A DNA stretch of 64,000 bases, from positions 186,001 through 250,000 of the forward strand of contig NZ_PQMG01000002.1 in NCBI RefSeq assembly GCF_008930665.1. Direction: 5' to 3'. A program made the position numbers and the translations under genes. The DNA comes from Corynebacterium sp. 74A. Lineage in GTDB: Bacteria > Actinomycetota > Actinomycetes > Mycobacteriales > Mycobacteriaceae. Positions within the stretch are counted from its first letter, which is position 1, and the number at the start of each line of letters is the position of its first letter. This document shows positions 1 to 64,000 of this stretch, in pieces. The notes beneath the pieces were generated by a model. It did no database searches. It was not told the DNA's origin and saw only the letters and a program-made list of their open reading frames with translations.

Positions 1-1
1 C

Positions 2-328
2 CCGCCGAAGGTGGCCTTCAACTGGGGCGGCGATGTCGCTTTCCGCGTCGTGGACAAGGCGAGCCAGACCGGCTTCCGCGAGGCAAGCGTGAGCAAGCTC
101 CTCACCGGAATCAGCGGGCTCGAGTTCGGCGCCCAAGAGACTGCCCGCGGACTAGTCACCGGCTTCCTGCTGCACCAGCTCGCCGGGGAGAATAAGTACT
201 CGGCATTCTCTGCCTTCGCGGCTGAGGGCAAGGGCGTGACCGCCTGGACCCGCCAAGAGCTACGTGAAGAGGTAGCCAAGCACGACCCCTATGCGGATGC
301 CTCCACCGAGGATGCCGAGCAGGACTAA
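2..328 (+). CDS. C-terminal part of a possible alpha/beta hydrolase, cut by the window edge
   Basis: The reading frame is open from the first bases of the window, so this is the last ~108 residues of a longer protein; a GTG at 11 could be an internal start but has no upstream sequence to judge it. The stretch FLLHQLAGENKYSAF followed by a charged tail resembles the C-terminal end of secreted or cytosolic alpha/beta hydrolases of the chlorophyllase/PAF-acetylhydrolase type, where a helix after the catalytic His carries such a pattern. No catalytic residue is visible in this fragment, so the family call is weak. It is convergent with the minus-strand operon that ends at 369. Upstream sequence would settle the identity. 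Confidence 0.35.
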   Translation, partial: PPKVAFNWGGDVAFRVVDKASQTGFREASVSKLLTGISGLEFGAQETARGLVTGFLLHQLAGENKYSAFSAFAAEGKGVTAWTRQELREEVAKHDPYADASTEDAEQD

Positions 329-368
329 CCTCCACATCTCATCTTTATCCCCGCCCCGAGCGGTGCCT

Positions 369-647
369 TTAAGGCGAGTTTCTCAGCACTCCCCGAACAG
401 GACCGCGCGGGGCGGGTTTCTTCTGCGCTGGGCGCGGCCATGCCCGCTCTGCCGCATTCGCCGCCGGGCGCTGTGTGGCACTCGTATGCGGCGGGGTTGG
501 AGTGTGTTCTGCGCTGGTTCGCGCCTCGCGCCGGGCTTGGGCGGTGAGCTCATCGAGGGAGCGGGAAAACTCAGTTAGCCGCGCACTCGTGTGGCGCTGG
601 AAGGTCTCGAGGTGCCGGAGGAAATCGGGGTTCACGTTAGTCACCAC
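369..647 (-). CDS. Small basic protein, third gene of a putative type VII-linked operon
   Basis: This encodes 92 residues with a predicted helical N-terminus (roughly residues 8-45, rich in Arg, Glu and Leu) and a Pro/Arg-rich tail. It has no signal peptide, no membrane segment and no recognised domain. Its GTG start at 647 overlaps the stop of the upstream gene by seven bases, an arrangement typical of translational coupling, so it is probably co-expressed with the 493-residue protein and the small helical protein upstream. Function is unknown. The tight coupling suggests a chaperone, partner or regulator of the large protein, which is inference. The Pro-rich tail lies opposite GC-rich antisense frames, so only the overlap and codon pattern support it. 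Confidence 0.55.
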   Translation of the reverse strand: MVTNVNPDFLRHLETFQRHTSARLTEFSRSLDELTAQARREARTSAEHTPTPPHTSATQRPAANAAERAWPRPAQKKPAPRGPVRGVLRNSP

Positions 648-2122
648 GCACCTGCCTTGTGGGGCCAGCTGGTGTGCTCACTGTGTTCTCCTTCATCAGT
701 CGGTGGGGCGGCATCGGCGGCAGCTGCTACCGGCGCGGCAGCCTCGGCCGGCGATTCTGGTTGTGGCTCGGGCGGTGCCGATTCTGGGGCTGGGTCTGGG
801 GCTGCCTCCTGCGCCACGTTCTGCATGGCCACCTTCTGTGCCGGTGGCTCGGGTTCGGGCACAGCGGCGAGATCCTCCGGTGGGCAGGGATCGACCGGCT
901 GAGGCGCTTCTGGCTCGGGCTGCGGTGTGGGTGCAGGGTCGGCAGCCGGCGCAACCGGGGCGCAGGGTTGTTCCACCACTGGCGGGCACTCCACTACCGG
1001 TGTGGGCGGGCAGGCGCTGGGTGCTTGTCCAAGATGCGCGGATACCTCGATAGTGCCGGCTATAGCGGCCTCGAGGTGCGCATGAAGCGAGGCCTGAGCC
1101 TGTGCCACTCCGACGGCGGCGGCGCTGGCCATCGCCTGCCCCACCGTGAGTACCGAACCACTCACCAGCTGCCCGAGCTCAACGGCTGGGCACGGCGGTG
1201 CGGCGGCGGGAGCAGGTGCCGGTGGCGGGCTCGGTGGGGTCGCTGGGGTTTCTGGTACGCAGGGCTTAGGCGGCGTTGTCGGTGGCTGTGGCGGCGGCGC
1301 GGCTGACGCGGGCTCGCAGGCCGGGGCCGGTTGTGGGGCCGGCTGCGGCTCTACCGGCGGCGGCAGGGGCGCTGCCGCCGGCGCCGGTGCTGGCTGCGGT
1401 ACGGGAGTCTCCGTCACGCAGGGCTCCGGCTTCGCTACGGGCGGGGCGGCCGCGGGCTCACACGGCGGCTCCGGCTCACACGGTGGCGCGGACTCGCACG
1501 CGGCGGGAGCTTCGGTGGCGCAGTGCTGCTCGGCGTGGGCGATCAGCTCATCAAAACAGCCCGCCACGGCTGTGTCGTGATCGCCGAAGATACCCAGCAG
1601 CTGCTGGCCGGCGCTATCGATCAGCCCTGCGCCCATGTGCACTAATTGCTGCGCCAGACCGCGGGCACCGCTACTGCCCAGCAATTCGAGGGCGTGGCAC
1701 ACCGCGCGTACTGCCTCATCAAGGCTCAGCGTCATCGCCTGCGCCGCCTCATGGGCGCTGCTTCCGACCGCGTCGATGCTATCAGCGCAAGAATGCGCGG
1801 CCGCCTCTACTGCTGCGGCACCTTCTACCCGCTGCTCCCACTGCCGCATAGCCTCGCTCAGGCCGCCGCACATGGCCCCCTCGGCCACTCCGGCGAGAGC
1901 GGGGCTGAGCACCTCCTGCACCCAGCGGCTGGCGTCCTGCGGGGCGGATTCTCCTAGGGCGTAGCTCGCGGCTGTGCGTAGTGCGGAAGTATCCACACCG
2001 GCGAGATTCTCGGCGGCGGCGCTTAACTCCTCGGCGCTGATCTGCGGCCCGGTGTACAGCGGGCCCGCGGCCAGACGCAGCGCCTCCACCGTGGAGCCGT
2101 AGCAGGTCACGGAGCTGTTCAT
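641..2122 (-). CDS. Pro/Cys-rich protein, candidate type VII secretion substrate
   Basis: This 493-residue protein has three parts. Residues 1 to about 200 are Ala-rich and predicted helical. Residues ~200-320 are a low-complexity Pro/Ala/Glu/Cys tract with recurring CEP and PPCEP units. A short helical island near residues 325-375 (VSGSVLTVGQAMASAAAVG) is followed by a second Pro-rich tail. About 17 cysteines are spread through the chain, which is striking for a cytosolic actinobacterial protein and hints at disulfide formation outside the cell. There is no Sec or Tat signal. The start at 2122 overlaps the upstream gene by four bases (ATGA). The upstream partner looks like an EspC/WXG-type helical protein and the ESX-4 locus is 5 kb away, so export by type VII secretion is a reasonable inference. 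No family was recognised. A 150-bp copy of its 5' end lies at 21314-21461. Confidence 0.7.
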   Translation of the reverse strand: MNSSVTCYGSTVEALRLAAGPLYTGPQISAEELSAAAENLAGVDTSALRTAASYALGESAPQDASRWVQEVLSPALAGVAEGAMCGGLSEAMRQWEQRVEGAAAVEAAAHSCADSIDAVGSSAHEAAQAMTLSLDEAVRAVCHALELLGSSGARGLAQQLVHMGAGLIDSAGQQLLGIFGDHDTAVAGCFDELIAHAEQHCATEAPAACESAPPCEPEPPCEPAAAPPVAKPEPCVTETPVPQPAPAPAAAPLPPPVEPQPAPQPAPACEPASAAPPPQPPTTPPKPCVPETPATPPSPPPAPAPAAAPPCPAVELGQLVSGSVLTVGQAMASAAAVGVAQAQASLHAHLEAAIAGTIEVSAHLGQAPSACPPTPVVECPPVVEQPCAPVAPAADPAPTPQPEPEAPQPVDPCPPEDLAAVPEPEPPAQKVAMQNVAQEAAPDPAPESAPPEPQPESPAEAAAPVAAAADAAPPTDEGEHSEHTSWPHKAGAW

Positions 2123-2442
2123 CTGCCTTCACCTGCCTTATCGATGCGGTGCAGGGCGCTGGCCACCTCGTGGTCCTGCTCTGAGAGGGCGCGGAGATGA
2201 TCGCTGGCGGTATGCGTCGATAAGCGAGCTGCGTCTAAAGCAGTGGCGGTATCGGTGTGCAGTTGGGTGAAGACACGGGCGAGGGTTTCACCGCGTTCCC
2301 TCAGCCCCTTCCCCGCCGCGGCGGGCGGGAACTGTGGTGCGTGGCGCTGGTGCGCGCTCGTGTTCTCGGCGATAGTGCGGAGCAACTCGGCGGTATGCGC
2401 CAGCGCGGTTGGTGGATCGACATCTATGTCAGTGTGCGTCAT
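2119..2442 (-). CDS. Small helical protein, EspC/WXG100-like, first gene of the operon
   Basis: This encodes 107 residues that are mostly predicted helix, in two long segments (about 8-35 and 45-100), with no signal peptide, no membrane span and no Cys. Size, acidic/Ala/His-rich helices and the N-terminal VDPPTALAHTAELLRTIAEN segment resemble EspC-type (DUF2580) and other helical-hairpin type VII secretion targets, although no clear WXG turn is visible. The start at 2442 is chosen over the upstream ATG at 2454 because a GGGAGG sequence lies just before it. The gene leads a three-gene operon with four-base overlap to the next gene. A likely role is a partner that pairs with the Pro/Cys-rich protein for export; this is inferred from position and shape only. 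Confidence 0.6.
   Translation of the reverse strand: MTHTDIDVDPPTALAHTAELLRTIAENTSAHQRHAPQFPPAAAGKGLRERGETLARVFTQLHTDTATALDAARLSTHTASDHLRALSEQDHEVASALHRIDKAGEGR
2214..2226 (-). repeat. Dispersed 13-mer CGCTTATCGACGC, copy 1
   Basis: Exact copy (the motif reads on the minus strand) inside the small helical gene at 2119-2442, near its 3' half. See the finding on this motif. Confidence 0.6.
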
Positions 2443-2592
2443 AGCCTCCCCCATGCGAGGTCAAAGAAACGGCGGCGTGCACCCTGACAGGGCGCACCTT
2501 CTCACCGAGTTAGACGCACACTTACCCTTGGGAGGTTCCCGCGGCGCGGAAGTATTCTGCGCACCCCGCGGGAATGACGGCGGGAGGCGGGT

Positions 2593-3936
2593 TTAGACCT
2601 CAGCGACCACGGCGGCCAGACGACCGGCCACCTTTCGGGCCTGCTCCTCGTGGGCGGCCTCCACCATGACGCGGAAGAGATCCTCTGTGCCGGAGGCACG
2701 CAGCAGCACTCGGCCGGTGTCGCCCAGCTCCGCCTCAGCCTTGGTGATGGCCTCCTTAACCCGAGGATGATCCATGATTATGGACTTGTCCGAGACCGGA
2801 ACGTTGATGAGCATCTGCGGCAGCACCGTCATCACGGTGGCCAATTCCTTAAGGCTTGAGCCGGTTTCTGCCATGCGTGCCATGAGCGAAAGGCCGGTGA
2901 GTACGCCATCGCCGGTGGTTCCGTGATCGGGGATCACGATGTGGCCGGACTGCTCGCCGCCGAGGCTATAGCCGCTGCGGTTGAGCTCGGCGAGGACATA
3001 GCGATCGCCCACCTGGGTGGTGAGCACCTCAATGTCGGCGTCCTCCATGGCCAGCTTCAGCCCTAGATTCGACATCACTGTGGCCACCAGGGTGTTCTTA
3101 CGCAGCTCGCTATTGGCCTTCATCGCCACGGCCAGAATCGCCATGATCTGATCGCCATCAACGATGGTGCCCTCGGCGTCCACGGCGAGGCAGCGATCGG
3201 CGTCGCCATCGTGAGCCAAGCCAATATCGGCGCCGTGCTCGCGGACCGCGCGCTGCACCTCCTCGATGTGGGTGGAGCCGCAGCCATCGTTGATGTTGTA
3301 GGAATTCGGCTTGTGGTGAATCGGAATCACCTCGGCACCGGCGGCGCCATAGGCTAATGGGGCTACCTCGGCGGCGGCACCATTGGCGCAGTCCACCACC
3401 ACCTTGATCCCAGAGAGATCCTGCGGCACGGCCTGGGCTAGGTGCATCAGATAGCGTTCTTGGGCGTCCGAGGCTTCCTCAATCACGCGGCCAATACCGT
3501 GGCCGGTGGGGCCTTCGGCGGCGATATTGTCCATGCGGCGCTCGATCTCGTCCTCTACCTCATCGGGCAGTTTATGGCCGCCGTCGGAAAAGAACTTGAT
3601 GCCATTATCCGGCATGGGGTTGTGGGAGGCGGAGATCATCACGCCCATATCTGCGCCATAATCATCGGTCAAAAATGCCACCGCCGGGGTGGGGATCACG
3701 CCGACGCGCAACACGTCCACACCGCGCGATGCCATGCCCGCGGAGATCGCCGCGGCCAGCATCTCGCCGGAGACGCGCGGGTCGCGGCCCACGATGGCGA
3801 CGGGGCGGCGCTTGGAGTTGCGGTACTCCTTTGTCAGTACCTCCGCAGCCGCTGCACCGAGCTGCAGCGCCAAGGGGGCCGTCAGCTTCTTATTGGCTAA
3901 TCCACGTACACCGTCTGTTCCGAAGAGTCGAGTCAT
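2593..3936 (-). CDS. glmM: Phosphoglucosamine mutase GlmM
   Basis: GlmM interconverts glucosamine-6-phosphate and glucosamine-1-phosphate, the step that feeds UDP-GlcNAc for peptidoglycan and other envelope polymers. The 447-residue length is normal. The phosphoserine loop ([12 protein letters not shown]), the metal-binding loop (DGDADRC), the sugar-binding loop (GEQSGH) and the C-terminal phosphate-binding RASGTE motif are all intact. The family-typical start [12 protein letters not shown] is at 3936; a GTG fifteen bases upstream (3951) would give a five-residue extension and places the GGAGG at better distance, so the exact start is open. In mycolate actinobacteria glmM follows rpsI; here an oppositely oriented LOG-family gene sits between them. 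Confidence 0.97.
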
Positions 3937-4071
3937 TCCTCCATTATGCACGCTCGGCTACCCCGATCCCACGCCAGACATTCCCTTGCGGTGGTACTCA
4001 GACGTATGACCCGTGCCCATGCGGAAGCAGCTGCCCGTGCGCCGGGGCTGGCAGCTAGTAGCCTTGCAGCC

Positions 4072-5070
4072 ATGCCAGTAGATGCCCGCGATAGTAGTGC
4101 CGTTATTATTCGTGATCCCCGCCGCCGCCTGCTCACCGTGCGCGAGCCCGCCGGCGCCGCGCTGACCCTCCCCCAGGCTGTAGCTCAGCCGGGAGAATCC
4201 GCCACCCACGCCGCACTCAGGGCGCTGCAGGAACTCGGCATCACCATCGCAGCAGCGGAGCTCACCCCCTGCGGAGACATCACGACCCGCGCTAGCAGCA
4301 CGGACACCGAGCTGGCGCGGGTGGCACTATTTCTCGTCCCCGGCTCGCCGCTTCACGACGCAGCCGCCCAGGACAGGACAGCACCTGCCGCGGGACAGGG
4401 GCTGGGCCCCGAGCGGCAGTGGCTCGCACTCGATACACTCGATGATCGCTCCGTGCCACTGACGCCGCTGCTCACAGAGCATGTGCTGGATTATCTTCGG
4501 GGCCACCCCATTCACTCGGTGGCGGTGTTTAGCGGCGCCCGCGCGGGACAGGATGGGCGCCACCTCGTGGCTGCCCGCGCTGTGGGAGAGAGCCTGGCAC
4601 GCAATGGCATGCGGCTTGTCTATGGCGGCAGCGCAATGGGGTTGATGGGGGCCGTGTCCACGGCGGCCCTCGAGGCCGGCGGAGCGGTGAGCGGGGTGCT
4701 ACCGCAGAGCCTGATGCACGGCGAGATCGCGCATCCCAGACTGACGCAGCTCGAGGTGGTGGAGACAATGCACGCCCGCAAACAGCGCATGAGCGAGCGT
4801 GCCGACGCCTTCCTCTGCCTGCCCGGCGGCACCGGCACATTGGATGAGTTCTACGATGTGTGGACCGGCCAGCAGCTCGGATATCACGCCAAGCCGATCG
4901 CGTTTTTAGACAGCGACTATTGGGCTCCCACTCTGCGTGCGCTCAGCATCATGGTAGAGGAGGGCTTTGTGCGAGCAGAAGATTATGACGCGCTCATCCT
5001 CGGCGATAGCCCCGAGGAGATTCTCCAGGCCATGCGCACCTGGATCGCCCCACGACCCAAGTGGAGCTAG
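4072..5070 (+). CDS. LOG-family nucleoside monophosphate phosphoribohydrolase with a degraded N-terminal Nudix domain
   Basis: This 332-residue protein has two domains. Residues ~8-140 have the look of a Nudix hydrolase, but the Nudix box reads PGESATHAALRALQELGI (about 40-57): the Glu of the GE step is kept, while the REUxEE core is RALQEL, so the key metal-binding glutamates are reduced. Residues ~145-332 are a LOG/TIGR00730 domain with GGSAMGLMG and the diagnostic PGGTGTLDEFYD motif near residue 251. LOG enzymes release the base from nucleoside 5'-monophosphates, including cytokinin ribotides. The fused, probably non-catalytic Nudix part may bind a nucleotide; that is inference. The start at 4072 fits the beginning of the Nudix homology; starts at 4006 and 3946 are in frame. 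It is divergent from glmM and convergent with rpsI. Confidence 0.85.
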   Translation: MPVDARDSSAVIIRDPRRRLLTVREPAGAALTLPQAVAQPGESATHAALRALQELGITIAAAELTPCGDITTRASSTDTELARVALFLVPGSPLHDAAAQDRTAPAAGQGLGPERQWLALDTLDDRSVPLTPLLTEHVLDYLRGHPIHSVAVFSGARAGQDGRHLVAARAVGESLARNGMRLVYGGSAMGLMGAVSTAALEAGGAVSGVLPQSLMHGEIAHPRLTQLEVVETMHARKQRMSERADAFLCLPGGTGTLDEFYDVWTGQQLGYHAKPIAFLDSDYWAPTLRALSIMVEEGFVRAEDYDALILGDSPEEILQAMRTWIAPRPKWS

Positions 5071-5110
5071 CAGCACCACGGCAGGCGTTTTCCGGCCGTG
5101 GTGCTGCTAG
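5067..5110. terminator. Perfect 16-bp hairpin between convergent genes
   Basis: Positions 5067-5082 (CTAGCAGCACCACGGC) are exactly complementary to 5095-5110, with a 12-base loop. It begins at the stop codon of the LOG-family gene and lies between convergent genes, so it probably ends that transcript. There is no long T-run, so intrinsic strength is uncertain. Confidence 0.6.
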
Positions 5111-5129
5111 CGGTGCCCCAGAAACGAGC

Positions 5130-5157
5130 AACGCCCGCGGCCGAAGCCACGGGCGTT
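5130..5157 (-). terminator. Rho-independent terminator of rplM-rpsI
   Basis: An 8-bp stem (AACGCCCG with CGGGCGTT) lies about 17 bases beyond the rpsI stop and, read on the minus strand, is followed by a T-rich stretch (TTGCTCGTTTCT). The position fits the end of the rplM-rpsI transcript. Confidence 0.7.
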
Positions 5158-5173
5158 GAAGAAGCGTTGGTGT

Positions 5174-5722
5174 TTAACGCTTGGAGTACTGCGGAGCACG
5201 ACGGGCCTTGTGCAGACCTGCCTTCTTGCGCTCCACGGCACGGGCGTCGCGAGTGAGAAGGCCAGCCTTCTTCAGCTGCTTACGCTCAGCCGGGTTGTAC
5301 TCGTTGAGGGCGCGGGCGATAGCCAGACGCATAGCACCGGACTGACCGGTGGGGCCGCCACCGGAGATGCGGGCACGGATGTCGAACTGGTTCTCGCGCT
5401 CCAGAAGGGTCAGCGGGGTCTTGATGTCCTGCTGGTTGAGCTTGGAGGGGAAGTACTCCTCGAACTCACGGCCGTTGACGGTGATCTTGCCGGTGCCCTG
5501 GGTCATGGTGACGCGGGCGACGGCGCGCTTACGACGGCCAACGGTCTGGATCGGCTGGCTGAGATCGGCCGGGCCCTCGGCTGCGGGAGCCTCGGCGGTC
5601 TCGGCGGACTCGTCCACGAGGGAGTCACCGATGGTGTTGGTGAACTCCTCGGTTGCGGCCTGCGCTGCAGCGATGTCCTCAGCGGAGGCTACCTGGGATT
5701 CGTTCTGGTTCTGTTCGGTCAC
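5174..5722 (-). CDS. rpsI: 30S ribosomal protein S9
   Basis: S9 is part of the small-subunit head, with its C-terminal tail reaching the P-site tRNA. The 182-residue product carries the conserved core ([10 protein letters not shown] near residue 62, [19 protein letters not shown]) and the universal tail ending [11 protein letters not shown]. It is longer than the ~130 residues of most bacteria because of an acidic, Ala-rich N-terminal extension of ~50 residues, a feature common in corynebacteria and mycobacteria. Its ATG overlaps the rplM stop by four bases (ATGA), so the pair is translationally coupled. Confidence 0.98.
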
Positions 5723-6162
5723 TGGGCCACCTGCTTGATCTCGAAGGTCTCGGGCTTCTGGGCTGCATACGGGTGCTCGGAGCCGGCGAAGACGTGAAGC
5801 TTCTTCACCGAGGCGCGGGAGAGACGGTTGTGCGGCATCATGCCCTCAACAGACTCGAACACAACGCGCTCCGGGTGCAGCTCGAGGGAGCGACCCAGGG
5901 ACATGGTCTTCAGACCACCCGGGTAGCCGGAGTGACGGTAGCGGAACTCACGCTCGCGCTTGTTAGAGGAAACAGCAACCTTGTCAGCATTGATGATGAT
6001 GACGTGGTCACCGCAGTCGACATTGGGTGCGTACTGGGGCTTGCCCTTGCCGCGCAGGAGGCCTGCGGCGGTCACTGCCAGGCGACCCAGCACCACATCA
6101 GTGGCGTCGATGACATACCACTTGCGGGTGATGTCACCGCTCTTCGGGTGATAAGTAGACAA
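5719..6162 (-). CDS. rplM: 50S ribosomal protein L13
   Basis: L13 is an early-assembly protein of the large subunit. The start chosen is a TTG at 6162, giving the family-typical 147 residues starting [19 protein letters not shown]; a GAAAGG ribosome-binding site lies eight bases upstream. An in-frame TTG at 6177 would lie on top of this site and is unlikely. Conserved blocks [13 protein letters not shown] and MLPHNRL-like (MMPHNRLSR) are present. It heads the rplM-rpsI operon. In mycobacteria the ESX-4 genes lie just upstream of rplM; here the WXG100 genes also come next, separated by one inserted plus-strand reductase gene. Confidence 0.97.
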
Positions 6163-6482
6163 TGCAAAACCTTTCAAAGTCTATTCTGCTCGCTGCCAGC
6201 CAAACGTGTCAGTTATGGATAGCGCGGCGGCCGGTGGAGACCCGCGCTATCAGTACTCTTCCCAGCTTCCGCATCCCCTCGAAGGGCAGGCGTTACTACG
6301 GCGAGTACACACGAAGAGTGAATTTTAGCCCCCTATAGCTGCGCAGCGCAAACTCCTCGCCGCGTCACTGCTCCGGCTAGCTCGGGAATATCGTCCCAGG
6401 CTGTGTCGTTGGTGCCGCAATGAAACACCGTGGGCTCTCCCCCAGGGTGGAACCACGCGTCTATAGCTTAAGGAGGACATCT

Positions 6483-7166
6483 ATGTCTCATATCGTCATT
6501 ATTGGTGGCCACGGAAAGATCGCCCTTGAGCTGGCCTCTATTCTCAGCGAACGCGGCGATAGCGTCACTGCATTGATCCGAAATCCCGACCATGCCGCCG
6601 ATGTGGAGGCTGCCGGAGCACATCCGGTGGTGGTCGACGTGGAAGAATCCTCGATCGCAGAGCTCACCGCGGCCCTGCGTGGCGCGGATGCCGTGGTGTG
6701 GTCCGCCGGCGCCGGCGGCTCTGGTGGGGCGGCGCGCACCTACGCCGTTGATCGGGACGCGGCTATCCGCAGCATGGACGCCGCCCAAGCCGCCGGGGTG
6801 AAGCGCTATATTATGGTCTCCTTCAATGGTTCGCGCTCCCCACTACAGATTCCGGAGGATCATCCCCTCTACGACTACGCCGTGGCCAAGCTCGCGGCCG
6901 ATATGCACCTGGTGGGCAGCGACTTAGAGTGGACCATCCTGGGTCCTGGCACACTGAGCGATGAGCCGGCGACAGGGACGGTGCGCGTCACTCCACTAAC
7001 GCACGGGATGTCCTCCGAGACCTCCCGCGGCAATGTCGCACAGGTGGCGGCTGGCGCACTGCAGCAGCCCGCCACCATCCACCGGGTGATCCCCTTTATC
7101 AATGGCTCCACCCCTATCGCCGAGGCCCTCGCCGAGGTGCCTGAAGACTACTCGGAGATCAGCTAA
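6483..7166 (+). CDS. NAD(P)-binding Rossmann oxidoreductase, YwnB/atypical SDR type
   Basis: This 227-residue protein begins with a dinucleotide-binding loop (IVIIGGHGKIALELA, residues 3-17), followed by a strand ending RNPDHAADVEAAG that would bind the adenosine ribose, and later VSFNGS and YAVAKLAAD. This matches the small atypical SDR group (YwnB, biliverdin-reductase-B-like, NmrA-type), which reduce flavins or quinones or act as redox sensors. The start at 6483 has an AAGGAGG site seven bases upstream; the in-frame ATG at 6420 lacks one. It is a single gene, inserted between rplM and the ESX-4 genes and pointing the opposite way. The substrate is not predictable. Confidence 0.85.
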   Translation: MSHIVIIGGHGKIALELASILSERGDSVTALIRNPDHAADVEAAGAHPVVVDVEESSIAELTAALRGADAVVWSAGAGGSGGAARTYAVDRDAAIRSMDAAQAAGVKRYIMVSFNGSRSPLQIPEDHPLYDYAVAKLAADMHLVGSDLEWTILGPGTLSDEPATGTVRVTPLTHGMSSETSRGNVAQVAAGALQQPATIHRVIPFINGSTPIAEALAEVPEDYSEIS

Positions 7167-7437
7167 TACCGGACAGCGCTCGGGGGACGTGCGACAGCAC
7201 ACACCCCGCGGTAGCGTGCCGCCCATTCATCACTGGCGGCTGGTGCTACGACGCGGGGTGTGGCTGCGTATTGCTCGATGAGGTGGTGGTTCTTGAGGCC
7301 GCGCGGCACGAGGCGGTGCGCTCACGCGAGTGGGTGGCTGCGTCCCTGGAATGTGGAGATACACGGAGAACACGGGGATTCCACGGACACGCCCGCGCGC
7401 GAGACACACCGGCCCGAGCCTCTGCGGCGGCGGGCGG

Positions 7438-7734
7438 CTAGCTCCAGCTAGCGGCAGCGCGGCGATTGACATCGCTCATACGCTCATTGCCTTCTGCCAC
7501 AGTGCGGGAGATGGTGGCCAAAATGGTGTTGATCTCCAGTGCGGCGGCATCCCACGCGCGCTGGGCTTCTTGGTAGGCGGAGGAGGACTCGCCTTCCCAC
7601 GCCGCGGTCATCGGCGCGATCTGGGCTTTGAGGTCCTCCAAGTTGCCGTTGATCTTGGCGGAGGTGGCGCGAATATCCTCAGCCGCTTGGCTGATGGCGC
7701 CGAATTGATAACGAATCGTGTCCATGAGTGGCAT
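7438..7734 (-). CDS. WXG100 family protein (EsxT/EsxU-like)
   Basis: This 98-residue helical-hairpin protein carries the WXG turn (AAWEGESSSAY, Trp ~46) that defines ESAT-6/CFP-10-type secreted proteins. It lies directly downstream of a second WXG100 gene, so the two products probably form the usual heterodimer and leave through the ESX-4 pore. No canonical YxxxD/E export signal is seen at its C-terminus, so the partner or a different tail must supply it. Start 7734 has AAAGG just upstream; an ATG at 7725 is also possible. It is the last gene of the minus-strand ESX run that starts with eccC at 13023. In the mycobacterial ESX-4 order its position corresponds to esxT. Confidence 0.9.
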   Translation of the reverse strand: MPLMDTIRYQFGAISQAAEDIRATSAKINGNLEDLKAQIAPMTAAWEGESSSAYQEAQRAWDAAALEINTILATISRTVAEGNERMSDVNRRAAASWS

Positions 7735-7796
7735 TAGCCTTTCTGTGTTGCGCTCTTATTAAGTGTGCTGATGCAGGCGAGTGGGATGCGGCGGCG

Positions 7797-8111
7797 CTAG
7801 AGCGCCAAGCCGCCACCCACCCGACGGAATGCGGTTTCGTTCTCGGTCTCGGAAACGTCGAAGGCGCGGGCGTTGGCGCGGATATTCTCCGAGATGGAGC
7901 TCAGCGCCTCCTGCAGCTGGCGTGCCGAGGCGTCCCAGCGGCTCATGAGATTGGTGAAAGCCAGCTGCGCGCTGCCTTGCCAGCTACCACCGATGGCGTC
8001 GACGGTGCCGCGCAGCCGAGCCAGCTCGGCCTGAACGTCGTGGTTGGTCTGATCCACCTTGCCTGCGGTGGCGACCATGGTCTGTGATTCTGTGCGAAAG
8101 TGCCCAGTCAT
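7797..8111 (-). CDS. WXG100 family protein (ESX-4 partner)
   Basis: This encodes 104 residues. The WXG turn is GGSWQGSAQLAF (Trp 44), flanked by two amphipathic helices. The start at 8111 (MTGHFRTESQ) is supported by an AAGGAG site seven bases upstream; a longer frame reaching 8249 lacks one. The gene sits between the Rv3446c-like gene and the other WXG100 gene, as esxU does in mycobacterial ESX-4. The C-terminal segment FDVSETENE loosely resembles the YxxxD/E type VII signal with Phe in place of Tyr; whether it works as one is unknown. The product should dimerise with the neighbour. Confidence 0.9.
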   Translation of the reverse strand: MTGHFRTESQTMVATAGKVDQTNHDVQAELARLRGTVDAIGGSWQGSAQLAFTNLMSRWDASARQLQEALSSISENIRANARAFDVSETENETAFRRVGGGLAL

Positions 8112-8301
8112 AGATGCTCCTTGAAAGATAATCCTGTGTGCATTGATGCAGCAGCTGCTGCCGGATATATAGGGAATGGACTGCACAGTGATCGGATGTG
8201 ATGCTCCCCCGAGTGCTCCACACAATCCCCCCTGTGGTGGTGAAACCAAGTGGCTTCATGGGATATAGACGTCAGGCACAGCGACTGAGGTTCCGCCCCG
8301 G

Positions 8302-9387
8302 CTAAAAAAGCTTCTCCCCATCGCCGGTGGTGTTATCGCGGTGCTCGAGACTATCCACCGCCATGCGGCAGCTGGCGGTATGCGCATGGCTGGGCTGATG
8401 CCGCGAATGACAGCCCACGCTGATCAAGGTGTCCTGCTCTACCCAGGCGGTCCAGCGCACCAGCGAGCCATCGCCTGGTTCTTCGATATAGCTGGTCTGG
8501 GCGGGCTGCCCGTGCCGGCGAAATACGGCCGCCTCGGTGCGCAGTGTCTCATCCACGGCCACCATCGCCTCTACCTCGGCGATCACCGCCTCCGGCGACA
8601 CAGAATAGACCTCATCGAAGGAGATGAGGATGCGCAGTTCGGGATCCGCACCGTTGAGCTGAAAGCTACTGTCCCCACGGTCACTAATCTCGAATCCCTC
8701 CGGGGTGCGCACCCGCACTGGGCCGCGCTCTACCACTATCTCTCGCGGCGCCGCAGCGCTTGTCGACGCCTCCTCCCCGGCATTGTCACTCGGCGGCGGG
8801 CTGGAACCCGGCTGCTCCGGTTCCGCCACGGTGCGCACCGGCGCCGGCTCCAAGGACTGCCGGGTAGACCACCAACTCACCCCCACCACGAACAGCACCA
8901 CTGCCACGATGCCCACGCTAAAGAGATTGACCCGCTCCAGCAGCCGGGCGATGCCGCCACCGTGGAGAGAGCGGCGGCGCACGCCCTGTGGCGGCTGCGG
9001 CCACGGGCCGTCCTCGGGCTCCGGTTGCGGCGCCGCAGTAGATCGCAGCGCGGTGGCGGGCGGGGCGGGTGGCGCTGCAGGCGCGGTGGGCTCGGACGCT
9101 TCGACTGGCTCGGGTGGCGGCTCGCCATAGCGCCAGGCCCGCACGCGGGCGGTGTGACACTGCTCCAGCAGGCACTCGCCGGGTTCTTCGGCGGCATCGA
9201 TGATCACCTCGACCTGCGGCCACTGGCTACCGGTCAGATCCCGCAGCTCGGAGACTAAGCGGCGGGCCTGATCGGGCTCGCTTAAGGCGGCGGCGCCGAG
9301 ATCATAGAAGTAGTGCGCTTTAGCGGTGGTTGCCTCGACCACGATGGTGAGCGCATCGGTGACGGAGACTTCCCAACGGGGCATCAT
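8302..9387 (-). CDS. Type VII secretion-associated protein, Rv3446c family
   Basis: This 361-residue protein is placed, as in mycobacterial ESX-4, between eccC and the WXG100 genes. Residues 1-90 form a globular cytoplasmic part, ~90-145 are Pro-rich, 152-174 are a single membrane segment (VNLFSVGIVAVVLFVVGVSWW), then a Pro/Ser-rich linker and a ~150-residue extracytoplasmic domain (from ~210) that corresponds to the C-terminal domain of the Rv3446c family. Its role in secretion is not established. The ATG (9387) follows the eccC stop with no gap, so the genes are coupled. A second ATG comes directly after the first. Confidence 0.85.
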   Translation of the reverse strand: MMPRWEVSVTDALTIVVEATTAKAHYFYDLGAAALSEPDQARRLVSELRDLTGSQWPQVEVIIDAAEEPGECLLEQCHTARVRAWRYGEPPPEPVEASEPTAPAAPPAPPATALRSTAAPQPEPEDGPWPQPPQGVRRRSLHGGGIARLLERVNLFSVGIVAVVLFVVGVSWWSTRQSLEPAPVRTVAEPEQPGSSPPPSDNAGEEASTSAAAPREIVVERGPVRVRTPEGFEISDRGDSSFQLNGADPELRILISFDEVYSVSPEAVIAEVEAMVAVDETLRTEAAVFRRHGQPAQTSYIEEPGDGSLVRWTAWVEQDTLISVGCHSRHQPSHAHTASCRMAVDSLEHRDNTTGDGEKLF

Positions 9388-12300
9388 TTAGTCACTCACC
9401 ACCTGAATGAGTCCTTCGGCACTGCCGCCGCGGATCAACTGGGCCCGACCCGGCGCGAGGGTGGCGGGCCGCGCCCCGAAGAGCGGGCCCTCGTCTTTAT
9501 CACTGTCGAAGAGCAGCACCAGCGGCGAGGAGTCCTTCAATTCCGCGAGTCCAGGCGCAAAGAAGGCACGGGAGGCGCCGCCGGATTTGCGGGCGTAGAT
9601 CAGGTGCAGGCCGATATCGGCGGCGTGCGGGAGCAGGGGCGCGAGCGGATCGAGTAGCCCGTGCGGCAGCAGCTCGGCGTCGTCGATAAGCAGATATAGC
9701 TCGGGCCCGCTCCACCAGGAACGTTGAAGCAGCTGCTGCGGGGTGATGTCTTCGCTGGGTAGGCGCTGGCGCAGCGTGGTGCAGAGATCGCTAATGAGGC
9801 TGCGGCTGGCGTCGGTAGTGCCGCTATAGCCGGCCAGCATGTGCTCGGGGAATGCCCCGAGGTGGCGGCGGCGATGATCGATCACCAGCAGCCGCACCTG
9901 CTCATGCGGCAGCTGTGCGAGGTGGCGGCCCACGACCTTGAGCAACTGGGATTTGCCGCAGCCCTTGTTGCCGAGGGCAATCACGTGCTGGGTGTCGCTG
10001 AAGTCCACCGCCACCGGCTCGAGTCGGGCCCCGCCCAAGCCCAGTAGCACCTGCTCGGAGTCGGGCAGGCTGGCGGCCGGCAGGCTAAGAGGCAGGGTTT
10101 TCAGCGCCGGCACGGCCGCCATGCCGGCTTCCTCGCTCTGCCGGGCCACATGGGCGATGTCTTGGGCGCTGGATTGGGCGATGAGGATATTCTCCCCTGC
10201 CGCGTTGAGTCCTCGGCCGGGCAGGGCGGGGAGTTTTTCTTGGCGGCGGCGATCGATCACTGAGTCCATGGCCTCGGGCAGACGCAGCTCATAGCGTTGG
10301 CCGATGAGATCCCGCACCGATGGCCGCAGGGCGGTCCAGCGGGAGGTAGAGATCACCAGATGCACCCGCGCCGCGAGGCCCTCGCTGGCGATGCGCTGCA
10401 GGCTCGGGGTGAGCTCCTCGAAGTCGGTGGTGAGTGCCTGCCAACCGTCGATAAGCAAAAAAGTGTGGCGCTGCTCCGGCTCATCGATAAAACCGAGCAC
10501 CTCATCCACCACGCGGGCGATGGTTTCTTCCTGCTCGCGGCCAGCCACCCCAGCGGTGTGTGGGAGGCGAGTGAGGGTGCCGAGCCCGCCGCCGCCGAGG
10601 TCCAGAGCGTACACGCGTAGCGTCTCGGTGCTGTGGGTGGAGGCGAGCGCGGTGGCGATGCTACGCAGCATGGTGGTTTTGCCGCTCTGCGGCCCGCCGC
10701 AGACGGCCACATGCCCGTTTTGGCCGGTGAAGTCCACCACGAGGGGATCTTGGCGCTGCTCATAGGGGCGATCGATCACGCCCACCGCAGCACGTAGGGG
10801 GCCGAGATCCTCCACCACCCCGCCGAGCGGGATGGCAGCGGGCAGCGGATCCAGCCACACCTTGTGCGCCTTCAGCCCCAGCTGGGCGGCGCGGGCGGTG
10901 GTGAGTTCCACGGTGAGATCCACGAGCGTCTGGGTACTCGAGGGGCCCTGCTGCGAGCTGGCGCTGGCGGCGGGCAGGCGCGGCTCGGGCAGGGTATCGG
11001 CGCGGGTATCGAAGCGGCCCACCCGCACGATCGCCTCCGCAGCGGGGCTGGTACTGGCGCTGACCGGGCCGGAGACATAGCTTGCTTGGAAGCCGCGCAC
11101 CTCGGCGGCATCGGCTTTGATGAAGCCACGGCCGGGTTGATTGGGCAGCTCATAGGCGTCCGGCACGCCGAGCACGTGGCGGGATTCCATGGCCGAGAAG
11201 GTGCGCAACCCAATGCGGTAGCTGAGGTGCGAGTCCAGCCCGCGCAGCCGCCCCTCCTCCAGGCGCTGGCTGGCGAGCAGCAGGTGGATGTGCAGGGAGC
11301 GGCCCAGCCGGCCGACGGCGGCGAAGAGATCGGCGAAGTCGGGATGCTGGCCGAGCAGCTCGGAGAACTCATCGATCACGATCACCAGCGCCGGCATCGG
11401 CTCGGTGCCAGCTGCGGCCGCGGCGGCGTTGAAGGCCTCCACATTGGGCACGTTGCCGGCCGCGCGCAGTACTTCTTGGCGGCGGTTCATCTCCCCAGAG
11501 ATGGCGTCGCTCATGCGCTCTACCAGATCAGCCTCGGCGTGCAGGTTGGTGATCACTGCGGAGGTGTGCGGCAGGCCATCGAGGCCGAGGAAGGTGGCGC
11601 CGCCTTTGAAGTCCACCAGCACAAAGTTCAGCTCCGCTGGGGAGTGGCTAAGGGCAAGAGAGACCACGAACGTGCGCAGGAGCTCGGATTTTCCCGATCC
11701 GGTGGCACCGATACACAGCCCGTGCGGCCCCACCCCGCCGTGGGCGGATTCTTTGATATCGAGCAGCAGCGGCTGACCATCGCTTCCCACACCGATGGGC
11801 ACGTTGAGGCGGGTGGGATCGCCTGGGGCGCGAGGCGCCCACAGGGTCTCGGCGCGCACATGCTCTTGCTCGTGGTAGCCGAGCAGCGGCAGGAGCTCTC
11901 CCGAAGGAGCGGTGCTGTGCCGCTCTGGCCGGTCGTGGGGATGAAGGGCCTTGGCCAGGCAGGTGGCCTCGGCGATGCTGAGGGTATCGGGCACCCCGAT
12001 GGTTTCCTCGCCGCCGAGAATCGAGACCACCAGCGCGGCATCGGCGTGCAGGATCAGCCCGTCATTGAAGGCTGCCTCATACAGCGGCGTGGCCTGGTGG
12101 GCGTCGATGGCGATAATGAGATCCCAGCGGCGCGAGCCCACGAGGTGGGCGGGCTGCTCGGCATCGTCGATATCCACGATGAGTACCCGGCAGGCGGCCT
12201 CGCTGGGAGTGCGGGTGTGCGGCAACCATTTTAGCCACTGCCACTCCCCCTCGGCGGCGGCAGCGGCGCGGGTGCCGCTGAGCACCTCGATGCCGATGGC

Positions 12301-13023
12301 CTCGGGCCCGTGGTGAAAGACCAGTTGGGCGATGAGTGCCCGCGCGAGAGCCCGGGCCTTTTCCCCGTGCAGCGAGAGCACGCTGAACGAGCCCACCTGC
12401 ACCACCAGTGGCATGGCGGGCACGGTGTCCACGGCGGTCACCATGTGGCGCAGCGCCACCGCGCACACCGGGTCAAGGTCCTCGGTGGCGTTGATGTTGT
12501 GTAATTCGATCGGCGTGCAGAGCGCGGTGGTGCCACGCCCGATGCGCACCTCCCCCACATCGGGATCGCCGAGGCTACGCTCCCACATCCGCGGCGAGCC
12601 GGCGGCGGCGTAGAGCGCCTTCGGATCGGGGTGGCGGTGCAGCTCGTGGGCGCGCTGCGCGGCGGCGTTGTTCAGCGCGGCGCGGCGAACATGCGAGAGA
12701 TGCCGCAGATAGGTGCGGCGGGTGTCATCGCTGTCCTCGCCACCCTGGGGCATAAACATCGCCAGCATCGAGGCGCCCATCATCAGCGGAAAGAGCAGCA
12801 TCATGGGATTAAGCTGCCGTTCTCCGGTGAGCATCAGCGCCACCATGCCCACCATGGCCAGCACCATCACCACCGGGATGATGATGCGCACCAGCGGCAC
12901 CGGCTGCCGCGTCGGGGCATCCGGTACGGCTTCCGGCTGGATGCTGCCGCTGGGCAGCGGTGGTGCCGCGATCCGCTCGATCGCTCTGGTTTCTTCTACT
13001 GCCTGCGGAAATGCGACAGCCAT
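9388..13023 (-). CDS. eccC: Type VII secretion ATPase EccC (ESX-4 type), FtsK/SpoIIIE family
   Basis: EccC is the motor that recognises WXG100 substrates and drives export. The 1211-residue protein has two N-terminal membrane segments (about residues 45-95), then three FtsK-like ATPase domains. Domain 1 has Walker A GATGSGKSELLR (~439) and an intact Walker B ending in IDEFSELL (~549). Domain 2 has CGGPQSGKTTMLR (~774) and LLIDGWQ, lacking the catalytic Glu. Domain 3 has GNKGCGKSQLLK (~1017) and LLIDDAELL. This fits the general rule that domain 1 is the active motor while domains 2-3 bind substrate. The three domains are fused in one chain, unlike EccCa/EccCb systems. Start 13023 follows a GGGGGAG site. 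It leads the minus-strand ESX operon. Confidence 0.96.
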   Translation of the reverse strand: MAVAFPQAVEETRAIERIAAPPLPSGSIQPEAVPDAPTRQPVPLVRIIIPVVMVLAMVGMVALMLTGERQLNPMMLLFPLMMGASMLAMFMPQGGEDSDDTRRTYLRHLSHVRRAALNNAAAQRAHELHRHPDPKALYAAAGSPRMWERSLGDPDVGEVRIGRGTTALCTPIELHNINATEDLDPVCAVALRHMVTAVDTVPAMPLVVQVGSFSVLSLHGEKARALARALIAQLVFHHGPEAIGIEVLSGTRAAAAAEGEWQWLKWLPHTRTPSEAACRVLIVDIDDAEQPAHLVGSRRWDLIIAIDAHQATPLYEAAFNDGLILHADAALVVSILGGEETIGVPDTLSIAEATCLAKALHPHDRPERHSTAPSGELLPLLGYHEQEHVRAETLWAPRAPGDPTRLNVPIGVGSDGQPLLLDIKESAHGGVGPHGLCIGATGSGKSELLRTFVVSLALSHSPAELNFVLVDFKGGATFLGLDGLPHTSAVITNLHAEADLVERMSDAISGEMNRRQEVLRAAGNVPNVEAFNAAAAAAGTEPMPALVIVIDEFSELLGQHPDFADLFAAVGRLGRSLHIHLLLASQRLEEGRLRGLDSHLSYRIGLRTFSAMESRHVLGVPDAYELPNQPGRGFIKADAAEVRGFQASYVSGPVSASTSPAAEAIVRVGRFDTRADTLPEPRLPAASASSQQGPSSTQTLVDLTVELTTARAAQLGLKAHKVWLDPLPAAIPLGGVVEDLGPLRAAVGVIDRPYEQRQDPLVVDFTGQNGHVAVCGGPQSGKTTMLRSIATALASTHSTETLRVYALDLGGGGLGTLTRLPHTAGVAGREQEETIARVVDEVLGFIDEPEQRHTFLLIDGWQALTTDFEELTPSLQRIASEGLAARVHLVISTSRWTALRPSVRDLIGQRYELRLPEAMDSVIDRRRQEKLPALPGRGLNAAGENILIAQSSAQDIAHVARQSEEAGMAAVPALKTLPLSLPAASLPDSEQVLLGLGGARLEPVAVDFSDTQHVIALGNKGCGKSQLLKVVGRHLAQLPHEQVRLLVIDHRRRHLGAFPEHMLAGYSGTTDASRSLISDLCTTLRQRLPSEDITPQQLLQRSWWSGPELYLLIDDAELLPHGLLDPLAPLLPHAADIGLHLIYARKSGGASRAFFAPGLAELKDSSPLVLLFDSDKDEGPLFGARPATLAPGRAQLIRGGSAEGLIQVVSD
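9681..9691 (-). repeat. 11-base core of the dispersed motif, in eccC
   Basis: GCTTATCGACG core inside domain 3 of eccC, where CTT ATC GAC encodes Leu-Ile-Asp of the Walker B strand. One flanking base differs on each side from the 13-mer. Confidence 0.5.
10446..10456 (-). repeat. 11-base core of the dispersed motif, second copy in eccC
   Basis: Same core, here encoding Leu-Ile-Asp of the domain 2 Walker B strand (LLIDGW). Confidence 0.5.
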
Positions 13024-13385
13024 ATCTCAAACTCCCCCCGTAGCACGGATACTGGCTGCACCCGGCGCGCAGGCATGTCCCCCATCCCCGCGCCGCATGC
13101 ATGATCGACGTCGCCCGCTCGCTCAGCCCCACCGGAACAGCGGTGCTCGGCCGCTGCTCCGGTGCGCCTCGAGTGGACACGGCACTGATCCTAAGCCAAG
13201 CTGATGGGCACTGCAGGCCAAAGGTTTCGCGTCTGCAGCTCGCCAGCACCCCATGGAGGGTGGAGGGGGAGATGGTTCGGGGGAACCATCGCAGCAGCAC
13301 TCGACGCCGTCGTGCGCGCGAGCACCGCTATCTCTCTGTGCCGTCTGTGGGCGTGATCGTGTTATCTACTCAGGGGGAATTTCTT
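13024..13385. promoter_or_regulatory. Divergent control region of the ESX-4 genes
   Basis: The 362 bases between the divergent eccC and eccD genes must hold both promoters. An open frame continues upstream of eccD through this region but its composition is unlike a protein domain and no EccD homology is seen before the GTG at 13386. A GGGGGA ribosome-binding site precedes that GTG. I could not pick a convincing -35/-10 pair or a regulator box. Confidence 0.5.
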
Positions 13386-14813
13386 GTGACGCTGTCACTT
13401 CACTCACCATCGGCGCCGCCGCACGAGCCGCGCCCCGCCACCACGGCGGTGACCACCACCATCCGTCTCGACGTGCCGGAGCAGCCCGAGCGCAATCGTC
13501 AGCTCGATATTGTGTTGCCGCCGCGTTCCTCACTGGCGGAGGTGCTCGATGAGGTCTTAGATCTCCTCGATGCGCCGAGCATCAGCGTGCCCTGGCAGGG
13601 GCGCACCGCCGCAGGGGTGCCTATCGACGCCACCCGGCCGCTGCACACCGTGCCCTTCCTGCATGGGGGCGTGCTGGTGCTCGGGCCGTATGAGCAGCAC
13701 GCCGCGCCGGTGGTCAAAGACACCGCCCATGCGCTTGCCGACGCCGCCAGCACCCCCTGCCGGCGCGGCCTCGATACGCTACCGCTGCTGGTGGCGGGCC
13801 TAGTAGTGTGTCTCGGCGCGGTGGCCGCACCGCTGAGTGCCACCGCAGTGGCGTGGTGGGGTGCCAGCCTCGCGCTGGCGGCCAGCGCAGTGGCCCTGCG
13901 GGCGCGCCGCCGGCTCAACCCAGAGGCCACCGCCTGCTATATGGGCATTGCCCAGCTCAGCGCAGCGATAGCCGGGGCCAGCGCCGCCCAGCAGCGCGGC
14001 GTGGAGGCCCTCGCGCTCTCGAGCAGTGCCGCGGGGTGGACTCTGGTGGCTGCTGCGGGTGGACTGGCCGCCGCCACCGCCCTCGGCGCGAAGACCCTGC
14101 ATATTCGGCACTGTGCCGCGGCGATCACCACGGTCGCCCTGCTGACGGTGTGCGGCGGGTTGCTGGCCGCGAGCGGCGAGTGGGTGGCTGCCAGCGCCGG
14201 CACCATCGCGATGGCCATGGTGGCTATGAGCGCCGCGCCCAGTGTGGCACTGAAAGCCGCGGGTCTCCGGGTGCCGCTGATCCCCTCGGCCGGCCAGGAC
14301 CTCGAGGTGGCCGATCATACGATCGCCGAGCCGGAGAAGAAGGCCCGGCGAACTGCGCAGATCCTGGGTGGTTTCTACCTTGGGCTCACGGTGGTACTGA
14401 GCCCGCTGCTGCTGGTGCTCGCCCAGCGCGCCGATGCCTTCGCCCTCGCCTTGGTGGCCTGCACCGTGGGGTCCGTGGTGGTGCATGCCGCCCGTCATCA
14501 CGATGTCTGGAGCATGTGGGCGTTGTGGGTCTCTAGCTGCGCCGGGATGGCCGCGCTCGCGCTATGCGCGCTGCGTATGGCCACCGCGGAGCTTGCCGGC
14601 CAGGGCTCGTGGATTATCTGGCCGTTGGTGCTCGCCGGGGCTGTGCTCGCGCTTGCGGGCGCCGCTCCCCTACTCACTGGGCCGCTATCCACCATGGAGC
14701 CCACATGGCAGCGGCGCCTCGAGCGAGTGGAGCACATCGCATTGGCCGCCATCATTCCGCTCTCCGCGCACCTCATGGGCATATTCACCGCGATCCGCAC
14801 CTGGGGATGGTAG
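13386..14813 (+). CDS. eccD: Type VII secretion integral membrane protein EccD (ESX-4 type)
   Basis: EccD forms the large membrane vestibule of the ESX inner-membrane complex. The 475-residue product starts at a GTG preceded by GGGGGA. Residues ~24-105 form the ubiquitin-like (YukD) cytoplasmic domain (TTTIRLDVPEQPERNRQLDI). From ~125 on there are about eleven hydrophobic segments, the standard EccD count. The frame is open back to 13101, but that extra part shows no homology to EccD. The stop is three bases before the mycP start, so the two are co-transcribed. Confidence 0.93.
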   Translation: MTLSLHSPSAPPHEPRPATTAVTTTIRLDVPEQPERNRQLDIVLPPRSSLAEVLDEVLDLLDAPSISVPWQGRTAAGVPIDATRPLHTVPFLHGGVLVLGPYEQHAAPVVKDTAHALADAASTPCRRGLDTLPLLVAGLVVCLGAVAAPLSATAVAWWGASLALAASAVALRARRRLNPEATACYMGIAQLSAAIAGASAAQQRGVEALALSSSAAGWTLVAAAGGLAAATALGAKTLHIRHCAAAITTVALLTVCGGLLAASGEWVAASAGTIAMAMVAMSAAPSVALKAAGLRVPLIPSAGQDLEVADHTIAEPEKKARRTAQILGGFYLGLTVVLSPLLLVLAQRADAFALALVACTVGSVVVHAARHHDVWSMWALWVSSCAGMAALALCALRMATAELAGQGSWIIWPLVLAGAVLALAGAAPLLTGPLSTMEPTWQRRLERVEHIALAAIIPLSAHLMGIFTAIRTWGW

Positions 14814-14816
14814 GTC

Positions 14817-16034
14817 GTGATGCGCTTCGTGTGTCCCCTGATGGCCGCCGTGCTGCTCGTCGGCTGCGCCCCTCTCACCGTCGCCCAGGACTCGCCGCCC
14901 GCGCCGGATGCCCCAGACATTGCCTGCGCTCAGCCCGTGCAGATCAGCGACTCCGCTGGCGATCGTACCGCGTGGGATGAGGCTGTACGACGCTCCCTCG
15001 CCCTCCGCGATACCCACCAGCACGCCACCGGTGCCGGGGTAAAAGTCGCCGTGGTCGATACCGGGGTGGCGCAGCATCCACGCCTGCGCATGACCCCAGA
15101 TGCGGATTTTATCCATCCCGAACAGCCGCGCGCGGATCATGATTGTGACTCCCACGGCACCGTGGTGGCGGGGATCATCGGTATGCTCCCCGACCCGAGC
15201 AGCGATGAACTCACCGGCATCGCCCCGGATGCTGAGATCCTCAGCATCCGCCACACCAGCACCCACTATCGCAGCCCGCAGCGCAGCAGCAGCGGCAATC
15301 TCGCGAATCTCGCCGAGGCTATCCACGCGGCCATCGACGCCAAAGCGGATGTGATCAACGTGTCGGTGGTGTCCTGCGTCTCTCCCGCCCGCGCCGCGGG
15401 GCTGAACACGCAAGCACTCCGCGCTGCGGTACGACGGGCGGAGGCCAGCAACGTCGTGGTGGTCGCCGCGGCCGGCAATGTCTCCGAGAAGTGCTCACCC
15501 GGCGATGTGGTGTATCCGGCGCATCTGCCCACCGTGATCGCGGTCAGCGCCGTCGATCACTCCACGCGCAGCCTCGCCGACTACGCACTCCCCGCCGCCG
15601 AGGACACTGGGCTGCGGCTCAGCGCCAAGGGCGATGTGCCCATAGCCCTGCACTCGGAAGGAAGCGGCCTCGCCTCTGGGGTATATGGCGACGAAGGGCA
15701 AGTACACGGCTATAGCGGCACCAGCTTCGCCACGCCGGTGGTCTCTGGCACCGTCGCACTCCTGCTGCAGCGCGACCGCCACGCCAGCCCCGCGGAGATC
15801 CGGGCGCGACTGGCCGCCATCGCCGACCCGGCGCGGGGTGAATTCGATATCCACGCCGCGCTCACTCACCTCGATCTCGATACCCGCACCACCGCAGCGG
15901 AGCGGGATATCACCATCCGCACCGTGCAGAGCGATCCCACCCGCAGCCGGGTGGCGATCATGGCAGCGGTGGCCCTCGCCGCGATCGCACTCCGCGCCAT
16001 CATCCGCGGCTGGCACAGCGACCACGAGGCCTAA
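14817..16034 (+). CDS. mycP: Mycosin-type subtilisin protease MycP (ESX-4)
   Basis: Mycosins are membrane-anchored subtilisin-like proteases that stabilise the ESX complex and process some substrates. The 405-residue chain has an N-terminal hydrophobic segment with a lipobox-like LVGC (Cys 17), the catalytic triad Asp 81 (VAVVDTGV), His 113 (DSHGTVVAGI) and Ser 303 (YSGTSFATP), and a C-terminal membrane anchor (about 377-397) followed by a short basic tail. All triad residues are present, so it should be active. A GTG at 14817 and an ATG at 14820 are equivalent starts. It is coupled to eccD and convergent with eccB. Confidence 0.95.
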   Translation: MMRFVCPLMAAVLLVGCAPLTVAQDSPPAPDAPDIACAQPVQISDSAGDRTAWDEAVRRSLALRDTHQHATGAGVKVAVVDTGVAQHPRLRMTPDADFIHPEQPRADHDCDSHGTVVAGIIGMLPDPSSDELTGIAPDAEILSIRHTSTHYRSPQRSSSGNLANLAEAIHAAIDAKADVINVSVVSCVSPARAAGLNTQALRAAVRRAEASNVVVVAAAGNVSEKCSPGDVVYPAHLPTVIAVSAVDHSTRSLADYALPAAEDTGLRLSAKGDVPIALHSEGSGLASGVYGDEGQVHGYSGTSFATPVVSGTVALLLQRDRHASPAEIRARLAAIADPARGEFDIHAALTHLDLDTRTTAAERDITIRTVQSDPTRSRVAIMAAVALAAIALRAIIRGWHSDHEA

Positions 16035-16035
16035 A

Positions 16036-16080
16036 AACCCTCGCCCCTCGCCCACAGGCTGAGGCGAAGGGCAAGGGGTT
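16036..16080. terminator. Bidirectional hairpin between mycP and eccB
   Basis: An imperfect ~17-bp GC-rich stem (16036-16052 with 16063-16080) lies between the convergent genes, immediately after the mycP stop. Read on the minus strand it is followed by TTTTTAG, the better terminator direction. Confidence 0.7.
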
Positions 16081-17422
16081 ACTTATAGCGCTGAGCTATT
16101 CCTCTTATATTGCGATGCGCGGGAGCGCGGGCCGCTTCAAAAGACAGCACCTCGCCCTCCGGCAATAACGACACCACCGACCATGAGGCCGCCGTGGTGG
16201 ACTCCACGCCCACCACCGCTAACTCTTTGCCCGAGGGCACCGCATGCCGCCGCCCCGTCTCCGAGATCACATGCGTGCCCTGGGCGGTATCCACCCCAAA
16301 AGCCAAGCCCGAGCGCTGCTCATCCTCATAGGCCGGACGGTAATGGGTGGCATGGGCACCCAACACGGGGATCGAACCCTCCAGCGCGCCCATCCGCACC
16401 CCAGGGCCGCGCTGTGTACCCGCCGAGCACACCGCCGCTGGATGCGACTCCGGCGCGCCGAGGAAGGGGGCGTCGATAAGCGAATACGGGCGACGCAGCA
16501 GCTGCAGTGTCTGCCCACTATCGCCGAAACCACTGATGTCCTCCCGCGTGCGCTCGCGCGTCCGCGCCCCCAGTTGCACGAGAATGCTGCGTTGCGTGTC
16601 CGTGAGCTCTATCAGGCCCTCGCGGCGGATGAGATAGGCGGCCCCGCCCACATCCGCGATCTCCCACGGGCCCGAGGGCACCGCGAAATCCGGCAGCGCA
16701 TGAACAGTATTCAGCCACGTACTGGAGGTCTCCACCACCGGAGTGTCTCTATCCACCCCCACTGCCTGGCGGGTAGCGGCCCCCAGCTCATCACGCGCAA
16801 AAGGCAACCGGCGACGCCCCTCGGAGGTAATCAACCACTGCGTACCGCGCTCATCGCGGGCCACAAACGCCTCCTCCTCCCCCAGCGGCCGATACTCAAT
16901 CCCCGAGCCCACGTGCAGCTCATCACTACGCACCTCGTGGCAGGCCACCAAAGGCTGCTCCGGCGCCGTGTCCGCCACGGCCGACGGCGCCACCCCGATG
17001 CCCACCTCATGCGCGAAACGCTGCGTGGCCAGCACCGCATCCGAAATCCGCGCTGGGGTGGCGGCCTCGCCCACCACCAGCCGTGCCGAAGCCAAATTAG
17101 TTACGGGATGAACGCCCTCCTCGGAGCGCACATAGAGCGCCCCCGAATCGGCCACCATGATCGGCGCCTCCCCTGGATCGCGCTGCGGCGAAAATAACGC
17201 CATCGCGCCGGCGCCCAACCCCACCACCACAGCCGCGGCAGCACCAAAGGCCAGCGCCTTATTCCGCGCCCCGAGCGGATCGTGGATCATTCGAATATCG
17301 CCCATCACCGCCCCGAGCTCGGCGCGACGGAGCAGAAACTTATAGCCGCTCACCTGCGCCTGCGTGGTGGGCTGCAGGATCGACCGCAGCGGCTGATGGT
17401 GTGTATCGGAGTGCTCACCCAT
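16079..17422 (-). CDS. eccB: Type VII secretion protein EccB (ESX-4 type)
   Basis: EccB is the single-span component whose large external domain sits above the ESX membrane complex. The 447-residue product starts with the characteristic cytoplasmic segment (QPTTQAQVSGYKFLLRRAEL, residues 17-36), has a membrane span at about 56-77, then the long extracytoplasmic domain with its two conserved cysteines (ACHEV and AAVCSAG). Start 17422 gives the usual EccB N-terminus; the open frame to 17476 adds a non-homologous stretch. Together with eccC, eccD and mycP it completes the core set. eccE is absent, as is normal for ESX-4. Confidence 0.94.
   Translation of the reverse strand: MGEHSDTHHQPLRSILQPTTQAQVSGYKFLLRRAELGAVMGDIRMIHDPLGARNKALAFGAAAAVVVGLGAGAMALFSPQRDPGEAPIMVADSGALYVRSEEGVHPVTNLASARLVVGEAATPARISDAVLATQRFAHEVGIGVAPSAVADTAPEQPLVACHEVRSDELHVGSGIEYRPLGEEEAFVARDERGTQWLITSEGRRRLPFARDELGAATRQAVGVDRDTPVVETSSTWLNTVHALPDFAVPSGPWEIADVGGAAYLIRREGLIELTDTQRSILVQLGARTRERTREDISGFGDSGQTLQLLRRPYSLIDAPFLGAPESHPAAVCSAGTQRGPGVRMGALEGSIPVLGAHATHYRPAYEDEQRSGLAFGVDTAQGTHVISETGRRHAVPSGKELAVVGVESTTAASWSVVSLLPEGEVLSFEAARAPAHRNIRGIAQRYK
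16470..16482 (-). repeat. Dispersed 13-mer, copy in eccB
   Basis: Exact CGCTTATCGACGC on the minus strand, encoding Leu-Ile-Asp within the external domain of EccB. Confidence 0.6.
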
Positions 17423-17733
17423 GTGGCACCAGACTCCTCCCCCGAGAATGACTATTAGGACCGCGCCCTCGCACACACACTCACGCGAAAGCCTCTAGGT
17501 GGCTTTTCGACGCACCCCGTCCCCGACGGGTGCTGATGGCCTCAAGGCCTGCAGATTCTGTGCTGTGTACCTGCGCTGAGCGACGCTGCTCTCACTTTAA
17601 ACGCTGCGCAGGCGGGGTGCAGGGTGAGGACAGCGCGTGCTCTCCTGTACTCACTGAATCATTCCCCAGAGCTCTACCCCCGCCCGGTATTCTGCAGAGG
17701 TTGGAGTACTCAACCATCTTGTGGAGGAACACT
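17423..17733. promoter_or_regulatory. Divergent intergenic region with a hairpin
   Basis: The 311 bases between eccB and the SHOCT gene hold the promoters of both. A hairpin lies at about 17512-17533 (GCACCC and GTC paired with GAC and GGGTGC, one bulged C), not followed by a T-run on either side. No gene was recognised. Confidence 0.45.
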
Positions 17734-18402
17734 GTGGGCATTTTTAAGCGCCGGTCTGGGCAGACCCCTTCATCGTCTGATTCGAAGAACACCAACCTCG
17801 TGGGGTCGATGGTGGACAAGCTCGGCGCCAAGGTCGATTCCGAAATCGCGTTGCAGAAGCGGATGATCGCCAAAACGAAAATCATCCAGAAGCATCTCCC
17901 CGCACTTGAGCGAAACTCCTGTCTTGCAGCAGTATCACAGGCTGGGATGGTCCTGCGAGACGATGAAGAGATTCTTTTTGCAGCCGTAGCCAAAGAAGCG
18001 GACTTAGATGTCGGATGCGTACTTGTCGCCACGGTGGATCGCATTTTTATTGCCTATAACAAGACGCTCAACTTCGCCCATACAGAGCTGCTCTACAGCG
18101 CAATCGATCGTATTGACGTGGGGCGTAATCTCCGAGGAGCATGGATTAATCTGTGGTCTAATGCCCAGATGATTCAACTCGAAAAGTGCACTCGGGATTT
18201 CGAGGAATTGCAGGACATTGTGCGCGAGCGCCAAACAGCCGGAGCGCAGGATGCAGCCACTTCGCCTTCCCAGGCCGCGGCTGCCCCTTCTGATCTCGAT
18301 ACCGGCATGGAACAGATTAAGAAACTTGCTGATCTTCATGCCCAAGGAATTCTCTCCGACGAGGAATTCGCGGCCGCGAAGGCCAAGGCCCTCGGACTCT
18401 AA
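17734..18402 (+). CDS. PH-like domain protein with C-terminal SHOCT domain
   Basis: This 222-residue soluble protein starts at a GTG six bases after a GGAGGA site. Residues ~55-150 have the alternating strand pattern of bacterial PH-like (YokE-type) domains (CVLVATVDRIFIAYNK ... AIDRIDVGRN). The last 28 residues (IKKLADLHAQGILSDEEFAA) are a classic SHOCT oligomerisation/targeting module. Between them is a Gln/Ala-rich linker. Such proteins are widespread in actinobacteria and are often linked to phage or membrane-stress loci; the function is not known. It is a single gene, with lower GC than its ESX neighbours, which may point to later acquisition. Confidence 0.8.
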   Translation: MGIFKRRSGQTPSSSDSKNTNLVGSMVDKLGAKVDSEIALQKRMIAKTKIIQKHLPALERNSCLAAVSQAGMVLRDDEEILFAAVAKEADLDVGCVLVATVDRIFIAYNKTLNFAHTELLYSAIDRIDVGRNLRGAWINLWSNAQMIQLEKCTRDFEELQDIVRERQTAGAQDAATSPSQAAAAPSDLDTGMEQIKKLADLHAQGILSDEEFAAAKAKALGL

Positions 18403-18429
18403 TAACCGCCATACGATGAGTTATCGCTA

Positions 18430-18459
18430 GTCACGACATCGGGCCGCTGTGGTCGTGAC
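18430..18459 (+). terminator. Hairpin downstream of the SHOCT gene
   Basis: GTCACGAC at 18430-18437 pairs with GTCGTGAC at 18452-18459. It sits 27 bases after the stop. No T-run follows, so it is a weak terminator candidate. Confidence 0.4.
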
Positions 18460-18603
18460 GGTGGCCTGGTGATAACACTGATGCGCTTGGGATGGGGACA
18501 CCCGAGTCAAGGGACCTCCATCCCAGTGCAAAGAGTTATACGCCGTTTGTGGAGCATCGCCACAGCGCGATAAGCGATATCGCTGACTAAGCGAAATTCT
18601 GAG

Positions 18604-18630
18604 TTGGGAGGCCCGAAGTACGGGTAGTCT
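18604..18630 (+). promoter_or_regulatory. Putative promoter of the mntR-like gene, leaderless
   Basis: TTGGGA (18604-18609) and TAGTCT (18625-18630) are spaced by 15 bases, and the ATG follows six bases after the -10. No ribosome-binding site fits, so the mRNA may start at or next to the ATG. Confidence 0.45.
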
Positions 18631-18636
18631 GGAAGC

Positions 18637-19323
18637 ATGTCTGTTAGCTCGTTATCTGCCAGTACCCAGAATTATGTGAAGATCATTTGGGGACTGAGCG
18701 AATGGAGTACGGCGCCCATCACCACGGGAATGATCGCAGACAAAGCTGGGGTGAAGAAGTCCACGGTCTCCGATGCGTTGCGCAAGCTTAGTGACGCCGG
18801 CCTCGTCGAGCACTCGCGCTATTCCGCAGTGACTCTAACGGATCTGGGCAGAGAGTACGCAGTGGCCATGGTGCGCAGGCACCGCCTGATCGAAACCTTC
18901 CTCGTGGACACCTTGGGATATCGCTGGGAACAGGTGGATCGCGAAGCGGATGCTCTTGAACATGTGGTGTCTGATCTGATGATCGAACGATTGGATGAGC
19001 ACCTTGGCCATCCACAACGCGACCCGCACGGGGATGCAATTCCTGACTCGCAGGGCACTATTATCCGCCCGCCCGCGGTGCGATTAACGGAATGCGAACC
19101 GCATTCCGTGGTGACCATTGCCCGCATTGCCGATGATGATCCACAGCTTTTGCAGTACCTTGCCGAACATGACATCGGCCTCGATACGCGCGTTCAGGTG
19201 ACGGCGGGACCGCCCTTTAGCGAGTCGATCACTATCACGCCGCACGACGGCGAGGAGGCACTCACTATCAGCAGCACCATAGCGCAGTCGATCTTCGCTA
19301 TCCCCTCGCAGCCGCAGGACTAA
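18637..19323 (+). CDS. mntR: DtxR-family metalloregulator, MntR type
   Basis: The 228-residue protein has an N-terminal winged helix (GMIADKAGVKKSTVSDALRKL, recognition helix ~35-55), a metal-binding dimerisation domain, and a C-terminal FeoA/SH3-like domain (~150-228). Where DtxR has Cys102 in the segment EACRWEH, this protein reads EADALEH: the Cys ligand is replaced by Asp, the change associated with Mn(II)-specific MntR proteins. It should repress manganese uptake genes when Mn is plentiful. No Mn transporter is in the window. It is monocistronic and convergent with a small unknown gene. Confidence 0.85.
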   Translation: MSVSSLSASTQNYVKIIWGLSEWSTAPITTGMIADKAGVKKSTVSDALRKLSDAGLVEHSRYSAVTLTDLGREYAVAMVRRHRLIETFLVDTLGYRWEQVDREADALEHVVSDLMIERLDEHLGHPQRDPHGDAIPDSQGTIIRPPAVRLTECEPHSVVTIARIADDDPQLLQYLAEHDIGLDTRVQVTAGPPFSESITITPHDGEEALTISSTIAQSIFAIPSQPQD

Positions 19324-19341
19324 CTACGCTGCGCCGCGCGA

Positions 19342-19602
19342 TCAGAAGAATCCGCGGAGCGCATCTGGGATTCGGGGCGGCGGCCCCATCTGCCAGGCTG
19401 CATCCACAAAACGGGTCACGTCGTCTTGATCGGCGTTGCGCAGGTAGAGGCTGACCATCCTCATGAAATATTCCATGACCTCTTCAGGCGCATGGGAGCT
19501 AGCCAAGATGCGCGTAGCCGATGCGGGGTTTCCCTCTTTGAGATCACTAAACATGCCTACGGCTTCTATCCAGTGACCATCGGAGGCTGGTTGTGCATCC
19601 AT
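19342..19602 (-). CDS. Small soluble protein of unknown function
   Basis: This encodes 86 residues (MDAQPASDGHWIEAVGMFSD...), mostly predicted helix, acidic, without signal peptide or membrane span. The start at 19602 is preceded by GAGGAGGAAGAGCG, a strong ribosome-binding site; the frame continues upstream to 19719 but that part has no such site. I recognise no family. The convergent neighbour is mntR, 18 bases away. Confidence 0.6.
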   Translation of the reverse strand: MDAQPASDGHWIEAVGMFSDLKEGNPASATRILASSHAPEEVMEYFMRMVSLYLRNADQDDVTRFVDAAWQMGPPPRIPDALRGFF

Positions 19603-20091
19603 CGCTCTTCCTCCCTCGTATGACGAGAAGTGTCCATCCACCGCACCAGCACCGGCTGCGTCGAGGACACAGCCACTGCCCATATCGGTGAACATGTGCA
19701 TGGTCTTCGGTTCACGCACTGCAGATCACAACAGAGCCGCAGTGTTCGTCTAGTCGAAGTTAAATGTTTGACACAGCCTATCACAAGCGCTCATAATTGC
19801 CGTGGATAACTACACACTGGTGCCCGCGGTCGCTGCGGGCGGGGCGGATTAGCGCATTTATGCAGCTCAAAGTGGATCACCACCGCTGCGAATGCATGAG
19901 TACGAGCCTTTCTGAGCGGGCCCGCACGGCCCCTCCGCGATGGAGCTTTCCCGTCGCGTGCTCATCGTCTCAGCGGCACGTGCCTCAGCGTGGTTATGCC
20001 ACAGCACGGCCCCCACACCAGGATCGTCCTCCACTGCGGGAAGCGCCGAGCAGCCCCTCAACACCAGCTACACACGCTTTAAGGAGTATGT
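19603..20091. other. Intergenic region without a recognised gene
   Basis: These 489 bases lie between divergent genes. Short open frames are present on both strands but none has a ribosome-binding site and a recognisable sequence together. An AAGGAG site just before 20092 belongs to the flavin reductase gene. An AT-rich patch near 19750-19800 (AAATGTTTGACAC, GCTCATAATT) is the likely promoter zone. Confidence 0.5.
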
Positions 20092-20673
20092 ATGACTAAC
20101 AAGAACGTAGTAGTACTTGTCGGAAGCTTGCGACGTGGATCCTTCGCCCGCAAGATCGCGAAGAATGTGATCCCCATGTTCCCCGAGGACATCTCCGCCG
20201 AGATCGTGGAGATCCGGGACCTACCTTTGTACGACTTCGATTATGACGATCCCGAGGTCGAGGACAAGACCACCCCGCAGGAGTACACCGAGTTCCGCGA
20301 GCGGCTCAAGCAAGCCGATGGCGTTCTCTTCGTTACGGCAGAAAACAACCGCACCATCCCCGCTGCACTGAAGAACGCCGTTGATATCGGATCCAAGCCC
20401 AACTCCGATGTGGCATGGAAGGGCCTGCCCGCCGCGATCATCAGCCACTCCGTTGGCCGCATGGGCGGCTACTCCTCCCAAAAGAACCTGAAGCTGGCAC
20501 TCTCCTACTTCGACATGCCGATGCTGGGGCAGCCGGAGGTATTCCTCGGCCAGTCGCCGACGCTTTTCGACGACAATGACAAGATCGCCGTGGAATCCAC
20601 GGTGGAGTTCCTCCAGGGCCACGTCCAGCGCTTCGTCGAGCTCATGGAAGCCAACCCGCGAAACAAGGCCTAA
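20092..20673 (+). CDS. NADPH-dependent FMN reductase family protein
   Basis: This 193-residue flavodoxin-like protein carries the FMN phosphate loop near its N-terminus (LVGSLRRGSFARKIA, residues 10-24) and the AENNRTIPAALKNAVD segment (~82-97), which corresponds to the PEYN loop of chromate/quinone/azo reductases (YieF, ArsH-like, SsuE). It should bind FMN as a dimer or tetramer and reduce quinones, azo compounds or metals with NAD(P)H. A good AAGGAG lies ahead of the ATG. It is monocistronic. A structured element with a T-tail follows about 50 bases after the stop and may end its transcript. Confidence 0.9.
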   Translation: MTNKNVVVLVGSLRRGSFARKIAKNVIPMFPEDISAEIVEIRDLPLYDFDYDDPEVEDKTTPQEYTEFRERLKQADGVLFVTAENNRTIPAALKNAVDIGSKPNSDVAWKGLPAAIISHSVGRMGGYSSQKNLKLALSYFDMPMLGQPEVFLGQSPTLFDDNDKIAVESTVEFLQGHVQRFVELMEANPRNKA

Positions 20674-20725
20674 CGCCCCGTGCGCGGAGGGGTACGTACA
20701 CCCCAACCAATTGCGCTCACGAATT

Positions 20726-20836
20726 AAGCCGCGCCAATCGTTTCGGTCTGCACGTACCGGCGACTAGTGGAGGCAACAGCTTTGGGTCTCTAGCTACCAC
20801 CCACTAGCTGTGCAGCCTCCTGGCGCGGCTTTTTCG
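20726..20836 (+). ncRNA. Candidate structured RNA ending in a terminator-like T-run
   Basis: Four nested helices can be drawn by eye: 20726-20736 with 20821-20831 (11 bp, perfect, AAGCCGCGCCA), 20769-20774 with 20815-20820 (GGAGGC/GCCTCC), 20776-20781 with 20806-20811 (ACAGCT/AGCTGT) and 20783-20787 with 20799-20803 (TGGGT/ACCCA). A side hairpin (CGGT/ACCG) fits in 20744-20759. The outer 3' strand runs into TTTTTCG. The fold could be a small RNA, or the elaborate terminator of the upstream flavin reductase gene, or the remains of a small inverted-repeat element. No known RNA family was recognised. Confidence 0.45.
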
Positions 20837-21019
20837 TACCTCTTTAACGGCGCCACCGAGGTGCGGTGAGTTCTATGAAAGTGCCGATCCACATAGACGA
20901 CTGGGCAGCACTCCACTATCCGCCGCTCTACCGAGCTCGCCCTCGATCACTTCGGCTCCCTCAACAAACTCATCTTGCGCGGTGCCATCGGACGGAGCAA
21001 AGCGCCGCGTCGGAAACCA

Positions 21020-21154
21020 CTATCCGGACAAGCGATAGTAGTTAAGCCGCGCCACTAATTTCTCAGCGCGGGTGGGATCATCCGCCCTCAACCCGCGTTC
21101 GCGAAGCAATTCGATCTGTTCCCTATAGGTCTTGAACTGCTTCATCTGCCTCAT
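21020..21154 (-). pseudogene. Truncated Abi-family (Abi_2) gene, first remnant
   Basis: Forty-four residues remain: after MRQMKQF comes KTYREQIELLRERG, then RADDPTRAEKLVARLNYYRLSG and a stop. This matches the N-terminus of AbiD/AbiF-type abortive-infection proteins (Pfam Abi_2), whose members are normally ~300 residues and continue from YYRLSGYW. The stop comes exactly where the conserved core should continue, so the gene has lost its 3' four fifths. The remaining stretch could not be active. Confidence 0.6.
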
Positions 21155-21313
21155 ATGTACCCCAGCACACAAGACAAGGACCGGCCCTGCCCCCACCGAG
21201 GTGGGCAGCGGAACCGGTCATGTTGGTGCTTATACTACCTCGCGAACCCCACCGAAGCGAGGAAGATCTGCACACTCGTGGAACACTGCCCTGCGTGTTC
21301 ATTGGCTCTCTGT

Positions 21314-21461
21314 CGCCAGCGATCATCTCCGCGCCCTCTCAGAGCAGGACCACGAGGTGGCCGGCGCCCTGCACCCCATCGATATGGCAGAGGAGGGTAG
21401 ATGAACAGCTCCGTGACCTGCTACGGCTCCACGGTGGAGGCGCTGCGTCTGGCCGCAGGCC
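21314..21461 (+). pseudogene. Displaced fragment of the Pro/Cys-rich operon (junction of its first two genes)
   Basis: This ~148-bp stretch is about 90% identical to the minus strand of 2063-2209. It contains the last ~27 codons of the small helical gene (SDHLRALSEQDHEVAGALHP) and the first ~19 codons of the Pro/Cys-rich gene (MNSSVTCYGSTVEALRLAAG), with the same stop/start overlap region. Homology ends abruptly after the Ala-Gly codons. It points the opposite way to the original. Neither reading frame is complete, so it is a relic of a second copy or a recombination scar. Confidence 0.8.
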
Positions 21462-21506
21462 TGCTGCTGTCAACGGGTGGATCCGAATACGTTCTTTTAA
21501 AAGGGA

Positions 21507-21665
21507 CTACCCAATAAGGATGCCGTGAGGCATGTCTCCGTATCGAGCTGGTTGAGCCCTTCCCCGCGCGAGGAAGGTCCCTGCAGCTGCCTTGTCGTCG
21601 ATGCGCATGCCGCGTTGCTCGAGCAGTTCTACCTGTTGCTCGTAGCTCAGCCACCTTTTCTCCAT
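21507..21665 (-). pseudogene. Truncated Abi-family gene, second remnant
   Basis: This is a 52-codon frame whose first ~31 residues (MEKRWLSYEQQVELLEQRGM then RIDDKAAAGTFL) match the N-terminus of Abi_2-type proteins. After that the frame departs from the family (ARGRAQPARYGDMPHG) and stops, consistent with a frameshift or junction. It differs clearly in sequence from the first remnant, so two different Abi genes have decayed here rather than one duplicated. Confidence 0.55.
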
Positions 21666-21892
21666 CGCGTATGCCTCCATAGAAATGAAAGGCCCCAGTC
21701 ATGTGTGCATTACCCACAAGGGGAAGAGGCCTGACCGAGGATCTATCACCGAACATTTTACGTCACCGCGCCCACTGGCACAACGGTACTGCTGTCAGGG
21801 TATCCGGATCGGGGAACGTTCACCGGCATAAAGGCGAGAAGACACAGTCGCGCTCGCGCGCACCCCGAATCATGTCACCCTAGGCGCTTATC

Positions 21893-21973
21893 ATGGCTAC
21901 TACTGAGTTTCAGGCATGTACCGACGCTGCCTCGGCGGCTATCCGAGCCCACGAGCAGCTCTATCAGCCCTGA
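21893..21973 (+). other. 26-codon open frame, possible gene start fragment
   Basis: ATG-initiated frame reading MATTEFQACTDAASAAIRAH plus six residues, then TGA. It has an Ala-rich helical look similar to the N-termini of type VII-type helical proteins, but is too short to classify and has no clear ribosome-binding site. It may be another relic in the decayed region. Confidence 0.2.
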
Positions 21974-22044
21974 GAGGAGCACGGCCACCTACACCCCATG
22001 GACCGAATCCACACCTATCCGCCACTGCTCCCCCACCCCGTTAA

Positions 22045-22203
22045 CTAGCGCTCATCATCTCGCTCATCTGCGCCATCGCCAGAGTCCCGCCGCTGCGATG
22101 GGCGCGCGCCTTTGCCGAGGACCTTGGCGGCGACCACCACTGTGGGAGTCACCAAGGTGATGAAGAAGATGAGAACAATGATGAGGATGTCGCCTGCGCC
22201 CAT
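22045..22203 (-). CDS. Small single-span membrane protein
   Basis: This 52-residue protein has one membrane segment (ILIIVLIFFITLVTPTVVVA, residues 6-25) and a charged, Arg/Asp-rich cytoplasmic tail. The start at 22203 has a GGAGG nine bases upstream. It follows the 815-residue membrane protein by about 28 bases on the same strand, so the two probably share a transcript, and it may be an accessory subunit. No family is recognised. The reading frame extends upstream to 22365, overlapping the other gene, but lacks a sensible start there. Confidence 0.65.
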   Translation of the reverse strand: MGAGDILIIVLIFFITLVTPTVVVAAKVLGKGARPSQRRDSGDGADERDDER

Positions 22204-22231
22204 GGTTGCGCACCTCCGTGCTGTCGTCGGG

Positions 22232-24679
22232 TTAGGAGTCCTTGTCTTCTGGATCCGCGGCTGCGATCGGCTGGGGTGCTGGGCCGCGGGGCGGATCATC
22301 GAGGTGATCGCCCTTAAAGCGCCAGCCCTGCATGGTGACAGAGAGCTCCTTCGGATCGCGGTCACGATTCTTATTGGGTTTAGAGGGGCGATGGAAATAG
22401 GGCACCTCTTCGCCCTCGTCGTTGACGCGGGTGGGCAAGGGCGGCAGCTTCTCCGGGGAGAAGCGTGAGTTCTTGCGAATCTCCAGCAGCTCCTTGTCGG
22501 TGAAATTAGCGTTCACCGCCCAGATCACTGTGTCGTGGTCCTTGTACACCGGGGTGAGCCCAGGTGATTCCCAGCTACCGTGGTCGAGGCGCAGGTGTGG
22601 GTGCTGGAAGGGCCAGAAGATCGGCGGGGAGGAGATGTAGTACTTCACGTTGAGTTCTTTGACCATTTCATCGGCAAAGTTCTCCTCATCCGGATCATAG
22701 GTGGTGCCAGCGCCCACCAAGTTCGGATAATCATGGGCGATGTGTGTCGGCGAACCAATGGGCGGCTCGGGCCACTGATAGTGCTTAAACACCGCGGGCA
22801 GCCCGTTATAGGCATACATCCACCCATGACCATCCGCCGGCTCACCAATGATCGTTCCCTCATAGGCACCGGGCTGCTTGGCCAGCCAGTCGAAGGCATG
22901 GCGATCATAGGGGGTGACCATGCGCTCTACGCGGTAGGTGGAGCCCACCGCCCACTGGTCGCCGCCGCGCACAGCCGCCTGGGCCTCGTCGATGGCCACG
23001 AGTACCACGATTCCGCTGAAGAGCAGCGATACCGCGGCAGAGGCCGCCGCCCAGGCACGCACCTGTTTGCTTGGGGCGGGATCGTCATAGTCTGGGGAGT
23101 GGGCATGCTCCCCCGCTGCGGCACGGGCGCGGCGTATCTGGGAACGACGCAGCCACCAAGTCACAGGGGCCAAAGACACTAGCCGCACCGCGGCAGCGAG
23201 GGCCACGCCGGCGCCGGCGGCGATGAAGATCCCCACCGGCATCACCAGTCGGTGTGGGCCGTTGTAGTGCAACGCCGAGATCATGTGCAGCAGATCTCCC
23301 ACGCCGGTGCCGAAGGGCTCGAAGGCTTCGGTGGTGACCGCCAAGAACACTCCATAGGCTGCGGCAGCCCACAGCGCGCGACGCCACAGCAGCGCCACAA
23401 TGCCGCCGGCCAATGCCAGCCAGAGCAGCCCCATGTGGGACTCAAATATCTCGGTGTGGCGGGTCTGCAACGTAGCGGCGTGATACCACGCCTCCGAACG
23501 GGAGAAACCGAAGTCCTCCCCGAAGGCCTCCACTTCCTTCGTCGCGCCGAAACCAGCCACAATCTGGGGCAAGAGCACTAGCATTGCGCCTGCACCAGTC
23601 GCGGAAAGCAACCCCACATCCTTCAACCGGACGAGAATGCGTTCCCGCCAATTCGCCGGTGTCGTCGACGGCGACCACAGCAGATACAACAGCCAATAAC
23701 AGGCCACGAGTGTCACCACGATCGTGACTACCGAGGAATGCACTTGGGCCGCGCCCAAAAAAGCCATCCCGGCGGCCAACGCCCGGCCAGGGTTCTCCGA
23801 CACCTTCATCATCGCGCAGCCAGCGATCATCGCCATGCCTACACCCGCGATATACGGCCACGCCCCCACGTAGTGCCCGATCCAGAACACAGCCGGAATA
23901 GCGTAAACAATAATCGCGGCGAAGGCGGCCGCAATGCCCGCCGCCATGCCGCGCGAGCCAAGGATGCGCCATGCCACATAGGCTGCGGCCATCACAAAGC
24001 CCAGTGCTGGGAGCATGATGGAGGATATATTCAGTGCCTCGATAACGGAGTAGTTGCTGGCGTCGACAAGCGCAAAAACCCCAGCATGCCAACCGGAGGG
24101 ATAAAACTGGCTCACCTCGGGCTCGCGGGAGAGTACCTCACCCATGCGGGTCGGCGACGCCATGTGGTTCTCCGCGATGTAGCGCACCACATTGGCGTGC
24201 CATTCCACATCCCAGCCTTGGTGGATCGAGCCCAGCCCCTCGGGGGTGTCTGTGAGGATCTCCAGCCCCCGTCGGAGGAACATACTGACCCCCAGGAGCA
24301 CACCGGCCGCCGCGATCAACCAGGTGTAGGTGCGGCTATTGCGCGCGCGGCGTCGCACCGCGTCGGTGATACGCGAGGAGGCATCGCCCCAGCCTTCGCC
24401 GCCGCGCGCCCGCGCGAAGCGCCGTTGGGCAATCACGAGCCGCGCCAACCCCCATAGGGCTGCGATCACCCACATGCTGATGATGCCGCCGCGGATAAAT
24501 CCACCGTCGTAGTCTTTATCGATAGCGCCGGCCAACCACGCCAACAACCCGTAGATGCCGAAGCTCAGCGGCAAGGACATGGCAGCTGCGCTCGAGGGAC
24601 GCAGCCCGCTGATCAGGGCGAAAATAAAGCCGGGCAGCAGAAAGACCAGACTGGTGATGGTGAGCACCGAGAACAACAA
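22232..24679 (-). CDS. Large polytopic membrane protein, DUF6541-type, GT-C-like
   Basis: The 815-residue protein has about 12-14 membrane segments over residues 1-510, a cytoplasmic Arg-rich loop (~85-105), a further segment near 550, and a ~240-residue soluble C-terminal domain (from ~570) rich in Tyr, Trp, Asp and Pro. The first large external loop contains DVEWHANVVRYIAENH, with an Asp and a Glu in the place where GT-C glycosyltransferases hold their catalytic acid. The layout matches DUF6541 membrane proteins of corynebacteria and mycobacteria, thought to be GT-C-fold enzymes of envelope glycan synthesis. Donor and acceptor are unknown. It lies downstream of truA on the same strand, as in related genomes. 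Confidence 0.75.
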   Translation of the reverse strand: MLFSVLTITSLVFLLPGFIFALISGLRPSSAAAMSLPLSFGIYGLLAWLAGAIDKDYDGGFIRGGIISMWVIAALWGLARLVIAQRRFARARGGEGWGDASSRITDAVRRRARNSRTYTWLIAAAGVLLGVSMFLRRGLEILTDTPEGLGSIHQGWDVEWHANVVRYIAENHMASPTRMGEVLSREPEVSQFYPSGWHAGVFALVDASNYSVIEALNISSIMLPALGFVMAAAYVAWRILGSRGMAAGIAAAFAAIIVYAIPAVFWIGHYVGAWPYIAGVGMAMIAGCAMMKVSENPGRALAAGMAFLGAAQVHSSVVTIVVTLVACYWLLYLLWSPSTTPANWRERILVRLKDVGLLSATGAGAMLVLLPQIVAGFGATKEVEAFGEDFGFSRSEAWYHAATLQTRHTEIFESHMGLLWLALAGGIVALLWRRALWAAAAYGVFLAVTTEAFEPFGTGVGDLLHMISALHYNGPHRLVMPVGIFIAAGAGVALAAAVRLVSLAPVTWWLRRSQIRRARAAAGEHAHSPDYDDPAPSKQVRAWAAASAAVSLLFSGIVVLVAIDEAQAAVRGGDQWAVGSTYRVERMVTPYDRHAFDWLAKQPGAYEGTIIGEPADGHGWMYAYNGLPAVFKHYQWPEPPIGSPTHIAHDYPNLVGAGTTYDPDEENFADEMVKELNVKYYISSPPIFWPFQHPHLRLDHGSWESPGLTPVYKDHDTVIWAVNANFTDKELLEIRKNSRFSPEKLPPLPTRVNDEGEEVPYFHRPSKPNKNRDRDPKELSVTMQGWRFKGDHLDDPPRGPAPQPIAAADPEDKDS

Positions 24680-24778
24680 CGCGTCTACCCTGCCTTCATT
24701 ACTCGCATGAGGGATACTGCACGGACTTTTATCCTAGACCCACTACCCCACGGGCAGGTATGCCCGCGCTGCACACCG

Positions 24779-25666
24779 CTAGTGATCACGGCGTTTTTTG
24801 GTCACGAGGGAGCGTGCCTGCAGCTCCTCGACGCTCGTCGGATAGTCCACCCCGGCCAGCGCCAGCCCTCGTGCTGGGGCCAACCGCAGCCGCGGGGAAC
24901 GGGTGTCGCGGAGAAGCAGATCGTCCACGAACTCCACCGGTTCGGCGCCGCGACCTACCTCGATGCAGGCGCCGACGAGGGCGCGCACCATGTTCCAGCA
25001 AAACGCATCCGCGCTTAGCGACGCTTGAAAGAGCCGGGGCTCCAGGGCAGTGGAGATATCCTCCCACTGGAAATACTGCAGAGTGCGGATCGTAGTGGCG
25101 TGGGGCTTGGCTTTGCAGAAGCCCGCAAAATCGTGCAGGCCGAGCAGCCGGTCCGCGGCCTGGTGCATCAGCTCGAGATCCAGTTCGTGACGGACCTGCG
25201 CGGTATCGCGGCGACGCAACGGGTGGGCTCCGGCGCGGGCACAGGTGAGACGGTAGACGTAGTGGCGTCGTAAAGCGGAAAAACGCGCGTCGAAACCCTG
25301 CGGGGCAAGCTGCACATCGCGGACCTGGATATCGCCCTGGAGCATCTTATTCAGCCGCGTCACCAAACGCGCGGGATCGCCATTAATGGAGCGGGACTCC
25401 AGGGCCGCAGCAGGCACATCAGCATGGGCGACCTGGGCGAGGGCATGGACGCCCGCATCGGTACGGCCAGCCACAACCAGCTCAATGGGCTGGCGAAAGA
25501 TCGTGCTCAGCCGCTCTTCCAGCTCCTCTTGCACCGTGCGCGGGCGCGGGGCATCGGGGTGCGCACGGTTGAATTGTTTGGCCCAGCCGTGAAAGTCCGT
25601 GCCGTCATAGGCGAGGTCAAAGCGCAGGCGGACAGTATCAGACTGCGCGGTGTCGATCTCAGACAC
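24779..25666 (-). CDS. truA: tRNA pseudouridine(38-40) synthase TruA
   Basis: TruA isomerises uridines 38-40 in the anticodon arm of many tRNAs. The 295-residue protein has the N-terminal DLAYDGTDFHGWAKQ motif and the catalytic-Asp loop VVAGRTDAGVHALAQV (Asp ~68), plus the conserved YRLTC and FCWNMVRALVGA segments. Its length is slightly above the usual 250-270 because of a short N-terminal extension and C-terminal tail. It sits downstream of rplQ's cluster, as is typical of actinobacteria, but is here separated from rplQ by two genes. Confidence 0.96.
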   Translation of the reverse strand: MSEIDTAQSDTVRLRFDLAYDGTDFHGWAKQFNRAHPDAPRPRTVQEELEERLSTIFRQPIELVVAGRTDAGVHALAQVAHADVPAAALESRSINGDPARLVTRLNKMLQGDIQVRDVQLAPQGFDARFSALRRHYVYRLTCARAGAHPLRRRDTAQVRHELDLELMHQAADRLLGLHDFAGFCKAKPHATTIRTLQYFQWEDISTALEPRLFQASLSADAFCWNMVRALVGACIEVGRGAEPVEFVDDLLLRDTRSPRLRLAPARGLALAGVDYPTSVEELQARSLVTKKRRDH

Positions 25667-25721
25667 GGGAGATAATCCTCCTTGCGGGATGAGCGAGACA
25701 CGGCCACGGTGACGCGGCCGT

Positions 25722-26594
25722 TTAGTTGTTCATAAAATACTTGGTGAAACGCTTGGAGCCGGTGAGCACCACCGTCAAACCATAAAACTGCAGCCACAGC
25801 CCGAGGGTATCGAGGGAGATGCGCTGGAAGATACCGCCCGAGGCGCCGGTGACCGCCACGAGGAACATCATCGCGGAGACAACGGAGAAAAAGAGTATGA
25901 GCGCGGTGGTGATGATGAACGCCCAGCCGGCGGCCTTCACCCCGTGCGCGGCGCGGGCGCCGACAATCACGATGAATGTGACCACCAAGGTGGACCACGC
26001 GGAAATGTAGATCAGCCCCAGCATGGCCTCATGCACCCACCGGGTGATATCGAGAGGCGCCAGCCCTGCCAGGCCCACGCCCACACCCCACACGCCGATC
26101 AGCCGAGTCACGCGGGCATCTAAGAGCGGGTGGAGGCGGGTGATGCCCATGCGGAGCTGCTCGCACATCAATGAGGCGGTGAGCATCAACACCCCAGTGG
26201 CGAGGAGCGCCCCGTTAAACACGAAGAATCCCGGGGAGCAGATCTCCACCGCGGGGATCTCCATGGGCAAGGAGCCGCAAGTGCGGGCACCGAGATCATC
26301 GACTCGGTTGGTCTCGATATTGAAATCGCCCAGATAGACCCGCGCGGCATAGAGGCGGGCCAGGAAAATCAGGAGCGGCCCGAGGAAGATCATCCAGCCG
26401 ATCGTGCGGATGCGCGACCACTGCATCGCGGCATTGGAGGGGCGGTCCTCATAGCGGGGGCGCGGTCGCTGCTCCTCGCCCGTGGCCGCGGCGCTCGGGG
26501 TGGCGCTGGGCGTGGCGGCGCTCGACGTATCCGCAGCACGAGAACCCTCCTCGGGTGGCTGCGGGGACTGCGGGGCGCCGCTGGTTTCATTCAC
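25722..26594 (-). CDS. Polytopic membrane protein, possibly DUF998-like
   Basis: The 290-residue protein has a disordered, Ser/Thr/Pro/Ala-rich N-terminus (1-55) followed by six or seven membrane segments. A short external loop between the first two spans has two cysteines (ARTCGSLPMEI and VEICSPG), likely a disulfide pair. The loop-and-span layout recalls DUF998 proteins, but I cannot confirm that. It lies 55 bases upstream of truA on the same strand and may be co-transcribed with it. Function is unknown. Confidence 0.65.
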   Translation of the reverse strand: MNETSGAPQSPQPPEEGSRAADTSSAATPSATPSAAATGEEQRPRPRYEDRPSNAAMQWSRIRTIGWMIFLGPLLIFLARLYAARVYLGDFNIETNRVDDLGARTCGSLPMEIPAVEICSPGFFVFNGALLATGVLMLTASLMCEQLRMGITRLHPLLDARVTRLIGVWGVGVGLAGLAPLDITRWVHEAMLGLIYISAWSTLVVTFIVIVGARAAHGVKAAGWAFIITTALILFFSVVSAMMFLVAVTGASGGIFQRISLDTLGLWLQFYGLTVVLTGSKRFTKYFMNN

Positions 26595-26695
26595 GCCTCT
26601 ACCCTAACCGATCACCTGCAACCGACTAACGACCACAAGGAAGAAACCTCTAGCACCTGTGCGTGCACCATCACTGCTCTGCGCCGCCCATATTC

Positions 26696-26714
26696 TTAGG
26701 GCCGCCTTGCCTTA
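26696..26714. promoter_or_regulatory. Weak DtxR-like box before the siderophore-interacting protein gene
   Basis: TTAGGGCCGCCTTGCCTTA matches the corynebacterial iron-box consensus (TTAGGTTAGSCTAACCTAA) at 13 of 19 positions, with both outer half-sites kept. It overlaps a possible -35 (TTGCCT) and lies about 75 bases before the gene. Iron repression would make sense for a siderophore reductase, but the match is only moderate. Confidence 0.35.
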
Positions 26715-26789
26715 TTATTCGTTAGTCCGATAGCATCGACGTGACTAACGAGCCATGATGAGCCGCAGACGCGTAAAGGACACAGCAGC

Positions 26790-27551
26790 ATGGGTAAGGG
26801 AATATACGGCACGATCATGAAGCTGCTGCGGGCGGAGGATCTGCAGTGCACGGTCGAGCGGGTGTGGATGCACACCGACACTATGAAAGCGCTGCGCATC
26901 AGCTCGCCCGAGTTTATTCGCACCATCCGGCCCGCCGAGGGCGAGTATCTGCGCTGCTGGTTCCCAGAGCTGAGCAACCCGGCTAAAGAAGTGATGCGCG
27001 GCTACACCCTGACCGATATCGACTATGACACCGGGGAGTTCACCCTCTATTTCCTGCTCCACGAGCCTGCCGGGCCCGCGTGCGCGTGGGCGCAGAGCGC
27101 CACAGAGGGCGATACATTCGACGCCGCCTACTACGGCTCCAGCCCCTTTCGCGTGGAGGGTGCAGACCCCTATGGCTTCGTTTTCATTGCCGACGCCGCT
27201 GGTATTCCCTATGTCAATGCCCTCGCCGCCGATTTAGCGCCCCGCTGTCCCGTGCAGGTGTGGATGCTTGATTGGCACCCTACCGATCATGAGATCCCCA
27301 TCATGGAGCACGAGAATATCTCGGTGGAATGGGTGGCTCCCACCAGCGAGGCGCTGCTGGAAAAGGCTCGCGGCTTCACCTGGGAGGGCTGGTATCCGCA
27401 CCTCATTTGCGAAGCGAAGGTGCTGCTCGCTACGCGACGCTACCTGCTGAAAAACGTGGGTATGAAAAAGGGCGACATGCACATCCACGCGTATTGGATT
27501 GCCGGCAAGGCGATGGGAACCAGCCGAGACGTCTCCCGCTCTCAGGATTAG
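26790..27551 (+). CDS. Siderophore-interacting (SIP/ViuB-family) flavoprotein
   Basis: SIP-family reductases use FAD and NAD(P)H to reduce Fe(III) in imported siderophores, freeing the iron. The 253-residue protein has the N-terminal FAD-binding barrel with the RGYTLTDIDYDTGEFTLYFL signature (about 71-90; the family RxYT FAD motif), FVFIADAAGIPY (~130) in the pyridine-nucleotide domain, and the ViuB-type C-terminal part (CEAKVLLATRRYLL ... HAYWIAGKA). AAAGGA lies nine bases before the ATG at 26790; an in-frame ATG at 26817 is possible. It is monocistronic and convergent with rplQ. Confidence 0.92.
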   Translation: MGKGIYGTIMKLLRAEDLQCTVERVWMHTDTMKALRISSPEFIRTIRPAEGEYLRCWFPELSNPAKEVMRGYTLTDIDYDTGEFTLYFLLHEPAGPACAWAQSATEGDTFDAAYYGSSPFRVEGADPYGFVFIADAAGIPYVNALAADLAPRCPVQVWMLDWHPTDHEIPIMEHENISVEWVAPTSEALLEKARGFTWEGWYPHLICEAKVLLATRRYLLKNVGMKKGDMHIHAYWIAGKAMGTSRDVSRSQD

Positions 27552-27620
27552 GCGCCCGTACCGCAGCCGCGACTGACACGGCCGAGCGTTTCCCGCCCCG
27601 CGCAGCCCTAGAAAAAGACG

Positions 27621-27648
27621 AACACCGCAGGGATATCCCTGCGGTGTT
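27621..27648. terminator. Bidirectional terminator, perfect 28-base palindrome
   Basis: The two halves AACACCGCAGGGAT and ATCCCTGCGGTGTT are exact complements. The palindrome is flanked by an A-run on the left (GAAAAAG) and TTTC on the right, so it can stop transcripts from both the SIP gene and rplQ. Confidence 0.85.
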
Positions 27649-27689
27649 TCTGTCTCAATCCGACGAGTGTCCGGCTTTAGCGAAAGCGC

Positions 27690-28181
27690 TTAAGCCTTGT
27701 CCTCGGTGGACTCGGTGGTCTCAGCGGCCTCGGCCTCCTCGACATCGGTCTCCTCAGCCTGAGCCTCTTCAGCCTTCTTGGAAGCTGCGGCGCGGGTGGC
27801 GCGCTCCGCCTCGGTGGAGACGGTGGGCTCGAGCACCAGCGAGATCTGGGACATCGGGGCGTTGTCGCCGCGACGGTTCTCCAGCTTGATGATGCGGGTG
27901 TAGCCGCCCTCGCGACCCTCGAACTGGGGAGCCAGCTCGTGGAAGAGGTGGAAGATGACATCCTTGTCCTGGATGTGCTTAGCAACGTTGCGGCGATCCG
28001 CGACGGTGCCCTTCTTGGCCTTGGTGATGAGCTTCTCCGCGTAGGGGCGAAGCAGCTTGGCCTTGGCGTGGGTGGTAACGATCTGCTCGTTCATGAACAG
28101 CTGGGCTGCCAGGTTCGCCAGAATCTTCTTCTGGTGAGAAGCCGAGCCGCCCAGACGGGCACCCTTCTTCGGGGTAGGCAT
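27690..28181 (-). CDS. rplQ: 50S ribosomal protein L17
   Basis: L17 binds at the bottom of the large subunit near the exit tunnel. Residues 1-118 match the family closely ([49 protein letters not shown]). The remaining ~45 residues are an acidic Ala/Glu/Thr tail that is common in actinobacterial L17. It is the last gene of the infA/alpha operon, followed by a strong terminator. Confidence 0.98.
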
Positions 28182-28275
28182 AATGGTTCTCCTCGTATAG
28201 GAATGTTGTGAGCTTATTCCCGCCGCGGGCCCAGCCGTTTAGCGCTGGTGGGCGGCGGTTTCGCCCGGATATGTC

Positions 28276-29301
28276 TTACTCGGAATCTTCAGCGTCGGAG
28301 GCGTCAGTGTCCACGAAGTCGCCGGTCTCGGCGTCGTAGCCCTCGATTTGGGTGGGATCGAAGTCCTCCGGCGCGTCCTTGAGGGTCAGGCCCAGCCCTG
28401 CGAGCTTCACCTTGACCTCGTTGATGGACTTCTGACCGAAGTTGCGGATATCCAGCAGATCCGACTCGGTGCACTCTGCGAGCTCACCGACGGTGTGGAT
28501 GTCCTGGCGCTTCAGGCAGTTGTAGGAGCGAACGGAGAAGTTCAGATCCTCGATGGCCACGCTGTAGGCGGCGATGTTCTCGGTCTCCTGCGGGGAGGGA
28601 CCGATCTCGATGCCCTCGGCGGCGGTGTTCAGCTCGCGGGCGAGACCGAACAGCTCCACCAGGGTCTTGCCGGCGGAGGCAAGAGCGTCGCGGGCGGTGA
28701 TGGAGTTCTTGGTCTCCACATCGATGATGAGCTTGTCAAAGTCGGTGCGCTGCGCAACACGCGTTGCCTCAACCTTGTAGCTCACCTTGAGCACCGGCGA
28801 GTAAATCTGGTCCACGGGGATGCGGCCGATTTCCTTGCTGCCGTTGTACATGGTGGCGGGAACGTAGCCGCGGCCGCGCTCGACCACCATTTCGATGTCC
28901 AGACGACCCTGCTCATTCAGCGAGGCGATGTGCAGATCCGGATTGTGGATCTCCACGCCAGCCGGCGGCTGAATATCAGCTGCGGTGACGTCGCCTTCGC
29001 CTTCCTTGGACAGATACATCACAACCGGCTCGTCGGAGTCGGAGGACAGCACGAGGCCCTTGATGTTGAGGATGATGTCGGAGACATCTTCCTTCACACC
29101 CGAGATGGTGGTGAACTCGTGGAGCACACCGTCGATCTTGATGCTGGTCACGGCCGCGCCCGGGATGGACGACAGCAGGGTGCGACGCAGCGAGTTACCG
29201 AGGGTGTAGCCGAAGCCGGGCTCCAGCGGTTCGATCACGAAGCGTGAACGAGCCTGTTCAACGAACTCCTCGGTGAGGGTAGGGCGTTGCGAAATGAGCA
29301 T
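28276..29301 (-). CDS. rpoA: RNA polymerase alpha subunit
   Basis: The 341-residue protein has the dimerising N-terminal domain ([20 protein letters not shown], residues 21-40) and a C-terminal domain (~250-320) with the helix-hairpin-helix DNA-contact region ([20 protein letters not shown]). It ends in an Asp/Glu-rich tail. It lies between rpsD and rplQ, in the usual alpha-operon order. The 177-base gap upstream is long for this operon and may contain an extra promoter. Confidence 0.98.
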
Positions 29302-29478
29302 GGGATAGAACTCCTTGTGTGGCGACCGCTATATGACGCCTGAGATAAGGAACATATGACGTTGTTGTGCTGCCGGTGCAGCAACCACCTAGGTGGCGTC
29401 GCACCAGCACGAGCACGTGAAGATTCCTCTTCGGTAATGGCGCCCCGCCGGCCGCTATGGGCCAGCGAGTGGCAGCTA

Positions 29479-30084
29479 TTACTTCGAGTAAAGCTCGACG
29501 ATGAGCTGCTCCTGCAGCGGAATGTCGATCTGGGCGCGCTCGGGCAACTGGTGCACGAGGATGCGCAGGGTGGAGGGCACGACCTGGAGCCATGCCGGAA
29601 CGACGGCGTCCACCTGGTTGTCCTGGGCCTCGTCGAACCAGACCATCTTGCGGGACTTCTCACGGACATCGATGATGTCGTACTGAGAAACCTGGAAAGA
29701 CGGAACGTTGATGTTCTTGCCGTTCACGGTGAAGTGACCGTGGGAGACAAGCTGACGAGCCTGACGACGCGTGCGGGCGAGGCCGGCACGGTAGACAACG
29801 TTGTCGAGACGGGACTCGAGCAGGATGAGCAGGTTGTCGCCGGTCTTGCCGGGCTGACGGTTCGCCTCGGCGTAGTAGCGGCGGAACTGCTTCTCCATGA
29901 CGCCGTAGGTGAAACGAGCCTTCTGCTTCTCCTGCAGCTGCAGGAGGTACTCGGACTCCTTGATGCGAGCGCGGCCTGCCTGTCCCGGGGGGTACGGGCG
30001 ACGCTCGAAGGACATATCTCCACCGACGAGGTCGACGCGGAGACGGCGGGACTTACGGGTTGCTGGGCCGGTATAACGAGCCAT
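29479..30084 (-). CDS. rpsD: 30S ribosomal protein S4
   Basis: S4 nucleates 16S rRNA folding and in many bacteria represses the alpha operon translationally. The 201-residue product has the conserved start MARYTGPATRKSRRLRVDL, the S4 RNA-binding domain (ARTRRQARQLVSHGHFTVNG, about 96-115) and the terminal IVELYSK. It lacks the zinc-binding Cys quartet of the C+ form, so it is the zinc-free form. Confidence 0.98.
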   Translation of the reverse strand: MARYTGPATRKSRRLRVDLVGGDMSFERRPYPPGQAGRARIKESEYLLQLQEKQKARFTYGVMEKQFRRYYAEANRQPGKTGDNLLILLESRLDNVVYRAGLARTRRQARQLVSHGHFTVNGKNINVPSFQVSQYDIIDVREKSRKMVWFDEAQDNQVDAVVPAWLQVVPSTLRILVHQLPERAQIDIPLQEQLIVELYSK

Positions 30085-30112
30085 GAGTTTCTAACCTTCC
30101 TTTCCCGAATTC

Positions 30113-30517
30113 TTAAACGCGACGACGCTTCGGCGGACGGCAACCGTTGTGCGGCTGCGGAGTCACATCCGAGATCGAGAGAACCTCAAGGCCGGCGGCC
30201 TGGAGGGAGCGGATTGCGGTTTCGCGGCCCGAACCCGGGCCCTTGACGTAGACGTCAACCTTCTTCATGCCGTGATCCATTGCCTTGCGGGCAGCGTTCT
30301 CGGCAGCCATCTGCGCAGCGAACGGGGTGGACTTACGGGAGCCCTTGAACCCGACGTGGCCGGAGGAGGCCCAAGAGATGACGGCACCATTCGGGTCGGT
30401 GATAGACACGATGGTGTTGTTGAAGGTGGACTTAATGTAAGCGGCACCCTGTGCCACATTCTTCTTTACGACGCGACGGCCAGAACGGCGAGCGCCGGAG
30501 CGAGTCTTTGGAGGCAT
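30113..30517 (-). CDS. rpsK: 30S ribosomal protein S11
   Basis: S11 lies on the platform of the small subunit near the E-site mRNA. The 134-residue protein has the conserved [20 protein letters not shown] and [13 protein letters not shown] segments and ends in [13 protein letters not shown]. Its ATG overlaps the rpsM stop by one base (TAATG), so the two are translationally coupled. Confidence 0.98.
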
Positions 30518-30885
30518 TACTTCTTCTTTCCTGCGATCGTCTTCTTCGGGCCCTTACGGGTACGAGCGTTGGTCTTGGTGCGCTGACCGCGCACGGGCAG
30601 GCCACGACGGTGGCGCAGACCCTGGTAGCAGCCGATCTCGATCTTGCGACGGATGTCAGCCTGAACCTGGCGGCGGAGGTCACCCTCAACCTTCCACGAG
30701 TTCTCGATAACATCACGCAGAGCAGAGATCTGCTCATCGGTCAGAGCGTCGGTACGCAGGTCGGGAGAGATGCCAGTCTCTTCCAGCAGCTTGGCGGCGC
30801 GAGCCGGGCCAATGCCGTAAATGTAGGTGAGAGCGACCTCCATGCGCTTATTGCGCGGGAGGTCAACTCCAGCTAGACGTGCCAT
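30517..30885 (-). CDS. rpsM: 30S ribosomal protein S13
   Basis: S13 sits in the head of the small subunit and contacts S19, L5 and the P-site tRNA. The 122-residue protein begins [20 protein letters not shown] and has [16 protein letters not shown] (helix-two-turn-helix) and the basic C-terminal tail [20 protein letters not shown]. It heads the rpsM-rpsK-rpsD-rpoA-rplQ series. Confidence 0.98.
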
Positions 30886-31137
30886 GAGGCATTACCTTTC
30901 CGGTTGTTACGGTGGTTTTCTCCCAACTCGTCCCCACCAGTTGACGCTTCGCCCGGATGCGGTGCCGGACTGTGGGCCAAGATACGTAGGGCTTCAGCCA
31001 CCGATTGCCGAAGGTTGGTTGAGTGCCACGGTTGGATCCGCCGTGCAGGCGCATACATGAGCAAGAACCCAACGTGAAATAACCGTCGGGTTCCGTCTCG
31101 CCTCGGGGCACTCGGTAGAGTTAGGAGGCTGTGAGTT
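30886..31137 (-). promoter_or_regulatory. infA-rpsM leader, no rpmJ
   Basis: These 252 bases separate infA from rpsM. Many bacteria place rpmJ (L36) here, but no L36-like frame (short, basic, with four metal ligands) is visible. Several inverted repeats occur, so an RNA-level control or an internal promoter is plausible. Confidence 0.5.
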
Positions 31138-31356
31138 TTACTTGTAGCGGTAGACGATGCGGCCGCGGGACAGGTCATAGGGAGACAGCTCCACTACCAC
31201 GCGGTCCTCGGGCAGGATACGGATGTAGTGCTGGCGCATCTTGCCACTGATGTGCGCGAGCACCTTGTGGCCGTTGTCCAGCTCTACTCGAAACATTGCG
31301 TTCGGAAGAGGCTCGATGATTCGACCCTCAACCTCAATTGCGCCTTCTTTTGCCAT
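31138..31356 (-). CDS. infA: Translation initiation factor IF-1
   Basis: IF-1 occupies the A site of the small subunit during initiation. The 72-residue protein from the family-typical start [13 protein letters not shown] is an OB-fold with LENGHKV-type loop ([20 protein letters not shown]) and the terminal [10 protein letters not shown]. An in-frame GTG at 31380 would add eight residues and is not needed. It is followed by the rpsM leader, the standard order. Confidence 0.98.
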
Positions 31357-31513
31357 ATCCTCAAACATTTCCCCAGCCACTGCTGTGGCCGGTTTGATGG
31401 TCGTCTGCTACATAGGCGCGACAGCCAAAACAGTCACACCAAAGCGCAAGCATACCGTTTCTGCTGGAAATCGCAAAATGGCTGCGTCATCACGCGCGAG
31501 GGGCCGGCGAGGT

Positions 31514-32005
31514 TTAGTTTTTGTTACCGGCGCGGAGGAGAGCATCGCCTTCGAGGCGGAAGATTTCTTGATCCTCCAGCGCCCCGCCGCCCATCCTGGT
31601 GTAGAAGGCACGGCCATTGTCATTGTCTTTGGACACATTCCACTCCATGCGGGCATAGCCGCGGTCCACGCATTCGGCGGCCAAGGAGCTCAGCAGTGCC
31701 TGACCATAGCCTTTGCCGCGGTGCTCCTCGCGCACATAGAGATCCTCCATGTGAATGACGGGCGTGGATTCCCAAGTGGAAAATTTATAGAACCACAGGG
31801 CGAAGCCGGCGAGCCGCTCGGCGCCCTCTTCTTGAAGCACGGTGACCCGCGCCAAAGGGTGCGGGCTAAAGAGGTGTTGTTCGAGACGCTCCTCATTGGC
31901 GCGTACACCATTGGGAGCGCCCTCGTGTTCGGCGAGGCAGTGGATGAGATCGAGGATCTCGGGGATGTCTGTGTCACGGGCGGGGCGGATCGTATAGTCC
32001 TGCAT
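31514..32005 (-). CDS. GNAT-family N-acetyltransferase
   Basis: The 163-residue protein has the GNAT acetyl-CoA loop as VREEHRGKGYGQALLSSLA (motif A, RxxGxG/A form: RGKGYG) and the motif B segment WNVSKDNDNGRAFYTRMG. Together with the N-terminal IRPARDTDIPEILDLI this resembles the spermidine/diamine acetyltransferase-like subgroup (PaiA/SSAT-like), although the substrate cannot be given. The start at 32005 is supported by the usual family N-terminus; the frame extends to 32140 without homology. It sits between the L,D-transpeptidase and infA and is probably transcribed alone. Confidence 0.88.
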   Translation of the reverse strand: MQDYTIRPARDTDIPEILDLIHCLAEHEGAPNGVRANEERLEQHLFSPHPLARVTVLQEEGAERLAGFALWFYKFSTWESTPVIHMEDLYVREEHRGKGYGQALLSSLAAECVDRGYARMEWNVSKDNDNGRAFYTRMGGGALEDQEIFRLEGDALLRAGNKN

Positions 32006-32084
32006 AACTATCCAGTGTAGCGATCTAGGCCACACTATGATGCCAGCAGCGCCCGAGCGCTGGCCCCCGCCGCGCGTTAAGGGG

Positions 32085-32097
32085 TGCTTATCGACGC
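32085..32097 (+). repeat. Dispersed motif, 12 of 13 match, at a stop codon
   Basis: TGCTTATCGACGC. The copy spans the TAA stop of the L,D-transpeptidase gene (read on the minus strand as CGA TAA GC), so here the motif is partly outside coding sequence. Confidence 0.55.
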
Positions 32098-32927
32098 ACG
32101 TGCCCGTTGGGAACGCCGTAGTCCACATCGCCCCAGACATAGACGAGATCGCCTATGTTGAGGTGGTTGAAGTACCGCTCGGACTCGCGCATGGGCACGT
32201 GCACGCAACCGTGGGAGAGCACCTCGGGGTCACCGCCGTGGAAAGCGATACCGTTCCTGGTGAAGTACACGGAATTCGGCATGGGAGCGTTGTAGAACTC
32301 GCGGGAGACCTCGTACTTGACCTTGCGGTTCACATAGTGGCGACCAGGCGGGGTGTCGTAGCCATCGGCGCCGGTGGAGACGCGAATGACGTCACTGACG
32401 CGGTGGCCCTTGCCGTCCTGCAGCCAAGCCACCTGCTTATCAGCGTCCACGCAGGCACGTGCCTCTTTCGGGCACGGGCTGGGAGTGGGGCGCGGACTCG
32501 GCGCCGGAGCGGGCTGCGGGGCCGGAGCGGGAGCCGGATTCGGTGCGGGGCGCGGGCCGGAGTGGCGGGCGATGATGCCCGGGTAGACGGCCTCGAGGGT
32601 GCGGTCTACGGCGTCCTTGGCCTGCTGTGCCAGCGGTGCCGGCAGCAGCTGGTCGGCGCTGCGGTGCAGATCACCACGGGTGCGCCATGCCTGGGCCTCG
32701 CCCTGGGCCTGGAAATCGGACTGGGTGGGGATGGTGAAGCCATCGAGGCCCGGCAGCTCGAACTGGGAGGAACCGAAGTCCGGCACCATGTTGTCGAGGC
32801 CGAAGGGAAGCTGTGCGTGCGCTGCCGGAGCAAGCGGGAGAGCAACAGCGAGGGTGGCGCACACGGCGGTAGCGCCGCGCACGAGCCGAGCACCAACACC
32901 GCAGCCGGAGGAGTGACGAGAGCCCAT
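32088..32927 (-). CDS. L,D-transpeptidase (YkuD family), secreted
   Basis: These enzymes form 3-3 cross-links in peptidoglycan. The 279-residue product starts with a Sec signal peptide (hydrophobic VRGATAVCATLAVALPLAP, cleavage likely after AHA at ~38). A helical linker and a Pro/Ala tract (PNPAPAPAPQPAPAPSP) follow, then the YkuD domain (from ~160) with the catalytic motif SHGCVHVPM, Cys about 241 and His 243. The start at 32927 is chosen because it places the signal peptide at the N-terminus. Short domain build without an Ig-like module, so it is not a close LdtMt2 match. Confidence 0.93.
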   Translation of the reverse strand: MGSRHSSGCGVGARLVRGATAVCATLAVALPLAPAAHAQLPFGLDNMVPDFGSSQFELPGLDGFTIPTQSDFQAQGEAQAWRTRGDLHRSADQLLPAPLAQQAKDAVDRTLEAVYPGIIARHSGPRPAPNPAPAPAPQPAPAPSPRPTPSPCPKEARACVDADKQVAWLQDGKGHRVSDVIRVSTGADGYDTPPGRHYVNRKVKYEVSREFYNAPMPNSVYFTRNGIAFHGGDPEVLSHGCVHVPMRESERYFNHLNIGDLVYVWGDVDYGVPNGHVRR

Positions 32928-33076
32928 AGGAGTGTAGACGTCCTTTTCTTCAAGCGACACCTCATGTGGGCGCCGCGTTGTGTATTTCAAGCCCACCCTA
33001 TCTGATCACACTCAGGTTGGGCGATATTTTAGGAATCTTATCCCCTTATCGTGCGGTGCAGTCAAGGGGACACACC

Positions 33077-33886
33077 CTAGGAGAAGTCCCCCTCCGGGCG
33101 CGTGGTGAGAATGCGCGGCCCCGCAGCGGTGGCGGCCACCGTGTGCTCCCAGTGCGCGGCGGGCGAACCATCCTCGGTGACCACCGTCCAGTTATCCTCG
33201 AGCACCTCCGAATAGGCGGTGCCGCCGGCGAGCATGGGTTCGATCGCCAGCACCGAGCCTTCCTGGATCAGCGGTCCCCTATTGCCCCGCCCTTCATTGG
33301 CGAGGAAAGGATCCTCGTGCATGGTGCGCCCGATTCCGTGGCCGCCATAGCCGTCCACGATGAACAGCTCCACGTTGAACTTCTTCTCGGCCGCGCGGGT
33401 GGCCATCTCGAGGGCGTGGGATATATCGGTGAGCCGGTTGCCCGGCACCATGGCCGCAATGCCCTGGCGTAGCACCCATGCCGTGGCGTCATTGAGCGCG
33501 GAGGTGGCGTCGTCAAGCTCCCCGATGCCGAAGCTGAGCGCGGAGTCGCCGACCCAGCCGTTATAGGTGGCGCCGCAGTCGATGGAGACGAGATCACCGG
33601 GCTGCAGGATGGTCTCGGCGTTGGGGATGCCGTGCACGATGGCATCGTTGACGGAGGCGCAGATCGAGGCCGGGAAGCCTTCATAGCCGAGGAAGGTGGG
33701 AGTGGCGCCGTGATCGCGGATGACGGTCTCGGCGATGCGGTCGAGCTCGAGTGTGCTCATGCCCTCGCGGGCGGCGGCGCGCACCTCGTGCAGGGCGTGG
33801 CCGACGATAGCGCCCGCGGCCGCCATCTTCTCTAGCTGCTCGGGGGTTTTGGCGGGGATTGTGCGGTTGTTCTTGCGACGCGCCAT
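33077..33886 (-). CDS. map: Methionine aminopeptidase, type I
   Basis: MAP removes the N-terminal Met from nascent proteins. The 269-residue protein shows all five metal ligands in order: [17 protein letters not shown] (Asp, Asp), [15 protein letters not shown] (His), LAIEPML (Glu) and the final AHWEHTVA (Glu). The start at 33886 has an AAAGGAG twelve bases upstream; the frame extends to 33934. It is the third gene of secY-adk-map, with a 98-base gap after adk. Confidence 0.96.
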
Positions 33887-33984
33887 GGGCGGCGTTCTCC
33901 TTTGGTTCTTGGTTAGGGGGTCGGCACAGCACAACGCCGACCATCCTCTCGAGGAGAGGAGGCCGGCGGAGGCGAGAGATGAAC

Positions 33985-34530
33985 TTATTTGCCGAGGGCG
34001 CTCATGGCGCGCTCGTTGATCTCTTCGATGCTGCCTTCAGCTTCGACGGTGTAGACGCTGTCGCCGTAGTAGTCGATCACGGGGGCGGTCTGCTCGCGGT
34101 AGACCTCCATGCGGGTGCGGATGGTCTCCTCGTTATCGTCGGCGCGACCGCGGGCGAGCATGCGCTCGACCACGACGTCCTCGGATACCTGGAAGTTCAG
34201 CACGCCGTCGATGTCCACGCCTTGCTTCTGCAGCATCTCAGCCAGCAGGTCGGCCTGCTCGGTGGTGCGGGGGAAGCCGTCCAGCAGGAAGCCCTCGCTG
34301 GCGTCGTCCTCGGCGAGGCGGGATTCCACCATGCGGGCGGTCACCTCGGTGGGGACGAGTTTGCCGGCGTCGATATAGCTTTTCGCCTCCACGCCCAGCG
34401 GGGTTCCTTCGCCAATATTTGCTCGGAATAGATCACCGGTGGAGATGTGCGGAACACCCAGCTTCTCGGAAAGAATCGCAGCTTGGGTGCCCTTGCCTGC
34501 ACCGGGAGGGCCTAGGAGAACGAGTCGCAT
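33985..34530 (-). CDS. adk: Adenylate kinase
   Basis: Adk keeps AMP, ADP and ATP in balance. The 181-residue product has the P-loop [10 protein letters not shown] (residues 7-16), the NMP-binding part ([10 protein letters not shown]) and [10 protein letters not shown]. The LID domain is short ([16 protein letters not shown]), with no zinc-binding cysteines, as usual in actinobacteria. Its ATG touches the secY stop (one-base overlap), so the pair is coupled. Confidence 0.98.
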
Positions 34531-35852
34531 TACTTCAAGAATCCTTCATAGTTGCTTTGCAGGAGCTGACTCTCAATCTGCTTGACGGTGGTCAGAGCCA
34601 CCGAGACAAGAATCAGAAGTGCGGTACCACCAAAGGGAGTTGCACCTGCGTCTATGTTACCAACTCCGAGGTCCAGCATGATGTTCGGCAATACGGCAAT
34701 GATGCCCAGATAGGCGGCACCCACGAAGAGCAGTCGGTTCATCACATAGCCCAAGTAGTGGGCGGTGGGACGCCCGGGGCGAATGCCCGGCACGAAGCCG
34801 CCGTACTTCTTCATGTTCTCGGCCTGCTCGTAGGGGTCGTATTGCACCGAGACGTAGAAGTAGGAGAAGAACACGATGAGCACAAAGTAGAGCACGATGT
34901 ACTGCCACGAGGAGGGGGTCTGCAGGTGCGCGATAACGTTGCGCATCCACCAGTTATCCGGCACCGAGGCGCTATTGGAGTTCACGATCTGGGTGATCAG
35001 CACCGGCATGTAGATGAGCGAGGAGGCGAAGATCACCGGGATCACGCCACCCTGGTTCACCTTCAGCGGCAGGTAGGTGGAGGTGCCACCGTATTGGCGG
35101 CGGCCCACCATGCGCTTGGCGTACTGCACTGGGATGCGGCGCTGCCCCTGCTCGATGAAGACCACGCCGATCACCAGCAGGATCACCGCGGCGAGCACGA
35201 CACCGAAGACCACCCCACCGGAGGATTGCAGGATGTTCATGCCGTCGGTGGGCAGACGCGTGGCGATACCGGCGAAGATCAGCAGCGACATGCCATTACC
35301 GATGCCGCGTTCGGTGATGAGCTCGCCGAGCCACATCACCAGCACCGCACCGGAGGTCATCACCACGACCAGCATGAGCAGGGTGAAGATATTCGAATTT
35401 TCCACCAGCACGCGCTGGCCTTGGCCCAGTAGCTGCTCGCGATCGGCGAGCGCCACGATGCCGGCGGATTGCAGCAGCGCCAACGCCACCGTGAGGTAGC
35501 GGGTGTACTGCATCATCGTAGATTGGCCCGATTGGCCTTCCTTTTTGAGCTCCTCGAATCGCGGGATCACCACTGTGAGCAGCTGCACGATAATCGACGC
35601 CGTAATGTAGGGCATGATGCCGATGGCGAACACCGAGAGCTGCAGCAGCGCACCGCCGGAAAACAGGTTAATCAGCGAGTACACGCCGGAGTTTTCCGAG
35701 GCGATCTCATGCAGCCGTGCGCTGATCTCGCGATAGTCCACGCCGGGCGAGGGGATCTGTGCACCGATGCGGTACAGCACGACCATCGCGAGCGTGAACA
35801 GAATCTTCTTTCGCAGATCAGCGTCCTTGAAGGCCGAGACAATGGCGGACAC
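34530..35852 (-). CDS. secY: Preprotein translocase channel subunit SecY
   Basis: SecY is the ten-span pore of the Sec export system. The 440-residue protein has the N-terminal [20 protein letters not shown], the plug and pore segments ([20 protein letters not shown]), and the cytosolic loops contacted by SecA and ribosomes ([25 protein letters not shown]-like [11 protein letters not shown]). In this chromosome it begins a separate unit from rplO, with a terminator and 366 bases between them, and drives adk and map. Confidence 0.98.
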
Positions 35853-36091
35853 TAATAATCCTCCTGTACACCCCTAGCTCGATCTGCGGCGGGTGTGCCG
35901 CACCCGATCGAGGACATAAGGGACGTAGTAACAAATACCTAACTGGACGAATCAGCGCACGCACCAAGCTCGCGTGCCTGAGATCAAGAGTTAACAACGG
36001 TGCCACTTTACCAGCAATGCTCGCCGGCACCGATATTGCGTACTCACCACACCCTAACCTTGAGGGGGAACCCCCGCTCAGCAGGGCCGCG

Positions 36092-36104
36092 CGCTTATCG
36101 ACGC
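36092..36104 (+). repeat. Dispersed 13-mer, intergenic copy
   Basis: Exact CGCTTATCGACGC in the non-coding region before secY. This copy has no protein constraint, so it speaks for a DNA-level role. Confidence 0.6.
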
Positions 36105-36137
36105 AGCCCTCGATCGGCCATCGTATGGGAGATAACA

Positions 36138-36175
36138 AAGCCGCCAGCCTCAGCTACTGCTGGGACTGGCGGCTT
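36138..36175 (-). terminator. Terminator of the rpsH-rplO operon
   Basis: A 10-bp perfect stem (AAGCCGCCAG at 36138-36147 with CTGGCGGCTT at 36166-36175). On the minus strand it is followed by TGTTATC, a short T-rich stretch. It lies 44 bases past the rplO stop. Confidence 0.75.
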
Positions 36176-36218
36176 CCGCACTCTTCGCGCCCCGCGCTCG
36201 GCGCGGGACTGAGGGGTG

Positions 36219-36668
36219 CTACTGAGCCTCGGCGACAGAGCCGCCGGCGGCCTCGATCTTTTCCTTGGCGGAACCGGAGAACTTCTGTGCGGTCACGTTG
36301 ACCTTCACAGAGATGTCGCCGTTGCCGAGCACCTTGACGGGCTGGTTCTTTCGCACCAGGCCGGCTGCCACGAGATCGGCAACGCTGACGTCGCCGCCCT
36401 GCGGGAAAGCCTTCTCGATGTCTGCAACGTTGACCACCTGGAAGATGACCTTGTTGCGGGCCTTGAAGCCCTTGAGCTTCGGCAGGCGCATGTGGATGGG
36501 CATCTGGCCACCCTCGAAACCTGCTGGCACCTGCTTACGAGCCTTGGTGCCCTTGGTACCGCGGCCAGCGGTGGTGCCCTTGGAGGCATTACCGCGACCC
36601 ACGCGGGTCTTGGCCTTCTTCGCGCCCTTCGCCGGGCGCAGATCGTGGAGCTTAATAGGTTCGCTCAT
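36219..36668 (-). CDS. rplO: 50S ribosomal protein L15
   Basis: L15 is a late-assembly large-subunit protein. The 149-residue protein has the basic glycine-rich N-terminal arm ([17 protein letters not shown]), [17 protein letters not shown] and the [19 protein letters not shown] core. It is the last gene of this half of the spc operon and starts seven bases after rpmD. Confidence 0.98.
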
Positions 36669-36675
36669 GAGTTAT

Positions 36676-36861
36676 CTACTCCCCTGCTACTTCTTCGACC
36701 TCGACCATGTGGCGAACAGTGTTGATGTAGCCACGAACGATCGGGGTGTCCGGGCGAACAACAACATTGTTCGGGCGCTTCAGGCCGAGGCTGCGCAGCG
36801 TGTCACGCTGATTCTTCTTAGCACCGACGGTGCTTTTGGTCATGGTGATCTTGAGGGCCAT
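36676..36861 (-). CDS. rpmD: 50S ribosomal protein L30
   Basis: L30 is a 61-residue large-subunit protein with the conserved [20 protein letters not shown] and [14 protein letters not shown] pattern, ending in a short acidic tail. It starts three bases after the rpsE stop, with tight spacing to rplO. Confidence 0.97.
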
Positions 36862-36864
36862 GAT

Positions 36865-37491
36865 TTACGCCTCCTGACCTGCGCGTGCGCGCAGCATACG
36901 GGCCGGGGTGACCTCTTCGATGCTCTTGCCGCGGCGGGCAGCGACCTCTTCGGGGCGCACGAGCTGCTTGAGGGCATCCACGGTGGCGTGGACAACGTTG
37001 ATGGCGTTGTCCGAGCCGAGAGACTTGGACAGGATGTCCTGCACGCCAGCGCACTCAAGCACCGGGCGGGCAGCGCCACCAGCGATCACACCGGTACCGG
37101 GGGCAGCGGGGCGAAGCATAACGACGCCGCCTGCGGCCTCACCCTGAACCGGGTGGGTGATGGTTCCGGCAATCATCGGGACGCGGAAGAAGTTCTTACG
37201 AGCTTCCTCGGCACCCTTCTGGATAGCGGCGGGAACTTCCTTGGCCTTGCCGTAGCCAACGCCGACCATGCCCTGGCCGTCGCCGACGATCACGAGAGCG
37301 GTGAAGCTGAAGCGACGACCACCCTTCTGGACCTTGGACACGCGGTTGATGGTGACAACGCGCTCCAAGTACTGCGAGCGCTCGTCCTGCTGGTTGCGGT
37401 CATTGCGACGACCACCACGGCGGTCGTTGCGGTTGTTCTTCTGGTTCTCGTCGGCGGTGCGTCCGCCGTCGCGCCGTTCACGTCCTGGCAT
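36865..37491 (-). CDS. rpsE: 30S ribosomal protein S5
   Basis: S5 influences decoding accuracy and mRNA unwinding. The 208-residue product carries the double-stranded RNA-binding fold ([20 protein letters not shown]) and [33 protein letters not shown] segments. An extra ~40-residue Arg/Asn/Asp-rich N-terminal extension is present, as in other actinobacteria. Confidence 0.98.
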
Positions 37492-37531
37492 TACGCGATC
37501 CTTCCGTTGTTGAACTTATCTGCGGTGATCA

Positions 37532-37933
37532 TTAGAAGTTCAGACCACCTTCACGAGCGCCATCGGCCAAAGCCGCAACGCGGCCGTGGAACTGGTAGCC
37601 ACCACGGTCAAAGACAACCTTCTCAATGCCGGCAGCCTTGGCGCGCTCGGCGACGAGCTTGCCCACAGCGGTGGCCTTGGCCTTCTTGTCGCCCTCCATC
37701 TCGCGGATGGACTGGTCCATCGAGGATGCAGCGGCCAGGGTGTGGCCGGCCAGGTCGTCGATGACCTGAACGTGCATGTGACGGGAGGAACGGTGGACGA
37801 CGAGACGCGGTGCCTCGGGGGTACCGCGCAGCTTCTTGCGCAGACGGAAGTGACGACGGGCACGAGCCTGACGACGACGGGTAGAGATGTCCTTGCCGAC
37901 AGGAACGCGCTTGTTCTCTGCAGTGTTGCTCAT
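37532..37933 (-). CDS. rplR: 50S ribosomal protein L18
   Basis: L18 binds 5S rRNA in the central protuberance. The 133-residue protein has the basic N-terminus ([20 protein letters not shown]) and the [16 protein letters not shown] and [19 protein letters not shown] motifs. Its ATG touches the rplF stop. Confidence 0.98.
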
Positions 37934-38469
37934 TACTTACCTGTCTTTCCGAGCTTGCGGCGGACCTGCTCACCCTCGTAGCGGATGCCCTTACCCTTGT
38001 AGGGGTCATCCTTACGCAGACGACGGATGTTAGCGGCGACCTGGCCGACCTGCTGCTTGTTGATACCGGAGATCGAAAGCTTGGTGTTGCCATCGACCGC
38101 GAAGGTGATGCCCTCGGGGGCCTCAACCAGCACGGGGTGGCTGTAGCCGAGAGAGAACTCGAGGTTCTGGCCCTTGGCCTGCACACGGTAACCAACACCG
38201 AAGATTTCCATCTTGATGGTGTAGCCCTCGGTCACGCCCACAACCATGTTGTTCACGAGAGAGCGGGACAGACCGTGCAGGGAACGGTTCTTACGGTGAT
38301 CATCGGGGCGGGAGACAATAATCTGGTTGTCTTCCACGGCAACGGTGATCGGGGCCGGGATGTCCTGGGACAGAGTGCCCTTGGAGCCCTTGACCTCAAC
38401 GTTCTGGCCGTCGATCTTGATGTCAACGCCGCTGGGGATGGCGATGGGAGCTTTACCAATACGAGACAT
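37933..38469 (-). CDS. rplF: 50S ribosomal protein L6
   Basis: L6 supports the factor-binding site at the base of the stalk. The 178-residue product begins [20 protein letters not shown] and ends with the signature [20 protein letters not shown]-like segment. It follows rpsH with a 19-base gap. Confidence 0.98.
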
Positions 38470-38487
38470 ATTTAGATTCCCTCCCTC

Positions 38488-38886
38488 TTACCAGACGTAG
38501 GCGAGGACTTCTCCGCCTACGCCCTTCTCGTGAGCCTGGCGGTCAGTGAGCAGCCCCTGAGATGTGGAGATAATCGCCACACCGAGGCCACCGAGAACCT
38601 GCGGCAGGTTGGTGGACTTTGCGTACACGCGCAGACCGGGCTTGGACACGCGACGAACGCCGGAAATGGAACGCTCACGGGCGGAGGAATACTTCAGATC
38701 CAGGGTGAGGGTCTTGCCAACCTTGGCGTCCTCCACCTTGTAATCCTTGATATAACCCTCTTGCTTGAGGATGCCCGCGATGTTCGCCTTCAGCTTGGAA
38801 GACGGCATGGACACGGTCTCGTGGTACGCGTGGTTAGCGTTACGAATGCGAGACAGCATGTCTGCAATGGGATCAGTCATGGTCAT
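38488..38886 (-). CDS. rpsH: 30S ribosomal protein S8
   Basis: S8 binds the central domain of 16S rRNA and in E. coli represses the spc operon. The 132-residue protein has [20 protein letters not shown] and ends with GGEVLAYVW. ATGs at 38886 and 38880 are both possible; the former is listed. It is the first gene after the break in the spc operon, so it must have its own promoter. rpsN (S14), often between rplE and rpsH, is absent here. Confidence 0.97.
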
Positions 38887-39189
38887 AAGACTTAGACCTT
38901 GATACCTTTCTCGTTGCGGTTCCTAATTCACCCAAGAACCGTTGTCAGCTGTCACTAGGGAGCCGGCGACTCTGGCGCTTCCACGCACTCAATAGTGGGA
39001 AAGCTCGCTGCCTTGCACTCACGAACGCTGGACGTTATGGGGCGAATATAAGGCCTACAACAAAGTAGGAACGTACAAAATAAAAGGATCTCGCGGGATC
39101 TCGCGAGTCCAAGAATGAAATGATACACACCCCCAGCCTGCGGGTCAAGACGTTTCAGCACGTCACCGCTCTCGGCCGGGGCGGTGCAT
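38887..39189 (-). promoter_or_regulatory. Region between the sugar ABC operon and rpsH
   Basis: These 303 bases hold the terminator of the upstream ABC operon and the rpsH promoter. A TTATATT stretch on the minus strand near 39045-39055 is the best -10 candidate, but no convincing -35 was found. No coding sequence was recognised. Confidence 0.5.
39086..39110 (-). terminator. Terminator of the sugar ABC operon
   Basis: GGA-CTCGCG pairs with CGCGAG-TCC (one bulged base). On the minus strand the stem is followed by TTTTATTTTG, a good terminator tail. It lies 80 bases beyond the ATPase gene. Confidence 0.75.
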
Positions 39190-39951
39190 CTAGCGCTGAA
39201 GCTCGTGCTGCAGGGCGTCGAGTTCCCCGCCGCCGGACATCTCTAGCGTGAGGGTGTCAACATCCACGTCCTCGCGCCGCGCCTGCAGCGTCTGCTTGCC
39301 GAGGGTGAGCACCACAAACCTATCCCCCACCAGCAGCGCGTGCTTGGGGTTGTGGGTGATGAAGATGACGGCGGTGCCCTGTTCCCGGGCCTTGGCGATG
39401 AATTTCAGCACCATGCCGGACTGCTTCACGCCCAACGCGGCGGTGGGCTCATCCAAAATCACCACGCGGGCGCCAAAGTAGATAGCCCGGGCGATCGCCA
39501 CCACTTGGCGCTGGCCACCGGACAGCGAGGAGACGGGCGCATCGATATCGGGGATGACAATGCCCATGTGTTCCAGCTCCGTGGCGGCGATGCGCTTCAT
39601 CTTCCCCTCATTGATCAACCCCCAGCGATTGCTGATCTCCTGGCCGAGGAAGAAGTTGCGCCACACACTCATCTGCCCCACCACGGCCAAGTCCTGGTAC
39701 ACGGTGGCAATACCGGCGGCGAGAGCATCGGCCGGGGAAGTGAAGTGCGTCGGGGTGGCGTCGACAAGCATCGTGCCCGAGGTGTGGGGATGCAGGCCGG
39801 CCAGAATCTTGATGAGCGTGGATTTGCCGGCACCATTATCGCCCAGCACACAGGTGACCTCGCCGGGCACCACCTGCAGATTGATCGAGCGAAGCGCGTC
39901 GAAGGCGCCGTATTTTTTGCTGACGTCGTGCAGCTCAATGATCGGGTCCAT
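39190..39951 (-). CDS. Sugar ABC importer, ATP-binding protein (single-domain, FrcA/XylG-like)
   Basis: The 253-residue ATPase has Walker A GDNGAGKSTL (residues ~37-46), signature SLSGGQRQVVAIARA and Walker B VVILDEPTAALG, followed by the H-loop FITHNPKHALLV. It is a single nucleotide-binding domain rather than the duplicated one of RbsA, as in fructose/xylose-type importers, so it should act as a homodimer. It lies three bases after the permease gene in a binding protein - permease - ATPase operon. The sugar is not predictable; inositol or pentoses are usual for this family. Confidence 0.93.
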   Translation of the reverse strand: MDPIIELHDVSKKYGAFDALRSINLQVVPGEVTCVLGDNGAGKSTLIKILAGLHPHTSGTMLVDATPTHFTSPADALAAGIATVYQDLAVVGQMSVWRNFFLGQEISNRWGLINEGKMKRIAATELEHMGIVIPDIDAPVSSLSGGQRQVVAIARAIYFGARVVILDEPTAALGVKQSGMVLKFIAKAREQGTAVIFITHNPKHALLVGDRFVVLTLGKQTLQARREDVDVDTLTLEMSGGGELDALQHELQR

Positions 39952-39954
39952 GGG

Positions 39955-40995
39955 CTATTTCTTTTCCGTATATTTCGCGACGCCGAGGTTCGTCATGACG
40001 GCGAACAGCAGCATGGCGCCGAGGAAGAACTTGAACCAGTCCGGGTTCCACCCGGCGTAGACGATGCCTTGGTTGGTCATGCCGAAAATCAGGGCGCCGA
40101 TAGCGGTGCCGACGGCGGTGCCTTTGCCGCCATTCATCGCGCAGCCGCCGATGACGGCCGCAATGATATAGAGGAACTCATTGCCCACGCCCTGGCCCGC
40201 TTGGATGGAGTCGAAGGCGAAGAGATTGTGCATGCCCACAAACCATGCGGCGAAACCAACGAACATGAACAGGATGATCTTGGTGCGGCGCACCGGCACA
40301 CCCACGGCATGGGCGGCGTCCTGGTTGCCGCCAACGGCGAAGATCCAGTTACCAAACTTGGTTTTAAAAAGCAGGATCGACGCCAGCGCCACGAAGCCAA
40401 TCCACCAGAACACCGTCACCCGCACCTGCACCCCAGCGACATTGACATTGGAGGCAAACACCATGTTCGCGGAGTAGAAACCCTCCATATCCGCGATGGT
40501 AGGAGTGGCCACCGCGCCGGTGACGAGCTTGGTGATGGCCAAGTTCAGCCCCTGCAGCATGAGGAAGGCGCTCAGCGTGATGAGGAAGGAGGGGATACCG
40601 GTGGTGGTCGTGAGATAGCCGTTGAGCGCGCCGATGGTCAGCGCGATAAGCAGCGCAATGCCCGCCCCCACCCAAGAGTTCAGGTGCAGATTGTAATTGA
40701 GCATCGTGGCGGCCAAAGCAGCAGTCGTCACGGCGACACCAGAGGAGAGGTCGAATTCATCGCCGATCATGAGCATGCCCACCGCTAGGGCCATGATGCC
40801 CATCGTGGACGATGCATAGAGCACCGTGGCCAGCGACTCAAAAGAGCGGAAGGGTGGGGCCACGATCATGAAGAGCGTGAAAATCACGATGGCGCCGAGC
40901 AGGCTCGCCAGCTCGGGGCGGCGAATGAGTTTCTGAAAGAACGAGCGCTGCAGCATGCGTTCATCGGCCGCGCTCGCCGAAGCGGTGTCGCTCAT
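39955..40995 (-). CDS. Sugar ABC importer permease (BPD_transp_2 family)
   Basis: The 346-residue protein has about 9-10 membrane segments and the ribose/xylose-type permease pattern, including GDEFDLSSGVAVTTAALAA and VFASNVNVAGVQVRV... and IIAAVIGGCAMNGGKGTAVG. The start at 40995 overlaps the binding-protein stop by four bases; the frame continues upstream to 41304 inside that gene and is not real there. It would form the homodimeric channel for the ATPase. Confidence 0.92.
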   Translation of the reverse strand: MSDTASASAADERMLQRSFFQKLIRRPELASLLGAIVIFTLFMIVAPPFRSFESLATVLYASSTMGIMALAVGMLMIGDEFDLSSGVAVTTAALAATMLNYNLHLNSWVGAGIALLIALTIGALNGYLTTTTGIPSFLITLSAFLMLQGLNLAITKLVTGAVATPTIADMEGFYSANMVFASNVNVAGVQVRVTVFWWIGFVALASILLFKTKFGNWIFAVGGNQDAAHAVGVPVRRTKIILFMFVGFAAWFVGMHNLFAFDSIQAGQGVGNEFLYIIAAVIGGCAMNGGKGTAVGTAIGALIFGMTNQGIVYAGWNPDWFKFFLGAMLLFAVMTNLGVAKYTEKK

Positions 40996-42059
40996 CGCAG
41001 GCCCGCCTTTGCCGCGGCGGCGATGGCGTCCACATTGCTGGCGTCCACGAAGGAGGGGCCGGTATAGACCGGCCGGCCACCGCCCACGGTGGTGCCATTG
41101 CGCATATTCAGCCACAGAGAATCCACGGCCAGATAGCCCTGCAGATAGGGCTGCTGGTCCACTGCCCACTCGACGTCTCCAGCGGTGATGGCGCTCACCA
41201 GTTCCGCATTGGTGTCGAACGTAGAAATCTTGGCCTCGGAACCGGCCTGCTCCTTGGACTTCACGGCGGCCAGCGCGACTGGGGCCACCAGCCCCATCAC
41301 CCAATCGATACTCGGATCCTCCGTGAGCTTCGCCTGCAGAGTAGAGGTGACGGAGGTGAGGTCCATGCCATTGACATAGAGAATCTCCACCGAGCCGCCG
41401 GCACCGACCTTCTCGAGGCCCTTCTTCACGCCCTCGCAGCGCGCCTCTTGGGAGGAGTTGCCCTGCTCGTGGATCACACAGAGCACATTCGATGCATTAT
41501 CTGCGGCGAGGCGCTCGCCGGCGAGCTCGCCGGCCACGGATTCATCCTGGCCAAAGAAGCCGCTCAGGCCGTAGTTCTGATACTCGTTCATTCCGGCATT
41601 GAGTCCCACGACGGGAATACCGGCATCCACGGCGTTCTGGGCGGCGGGGCCGATCGCCTGCGCATTCGGCAGGGTGACAGCAACGCCGTCTACCCCGGCA
41701 TCCACCGCCGACTTCACCAGGTTCGCCTGATTGGGCGCCTGCGGATCGGAGGAGTAGCGCAGCTCAATATTGCTCTTCTTGGCCGCATCCTCCGCGCCCT
41801 TGCGCACCAGATCCCAGAAGGTATCGCCCGGCGCGCCGTGGCTGACCATCGCCACCACCGCGCGATCGGTATCGGCCCCGCCGAAGCCGGGGCCGCCGCC
41901 CGTGCCGCCGCCGGAGTCGCTGGGACGCGGGGCGCCGCCGGTAGAAGAGCAGCCGCTAAGAAGCAGCGCCAGCACCCCGATGAGGGCCATGAGAATAGTG
42001 GCGGTGGAGGTGGCGTGCCGCGAGTACGGCGAGGACACACGGTGGGAAAGACCTAGCAT
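40992..42059 (-). CDS. Sugar ABC importer, substrate-binding lipoprotein
   Basis: This 355-residue protein has a lipoprotein signal peptide with lipobox LLSGC (Cys ~37), a Gly/Ser/Pro linker, and a type I periplasmic-binding fold of the ribose/allose family (VAMVSHGAPGDTFWDLVRKG, VDGVAVTLPNAQAIG, VVGLNAGMNEY). DAGIPVVGLNAG is the hinge-side sugar pocket segment. The start at 42059 puts the signal peptide first. It leads the importer operon; the importer has no local regulator gene. Confidence 0.92.
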   Translation of the reverse strand: MLGLSHRVSSPYSRHATSTATILMALIGVLALLLSGCSSTGGAPRPSDSGGGTGGGPGFGGADTDRAVVAMVSHGAPGDTFWDLVRKGAEDAAKKSNIELRYSSDPQAPNQANLVKSAVDAGVDGVAVTLPNAQAIGPAAQNAVDAGIPVVGLNAGMNEYQNYGLSGFFGQDESVAGELAGERLAADNASNVLCVIHEQGNSSQEARCEGVKKGLEKVGAGGSVEILYVNGMDLTSVTSTLQAKLTEDPSIDWVMGLVAPVALAAVKSKEQAGSEAKISTFDTNAELVSAITAGDVEWAVDQQPYLQGYLAVDSLWLNMRNGTTVGGGRPVYTGPSFVDASNVDAIAAAAKAGLR

Positions 42060-42384
42060 AACTATTGATTCAACGGAAGCGCCCTCCCCGCTGTCAAATG
42101 CGTTTGCCCAGCTCATCCGACATTTCTTGAACGATTAAGAATGGCTGTTCTGGCCTTTTAGCACAGAGCCCTCCGTACAAACTCCACCCGCGAGCACACC
42201 CTCACACCCCGCCCATGGCCCTCGGGCCGCGAGCCTGCTGCCCCCCCCTATCGCCGAGATACACACCATAAGGGGGCATCCCCTGTGCCTCCGCACTCAC
42301 CCCTCTAGCCCTAAGCATTAGCGTAGCCTAACCTTGAAATTAGGTGCGTATGAATACTTTCCCTAGTTCAGTGAGGTGGTACTT
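42060..42384. promoter_or_regulatory. Divergent region between the sugar importer and the ABC exporter
   Basis: The 325 bases hold both promoters and the iron box at 42318. A C-rich run is present near 42240-42250. Ahead of the exporter, TATGAAT at ~42350 is a possible -10 downstream of the box. Confidence 0.5.
42318..42336 (+). promoter_or_regulatory. DtxR-like iron box upstream of the ABC exporter
   Basis: TTAGCGTAGCCTAACCTTG matches the corynebacterial DtxR consensus (TTAGGTTAGSCTAACCTWA) at 16 of 19 positions. It lies just upstream of a possible -10 (TATGAAT) and ~50 bases before the exporter start, where a bound repressor would block transcription. A second half-site (TTAGGT at 42340-42345) follows. 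Confidence 0.65.
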
Positions 42385-43428
42385 GTGCCTGATCCCTGCT
42401 ACCACGACTCTCAGCTCGCACTTGAGGTCAAGGACCTGCGCTGCGAGCGAGGGCCGGCGAAGAAGCGTATCCCCGTACTCAAAGGCGTGAACCTGCACAT
42501 AGCGTCTGGCGAGATTGTCGCGGTCTTAGGTGCCAATGGCGCCGGTAAGACCACTCTCATCAATGTGCTGTCGACTCTCCTTCCCGCATCCTCTGGCACG
42601 GCGCGGGTGGCGGGCCTCGATGTCACGACCCAGCCCGCCGAGGTGCGGCGACACATCAGCATGACGGGGCAGTTCGCCACGGTGGATGAGCGACTCACCG
42701 GAGCGGAAAATCTCATCTACTTCGCCCGTCTCGCGGGGCTGTCTCGCAGCGCTGCCACAGCCCGCACCACCGAGCTACTCAGCGAGTTCCAGCTGGATGC
42801 CGCCGCCCATCGCCGAGTGGCGGATTATTCCGGCGGTATGCGCCGCCGGCTAGACATCGCCATCTCCCTCACCGTCCCGCCCACCCTGCTCTTCCTCGAT
42901 GAGCCGACCACCGGCCTCGACCCGACAGCGCGGGCCCATGTGTGGGAACTCATCACCCGGCTCAGCAATGAGGGCACCTCCATTCTGCTCACCACGCAAT
43001 ATCTCGACGAGGCCGATAGTCTCGCCGATCGCATCGCGGTGCTTGCCGACGGCGTGGTGATTGATGAGGGCACTCCCACCGAACTCAAGAGCCGTTATGG
43101 CATGCTCATCTGCGAGGTGAGCATGGATAGCGCCACCCATGCCGAGAAGCTCTGCATGCAGGCCCACAAGGCCGGACTATCCGCCCAAGTGGAACACAAC
43201 TGCGTGCGCGCCGAAGCACCCCGTGGGCACCGCGATCTCGTTCGCTTGCTCGGTCTCTGGGAGGGCGAGGACAGCAGCATCGTGGACGTGGCACTCACCC
43301 CGCCCTCGCTCGATGATGTCTACGCCGCCATTGCCGATAGCGGCGATGTGGCCGGACAGCACATAACCCCCTCCCCCAGCAGCGAGCAGCCTGCGGATGC
43401 GGGCAGCGACCGGCGGGGGCGGCCATGA
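42385..43428 (+). CDS. ABC exporter ATP-binding protein, DrrA-type
   Basis: The 347-residue ATPase has Walker A GANGAGKTTL, signature YSGGMRRRLDIA, Walker B LLFLDEPTTGLD and the GLDP motif, and a C-terminal region typical of DrrA/drug-export ATPases (residues ~235-340). The start used is the GTG at 42385, eight bases after GAGG; an in-frame GTG at 42376 would add three residues. It overlaps the next gene by four bases. An iron box lies upstream, so the exporter may be iron-controlled. Substrate is unknown: a siderophore, heme or a toxic metabolite are possibilities. Confidence 0.93.
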   Translation: MPDPCYHDSQLALEVKDLRCERGPAKKRIPVLKGVNLHIASGEIVAVLGANGAGKTTLINVLSTLLPASSGTARVAGLDVTTQPAEVRRHISMTGQFATVDERLTGAENLIYFARLAGLSRSAATARTTELLSEFQLDAAAHRRVADYSGGMRRRLDIAISLTVPPTLLFLDEPTTGLDPTARAHVWELITRLSNEGTSILLTTQYLDEADSLADRIAVLADGVVIDEGTPTELKSRYGMLICEVSMDSATHAEKLCMQAHKAGLSAQVEHNCVRAEAPRGHRDLVRLLGLWEGEDSSIVDVALTPPSLDDVYAAIADSGDVAGQHITPSPSSEQPADAGSDRRGRP

Positions 43429-44225
43429 CCTCCACTCGCATCCACCACCCCCTCGAAGCAACTCCACGGCCTTTCGGGGCGATCGCCAGCATCTGGAAAC
43501 GAGACATGCTGCGCTTGCTGCGCAATCAGGCGGCGATGATCTCCAGCATCATGATTCCGTCGATATTTATGCTCGCGTTCTATGCGTCCTTTGCCCGCTC
43601 CGCGGAGCACTTTATGGATAGCTATGCCGACTTCATCCTTCCTTCCGCCGTCACCCAGGCGATCATTTTCACGGCTGGTGGCTCCTGCCTAGCAGTCGCC
43701 GAGGATAAAGAAGATGGTTTTTACTCTCGCCTGCTCAGCATGCCTGTGCCCTCCTGGTCGATTGTGGCTGGCCGGCTCTTGGCTGATCTCACCCGCATGA
43801 CCTGGTCCGGGGCGATACCGCTGGCGCTCGCATTTCTTCTTGGTGCGCGCTTTCACGGCGGCATCGGTGCCGCGGCGCTCTTCCTGCTCGCCCTCGCCCT
43901 CATTACCGTGGTGCTCTCCGCGGCGATCGACGGGCTAGTGCTCATCACCGCCCATCCGGTGTCCACCGCACTCACCTTCCAAGGGCTCACCATCGCGATA
44001 CTTTTGCTATCCACCGCCTTCGTCCCCGCGGACGCCCTGCCGGAGCATGTGGGGACGGTGGTCGCCCATATTCCACTCTCTCCCATCTTGGATTCTTTGC
44101 GCGCACTCGCCGCGGCCGAACCACTGGGCTCCACCGGGGTGGAGGCCGCAGTGTGGCTGATCGTGCTCAGCGCGGCCGGATTCTGGGGATTTAGTACTGC
44201 GCTCAGGAGGGGCCATGTCTCTTAA
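43425..44225 (+). CDS. ABC-2 type exporter permease, first subunit
   Basis: The 266-residue protein has six membrane segments in the ABC-2/DrrB layout, with the cytoplasmic N-terminus (SIWKRDMLRLLRNQAAMISS) preceding the first span. It overlaps the ATPase gene by four bases and the second permease by eleven, so the three genes form one translationally coupled operon. It probably pairs with the next product to form a heterodimeric channel. Confidence 0.92.
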   Translation: MTSTRIHHPLEATPRPFGAIASIWKRDMLRLLRNQAAMISSIMIPSIFMLAFYASFARSAEHFMDSYADFILPSAVTQAIIFTAGGSCLAVAEDKEDGFYSRLLSMPVPSWSIVAGRLLADLTRMTWSGAIPLALAFLLGARFHGGIGAAALFLLALALITVVLSAAIDGLVLITAHPVSTALTFQGLTIAILLLSTAFVPADALPEHVGTVVAHIPLSPILDSLRALAAAEPLGSTGVEAAVWLIVLSAAGFWGFSTALRRGHVS

Positions 44226-44988
44226 GCTCACGTCTCTCATGCTGCATACGCGACGCCGCATTCTGCGCACCATCAGAGACCGCGCCAGCATGTCCGCAAC
44301 ACTGCTCACCCCCGTGGTGATGTTTCTGATCATGCGCATTCTCTTTGGGGATCTCATCGCCGCCTCCCAAGGCCGCACCAGCCCCGATCTCACGGCGGTG
44401 TGCCTACTCATGGTGCTCGGCGCCCAGTGGATGAACTCCACCTACTGCGCCTCAGAGACCGTCCGCGAGCGCACCTCCGGATTTACTGCCCGCATCGCCG
44501 TCAGCCCAGGCGGCACCGTCCCCTTGGTGTGCGGCGAGACCCTCTATTATGCGATTCGCTTCCTTTCCGCAGCACTGGCGACGCTCCTCGTGGGAGTGGT
44601 CGCTGGGGCGCGCTTCCACGGCGCGGCGACCATCACCGTTGTGCTGCTGGCAATCGTGATCTCCTCGCTCGTGTCCGCGCTCATGGCCACGTGGATGGCG
44701 TATTCCACCACCAATCCGGAATCGCTGATGATGGTCACCCCACTGCTGATGACGCTGCTCTTCCTCTCAGCCGGAGTGGTGGGAACAGACAGCTTTGTAG
44801 AGCCCGTACAACCCTTCGTGCGGCATAACCCCATCACGCATCTCGTGGAGGGGGTCACTGCCCTCAGCGCCGATAGCGATTCCGGTAATCACCTGCTCAT
44901 TGCTCTCGCCTGGGCGGTCGGCGCCGGGGTGATATTCCTCATCGGCGCGAGCCGCACCTACTCGCGCGCCCAGACGCAGCTGAGCTAA
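44215..44988 (+). CDS. ABC-2 type exporter permease, second subunit
   Basis: The 257-residue protein has six membrane segments and the DrrB-like features (RRILRTIRDRASMSATLLTP before span 1, SETVRERTSGFTARIAVSPG connecting region, which resembles the ABC-2 EExxG segment). It is the last gene of the exporter operon. No terminator was clear downstream. Confidence 0.91.
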   Translation: MSLKLTSLMLHTRRRILRTIRDRASMSATLLTPVVMFLIMRILFGDLIAASQGRTSPDLTAVCLLMVLGAQWMNSTYCASETVRERTSGFTARIAVSPGGTVPLVCGETLYYAIRFLSAALATLLVGVVAGARFHGAATITVVLLAIVISSLVSALMATWMAYSTTNPESLMMVTPLLMTLLFLSAGVVGTDSFVEPVQPFVRHNPITHLVEGVTALSADSDSGNHLLIALAWAVGAGVIFLIGASRTYSRAQTQLS

Positions 44989-45140
44989 ATACAGCCTCCA
45001 CTATGTCTCATATCACCATTGCCTAGAGCACTTTGACCTGCTAGAAGTGAAAGAGCGCGTGTTCTTATCAGCCCTAGGCGCTAGCGGGACACGCCGGACA
45101 CACTATTTTTATCCGCACCACTGAAGGAGGGACAGTCCCC

Positions 45141-45218
45141 ATGTTTGGCCAGCAACAGGTGAAGCAGAAGCTGTCGCCGTACCTCGCCCCCACGCGGATT
45201 CAGAGCCCGATCACCTAG
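45141..45218 (+). CDS. Possible 25-residue peptide with a strong ribosome-binding site
   Basis: ATG follows GAAGGAGGG at ideal spacing and a promoter-like AT-rich patch lies upstream. The peptide (MFGQQQVKQKLSPYLAPTRI plus IQSPIT-type end) has no homology I recognise. It could be a real microprotein, an upstream leader peptide of the rtcB transcript, or the 5' remnant of a deleted gene whose start signals survived. The stop TAG is followed in frame by further coding-like sequence for ~15 codons. Confidence 0.35.
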   Translation: MFGQQQVKQKLSPYLAPTRIQSPIT

Positions 45219-45354
45219 ATCGAGATTCCACCGCGGGGTACGGCTGACAGCGCACACCGATTGTCTCCTTCCCGCGGTTTTTCTTGCCGCTCCCCTTCAC
45301 CTCCTCCCCCAGCATCGTTAATGATGCCTATGCGCCAGCCGGGCGGGCGAGGTG

Positions 45355-45367
45355 GCGTCGATAAGCG
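45355..45367 (-). repeat. Dispersed 13-mer, intergenic copy before rtcB
   Basis: Exact copy (minus-strand reading) 80 bases upstream of the rtcB start, in non-coding DNA. Confidence 0.6.
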
Positions 45368-45448
45368 GCCCCGCTACTGCGGCACAGGACAGAGGCGGTG
45401 TGGTCACCACCCACCGATACTCACTTTGCTCATCGAAGGAGAGCACCT

Positions 45449-46675
45449 ATGTCACCACAGCGCAGACGACGCGGCCGCCGCAGAAGAGATCCCGAGATCC
45501 GTTCGCTGCAGCCGCACTCCCCCATTGTGAAGAACTTCGCCTCAGAGATCGAGGACGGGGTTCTGCTCCAGGCCCAGCAGCTGGCCGCGATGCCCTTTGT
45601 GCGCCCGCACGTAGCACTCATGCCGGATGCCCACATCGGACTCGGCTCCTCTGTGGGATGCGTATTCGGCACGATCGACGCCGTCATCCCTGCAGCCGTG
45701 GGCGTGGATATTGGCTGCGGCATGATCGGTGTGCGCACCCAGTTCAGTGCCGCCGATCTTGCCGGCCGCAACCTCGAGCAGCTGCGCGACGCCGTCGAGG
45801 CCGCCATCCCCCTCTCGCTGGGAAACTACAACGACTGGCAGCTTGCGGACAGCGCCGATGCTCGCTGCCGCGAACTCAACGAGCTCGCCGAGGGCGACGA
45901 TGTAGATCTGAGCCACTCACCTCGGTGGCGGCAGCAGCTCGGTTCGCTCGGCGGCGGGAACCACTTCATCGAGCTCTGCCTCGACGAGGAGGAGCGGGTG
46001 TGGATGTTTCTGCACTCCGGCTCGCGGGGCGTGGGCAACCAGATCGCCCGTATGCACATCCGTATCGCCCAGCAGCTCATGGACCGCTGGTGGATTCCGC
46101 TGCCCAATAAGGACGTGGCCTACCTGGTCGATGGCACGCCCGAGTTCGATCGCTACATCAAGGATCTCACCTGGGCGCAGCGCTTCGCCTATCTCAACCG
46201 CGAAGAAATGATGGACCGCTTTGCCCGCTGCCTCGGGGAGTTCCTCGGCACCGAGGTGGTGGAGGAGGAGCGCATTAACTGCCACCACAACTACACCGAG
46301 AAGGAGGAGCACCACGGGCGCACCGTGTGGCTCACCCGCAAGGGCGCCATCCGCGCCGACGAGGGCAGTCTCGCCCTCATCCCGGGCTCGATGGGCACGG
46401 CCAGCTATGTCGTGGAGGGAAAGGGCAATGCAGTAGCACTGCGGTCCGCACCCCACGGGGCGGGACGTCGCTTCTCTCGCAGCGAAGCGCGCCGGCGCTT
46501 CACCGTCGAGGATCTGGACCAGCGCATGGGCGGGATCGTTTACCGCCACGGCGATGCCTGGGTGGACGAGATTCCCGATGCCTATAAGGACATCGACGCG
46601 GTGATGGCCGACTCCGCCGAGTTGGTCCACATCCGCCACACCCTGCGCCAGGTGCTCAACATCAAGGGCACCTAG
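45449..46675 (+). CDS. rtcB: RNA-splicing ligase RtcB
   Basis: RtcB joins RNA 2',3'-cyclic phosphate (or 3'-phosphate) ends to 5'-OH ends in a GTP- and Mn-dependent reaction and serves RNA repair. The 408-residue protein has PDAHIGLGSSVGCVF, the metal-binding GVDIGCGM (Cys ~90), LGSLGGGNHFIEL, HSGSRGVG and, near the C-terminus, SAPHGAGRRFSR with the His that becomes guanylylated. All the known catalytic residues appear present. The start 45449 has AAGGAG nine bases before. It is monocistronic; no archease or RNA cyclase (rtcA) gene is near it. Confidence 0.95.
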   Translation: MSPQRRRRGRRRRDPEIRSLQPHSPIVKNFASEIEDGVLLQAQQLAAMPFVRPHVALMPDAHIGLGSSVGCVFGTIDAVIPAAVGVDIGCGMIGVRTQFSAADLAGRNLEQLRDAVEAAIPLSLGNYNDWQLADSADARCRELNELAEGDDVDLSHSPRWRQQLGSLGGGNHFIELCLDEEERVWMFLHSGSRGVGNQIARMHIRIAQQLMDRWWIPLPNKDVAYLVDGTPEFDRYIKDLTWAQRFAYLNREEMMDRFARCLGEFLGTEVVEEERINCHHNYTEKEEHHGRTVWLTRKGAIRADEGSLALIPGSMGTASYVVEGKGNAVALRSAPHGAGRRFSRSEARRRFTVEDLDQRMGGIVYRHGDAWVDEIPDAYKDIDAVMADSAELVHIRHTLRQVLNIKGT

Positions 46676-46734
46676 CGCGGCAGCGAGAAGCACCACAGGC
46701 GGCACGGCACGCACAGCGTCGCGCCGCGCCGCCC

Positions 46735-46764
46735 TTAACGCTGTTCAATCATCGCCGGTATAGT
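46735..46764 (+). promoter_or_regulatory. BioQ-like operator and -10 of the bioWF promoter
   Basis: TTAACGCTGTTCA (46735-46747) is, on the other strand, TGAAC-AGC-GTTAA, differing in one base from the TGAAC-N3-GTTAC operator of the corynebacterial biotin repressor BioQ as I recall it. A TATAGT -10 lies at 46759-46764 and the operator overlaps the expected -35. The GTG start follows eight bases after the -10, so translation is probably leaderless. Confidence 0.6.
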
Positions 46765-46772
46765 CACCACAC

Positions 46773-47477
46773 GTGGGTTATTACAGCATCAAAATGCACG
46801 CCAGTGCGCACGGCCAGCACATTTCGGGAGCTGAGCGCATCCTGCCGAAGGAGCAGCTCGCGGAGATGGCAGAGATCCTCGTCACTCGCGCGCTGACCCA
46901 CCCCAAGGGGCAGGCTGCGGAGATCTCGCTGCACGCCACGGCGGTAGCGGATGAGCAGATCGTTACTGTGCCCGCGCTAGAAACCAGCACGGTGCCCACC
47001 GACTCCCCGGCCGCGGCCGACGCGGTGATCGCCGAGGTTCTCACCGAGGTGGGTGTGGCGGATGCCGCCCCCTTCGTGCGGCTATTGCGCGAGGTATCGG
47101 GGCTGCGCGGGGCGATGATCGCCGATGCCGCTACCGGCGCCCGGCGCGAACCCGATCCCCAGCGCGGGGTGCGGGTATCCACCTTCGACGCCACTGCCAG
47201 CTCGATGTCTGCGGAGAAGGAACACTATCGCGAGGCACTCACCCTCGCCTCCAAGGCTCTGAGCGCCCCCGGCATTGTGGCGGAGCTGTGCATGTCTGAT
47301 GACCCCGACTACACCACCGGCTATATCGCCACCGCGGGCCACTACCGGCGCCTGTTGAACATGAAAGAGCAGGGCAGCACACGTGGTACTCGTGTCCTTA
47401 TATATAGGGGTACGGACGCGGATCTCGCGGCGACAATTAACTATCTTGAAAACATCCCAGTATTAGTTGAATTATGA
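46773..47477 (+). CDS. bioW: 6-carboxyhexanoate-CoA ligase (pimeloyl-CoA synthetase) BioW
   Basis: BioW activates free pimelate to pimeloyl-CoA with ATP, the first committed biotin step in some bacteria. The 234-residue product has the family start YSIKMHASAHGQHISGAERI, the RGVRVS segment near residue 130, and the DYTTGYIATAGHYRRLLNMK C-terminal region. A GTG start eight bases after a TATAGT -10 suggests a leaderless mRNA. The gene overlaps bioF by four bases (ATGA). BioW is best known from Bacillus; corynebacteria are usually described as biotin auxotrophs lacking this step, so its presence here is notable. Confidence 0.9.
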   Translation: MGYYSIKMHASAHGQHISGAERILPKEQLAEMAEILVTRALTHPKGQAAEISLHATAVADEQIVTVPALETSTVPTDSPAAADAVIAEVLTEVGVADAAPFVRLLREVSGLRGAMIADAATGARREPDPQRGVRVSTFDATASSMSAEKEHYREALTLASKALSAPGIVAELCMSDDPDYTTGYIATAGHYRRLLNMKEQGSTRGTRVLIYRGTDADLAATINYLENIPVLVEL

Positions 47478-48643
47478 GCACACTCTCCCACCACTCCCGC
47501 GCCGCCAATCAGGTGTGGTCCGCCGAGGGCCTGGCACGCCAGATTCACACCTTTGACGGCTCACAGCAGCCACGCGGCACGATCGACGGCGAGTACTATC
47601 TCCAGTTCTCCAGTTCGGACTATCTGGGGTTATCCACTCACCCGCGTATGCGTACCGCGGCTACCAACGCCATTGAGCGCTATGGCACCGGCTCGGGCGG
47701 CTCACGCCTGACCACCGGCACCACCATGCACGGCGCCCTCGAGCGGGAGCTGGCCGAGCATTTCGGTTATGAGGACGCAGTGTGGTTCGGCAGCGGGTAC
47801 CAAGCGAATCTCTCCACCATCGCTACGTTGGCTCAGCTTGCGGGCAGTGAATTGACGATCTTCTCCGATGCGCTCAATCACGCCAGCCTTATCGACGGCA
47901 TCCGCATGGCGCGGCACACCGCCGGCTGCCAGGTGACTGTCTTCCCGCACGCCAACTATGACGCGCTCTCTGAGCTCACCGCCACCTGCCCCACCACATT
48001 CGGACTCATTGTCTCCGACGGTGTGTTCTCCATGTCCGGTGCGGTCGCCGATCACGCTCGTTTGGAGGAGATCGCGCTCAGCCGCGGCATGTGGCTGCTC
48101 GTGGACGATGCCCACGGTGTGGGTGCCCTCGGCGAACACGGCCGGGGCAGCCTCGACGGTATCTCTCGCCCCGATGTGCTCATCGGTACCGCCTCCAAGG
48201 CGCTGGGCTGTGCCGGCGGTTTTGTGCTCTGTGATGAAGACACCGCCACTCTGCTGCGCAATCGGGCCCGCAGCTTCGTGTTTTCCACCTCCTCTCCGCC
48301 GGCCACGGTGGCCGCCGCCCGCACCGCCCTAGAGATCCTTACGCAGGAGCCGGAGCACCAGCAGCGCTTGCACGACAATATTGCTTATCTGCGCGCGGGT
48401 CTGGCCGACCAAGGGCTGCCCAGCCCTGGGGTGTCGCCCATCGTGCCGGTGGTGATCGGGGATGAGCGCGAGGCCATGGCTGTCAGCGAGGCGCTGAAAC
48501 AACGCCAGATTTTCTGTAATGCCATTCGCTACCCCACCGTGGCCCGCGGTGCCGCCATGCTCCGGCTCACGGTGCAGACGACGATGGAACACGAGGATAT
48601 TGACGCCCTCCTCGCCGCCCTCGCTCAGGTGCGTGGCGTTTAG
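47474..48643 (+). CDS. bioF: 8-amino-7-oxononanoate synthase BioF
   Basis: BioF condenses pimeloyl-CoA with alanine to give KAPA, using PLP. The 389-residue protein shows SSDYLGLSTHPRM and GSGGSRLTTGTTMHGALERE near the N-terminus, DDAHGVGALGEHGRG, and IGTASKALGCAGGFVLC with the PLP lysine (Lys ~240). As second gene of bioWF, it takes the product of BioW directly. The remaining enzymes (bioA, bioD, bioB) are not in the window. The CCTTATCGACGG at 47885 resembles the dispersed motif with one flanking change. Confidence 0.95.
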   Translation: MSTLSHHSRAANQVWSAEGLARQIHTFDGSQQPRGTIDGEYYLQFSSSDYLGLSTHPRMRTAATNAIERYGTGSGGSRLTTGTTMHGALERELAEHFGYEDAVWFGSGYQANLSTIATLAQLAGSELTIFSDALNHASLIDGIRMARHTAGCQVTVFPHANYDALSELTATCPTTFGLIVSDGVFSMSGAVADHARLEEIALSRGMWLLVDDAHGVGALGEHGRGSLDGISRPDVLIGTASKALGCAGGFVLCDEDTATLLRNRARSFVFSTSSPPATVAAARTALEILTQEPEHQQRLHDNIAYLRAGLADQGLPSPGVSPIVPVVIGDEREAMAVSEALKQRQIFCNAIRYPTVARGAAMLRLTVQTTMEHEDIDALLAALAQVRGV

Positions 48644-48777
48644 CCGCCCACGGCGCAGCCGGACACGCGGCGCTGAATACGAGGTGTGCAGCGATTCCGG
48701 AGCGCCTCGGCTTAGCCCCGAGTGGGGGAGCCACCCCCAGCTATTTCCCCCATATAGGGGCAAGCTCGGAGGACTTA

Positions 48778-48783
48778 TATACT
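48778..48783 (+). promoter_or_regulatory. Putative -10 of a leaderless fdhF transcript
   Basis: TATACT lies seven bases before the fdhF ATG. A GGAGGA further upstream (48768-48773) is too distant for a normal ribosome-binding site. A small hairpin (CCCC with GGGG around ATATA, ~48747-48760) lies upstream. Confidence 0.4.
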
Positions 48784-48790
48784 CAATTCT

Positions 48791-51118
48791 ATGACTATCG
48801 CACATAATGATTCTGGTTTCCGCCCTCCCGCAGGCGGTTTCAAGCCTGCGCCCGTCAATCCCGTGGCGAACGAGTTTGATAATCCCGAATCGACCGGCAA
48901 GCCCAAGCCCTACGCTGCGGGTATTCCCGGTGTTGCGCACGCGATGCAGCACGCAGTGCCGAACCGCGGGTTACTGCCGCTGCTCACTATGAACAAGCCT
49001 GGCGGCGTGGACTGTCCCGGCTGTGCGTGGCCCGAACCGCCACAGCACGAGCTGGGCATTGTGGAATTCTGCGAAAACGGCGCCAAAGCTATCGCGGAAG
49101 AGACCACCCCGAATCGCGCCGATCGTGATTTCTGGGCCTCCGTCTCCGTGCCCGAAATGCGCGAAAAAACCGATTATTGGTTGGGCAAGCGCGGCCGCAT
49201 TACCGAGCCGCTGCTCTACGACCGCTCCAGCGGCGATGAGCACTACCGCCCCATCTCCTGGGAGGATGCCTTCTCCCTCATTGCGGACAAGCTGAGCACC
49301 ATTCACCCCGATGAGGCTGTGTTCTACACCTCCGGCCGCGCCTCGAATGAGTCGGCGTACATGATTCAGCTGCTGGCCCGCCGCTTCGGCACCAATAACC
49401 TGCCCGACTGCGCGAATATGTGCCACGACTCCACCGGCGCCGCCCTGGGCGAAACTCTCGGCCTGGGCAAGGGCTCCGTGGTGATTGAGGACTTCTCCCG
49501 CACTGACCTGATTATCTCTGTGGGACAAAACCCGGGCACCAACCACCCGCGTGCCCTCGGTTCCTTCTCCAAGTGCAAGGAAAACGGCGGCAAAATCCTC
49601 GCGATTAACCCCATGCCGGAGACCGGCCTCCGAGGCTTCCGCGACCCCCAGGAGCCCGCCGCTCTGGTGGGCAAGCCCGCCAAGCTGGCCGATGAGTTCT
49701 TGCAGGTGCGCTTGGATGGCGACCGCGCCTTCTTCCAGGCCCTCAACAAGGAACTGATCCGTCGCGACGCCCTCGATCACAAGTTCCTCGATAACTTCTG
49801 CTCCGGTGTGGAGGAGACGATCGAGCACCTCAACTCCCTCGACGATGCCGAGCTGCTGCGCGGCTGCGGGTTGAGCATGGCGGATATCAAGAAGGCCGCC
49901 GACATGGTGGAGGAAGCCCGCACCGTGGTGCTTACTTGGACTCTCGGCGTGACCCAGCACGAAAACGCCGTGTACACCATCCGCGAGATGGTGAACTTCC
50001 TGCTGCTCACCGGCAATATCGGCAAGCCGGGCGCCGGCACCGCGCCGCTGCGCGGCCACTCCAATGTGCAGGGCGACCGCACCATGGGCGTGTGGGAGAA
50101 GATCAAGGAACCCTTCCGCCTCGCCCTCGAAGAGCGCTTCGGTTTCGACTGCCCCGCCGAGGACGGTCTGGGCACCGTGCCCTCGCTGCAGGCGATGCGC
50201 AGTGGCAAAACCAAGTTCTTCCTCTCTCTCGGCGGCAACCTGGTGCGCGTGGCTTCGGACACCTCGGTGGTGGAGCAGGCCATGGCCTCCAATGAGCTGA
50301 CCGTGCACTTGTCCACCAAGCCCAATGGCTCCCACGCCTGGCCGGGCGAGAAGTCCCTCATCCTGCCGGTTCTGGCCCGCACCGATGTGGATAACAAGCC
50401 CTCCGGCCCGCAGAAGGTCACCGTGGAGGATTCCGCCGGTGCCGTGCACGCCTCTGAGGGCCACCGCACCGCCAACCACGATCTCTCGCTGCGCAGCGAA
50501 ATCGAGATCCTGGGCACCATCGGCAAGATGGTGTGCGGCGATGAGTGGTGGCAGCCGATGATCGACGACTACTCGGTGATCCGCGATCACATCGCGGCCA
50601 CCATCCCTGGCTTCGAGGACTACAACAAGCGCATCGAAAACCCGGGCGGGTTCATGCTGCCTAATGGTCCGCGCCAGCGTGAGTTCAATACTCACGACGG
50701 CAAGGCCCACCTGACCGTCAACGAGACCAATGTGATCGACCTGCGTGAGGGCGAGCTGCTGATGAACACCGTCCGCTCGCACGATCAATACAACTCCACC
50801 ATCTATGGTCTGGACGATCGCTACCGCGGCATCAAGAATGGCCGCCGCGTGGTGTTCATGAACCCCGAGGACGCCCGCGAGCGCGGGGTCCGCGATGGCG
50901 ACCTGGTGGATCTGGTCTCCCGCTACTCCGATAGCGAGCGCCGCGCCCCGAACTTCCGCATCGTGGAGTTCCCCGTGGCCAAGGACTGCGTGACCACCTA
51001 CTTCCCCGAGGCGAATGTGCTGGTGCCGCTGGATTCCCGCGCCCACATCTCCCACACCCCAGTGTCCAAGTCCTGCCGCGTGTTCATCGAGCCGCTGGGA
51101 AGGAATGTCAATGACTAA
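48791..51118 (+). CDS. fdhF: Formate dehydrogenase-like molybdopterin oxidoreductase FdhF
   Basis: The 775-residue enzyme is a bis-molybdopterin oxidoreductase of the FdhF/YjgC type, oxidising formate to CO2. The N-terminus has CPGCAWPEP, a compact iron-sulfur-like site rather than a full ferredoxin-like CxxCxxxC...C cluster, then PISWEDAF, the cofactor-binding CANMCHDSTGAALGETLGLG (about 210-229) in which the Cys of CHDS takes the place of the selenocysteine of E. coli FdhF, and the GHSNVQGDRTMG and NETNVIDLREGELLMNTVRS-like C-terminal cofactor-binding part. It heads fdhF-DUF6457-fdhD, matching the C. glutamicum order as I recall it. Electron acceptor is unknown. Confidence 0.94.
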   Translation: MTIAHNDSGFRPPAGGFKPAPVNPVANEFDNPESTGKPKPYAAGIPGVAHAMQHAVPNRGLLPLLTMNKPGGVDCPGCAWPEPPQHELGIVEFCENGAKAIAEETTPNRADRDFWASVSVPEMREKTDYWLGKRGRITEPLLYDRSSGDEHYRPISWEDAFSLIADKLSTIHPDEAVFYTSGRASNESAYMIQLLARRFGTNNLPDCANMCHDSTGAALGETLGLGKGSVVIEDFSRTDLIISVGQNPGTNHPRALGSFSKCKENGGKILAINPMPETGLRGFRDPQEPAALVGKPAKLADEFLQVRLDGDRAFFQALNKELIRRDALDHKFLDNFCSGVEETIEHLNSLDDAELLRGCGLSMADIKKAADMVEEARTVVLTWTLGVTQHENAVYTIREMVNFLLLTGNIGKPGAGTAPLRGHSNVQGDRTMGVWEKIKEPFRLALEERFGFDCPAEDGLGTVPSLQAMRSGKTKFFLSLGGNLVRVASDTSVVEQAMASNELTVHLSTKPNGSHAWPGEKSLILPVLARTDVDNKPSGPQKVTVEDSAGAVHASEGHRTANHDLSLRSEIEILGTIGKMVCGDEWWQPMIDDYSVIRDHIAATIPGFEDYNKRIENPGGFMLPNGPRQREFNTHDGKAHLTVNETNVIDLREGELLMNTVRSHDQYNSTIYGLDDRYRGIKNGRRVVFMNPEDARERGVRDGDLVDLVSRYSDSERRAPNFRIVEFPVAKDCVTTYFPEANVLVPLDSRAHISHTPVSKSCRVFIEPLGRNVND

Positions 51119-51428
51119 TTCCTCCCCCGCCAAGGGCAAGAAAGACGACCCAGAGAAGATGGCGGCCATGCAGCAATGGCTCGATCAGGTGTGCTCGGAG
51201 CTAGGCTTGGATCGCGCCGTGGCCAGTGATAACACCGATCAGCTCCTGGGGCTTACTGGGCGCATCGCCCATGGCCCTAGCCGCCCCGGCGCGCCGCTGA
51301 GCTGTTTCCTGCTCGGCCTCGCCGTGGGGGCGGACACCGCCGGAGACAGCAGCGCGCTGGATCCCGAGCAGGTGCGCGCTGCGGTACGGGAGCGCGCCGA
51401 GCGGCTCATCGGGTTGATCGAGGACTAA
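51111..51428 (+). CDS. DUF6457 protein, fdhF-fdhD linker gene
   Basis: The 105-residue soluble helical protein (WLDQVCSELGLDRAVASDNT ... TGRIAHGPSRPGAPLSCFLL) overlaps the fdhF stop by eight bases and has an AAGGAA site upstream. Proteins of this type occur between fdhF and fdhD in corynebacteria. A role in maturation or stabilisation of FdhF is likely from context only. GTGGGCAGG/CCTGCCCAC (51443-51451 and 51472-51480) forms a hairpin just after it. Confidence 0.85.
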   Translation: MTNSSPAKGKKDDPEKMAAMQQWLDQVCSELGLDRAVASDNTDQLLGLTGRIAHGPSRPGAPLSCFLLGLAVGADTAGDSSALDPEQVRAAVRERAERLIGLIED

Positions 51429-51506
51429 ACCAGTCCGTAGTGGTGGGCAGGAGCGCAGTGTCCATAAGCGCCCTGCCCACTGCGAGATAAGGTGGAAAGC
51501 ACAGCT

Positions 51507-52340
51507 GTGGGCAGAATTATTGATAACCCCCGCATCACTCGGGTGATCCTGCGCGATGATGAGATCTTTATGAACGAGCGCAGCGATGCGGTGGCGGTGG
51601 AAGAACCCCTCGAGCTGCGCGTCGGCGGCACCACCTACACCACCACCATGCGCACCGCCGGCAACGATATCGAGTGGATGCACGGCTTCCTCTACAGCGA
51701 AGGGCTTATTAGCAACGCGGAGGATGTACAGGAAGCCCGCTACTGCGCTGGGGCGACCGGAGAAGACGGCGCCAACACCTATAACGTGCTGGAGTGCTCC
51801 TTAAGCGATGTTCTCCCGCTGCGGCCCCGCCTCGGCACCATGACCAGCGCCTGCGGTGTGTGCGGCACCAACTCTATCCAGGAGATCACCCGCGCCGCCC
51901 GGTATCCCATCACCCCCATCACCCCGCACCCACGGCTCATCGCCGCGCTGCCGGAGGCGCTGCGCACCGAGCAAAAAGCCTTTGAGAAGACTGGGGGCAT
52001 TCACGCCGCTGGGCTCTTCGCACCCGATGGCACGCCGTTGTTTATTCGCGAGGACGTGGGCCGGCACAATGCCTGCGACAAGGTGATCGGGGCGGCGCTG
52101 ATGGCGGGCATGGAGTTTCCGCTCGCCGGGCACATCATGGTGATGAGTTCGCGCGCCTCCTTCGAGCTGGTACAAAAAACCGTACTGGCCGGGTGCTCGG
52201 GACTGGTCGCGGTATCAGCCGCCACCAGTCTGGCGGTGGACCTCGCCCGCGCCACCGGGCTGCTGCTCGTAGGGTTTGACCGAGGCGATCGCTTCAACCT
52301 CTACTCCGGCGAGCTGGCCGCGGTGAACACCGAGAGCTAG
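51507..52340 (+). CDS. fdhD: Formate dehydrogenase sulfurtransferase FdhD
   Basis: FdhD transfers sulfur to the molybdenum cofactor and is needed for formate dehydrogenase activity. The 277-residue protein has RTAGNDIEWMHGFLYSEGLI, the active-site ACGVCG (the two Cys that accept sulfur) and EDVGRHNACDKVIG. The start at 51507 gives GRIIDNPRITRV; the in-frame GTG at 51492 would add five residues. It completes the formate module. Confidence 0.95.
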   Translation: MGRIIDNPRITRVILRDDEIFMNERSDAVAVEEPLELRVGGTTYTTTMRTAGNDIEWMHGFLYSEGLISNAEDVQEARYCAGATGEDGANTYNVLECSLSDVLPLRPRLGTMTSACGVCGTNSIQEITRAARYPITPITPHPRLIAALPEALRTEQKAFEKTGGIHAAGLFAPDGTPLFIREDVGRHNACDKVIGAALMAGMEFPLAGHIMVMSSRASFELVQKTVLAGCSGLVAVSAATSLAVDLARATGLLLVGFDRGDRFNLYSGELAAVNTES

Positions 52341-52954
52341 CTGCTGACTATGCTCTGACTCAGCACGCCGCAGGGCGGGTACATCAACTCCTGATTAACC
52401 CCTTGATCTATCCGCTGCCAATGCGATTCATCCCGCACACCCCTACCCCCGCTGCCCTCGCTGCTGGGCGCGGGGCACTACTCTATGTCATGGACGCTGG
52501 CACCGAGCGATGGCCGTATGGGATCTGCGTATAAGGCTGTACGCTGCTGCAAGGCGCCCGCTGCGAGCGGCTCGCCCACCCAGCACGGTGCCCACCCTGG
52601 AGGATGCTGCCCGCGGCTCTCTACGTCCGCCCTGCTTGTGTTTACGGTTCTTCCAAGATCGCTGGGGCACAGCACGCAGCGCCTCGGCGCCGCCGGCAGC
52701 ACGATCGTGTCGTTGCGCCAGCGACTTATCGCGTCCACGAGGCGGCAGCCACCGCAGGGCCTGTGCACACCAGCGGGCCCCGCGCCGCTAGCGGGCATGA
52801 AGCAGCATGCCCGGCCGGCCACAGCGTGAGATTAATGGGAAGACACACGTCCTCGCCCCGCCACCGCATCGGGGCTACCCGCGCCGCGGCACTGCCGCGC
52901 GGCTGGAAGACACTGCCCGATAGTGCTTCATTATTGGATAAAGGAGAATAAACG
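52341..52954. other. 614-base region without a recognised gene
   Basis: Several overlapping frames of 60-115 codons occur on both strands, none with a ribosome-binding site, a conserved motif or codon bias that favours one strand. The last 35 bases carry the ribosome-binding site (AAAGGAG) of the next gene. I see no RNA gene or repeat here. Confidence 0.5.
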
Positions 52955-54238
52955 ATGATTCGCCGCTCGCTTGAAATCGCCATGGCCTTCATTGGCGTGC
53001 TGGTGGGAGCCAGTTTCGCCTCGGGCCGCGAGGCGCTGCAATACTATGTGGCCTTCGGTAACTGGGGCATATTGGGGGCTGTCTTGGCCTCATTGGCAAT
53101 GATGATTGCCGGCGTCACCATTTTGCAGCTGGGCAGTTATCACCGCGCGAAGGAGCACACCAATGTCTTCGACGCGATCTCTGGCCCGCTCACCTCCAAG
53201 ATCTTGGATGGTGCCACCATGATCACCCTGTTTTGTATCGGCTTCGCCATGTTCGCTGGCGCCGGCGCGAATCTCGAGCAGCAATTCGGCTGGCCGGTGT
53301 GGGTGGGCGCGATATCGATGCTCATTCTGGTGCTGCTCACGGGATTGTTGGACGTGGATAAGGTGACCATCGTCATCGGCGCCATCACCCCCTTCATCAT
53401 CGTGTTGATCAGTACCGCCACCCTGTGGACGATTGTCCACTCCAACCCAGACTTCTCGACGCTGCACGACCAGGCCACCCAGATCCCCACCACGCTGCCC
53501 AATTGGTGGATTTCCGCGCTCAATAACCTCGGCCTGCAGGTGATCGTGGTGGTGTCGATGGCCATCGTGATCGGCGGTAACTTCCTCGATTCCCGCGAGG
53601 TGGGTATCGGCGGCATTGTTGGCGGCTTCGTGTTCCTCTTCCTGCTGGCGGTGTTGGTGGGCTCCATGTACATGTCTGTGGACACCGTCATGGAAACGGA
53701 CATGCCCACCCTGGCGATGATCAATAACATCCACCCCACGCTGGGCTTCATTATGACCTTCGCCATCTACGGCATGATCTACAACACCGCGATCAGTATG
53801 TTCTACGCCTTCGCCAAGCGCGTGACCAAGAACAAGCCACAGAACTTCTACAAGGCCTATTGCATCGCCGTGCTCATCGGTTTCGTGCTCAGCTTCATTG
53901 GGTTCTCCAATCTGATCGGTTGGATTTACCCGATCCTGGGTTATATGGGCATCCTCATCATGATCATCATCGGCTGGGCCTGGTGGAAGCACCGCGGTGA
54001 CCTAGAGTCAGAAACTGAGCTGCGCCGCCGCGCCCGCGAGCTGCTGGGCAAGCGAGTCACCTCCGACGAGAAGCTAACCCGCACCGAGGCTCGGGAGCTG
54101 CGCACAATCGCCTATAACTCCAACATTCCGGAAAAGGAGTTCATCTCCGAGATCCTTACCGAGGTGGACATCGATTCCGATTCGGATGAGGCGGAGCAGA
54201 TTATCGCCTCCAACACCCCAACTTCGCCCTCCTCATAG
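52955..54238 (+). CDS. YkvI-family membrane protein
   Basis: The 427-residue protein has ten membrane segments in the first ~345 residues, beginning with MIRRSLEIAMAFIGVLVGAS (span 1 with a FASGRE break, a LeuT-fold feature), followed by an Arg/Glu-rich cytoplasmic tail of ~80 residues. It matches YkvI-type proteins, which are related to amino-acid/cation symporters but have no known substrate. AAAGGAG lies ten bases before the ATG. It is monocistronic, with a terminator after it. Confidence 0.85.
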   Translation: MIRRSLEIAMAFIGVLVGASFASGREALQYYVAFGNWGILGAVLASLAMMIAGVTILQLGSYHRAKEHTNVFDAISGPLTSKILDGATMITLFCIGFAMFAGAGANLEQQFGWPVWVGAISMLILVLLTGLLDVDKVTIVIGAITPFIIVLISTATLWTIVHSNPDFSTLHDQATQIPTTLPNWWISALNNLGLQVIVVVSMAIVIGGNFLDSREVGIGGIVGGFVFLFLLAVLVGSMYMSVDTVMETDMPTLAMINNIHPTLGFIMTFAIYGMIYNTAISMFYAFAKRVTKNKPQNFYKAYCIAVLIGFVLSFIGFSNLIGWIYPILGYMGILIMIIIGWAWWKHRGDLESETELRRRARELLGKRVTSDEKLTRTEARELRTIAYNSNIPEKEFISEILTEVDIDSDSDEAEQIIASNTPTSPSS

Positions 54239-54246
54239 CACGTCTT

Positions 54247-54267
54247 CCCGCCTCGGCGGGGAGTTTT
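54247..54267 (+). terminator. Terminator of the YkvI-family gene
   Basis: CCCGC, loop CTCG, GCGGG, then GAGTTTT. The hairpin lies about ten bases after the stop codon. A dispersed 13-mer starts at its right edge. Confidence 0.75.
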
Positions 54268-54280
54268 CGCTTATCGACGC
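54268..54280 (+). repeat. Dispersed 13-mer, intergenic copy next to a terminator
   Basis: Exact CGCTTATCGACGC, in non-coding DNA between the YkvI-family gene and the SDR gene. Confidence 0.6.
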
Positions 54281-54350
54281 CATCCCGCAGCCGCTGTCGC
54301 GCGCTGCCGAGCAGCATCCTTCGCTGGAGCGCCGCACTAGGCTAGAGGAC

Positions 54351-55169
54351 ATGAAAAATATCGTGATTACAGGTGCCAGTGATGGGGTGGGGGCGGCGAC
54401 CGCTCGTCAGCTTGTGGAGCGTGGCCACCGGGTGCTGATTGTTGGTCGCAACGAGGAGAAAACAATCCGGCTGGCCACCCAGCTGGACTGCACCTACTTT
54501 TTGGCGGATTATCTCGAGCTCGACCAGGTACGCCGCCTCGCTGCGGATATTGCCGGGCACTGGGACAGCATCGATGTGCTCATGAACAATGCAGGCGGCA
54601 TGTTCCAGCACTATGGGCTCAGCGCCGATGGCTATGAGCGCACCTACCAGCTCAATCACCTTGCCCCCTTCCTGCTCACCAATCTCTTAGTGCCGCAGCT
54701 CGCGGCTGGGGAAGGACGGGTGGTGGGCACCTCCTCCATCGCCGCACTCGTGGGCAAGGTGGATTTCTCTAACCTCATGCACACAGAGGACTACTCGTGG
54801 CGCAAGGCCTATCCTGATTCCAAGCTGGCCACTACCTTGTTCTGCGCCGAGATCAACAACCGTTTGGGCGATCGCGGCATCACAGGGCTGTCGCTACATC
54901 CCGGTGTGGTCTCTACTTCCTTTGCCCGCGACGCCAGCAATCTCATGGGGTCGTTCTATAACAGTCGCCTCGCACCAAAGGTGATGGATACCCCAGAGAC
55001 CTCGGCCACCCGCATGGTGTATCTCGCAGAAACACCCTTCGGCGAGGGAGTAGAGCCTGGTGGCTACTATGTGCGCAATCGCCGCTTCCCACTGCCGCCG
55101 AAAGGCCGAGATAGCCGGACCGCCGCCCGGCTATGGGTGGATTCCGCCGCGAAGGTCGGTCTGGACTAG
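54351..55169 (+). CDS. Short-chain dehydrogenase/reductase, retinol-dehydrogenase-like
   Basis: The 272-residue protein has the NAD(P) loop TGASDGVGAATA (residues 7-18), NNAGG (~82-86), the catalytic Ser in TSSIAA and the active-site YPDSKLAT (Tyr ~156, Lys 160). It is a classical SDR with the overall pattern of retinol/protochlorophyllide-type reductases. The ATG at 54351 follows a GAGGAC and a TAGGCT that could be a leaderless -10; the frame extends to 54186 without homology. Substrate unknown. It is convergent with the DCC protein. Confidence 0.9.
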   Translation: MKNIVITGASDGVGAATARQLVERGHRVLIVGRNEEKTIRLATQLDCTYFLADYLELDQVRRLAADIAGHWDSIDVLMNNAGGMFQHYGLSADGYERTYQLNHLAPFLLTNLLVPQLAAGEGRVVGTSSIAALVGKVDFSNLMHTEDYSWRKAYPDSKLATTLFCAEINNRLGDRGITGLSLHPGVVSTSFARDASNLMGSFYNSRLAPKVMDTPETSATRMVYLAETPFGEGVEPGGYYVRNRRFPLPPKGRDSRTAARLWVDSAAKVGLD

Positions 55170-55175
55170 CGCGCT

Positions 55176-55523
55176 TTAGCGCAGGTGTAGCAGCCGCGAG
55201 ATATGGCTGCGGTTGCGCGCCACCCAGCGATACACGATCCCCGCACCAGGCAGGAGACACGCAAGGCCGAGGGTGCGGATACCGAGGCTGCGCCCGTGTT
55301 GGCGCAAGACCATGCCAATGGCGGTGTTCCCGCGATAGAGCCGCAAGCCGGTGGTGTAGAGGGCGTGGTCGATAATTTCCGCGCGTACAACCCGTGCCAA
55401 GCCCTCATCGCTGGGGCTGGCCGGCTCCACCGCGACCCGCGGGGCCAGCTGGGCGAGTTTGAGTGCGCAGGCCTGGCAAAATCCGCAGTCGCCGTCATAA
55501 TAAAAAACCGGTTGTACTCGCAT
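55176..55523 (-). CDS. DCC-family (DUF393) thiol-disulfide oxidoreductase
   Basis: The 115-residue protein begins VQPVFYYDGDCGFCQACALK: the DxDCxFC signature gives the family its DCC name. DUF393 proteins are thought to have a thioredoxin-like redox role. A later hydrophobic stretch (GIRTLGLACLLPGAGIVYRW) could be a membrane or hydrophobic helix. It is the second gene after the 250-residue unknown protein on the same strand, 15 bases apart. Confidence 0.85.
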   Translation of the reverse strand: MRVQPVFYYDGDCGFCQACALKLAQLAPRVAVEPASPSDEGLARVVRAEIIDHALYTTGLRLYRGNTAIGMVLRQHGRSLGIRTLGLACLLPGAGIVYRWVARNRSHISRLLHLR

Positions 55524-55537
55524 CTTTTCTCAGCCTC

Positions 55538-56290
55538 CTACCGATCCTTTAATTGCACCCACGTGACTACAGCACCGAACTGACGCGTCTCCCCGCCCGC
55601 CGTGCGCACCCGCAACGGGGCACCGGGACTGCACTCGAGCACCTGCTCCCAGCGATAGCTGCGCGTCGAACTCGTGCGCCGGCCGCGGCGAAACTCCACC
55701 AGCTCACGGCCTAACTGCAGCCGCACATCATCCTCCACATCGATGCACCAGCAACCCGCACCACGATCACTGCGGTGCAGCCCCTCGGGGCTGCACTCGA
55801 CGTCTGCGAGGCGCTCAATGCGCTCAATCACGCCCAAACGATGACTCACTCCCTCGGCATCGAGTAGCACGAGCGGCATGGACACCTCGGCGCGGCGCAC
55901 CTTGGAGAAGGTCCACACCGATGGCCGCAGCGGGGTGCGCGGGCTGGTTTCTGCGTCTCTTGGGCGGGCAGCGGAGCGTCGAGAAGTGCGCTCGGAGCTT
56001 TGCCGTTGCCAGCTGACTACCGTGCTGCCATGCAGAGTAAGCAGCCGGGGGTGGTCCGCGAATCGCAGCGCAAAGCGGTCGGTCTCCGATAGTTCCGGGG
56101 GCAGCGCGGGCAGGCGCTGGCCGCGCACAGCCTGCAGCGCCTGCACCACCTCCTCATCCGTACTCGTAGCGCTGACACCATGGGTGCTTAAGCCCAGCAG
56201 AAGGTGGGCGAAAGGCATTTCCGGCTGGGCTTCCCAAGTGCGGCGCAGCTCCTCGAGGAGGATCGGGATACGCGTGGGATCGCGGTCCAC
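55538..56290 (-). CDS. Protein of unknown function with an N-terminal RDP-type helical segment
   Basis: The 250-residue protein begins MDRDPTRIPILLEELRRTWE, resembling short bacterial proteins that start with RDPARI followed by two helices (YihD-like; recognised by eye only). The first ~60 residues would be that unit. A low-complexity Arg/Ser-rich linker (~95-115) leads to a C-terminal part with strands that look like a small beta-rich domain (residues ~125-245). Codon use is like its neighbours. Function unknown. It is coupled to the DCC gene by position. Confidence 0.6.
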   Translation of the reverse strand: MDRDPTRIPILLEELRRTWEAQPEMPFAHLLLGLSTHGVSATSTDEEVVQALQAVRGQRLPALPPELSETDRFALRFADHPRLLTLHGSTVVSWQRQSSERTSRRSAARPRDAETSPRTPLRPSVWTFSKVRRAEVSMPLVLLDAEGVSHRLGVIERIERLADVECSPEGLHRSDRGAGCWCIDVEDDVRLQLGRELVEFRRGRRTSSTRSYRWEQVLECSPGAPLRVRTAGGETRQFGAVVTWVQLKDR

Positions 56291-56514
56291 GGCCCCCTCC
56301 TTTCGCTCCCGCGGCGTCGGAGCTCACTACCCCGTGTCGGCACCGCTGGTCTGGACACGAGCATAGCCCCGGCGCGATACGGAGTCGTTCCGGGGCGGGA
56401 AGTTTCGCCTTAGCGGGCATCAAGCGAGAGCATCCCTAGGTGTCACCTGCCCTAGGTGTTTTCTGCTATCGGCCGGAGAAATGGTGGGTGCGCCCTTCGC
56501 CTCACCGGAGCGGG

Positions 56515-57696
56515 CTATCCCTCGACACTCACCGAGCCGTCGTCATTGACGTGCACTGTCGCGGCGGCGGCACGCGCAAGATTCAGGCGCTGCCAGGATC
56601 CAGCGGCGGATTGATCGTCCAGTGGGGCACCAGCGGGAGCGGCAGTCTGGCGCAGCACCTCGGCGCGCTGCTGCCAAGTGAGTTCGGGAAATATCGAGCT
56701 CAGCAATACCGGTGCAGCCTCGGGAACGATCATCGGCGCCGCGGTGGAGTAGACGGGCGCGAAACCATAGTCGAGGCGCTCAGTATAGGCATCCACCACC
56801 GCAGCGCTGGGGGCGATGCCTGCAGCGCACGCGGAGAGGCTGGACTGGCAGCGCCATTCTAGCTCCGCCCGCAATTCTGCGGCGGCCGCATCGAGGGCCT
56901 CGCGCATACGTGGATCATTGAGCCGGTCCGCGGCCGCAGCCGTGCCGGTGATGCGCCCGCCGATCACGTCAAGGGGATAATGCACTCCGAGCACCACGCG
57001 GTGATAGCCGGATTCGGCACCGCGGGCGATGAGCTGCGGGGCAAATTCCGGCAGCATATAGGCCAGCAAGGTGGTGGTCCACGTAGCCTGGTTGGTGTGC
57101 CCCGAGGGGAAGGACTTGCTGTCTTTATAGAGGTTCTCACCTTCGGGGTTGTAGCGGTTGATCCGCTCGGGGGCCACCTTAAAGGGCCGGTCATAGCCGA
57201 AGGCCGCCTTCTCAGCGAATGTGGAGCTGGCGGGGCCACCGGCGCGCGCCAGCCACCCGCGCCCGAGGAGCATCTCCGTTTTAGGTAGGCGCCCCGCCGC
57301 TAATGCTTCGCGCACATGCTGGGCGAGCGTCGGCCCGAGAGCATCCGTGACCACCGGCAGCAGTCCCCTTTTATCGGCGAGTGCCCCTTCTTGGGCAGCG
57401 GCGATGAGCTCGGGGTTATCGGCGGCGGCGTTATTGATGGCGATGGTGCGCGCAAGGTTGTCCTGCACCACCTCGGGGTGGTTGCGCTCGAGATCCCAGA
57501 ATCCCGCAACCGGCTGCAGATACACCCCACCGGGATAGGAGCTGATATCGGAGATATATCCCACGTAGTCGCTGGCTGCGAAGGGCTGCGGGGTCGGCTC
57601 AGCTATATCCGCCTGGGCGAGCGGGGCGACAATCATCATGACACTTCCGAGGACGGCGGCCAGGGTGAGGGCACGACCTCGACGAGGATTCACCAT
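56515..57696 (-). CDS. Secreted PAP2-family acid phosphatase
   Basis: The 393-residue protein has a signal peptide with cleavage after AQA (~29). The phosphatase core shows the three class-A motifs: KAAFGYDRP (KX6RP), SFPSGHT and HRVVLGVHYPLD (RX5HX3D). It should hydrolyse phosphomonoesters outside the membrane. The C-terminal ~130 residues form an extra helical region of unknown role. It is 80 bases downstream of the PhoD-family gene on the same strand, so the two likely act together in phosphate scavenging. No PHO-box was identified by eye. Confidence 0.92.
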   Translation of the reverse strand: MVNPRRGRALTLAAVLGSVMMIVAPLAQADIAEPTPQPFAASDYVGYISDISSYPGGVYLQPVAGFWDLERNHPEVVQDNLARTIAINNAAADNPELIAAAQEGALADKRGLLPVVTDALGPTLAQHVREALAAGRLPKTEMLLGRGWLARAGGPASSTFAEKAAFGYDRPFKVAPERINRYNPEGENLYKDSKSFPSGHTNQATWTTTLLAYMLPEFAPQLIARGAESGYHRVVLGVHYPLDVIGGRITGTAAAADRLNDPRMREALDAAAAELRAELEWRCQSSLSACAAGIAPSAAVVDAYTERLDYGFAPVYSTAAPMIVPEAAPVLLSSIFPELTWQQRAEVLRQTAAPAGAPLDDQSAAGSWQRLNLARAAAATVHVNDDGSVSVEG

Positions 57697-57776
57697 GAGT
57701 GTTTTTTCTCCTTAGAACATTTCAGTGCTGACGTGCCGTCCATGCGGCGGCGCGGAGGTGTGCTGGCGCCTCTCGT

Positions 57777-59462
57777 CTAGGCGAGGGCGTGGGGGTGGGG
57801 CTGGGCCCCCGGCTTTCCCGCATAGGTGCGGTAGCTCATGTCTACCCAGAGTGGTGCGTCCGGTTCGAGCACGCTATCACCCAACACCCAGTCGGCGTGG
57901 GCATAGTCCGGTGTGATCTCTACGGCCATATAGCCATGCCGTGAGAAGTCAATGTGCTTAAACCAGGGATTAACGGCGGTAAGTGTGCTCTCTCCGACGC
58001 GCATCATGTTCTTCACCACCTCATGCTGCGGGATTTTCTGGCTCACTGCATCATAGGCGCCGGCAGCACTGATAGAGGTGGTTACAAATTCCGTCGCGGC
58101 CACCCGTCGGTTCCCGTCTCGGTAGCCTTGCGGGTCCAGCGGCACATCATTGGCCCAACTACTGTGAATGTCTCCGGTGAGAAAGAGCACATTGCGACCG
58201 CCCGCGCCGACGATACTATCGACAATGCGCTGGCGCTCCGCCATGAAGCCGTCCCATTGGTCAGTATTCAGTGCCACACCCTCTTCGGGTAGCCCCACCT
58301 GCTTTTGCAGGAAGGAGCGGAGCAGGGGATCGAGCCCGGTAGGCAGCGTCATGGGTGCGATCATCACCTCATTGCCCACCACCTGCCACCGGGCGGTGGA
58401 ATTGGCCAGCTGCTCGCTAAACCACTCGAATTGCTCTCTTCCCAGCATGGAGCGTTCGGAATCATTCGCGTGGGCCCAGAAGAGAGGATCGCTGCGATCC
58501 TTATTGTCTCCAGAGTGCACCAGCGCGGCATCGCGGAAGGTGCGCAGGTCCGGAACGATGAGGTCGAAAAGGCTGCCATAGGAGAAGCTGCGGTAGATCG
58601 TCTCGCGGCCTTCCTGGGTGCGTACCGGCATCCACTCGTAATAGGCCTGCATGCCATTGCGGCGCAGCAGCTGATAATCCTCGCCAAACTCCGGCGCACC
58701 ACCGCCTTGACCATCCTTATAGGCGTTATCGGAGAACTCGTGATCGTCCCAGATACAGATCATAGGCAATCGAGCATGCAGGGCCGCGAGATCAGGATCC
58801 TTTTTATAATGCCCCTGCCGGATGCGGAAATCTTGCAGGCTGGTGGTGCGACGCGGCGGCTGTACACGACGCACCACGGTATCGAAGGCGCCGGTGTAGC
58901 CGCCGGTTTCATACTCATAGGTGTAGTCACCCAAATGCAGCACAAATTCGAGGTCATCTCGCTCTGCGATGTGTCGGTAGCCACGAAAATACCCGGCCTC
59001 GTAGTTGGCACAGGAACACACTGCAAAGCGCACGGGATCCATCGCTCCTGCCGCAGGCGCTGTGCGGGTGCGGCCGATGGGAGAATGCGCCTCACGGTAG
59101 GCGAAACGGTAGTAGTACTCGGTGGCCGGTTGCAGACCAGTGACGTCCACCGAAATGGTGTGATCTCGCTCCGCGCTGGTGTGGGCTACACCTGTGGAGA
59201 CGATATGGCGAAAAGTCTCATCGGTAGCCACCTCCCAGAACACCTCGACGGCAGGCCCCAGCCCAGAGCCGGGGAGGGCCTCGGCGGTAGGGGTGAGCCG
59301 AGTCCAGATGATAACTGCATGGGGCAGCGGGTCACCGGAGGCCACCGAGTGCTGAAAGTAGCCCCCCAGCGGGGCGGGTTCACTCGCCTCAGCGAGACTC
59401 ACGGGAGCCACAGCGGCAAGCCCCGTGGCAGAGGTTAATGCGAGAAAGTGTCGGCGTTTCAC
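57777..59462 (-). CDS. phoD: Secreted PhoD-family alkaline phosphatase (Tat substrate)
   Basis: PhoD enzymes are Ca/Fe-dependent phosphodiesterases/monoesterases. The 561-residue protein starts with a Tat-type signal (KRRHFLALTS and hydrophobic region, cleavage near residue 27), then the Ig-like N-terminal domain (GDPLPHAVIIWTRLTP), then the metallophosphatase core with CSCANYEAGY, HLGDYTYEYE, ICIWDDHEFSDNAYK and FLTGDIHSSW. All the expected metal ligands are visible. The paired secreted phosphatases suggest phosphate starvation as a theme of this part of the window. Confidence 0.93.
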   Translation of the reverse strand: MKRRHFLALTSATGLAAVAPVSLAEASEPAPLGGYFQHSVASGDPLPHAVIIWTRLTPTAEALPGSGLGPAVEVFWEVATDETFRHIVSTGVAHTSAERDHTISVDVTGLQPATEYYYRFAYREAHSPIGRTRTAPAAGAMDPVRFAVCSCANYEAGYFRGYRHIAERDDLEFVLHLGDYTYEYETGGYTGAFDTVVRRVQPPRRTTSLQDFRIRQGHYKKDPDLAALHARLPMICIWDDHEFSDNAYKDGQGGGAPEFGEDYQLLRRNGMQAYYEWMPVRTQEGRETIYRSFSYGSLFDLIVPDLRTFRDAALVHSGDNKDRSDPLFWAHANDSERSMLGREQFEWFSEQLANSTARWQVVGNEVMIAPMTLPTGLDPLLRSFLQKQVGLPEEGVALNTDQWDGFMAERQRIVDSIVGAGGRNVLFLTGDIHSSWANDVPLDPQGYRDGNRRVAATEFVTTSISAAGAYDAVSQKIPQHEVVKNMMRVGESTLTAVNPWFKHIDFSRHGYMAVEITPDYAHADWVLGDSVLEPDAPLWVDMSYRTYAGKPGAQPHPHALA

Positions 59463-59592
59463 TCGGCTAAGAATAACAGGATCCTTCCCCAGTTGAACCG
59501 GTTTTTCACCACATTCTCTTACGTTCCTCCAAGGTTTTACGCCGCGTTAACTTTTCTTAAACTCACCGTTACGCAGCGGGGGTGAATTCCTG

Positions 59593-61569
59593 CTAGCGCC
59601 GCCACTGCCCCACCGGCCAGGGCTGCGCTTCTTCTTGCAGCTCCGCCAAGGTCACGCTCAGGCGCGGGATACTCAGCTCCGCTACCGAATCCGCGCGCAC
59701 CGACTGGCGCCGCACGCTATGGTCATGCAGATGCAGCGCCACCACCTCCCCCAGGCCCCATTCCGCCGTGGGGACCCACGCCTCCTCGGAGCCGTTGATG
59801 AGCACTAGGGCGGCGTTCTCGCCGAAGGCGGCGCGAACCACATAGGCCAGACGCTCCTCGCCGCAGTGCAGCACCGTGGTGCGGGCCGCGATCTGGGCAT
59901 AGTCACTTTCTCGTAGCCAGGAGTGCTCCCGCCGCAACCGCAGCATATCCCGCACGACATGCCCCATGTTCGGGAAGCCAGCGGCGCGGTCATAGTCGAA
60001 GACGTTGATCGTATCTGGGGACTTATAGGAGTTCTCCACCCCGTGCTTGGTGCGGCAGAATTCCTGCCCGGCATGCAGGAACATCACCCCGCGGGAGAGC
60101 AGCTGAATCTCGGTGGCGAGGGCATGCCGCCGGACCGGATCACTGACCCCGGTGGCCAGAAGTTTGTCATACATGGTGAGGTTGTCGTGCGCCTCGTTGT
60201 ACACCACCGATTGGGCCGCGCTGAGATAGGTGCGGGTGGTACGGGCACCGAGGTGGGCGTCGATAAGCGTCTGTCCCCCGCCGCCACCGGAGATGAATCC
60301 ACGAGAGTCGGCGTGAAACACCCCGCCTTTGATCACATCGCGGAAGGTGTCATTGAACATCGCCACCCGCGGCAGCAGCCGCGCGTTACTTTGATTCGCA
60401 CCAAGTGACTCGGGCGGATGATTGCCCATCTCCCAGCCCTCCCCCAGCAGCACGATGCCGGGATCGATCGCATCCAGCGCGGCGCGCACCGCCCTGATGG
60501 TGGCGACATCGTGCAGCCCCATGAGATCCAGCCGGAAACCGTCGACGCCATAGGTACTGGCCCAATAGCACAAGGAATCCACAATATATCGGCGCATCAT
60601 GGACCGCTCCGAGGCCGTCTCATTGCCGCAGAAGGAGCCATCGCAGTGCTGGCCATTAGCGTCCGTGCGAAAGAAGTAGCTGGGAACCGTGCGCTGAAAT
60701 GGATGCTGTGTCGCATCGTAGACGTGGTTGTACACCACATCCATCACCACCCGCAGGCCACGGGCGTGCAGTGCGTCCACGAGTGCACGGAACTCGGTAA
60801 TTCTAGCCGCAGGGTCAGTAGGGTCGGTGGAATAACTGCCCTCGGGGACGTTATAGTGCGCCGGATCATAGCCCCAGTTGTATTGGGCATTGAAACCGAG
60901 GTCCGCGGTTTCATCGACGGTGGCGAAATCGCTTACCGGCAGGAGCTGAATGTGCGTCACCCCGAGCGAGCAGAGATAATCTAGGCCCGAAGGATAACCG
61001 GCCGCGGTGCGAGTGCCTTCCTCTGTCAGGCCCAGGAACTTTCCCTTGTGGGTGATGCCGTTATCCTCGCCGATCGTGAGATCCCGAATATGTGCTTCGT
61101 AGATCACCGCATCCTCGAGCGCCCCGAAGGAGGGAGCCCGCTGCACCGCGGGCAGCAGATGCGCCGGATCCAGCACAACACCGCGTACCCCATTGGCCGT
61201 GACCGCGGTGGCATAGGGGTCCACCGCCGTAGTGCTGTAATCGGCAAACTCCAGCACATAGTGGTAGTCCCAGCCCCACACATCGCTATCTACCCGGCAG
61301 TGCCAGCTACCGTGTGCACCGCGCTTCAGAGCATAGACCGCCGGTTCGGCCGAGGAGACGCCCCCAGCTGGGCCGCCGATCGGCTGCTGCGGCGGCGCTA
61401 GATGCAGACTCACCGAACGTGCGGTCGGTGCCCAGAGATAAAAATCTGCCCCCGCGTGCGGATCATGCCGGTCACACACCACCCCCAAGGGGCCGGAGTA
61501 ATAGGGATAGCGCTGCGAGTGTGCACCAGGGTGGGCGAGTGAGCGGGCGGGCAGATCCTCGTCGGACAC
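59593..61569 (-). CDS. pulA: Type I pullulanase, GH13 debranching enzyme
   Basis: The 658-residue enzyme would cleave alpha-1,6 branch points in pullulan, amylopectin or glycogen. An N-terminal CBM48-like domain (to ~150) is followed by the type I pullulanase signature YNWGYDPAHYNVPEGSYS, the GH13 motifs DVVYNHVYD, GFRLDLMGL (nucleophile Asp), LLGEGWEMG (acid Glu) and EAHDNLTMYD, and a short C-terminal beta domain. There is no signal peptide, so it acts inside the cell. It stands alone, without other glycogen genes nearby. The final helix in region 2 is normal, so it should be active. Confidence 0.94.
   Translation of the reverse strand: MSDEDLPARSLAHPGAHSQRYPYYSGPLGVVCDRHDPHAGADFYLWAPTARSVSLHLAPPQQPIGGPAGGVSSAEPAVYALKRGAHGSWHCRVDSDVWGWDYHYVLEFADYSTTAVDPYATAVTANGVRGVVLDPAHLLPAVQRAPSFGALEDAVIYEAHIRDLTIGEDNGITHKGKFLGLTEEGTRTAAGYPSGLDYLCSLGVTHIQLLPVSDFATVDETADLGFNAQYNWGYDPAHYNVPEGSYSTDPTDPAARITEFRALVDALHARGLRVVMDVVYNHVYDATQHPFQRTVPSYFFRTDANGQHCDGSFCGNETASERSMMRRYIVDSLCYWASTYGVDGFRLDLMGLHDVATIRAVRAALDAIDPGIVLLGEGWEMGNHPPESLGANQSNARLLPRVAMFNDTFRDVIKGGVFHADSRGFISGGGGGQTLIDAHLGARTTRTYLSAAQSVVYNEAHDNLTMYDKLLATGVSDPVRRHALATEIQLLSRGVMFLHAGQEFCRTKHGVENSYKSPDTINVFDYDRAAGFPNMGHVVRDMLRLRREHSWLRESDYAQIAARTTVLHCGEERLAYVVRAAFGENAALVLINGSEEAWVPTAEWGLGEVVALHLHDHSVRRQSVRADSVAELSIPRLSVTLAELQEEAQPWPVGQWRR
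60257..60269 (-). repeat. Dispersed 13-mer, copy in pulA
   Basis: Exact copy on the minus strand, encoding Leu-Ile-Asp of TLIDAHLGA in the pullulanase. Confidence 0.6.
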
Positions 61570-61709
61570 GGTGGCGGCGGTCCCCTTCCTTGCATCGCTG
61601 CCCGACGCGAGCTTCCCCCGCGCACGTAGGCACAGTGTGTATGCTACCGCCGCATCGATAGCGATTAATCATCGCACCCCGGTTGCCGATGGATCGTTAA
61701 GCTGAAGGT

Positions 61710-62438
61710 ATGAAGCATCAAACGACCAAAGATATTCCCGCCATCGGGCTGTCCACGGGAGCCCTGAGTATCACTGCCGGGGTGCTCTTTTTAGCGATTA
61801 TGGCCCTCAAGGAGGGCTACTCGGATGGCTCGGCGTTGCTCTGTGTGCTCTGCGGGCTGGCGATGGTTATTCACGCCGCGCTGGTCCCCACCTTCCCGCC
61901 GCTCGCCCGTTTCTCGCTCTTTGTCGCAGCGGGCATCACCATCGTGGCCACCGAACGCATCTATGACGTCTGGATAGGCATACTGGTAGCCGCCTTGGCC
62001 TGCGGCGGCTCGCTCCTTGGCACGTGGGCGGAGCTCTGGGGTCCAGGAGCCACCCGCAGCACAGGACGGCGAGCTCCCCGCGGCGGGCTGCTGCACCCAT
62101 CCCCCACGCCTGCGCCACCCATCGTCTATTTCCTCATGATGGGCTACGTCGCGCTGGCCGCCTTGGGCATGCTCGCTTTCACCCTTCCCACCACAATCCT
62201 GCTCCTCGTTCTCGGGGCCGGATTCGTGGCTGCAGTGTGCTACTACCGCTGGAACCTCACCCAGCGCTTGGCACTGAGCATCGCCGCGCTCGGCACCATC
62301 AGCACCCATATCGGCGCACTGCTTATCATCAGCAAAAACGTGGTCGGCGCGATCTATGTCTGGCCCATCCTGGCCCTGCCCGTCTCTCTTATCGCCATGG
62401 CATTGGTCTTTAACACCCGCCCCCAGCCACAGCCATAA
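61710..62438 (+). CDS. Polytopic membrane protein of unknown function
   Basis: The 242-residue protein has about seven or eight membrane segments, with a Pro/Arg-rich, likely cytoplasmic loop in the middle (about 113-135, ARSTGRRAPRGGL...). The span/loop arrangement suggests two four-helix halves. No motif was recognised. No good ribosome-binding site stands out before 61710. It is monocistronic and convergent with rplE. Confidence 0.65.
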   Translation: MKHQTTKDIPAIGLSTGALSITAGVLFLAIMALKEGYSDGSALLCVLCGLAMVIHAALVPTFPPLARFSLFVAAGITIVATERIYDVWIGILVAALACGGSLLGTWAELWGPGATRSTGRRAPRGGLLHPSPTPAPPIVYFLMMGYVALAALGMLAFTLPTTILLLVLGAGFVAAVCYYRWNLTQRLALSIAALGTISTHIGALLIISKNVVGAIYVWPILALPVSLIAMALVFNTRPQPQP

Positions 62439-62458
62439 CGAAGATAGACAGAGAGAAG

Positions 62459-62501
62459 ACCCGCCCCTTCCCCGGAACGGATCCGGAAAGAAGGGGCGGG
62501 T
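62459..62501. terminator. Bidirectional terminator between the membrane protein gene and rplE
   Basis: ACCCGCCCCTTC (62459-62470) is an exact complement of 62490-62501, with an inner CCGG/CCGG pairing. The right side reads TTATCT and the left, on the minus strand, CTTCTCTCTG. It ends the rplN-rplX-rplE transcript, which confirms that the spc operon is truly split here. Confidence 0.8.
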
Positions 62502-62573
62502 TATCTAGTCTTGAGACAGATGCCCAGCGCTGCCTAGCGACTACTCACTAGCCGGCGCCGAGCGATGAACGCC

Positions 62574-63149
62574 TTAGGGGCGCTGCATCTTGCCATCCTT
62601 GTCCTTGAACGGGAAGCCCAGGTGGCGCAGCAGGGCGCGGCCTTCCTCGTTGTTGGTGGCGGTGGTGACCACGGTGATGTCCATACCGCGCGGACGGTCA
62701 ATCTTGTCCACATCGATCTCGTAGAACATGGACTGCTCAGTGAGACCGAAGGTGTAGTTACCGTGACCATCGAACTGCTGATCAGACAGACCACGGAAGT
62801 CACGAATACGCGGCAGAGCCACGGTCAGCAGACGATCCAGGAACTCCCACATGCGGTCGCCACGCAGGGTGACGCGGGCGCCGATGGGCATGCCCTCACG
62901 CAGCTTGAAGTTCGCGATGGACTTCTTGGCGCGACGGATCTGCGGCTTCTGGCCGGTGATAGCGGTGAGGTCCTCGAGAGCACCGTTGATCATCTTGGAG
63001 TCGCGGGCAGCGTCGCCCACACCCATGTTGACCACGATCTTGGTCAGGCCGGGGATCTCCATGACGTTGGAGTGGTTGAACTCCTCAGCCAGCTTCTGCT
63101 TGATGTCCTCGCGGTAACGGGTCTTCAGACGCGGGGTGTAGTTCTCCAT
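62574..63149 (-). CDS. rplE: 50S ribosomal protein L5
   Basis: L5 binds 5S rRNA and the P-site tRNA region. The 191-residue protein contains the L5 core ([25 protein letters not shown]-type [20 protein letters not shown] and [20 protein letters not shown]) and [20 protein letters not shown]. After it comes a strong terminator, not rpsN/rpsH; in most bacteria rpsN-rpsH-rplF would follow. Confidence 0.98.
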
Positions 63150-63151
63150 TG

Positions 63152-63466
63152 TTAGATGTCCTTCCCGTTGCGCTTGGAGATACGAACCTTCTTGCCGTTC
63201 TCGTCGAAGCGGTAGCCAACGCGGGTCGGGTTGCCATCGGAGTCGAGCACCATCACGTTGGACACGTGGATGGGAGCCTCCTGGGTGACAATTCCGCCGG
63301 ACTCAGCACCGGCTTCGGGTGCGGAGTTGACGACGTGCTTCTTGATGCGGTTGACGCCCTCGACGAGGACCTTGTTCCGCTTCGGGAAAGCCTGAATGAC
63401 CTTGCCCTTAGCGCCCTTATCCGGACCAGAGATCACGATGACGTTATCGCCCTTATGGATCTTCAT
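63152..63466 (-). CDS. rplX: 50S ribosomal protein L24
   Basis: L24 starts large-subunit assembly. The 104-residue protein opens with the KOW motif [20 protein letters not shown] and continues [15 protein letters not shown]. Only two bases separate it from rplE. Confidence 0.98.
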
Positions 63467-63470
63467 AGTC

Positions 63471-63839
63471 TTAGATCACCTCCGGAGCGAGAGAAACAAT
63501 CTTCATGAACTTCTTGTCGCGCAGCTCACGAGCAACGGGGCCGAAGATGCGGGTACCGCGGGGCTCGTTGTCGTTCTTGATGATCACTGCAGCGTTCTCA
63601 TCGAACTTGATGTACGAGCCGTCCGGGCGACGGGTCTCCTTCTTGGCGCGAACGATGACAGCCTTGACGATCTCGCCAGACTTCACGTTGCCATTCGGAG
63701 CAGCTTCCTTGACGGTGGCGACAATGACGTCGCCGATTCCTGCGAAGCGTCGGGTGGAACCGCCGAGCACACGGATGCAGAGAATCTCTCGTGCACCAGA
63801 GTTGTCGGCGACCTTCAGACGCGATTCTTGTTGAATCAC
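63471..63839 (-). CDS. rplN: 50S ribosomal protein L14
   Basis: L14 is at the subunit interface. The 122-residue product has [40 protein letters not shown] and the terminal [11 protein letters not shown]. It starts the rplN-rplX-rplE unit, with a leader of at least 160 bases upstream in this window and rpsQ not in view. Confidence 0.98.
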
Positions 63840-64000
63840 AGTGGGTCTCTCCTGACCTGGATATAACGCGTGTCAGATTTCCGTCCTGTACACGCACGGT
63901 CTATGTCTTTCTGCGTACAACCACTACTACCCGCCCTAATGAGCGGGGAACGACCATCCGGCTCGGAACGCACCGAATGTATGCCGTCGTGTGACGGTTG
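63840..64000 (-). promoter_or_regulatory. Leader region of rplN
   Basis: These 161 bases up to the window edge hold no gene. A GGAGAG site precedes rplN. A promoter or the end of the upstream operon lies beyond the window. Confidence 0.45.

What the first reader, a model, noticed from the sequence alone, without database searches (positions are those of the whole stretch)
369..2442. Operon encoding a Pro/Cys-rich putative secreted protein with two small partners, next to ESX-4
Three translationally coupled genes encode a helical small protein, a 493-residue protein with about 17 Cys in low-complexity Pro-rich tracts, and a basic small protein. None matches a family I know. The first resembles EspC/WXG-type partners, and the ESX-4 machinery lies 5 kb away. 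A Cys-rich, signal-less protein of this type would be an unusual type VII cargo, and ESX-4 substrates outside WXG100 proteins are poorly known. The secretion role is inference.
Basis: partly seen in the sequence, partly recalled or inferred. Interest (0 to 1): 0.65.

Follow-up and report, generated by a model that had tools for sequence, protein, structure and literature searches.

The report
Likely ESX-4 cargo operon beside glmM
Three neighbouring bacterial genes, in what is probably a Corynebacterium, may make a protein and its helpers that leave the cell through an ancient secretion machine encoded next door, whose cargo is still largely unknown.

Summary
The operon is real. On the minus strand, directly behind glmM, lie three overlapping genes: A (107-111 aa), B (493 aa; 17 Cys, 85 Pro) and C (91-92 aa). 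It is a conserved unit: a B relative matches in 108 of 151 genomes of the genus, and where B and a strong eccC hit share a contig they lie within 30 kb (92 of 92). The same slot behind glmM in Mycobacterium holds an EspC-family gene (10 of 10 tested match PF10824, 8 above cut-off; YxxxD/E in 15 of 15) and a large protein (match in 115 of 118 genomes, some decayed; WxG invariant in 16 aligned). Profile comparison links A to such small proteins (E 1.7e-9); B is linked mainly by position. By position the pair corresponds to M. tuberculosis Rv3440c-Rv3439c. New here: B ends G-x-W (29 of the 30 best-scoring relatives; KAGxW in 27), resembling the tail of the adjacent ESX-4 WXG100 protein and suggesting an EccC4-read export signal. 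Outside the genus this resemblance mostly fails. Best explanation: a resident ESX-4 export module. Export is not shown. Rv3439c is reported to bind the Rip1 PDZ domain, a rival or complementary role.

The parts
2119..2442 (-). gene A, 107 aa (111 aa from the ATG at 2454): EspC-like helical hairpin partner
   Evidence: ORF; A relative in 16 of 16 aligned loci; AF2 hairpin, pLDDT 90; profile match to small proteins in the same slot of other genera
641..2122 (-). gene B, 493 aa: large Pro/Cys-rich protein, proposed ESX-4 cargo
   Evidence: ORF; profile match in 108 of 151 genomes of the genus
1508..2122 (-). B residues 1-205: conserved, predicted helical domain
   Evidence: alignment A4; AF2 model of the L024 homologue, pLDDT 84, helices 85-149 and 156-202
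662..1507 (-). B residues 206-487: low-complexity Pro/Ala/Cys-rich linker
   Evidence: sequence, composition and Cys count
1106..1168 (-). B residues 319-339: moderately hydrophobic segment, in the linker like the TM-like segment of 10 of 15 relatives; not TM-like in the window
   Evidence: Kyte-Doolittle scan: window 1.47, 10 of 15 relatives above 2.0
644..661 (-). B C-terminal tail HKAGAW, proposed export signal
   Evidence: G-x-W end in 29 of the 30 best-scoring relatives, unfiltered; resembles tail of the adjacent WXG100 protein
369..647 (-). gene C, 91-92 aa basic protein, C-terminal RGPVRGVLR (RGxVxGVLR-like in most relatives)
   Evidence: a frame of 55-140 codons starts at the B stop in 16 of 16 loci; alignment of 10
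2593..3933 (-). glmM, the syntenic anchor (not part of the module)
   Evidence: tblastn against relatives
7438..7734 (-). ESX-4 WXG100 protein next to rplM (EsxT position, recalled), C-terminus RRAAASWS
   Evidence: PF06013 E 3e-18; tails of relatives
7797..8111 (-). second ESX-4 WXG100 protein; probably the counterpart of C. glutamicum ExsI (it has Glu8 and Met12)
   Evidence: PF06013 E 1.3e-18; residues named
8302..17476 (.). rest of the ESX-4 locus: Rv3446c-like gene, eccC, then genes read as eccD, mycP, eccB (the last three named from gene order and sequence look, not searched)
   Evidence: TIGR03931 E 1.9e-34; ORF list; eccC relatives
21314..21466 (+). 153-bp fragment, 94% identical to the A/B junction: remnant of a second copy
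   Evidence: blastn; genome search

Best explanation
A-B-C is a resident cargo module of the ESX-4 type VII secretion system. A is an EspC/WXG100-type helical hairpin that pairs with the helical N-terminal domain of B. B carries a short C-terminal tail (KAGxW) that EccC4 reads much as EccCb1 reads the EsxB tail. The helical end is handled as a folded unit, the long disordered Pro/Cys-rich part follows, and B ends up in or across the cell envelope, where in many species a Gly-rich hydrophobic segment could hold it in a membrane and Cys pairs could cross-link it. C is a small basic helper, perhaps a chaperone that stays inside. Shown: the operon, its conservation, its linkage to ESX-4, A as an EspC relative by relay, the conserved tail and its resemblance to the tail of the neighbouring WXG100 protein within this genus. 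Inferred: A-B pairing, EccC4 recognition, export, final place, and everything about C.
For: Position: in 13 of 17 stretches around hits, glmM, rpsI, rplM, both WXG100 genes and eccC recur in this order, with A, B and C behind glmM. Co-occurrence in 151 genomes of the genus: B and eccC 103, B only 5, eccC only 31, neither 12 (Fisher p 1.6e-4); with strong eccC hits only, 96/12/19/24 (p 3e-8); on one contig in 92 of 96, always within 30 kb, median 8.8 kb. Four of the five 'B only' genomes hold a divergent, split or fragmentary eccC on the contig of B within about 20 kb. A: profile match to the small proteins in the same slot of other genera, prob 96.3, E 1.7e-9; Mycobacterium versions match PF10824 in 10 of 10, 8 above cut-off, with YxxxD/E in 15 of 15 (read by eye). 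B-like proteins of other genera: invariant W and nearly invariant G two residues on in 12, WxG invariant in 16 Mycobacterium proteins; TIGR03930 E 4.3e-5 in one, below cut-off. Tail: G-x-W in 29 of the 30 best-scoring of 108 B, unfiltered, KAGxW in 27; in 224 ORFs of 250 or more codons, W in the last two residues with A three before it occurs in 13, all B; the adjacent WXG100 protein ends AAASWG in 11 of 13 relatives and AMNSWG or AANSWG in two, and RRAAGIWAR, RRAAGAWGR or SAAGAWHG in three Mycobacterium stretches. EccC ATPase3 reading a C-terminal tail is solved for ESX-1, with pockets that differ among systems (PMC6954902, passages).
Against: No secretion data exist here or in the passages seen. 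B of this genus does not reach WXG100 in Pfam (16 members) or, for two tested, NCBIfam, and its profile link to the B of other genera is weak (prob 12.8, E 0.0023). A of this genus matches no T7SS family directly (0 of 16), and against the Mycobacterium-only profile the score is modest (prob 37.7, E 3.4e-4). 31 of 134 eccC-positive genomes have no B hit, 19 of them with a strong eccC, and one glmM region of the genus without the operon was seen (L095). The tail differs between genera (KAGxW; ELPQ[AV]GQ; AEAGPL; LAGDR), and outside this genus it mostly does not resemble the tail of the local WXG100 protein: that protein has W near its end in 9 of 12 stretches with a hit (of 20 fetched), while the B tails seen there lack W, except L079. 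The tail comparison is post hoc. Structure searches gave no significant hit.
Confidence: 0.62

Rival explanations
1. B is an adaptor of the site-2 protease Rip1 rather than a secreted cargo. Its C-terminal tail binds the PDZ domain of Rip1 and tunes regulated intramembrane proteolysis, as reported for Rv3439c (Ppr2). A and C support its folding or localisation, and the ESX-4 neighbourhood is only shared envelope context.
For: By position B corresponds to Rv3439c: Rv3441c is GlmM (PMC3414508, search listing and passages) and Rv3440c and Rv3439c are the next two on that strand by locus number (naming convention, recalled). A review says a two-hybrid screen with the Rip1 PDZ domain found Rv3439c = Ppr2 (PMC6963305, passage). 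A short conserved C-terminal peptide is what PDZ domains commonly bind (recalled).
Against: Only a two-hybrid report seen second-hand. The PDZ domain of such proteases lies outside the cytoplasm (recalled), so B, which has no Sec signal by eye, would still need an export route. Rip1-type proteases are far more widespread than B (recalled), whereas B tracks eccC.
Confidence: 0.12
2. A-B-C is a non-exported accessory of ESX-4: a cytosolic or inner-membrane-bound scaffold, chaperone or gate that docks on EccC4 through the B tail and helps the WXG100 pair out.
For: TM-like segment in 10 of 15 relatives; tail similar to that of a WXG100 protein of the same locus; basic partner C; linkage to eccC.
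Against: The EspC-family membership of A in Mycobacterium, with the motif YxxxD/E, points to a substrate; long Pro/Cys-rich linkers are odd in the cytosol; window B itself lacks a clear TM segment.
Confidence: 0.16
3. The operon serves cell-wall precursor synthesis with glmM, and its nearness to ESX-4 is inherited gene order only.
For: It follows glmM, a wall-precursor gene; the glmM neighbourhood is a stable gene block.
Against: In G026 no glmM lies in the 19-kb stretch around the operon, yet eccC is about 20 kb away; the EspC relationship of A; association of presence with eccC.
Confidence: 0.07

Closest known systems
Rv3440c-Rv3439c (Ppr2) and the pair behind glmM in Mycobacterium
   Same: same slot directly behind glmM; small helical protein next to a 427-542 aa Pro-rich protein; C-terminal ...KAGQ or ...QAGQ in several species against ...KAGQW in this genus
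   Different: Mycobacterium A is a PF10824 member and B has WxG; fewer Cys; tail ends in Q, E, R or G, no terminal W; C was not searched for there. Rv3439c itself was not compared, because its sequence was not obtained
EspC family (PF10824; partner of EspA in ESX-1, recalled)
   Same: about 100 aa, predicted helical hairpin, encoded before a large protein, hydrophobic-xxx-D/E after the second helix
   Different: A of this genus is not detected by PF10824; link only through relatives
EsxF-EsxE-CpnT of M. tuberculosis (ESX-4 dependent)
   Same: small WXG100 genes and one large envelope protein in one operon, export needing ESX-4 (PMC8593097, passages)
   Different: no enzymatic domain recognised in B; A is single; this module sits next to ESX-4
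LXG effectors with Lap partners and EsaD-EsxBCD (T7SSb)
   Same: small partners bind the transport domain of a large protein (PMC10653861, abstract); LapD2 and the TelA-LXG/Lap complex appear among the structure matches
   Different: no sequence link tested; Bacillota systems; matches are not above the helical background
EsxB C-terminal signal read by EccCb1 ATPase3
   Same: short C-terminal tail with Gly and a terminal aromatic residue; recognised by the EccC motor (PMC6954902, passages)
   Different: LxxxMxF there, KAGxW here; recognition by EccC4 is inference

Membership tests
EspC family PF10824 | Pfam match above gathering score | tested here: not met
   0 of 16 A of this genus; in the same slot of Mycobacterium 8 of 10 meet it, and L086 too
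EspC family PF10824 | profile relationship to members or to their slot-mates | tested here: met
   A1 vs A5 (12 small proteins from several genera, of which L086 passes PF10824) prob 96.3, E 1.7e-9; A1 vs Mycobacterium-only A8 prob 37.7, E 3.4e-4
EspC / WXG100 superfamily | helical hairpin fold | tested here: inconclusive
   AF2 hairpin, pLDDT 90; PE25, EsxA and CFP10-ESAT6 among the first Foldseek rows, but none with E below 0.001, and VIA-align Z about 8 is within the helical background
T7SS substrates | YxxxD/E motif after the last helix of one partner | tested here: inconclusive
   15 of 15 Mycobacterium A; in this genus D/E is kept in 16 of 16, but Tyr is there in one, another hydrophobic residue in 14 and Ala in one (read by eye)
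WXG100 | W-x-G between the helices | tested here: not met
   A and B of this genus lack a conserved WxG; B-like of other genera has it
ESX-4 substrate | export lost in an eccC or eccD mutant | not testable with these tools
   no such data for this gene in the passages seen
ESX-4 substrate | encoded near ESX-4 and co-occurring with it | tested here: met
   31 of 134 eccC-positive genomes lack a B hit
Ppr2 (Rv3439c) | sequence relationship to Rv3439c | not tested
   the M. tuberculosis sequence was not obtained (the 80 loci kept are other mycobacteria); equation by position only
Ppr2 (Rv3439c) | binding to the Rip1 PDZ domain | not testable with these tools
   reported for Rv3439c in a review passage
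PPE-like large partner | fold of PPE41 | tested here: inconclusive
   PPE41 rows at VIA-align Z 7.7 and 7.6 among BAR domains at Z 8 to 10

The most novel reading that the evidence does not exclude
The module is the ancestral dedicated cargo of ESX-4, kept behind glmM across Mycobacteriales, and its export is driven by a genus-tuned C-terminal tail read by EccC4, which in this genus copies the tail of the neighbouring WXG100 protein. In mycobacteria the exported protein (Rv3439c/Ppr2) then docks by its tail on the outer PDZ domain of Rip1, so that a type VII system would feed a regulator to a site-2 protease.
Probability: 0.12. Interest if true: 0.82.

Novelty: new variant of a known kind. Interest (0 to 1): 0.6.

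Why it matters
ESX-4 is regarded as the ancestral mycobacterial type VII system (PMC12607788, passage), yet beyond its WXG100 pair and CpnT I know of few substrates; [quoted passage not shown] This operon gives a conserved candidate that can be tested in non-pathogenic C. glutamicum, which has a single, ESX-4-like locus. It also gives a concrete hypothesis for how ESX-4 may select cargo (a C-terminal KAGxW tail) and would place two M. tuberculosis genes, Rv3440c and Rv3439c, in a secretion pathway. In the 5.39 million held papers Rv3439c occurs in 5 and Rv3440c in 1; the two terms do not occur in PMC4791881 or PMC8593097 on ESX systems. Other ESX-4 papers were not searched for them one by one, and subscription papers are mostly not held.

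Tried and rejected
Chance or shadow ORFs: rejected by conservation, overlap pattern and dN/dS (L028/L035: A 0.23, B 0.19, N-domain of B 0.025; L021/L024: A 0.38, B 0.54, N-domain of B 0.60, C 0.22; L025/L034: A 0.24, N-domain 0.10, whole B saturated). Direct family assignment: Pfam on all members gave only scattered weak hits. An order-wide profile search with the B domain found 6 of 249 genomes at E 0.01, four of them outside the genus and weak, so synteny was used instead. Rfam: 0 matches in 1-9000. Promoter and terminator scan: nothing above shuffles. Structure search: no Foldseek hit at E 0.001 for either model. Other proteins with an AGxW end in the own genome: 58 pattern hits; the 19 with a real stop were all read and only B ends an open frame above 90 codons. 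The idea that the terminal W is a by-product of the overlap with the C start was rejected, since in many relatives the overlap is TAATG or TGATG, which starts after the W codon, and residues before W are conserved too. Search for the Rv3439c sequence in named genomes: 80 mycobacterial loci kept of 168, M. tuberculosis not among them.

Circularity and selection noted: the B frames were picked partly by their G-x-W end, so the full conservation of that end in alignment A2 is not evidence; the counts quoted come (the 30 best-scoring of 108 matches, no filter on the end; opposite-strand shadow frames dropped; 29 of 30 G-x-W, of which KAGxW 27, KVGQW 1, NAGGW 1; the exception L162 is a short frame of 248 residues; L024 fell out by the overlap rule). 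Several of the 30 are from species already used. A3 of C used 10 of 16 loci, those found by a motif rule; one search looked for a frame of 55-140 codons at the B stop without a motif and found one in 16 of 16. A5 and A6 used 12 each of the 29 glmM regions outside the genus; an A-like plus B-like pair was seen by eye in at least 16 of 29 (the latter's output cut), others (for example L074, L077, L082, L083, L104) showed none. The p values treat related genomes as independent.
Full report
1. What is there. The window is bases 186001-250000 of contig C4 of a 2.46 Mb genome. On the minus strand three genes overlap: A 2119-2454 (or from 2442), B 641-2122, C 369-647. They follow glmM (2593-3933). 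B has 17 Cys, 85 Pro and 111 Ala. The ESX-4 locus begins 5 kb away with two WXG100 genes (PF06013 E 3e-18 and 1.3e-18), an Rv3446c-like gene (TIGR03931 E 1.9e-34) and eccC. No Pfam or NCBIfam family is met by A, B or C.

2. It is a conserved operon. A protein search of 61 genomes found a match to B in 18, 17 of them of the genus, the window's own included; the hits in G022 and G047 cover only the low-complexity part. Seventeen 19-kb (one 18-kb) stretches around hits were taken. In 13 of 17, glmM, rpsI, rplM, the two WXG100 genes and eccC recur in the same order; L029 shows glmM only, L030 only B, and the second-site or low-complexity hits L036 and L037 none of these genes. Reading the frames behind glmM gave A, B and C. 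A frame of 55-140 codons starting at the B stop was found in 16 of 16 loci including the window. Alignments: A 16 rows, mean column identity 40%; B 16 rows, 29%; C 10 of the 16, 34%. dN/dS for three pairs is below 1 wherever it could be computed, 0.025 for the B N-domain of the closest pair.

3. It goes with ESX-4. In 151 genomes drawn from the genus, the B domain profile matched in 108 at E 0.001 and EccC in 134 at E 1e-100. Both 103, B only 5, EccC only 31, neither 12: Fisher p 1.6e-4. With strong EccC hits only: 96, 12, 19, 24, p 3e-8. Genomes are related, so these p values overstate independence. B and strong eccC lie on one contig in 92 of 96 genomes, always within 30 kb, 89 within 20 kb, median 8.8 kb; in the other four they lie on different contigs of assemblies in many pieces. 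Of the five 'B only' genomes, G013, G030, G512 and G514 have a divergent, split or fragmentary eccC on the contig of B within about 20 kb; the fifth (G490) is 77% complete. Nineteen genomes with a strong eccC have no B hit; whether B is lost there or too divergent was not settled, and one glmM region of the genus (L095) lacks the operon. In G026 no glmM was found in the 19-kb stretch around the operon, but eccC lies about 20 kb away.

4. The same slot in other genera. glmM was located in 60 of 61 genomes of the family, and regions behind it were taken for 29 genomes outside the genus. At least 16 of 29 show, by eye, a small frame overlapping or abutting a large, mostly Pro-rich frame. Twelve small and twelve large proteins were aligned: the large ones share an invariant W and a nearly invariant G two residues on. 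A of the genus against these small proteins gave prob 96.3, E 1.7e-9; the B domain against the large ones gave prob 12.8, E 0.0023 over 161 columns. Thus A is well linked, B weakly by sequence and mainly by position. In the genus of G061, identified as Mycobacterium because records so named match its B, the large protein matches in 115 of 118 genomes at E 1e-6, some only in part; two genomes of 3.27 Mb, one with the recalled size of M. leprae, hold copies with stops. Mycobacterium A proteins match PF10824 in 10 of 10, 8 above cut-off, and carry YxxxD/E in 15 of 15. Sixteen aligned Mycobacterium B keep WxG and end TPC[ED]IAA..., mostly ELPQ[AV]G, some ELPKAG, then Q, E, R or G.

5. The tail. 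In the 30 loci kept (the best-scoring of 108), read without any filter on the end, 29 true-strand B frames end G-x-W, 27 of them KAGxW. The window ends HKAGAW. The adjacent WXG100 protein next to rplM ends AAASWG in 11 of 13 relatives with a hit and AMNSWG or AANSWG in two; the window has RRAAASWS. In 20 stretches from other genera, 12 gave a hit: 9 have W near the end (for example AAANSWA, AAASWM, RRAAGIWAR, RRAAGAWGR, SAAGAWHG) and 3 do not. Aligned on W, B and this protein mostly share A at -3 and a basic residue four to six places before W; Mycobacterium forms also have G at -2, as B does. In 224 ORFs of at least 250 codons from 21 stretches, 21 have W in the last two places, 17 of them B; 13 also have A three before it, and all 13 are B. 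In the own genome no other open frame above 90 codons ends AGxW. For ESX-1 the motor EccCb1 binds the EsxB tail LxxxMxF, a G99A change is said to abolish binding, and pockets differ among systems (PMC6954902, passages). I infer that the B tail is an EccC4-read signal. Against this: the comparison was made after seeing the tails, and outside the genus the B tails seen (AEAGPL, LAGDR, ELPQVGQ and others) lack W, except in L079, so they do not match the local WXG100 tail.

6. Structure. The B domain of L024 models as long helices (pLDDT 84), A of the window as a hairpin (pLDDT 90). Searches gave no significant hit; type VII proteins (PE25, EsxA, CFP10-ESAT6, PPE41, Lap proteins) are among the rows but so are unrelated helical proteins. 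A TM-like segment above 2.0 is in 10 of 15 relatives of B, not in the window copy (1.47).

7. Literature. C. glutamicum has one T7SS, ESX-4-like, which secretes the WXG100 protein ExsI (Cgl0579), an iron-binding effector (PMC12607788, abstract, passages and section 7). In M. abscessus, EsxT secretion is strongly reduced without EccC4 and partly without EccC3, and further ESX-4 substrates are said to be unidentified (PMC11791044, passages; EsxU/EsxT as ESX-4 substrates, PMC9401124, listing and a passage). CpnT export needs ESX-4 in M. tuberculosis (PMC8593097, passages), while another study names CpnT an ESX-5 substrate (PMC8092274, search listing only). Rv3441c is GlmM (PMC3414508, listing and passages), so Rv3440c and Rv3439c fill the A and B places by number. 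Rv3439c is called Ppr2, a partner of the Rip1 PDZ domain, in a review (PMC6963305, listing and passage); the primary paper was not held. PMC10202637 was searched for Ppr1 and related terms without a hit; of PMC10653861 only the abstract and outline were seen.

8. Verdict. Most likely an ESX-4 cargo module (0.62). New variant of a known kind: an EspC-type partner plus a large protein, with a Pro/Cys-rich linker, a recognisable tail and a third gene, resident at ESX-4.

Noticed in passing
window 21314-21466 (+): 153-bp fragment, 94% identical to the A/B junction, followed by unrelated sequence: remnant of a second operon copy or of a rearrangement. A translation nearby on the minus strand looks to me like the start of an Abi-type protein (recalled); Pfam gave no hit for a 54-residue stretch there.
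   Followed up: partly
window 7797-8111: The second WXG100 protein carries Glu8 and Met12, the positions discussed for iron binding in C. glutamicum ExsI (Met12 was critical there), so iron binding may be shared.
   Followed up: no
L023 and L031, C gene: The C protein ends STSW in L023 and KTAGW in L031, the latter an AGW end a little like that of B.
   Followed up: no
G013, G512: eccC looks split or reduced to a fragment near a still present B gene; ESX-4 may be decaying there.
   Followed up: no
L133, L134: Two Mycobacterium genomes of 3.27 Mb, by size probably of the leprosy group (recalled), hold decayed copies of B.
   Followed up: no
L079 (genus g71, 1.9 Mb genome): The large protein behind glmM ends SHAGRW, the only tail outside the window's genus that I saw with the AGxW form; the WXG100 protein of the same genome ends RRAAASWM (L256).
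   Followed up: no
window 4072-5070 (+): Fusion of a NUDIX-like and a LOG/lysine-decarboxylase-like domain between glmM and rpsI.
   Followed up: no
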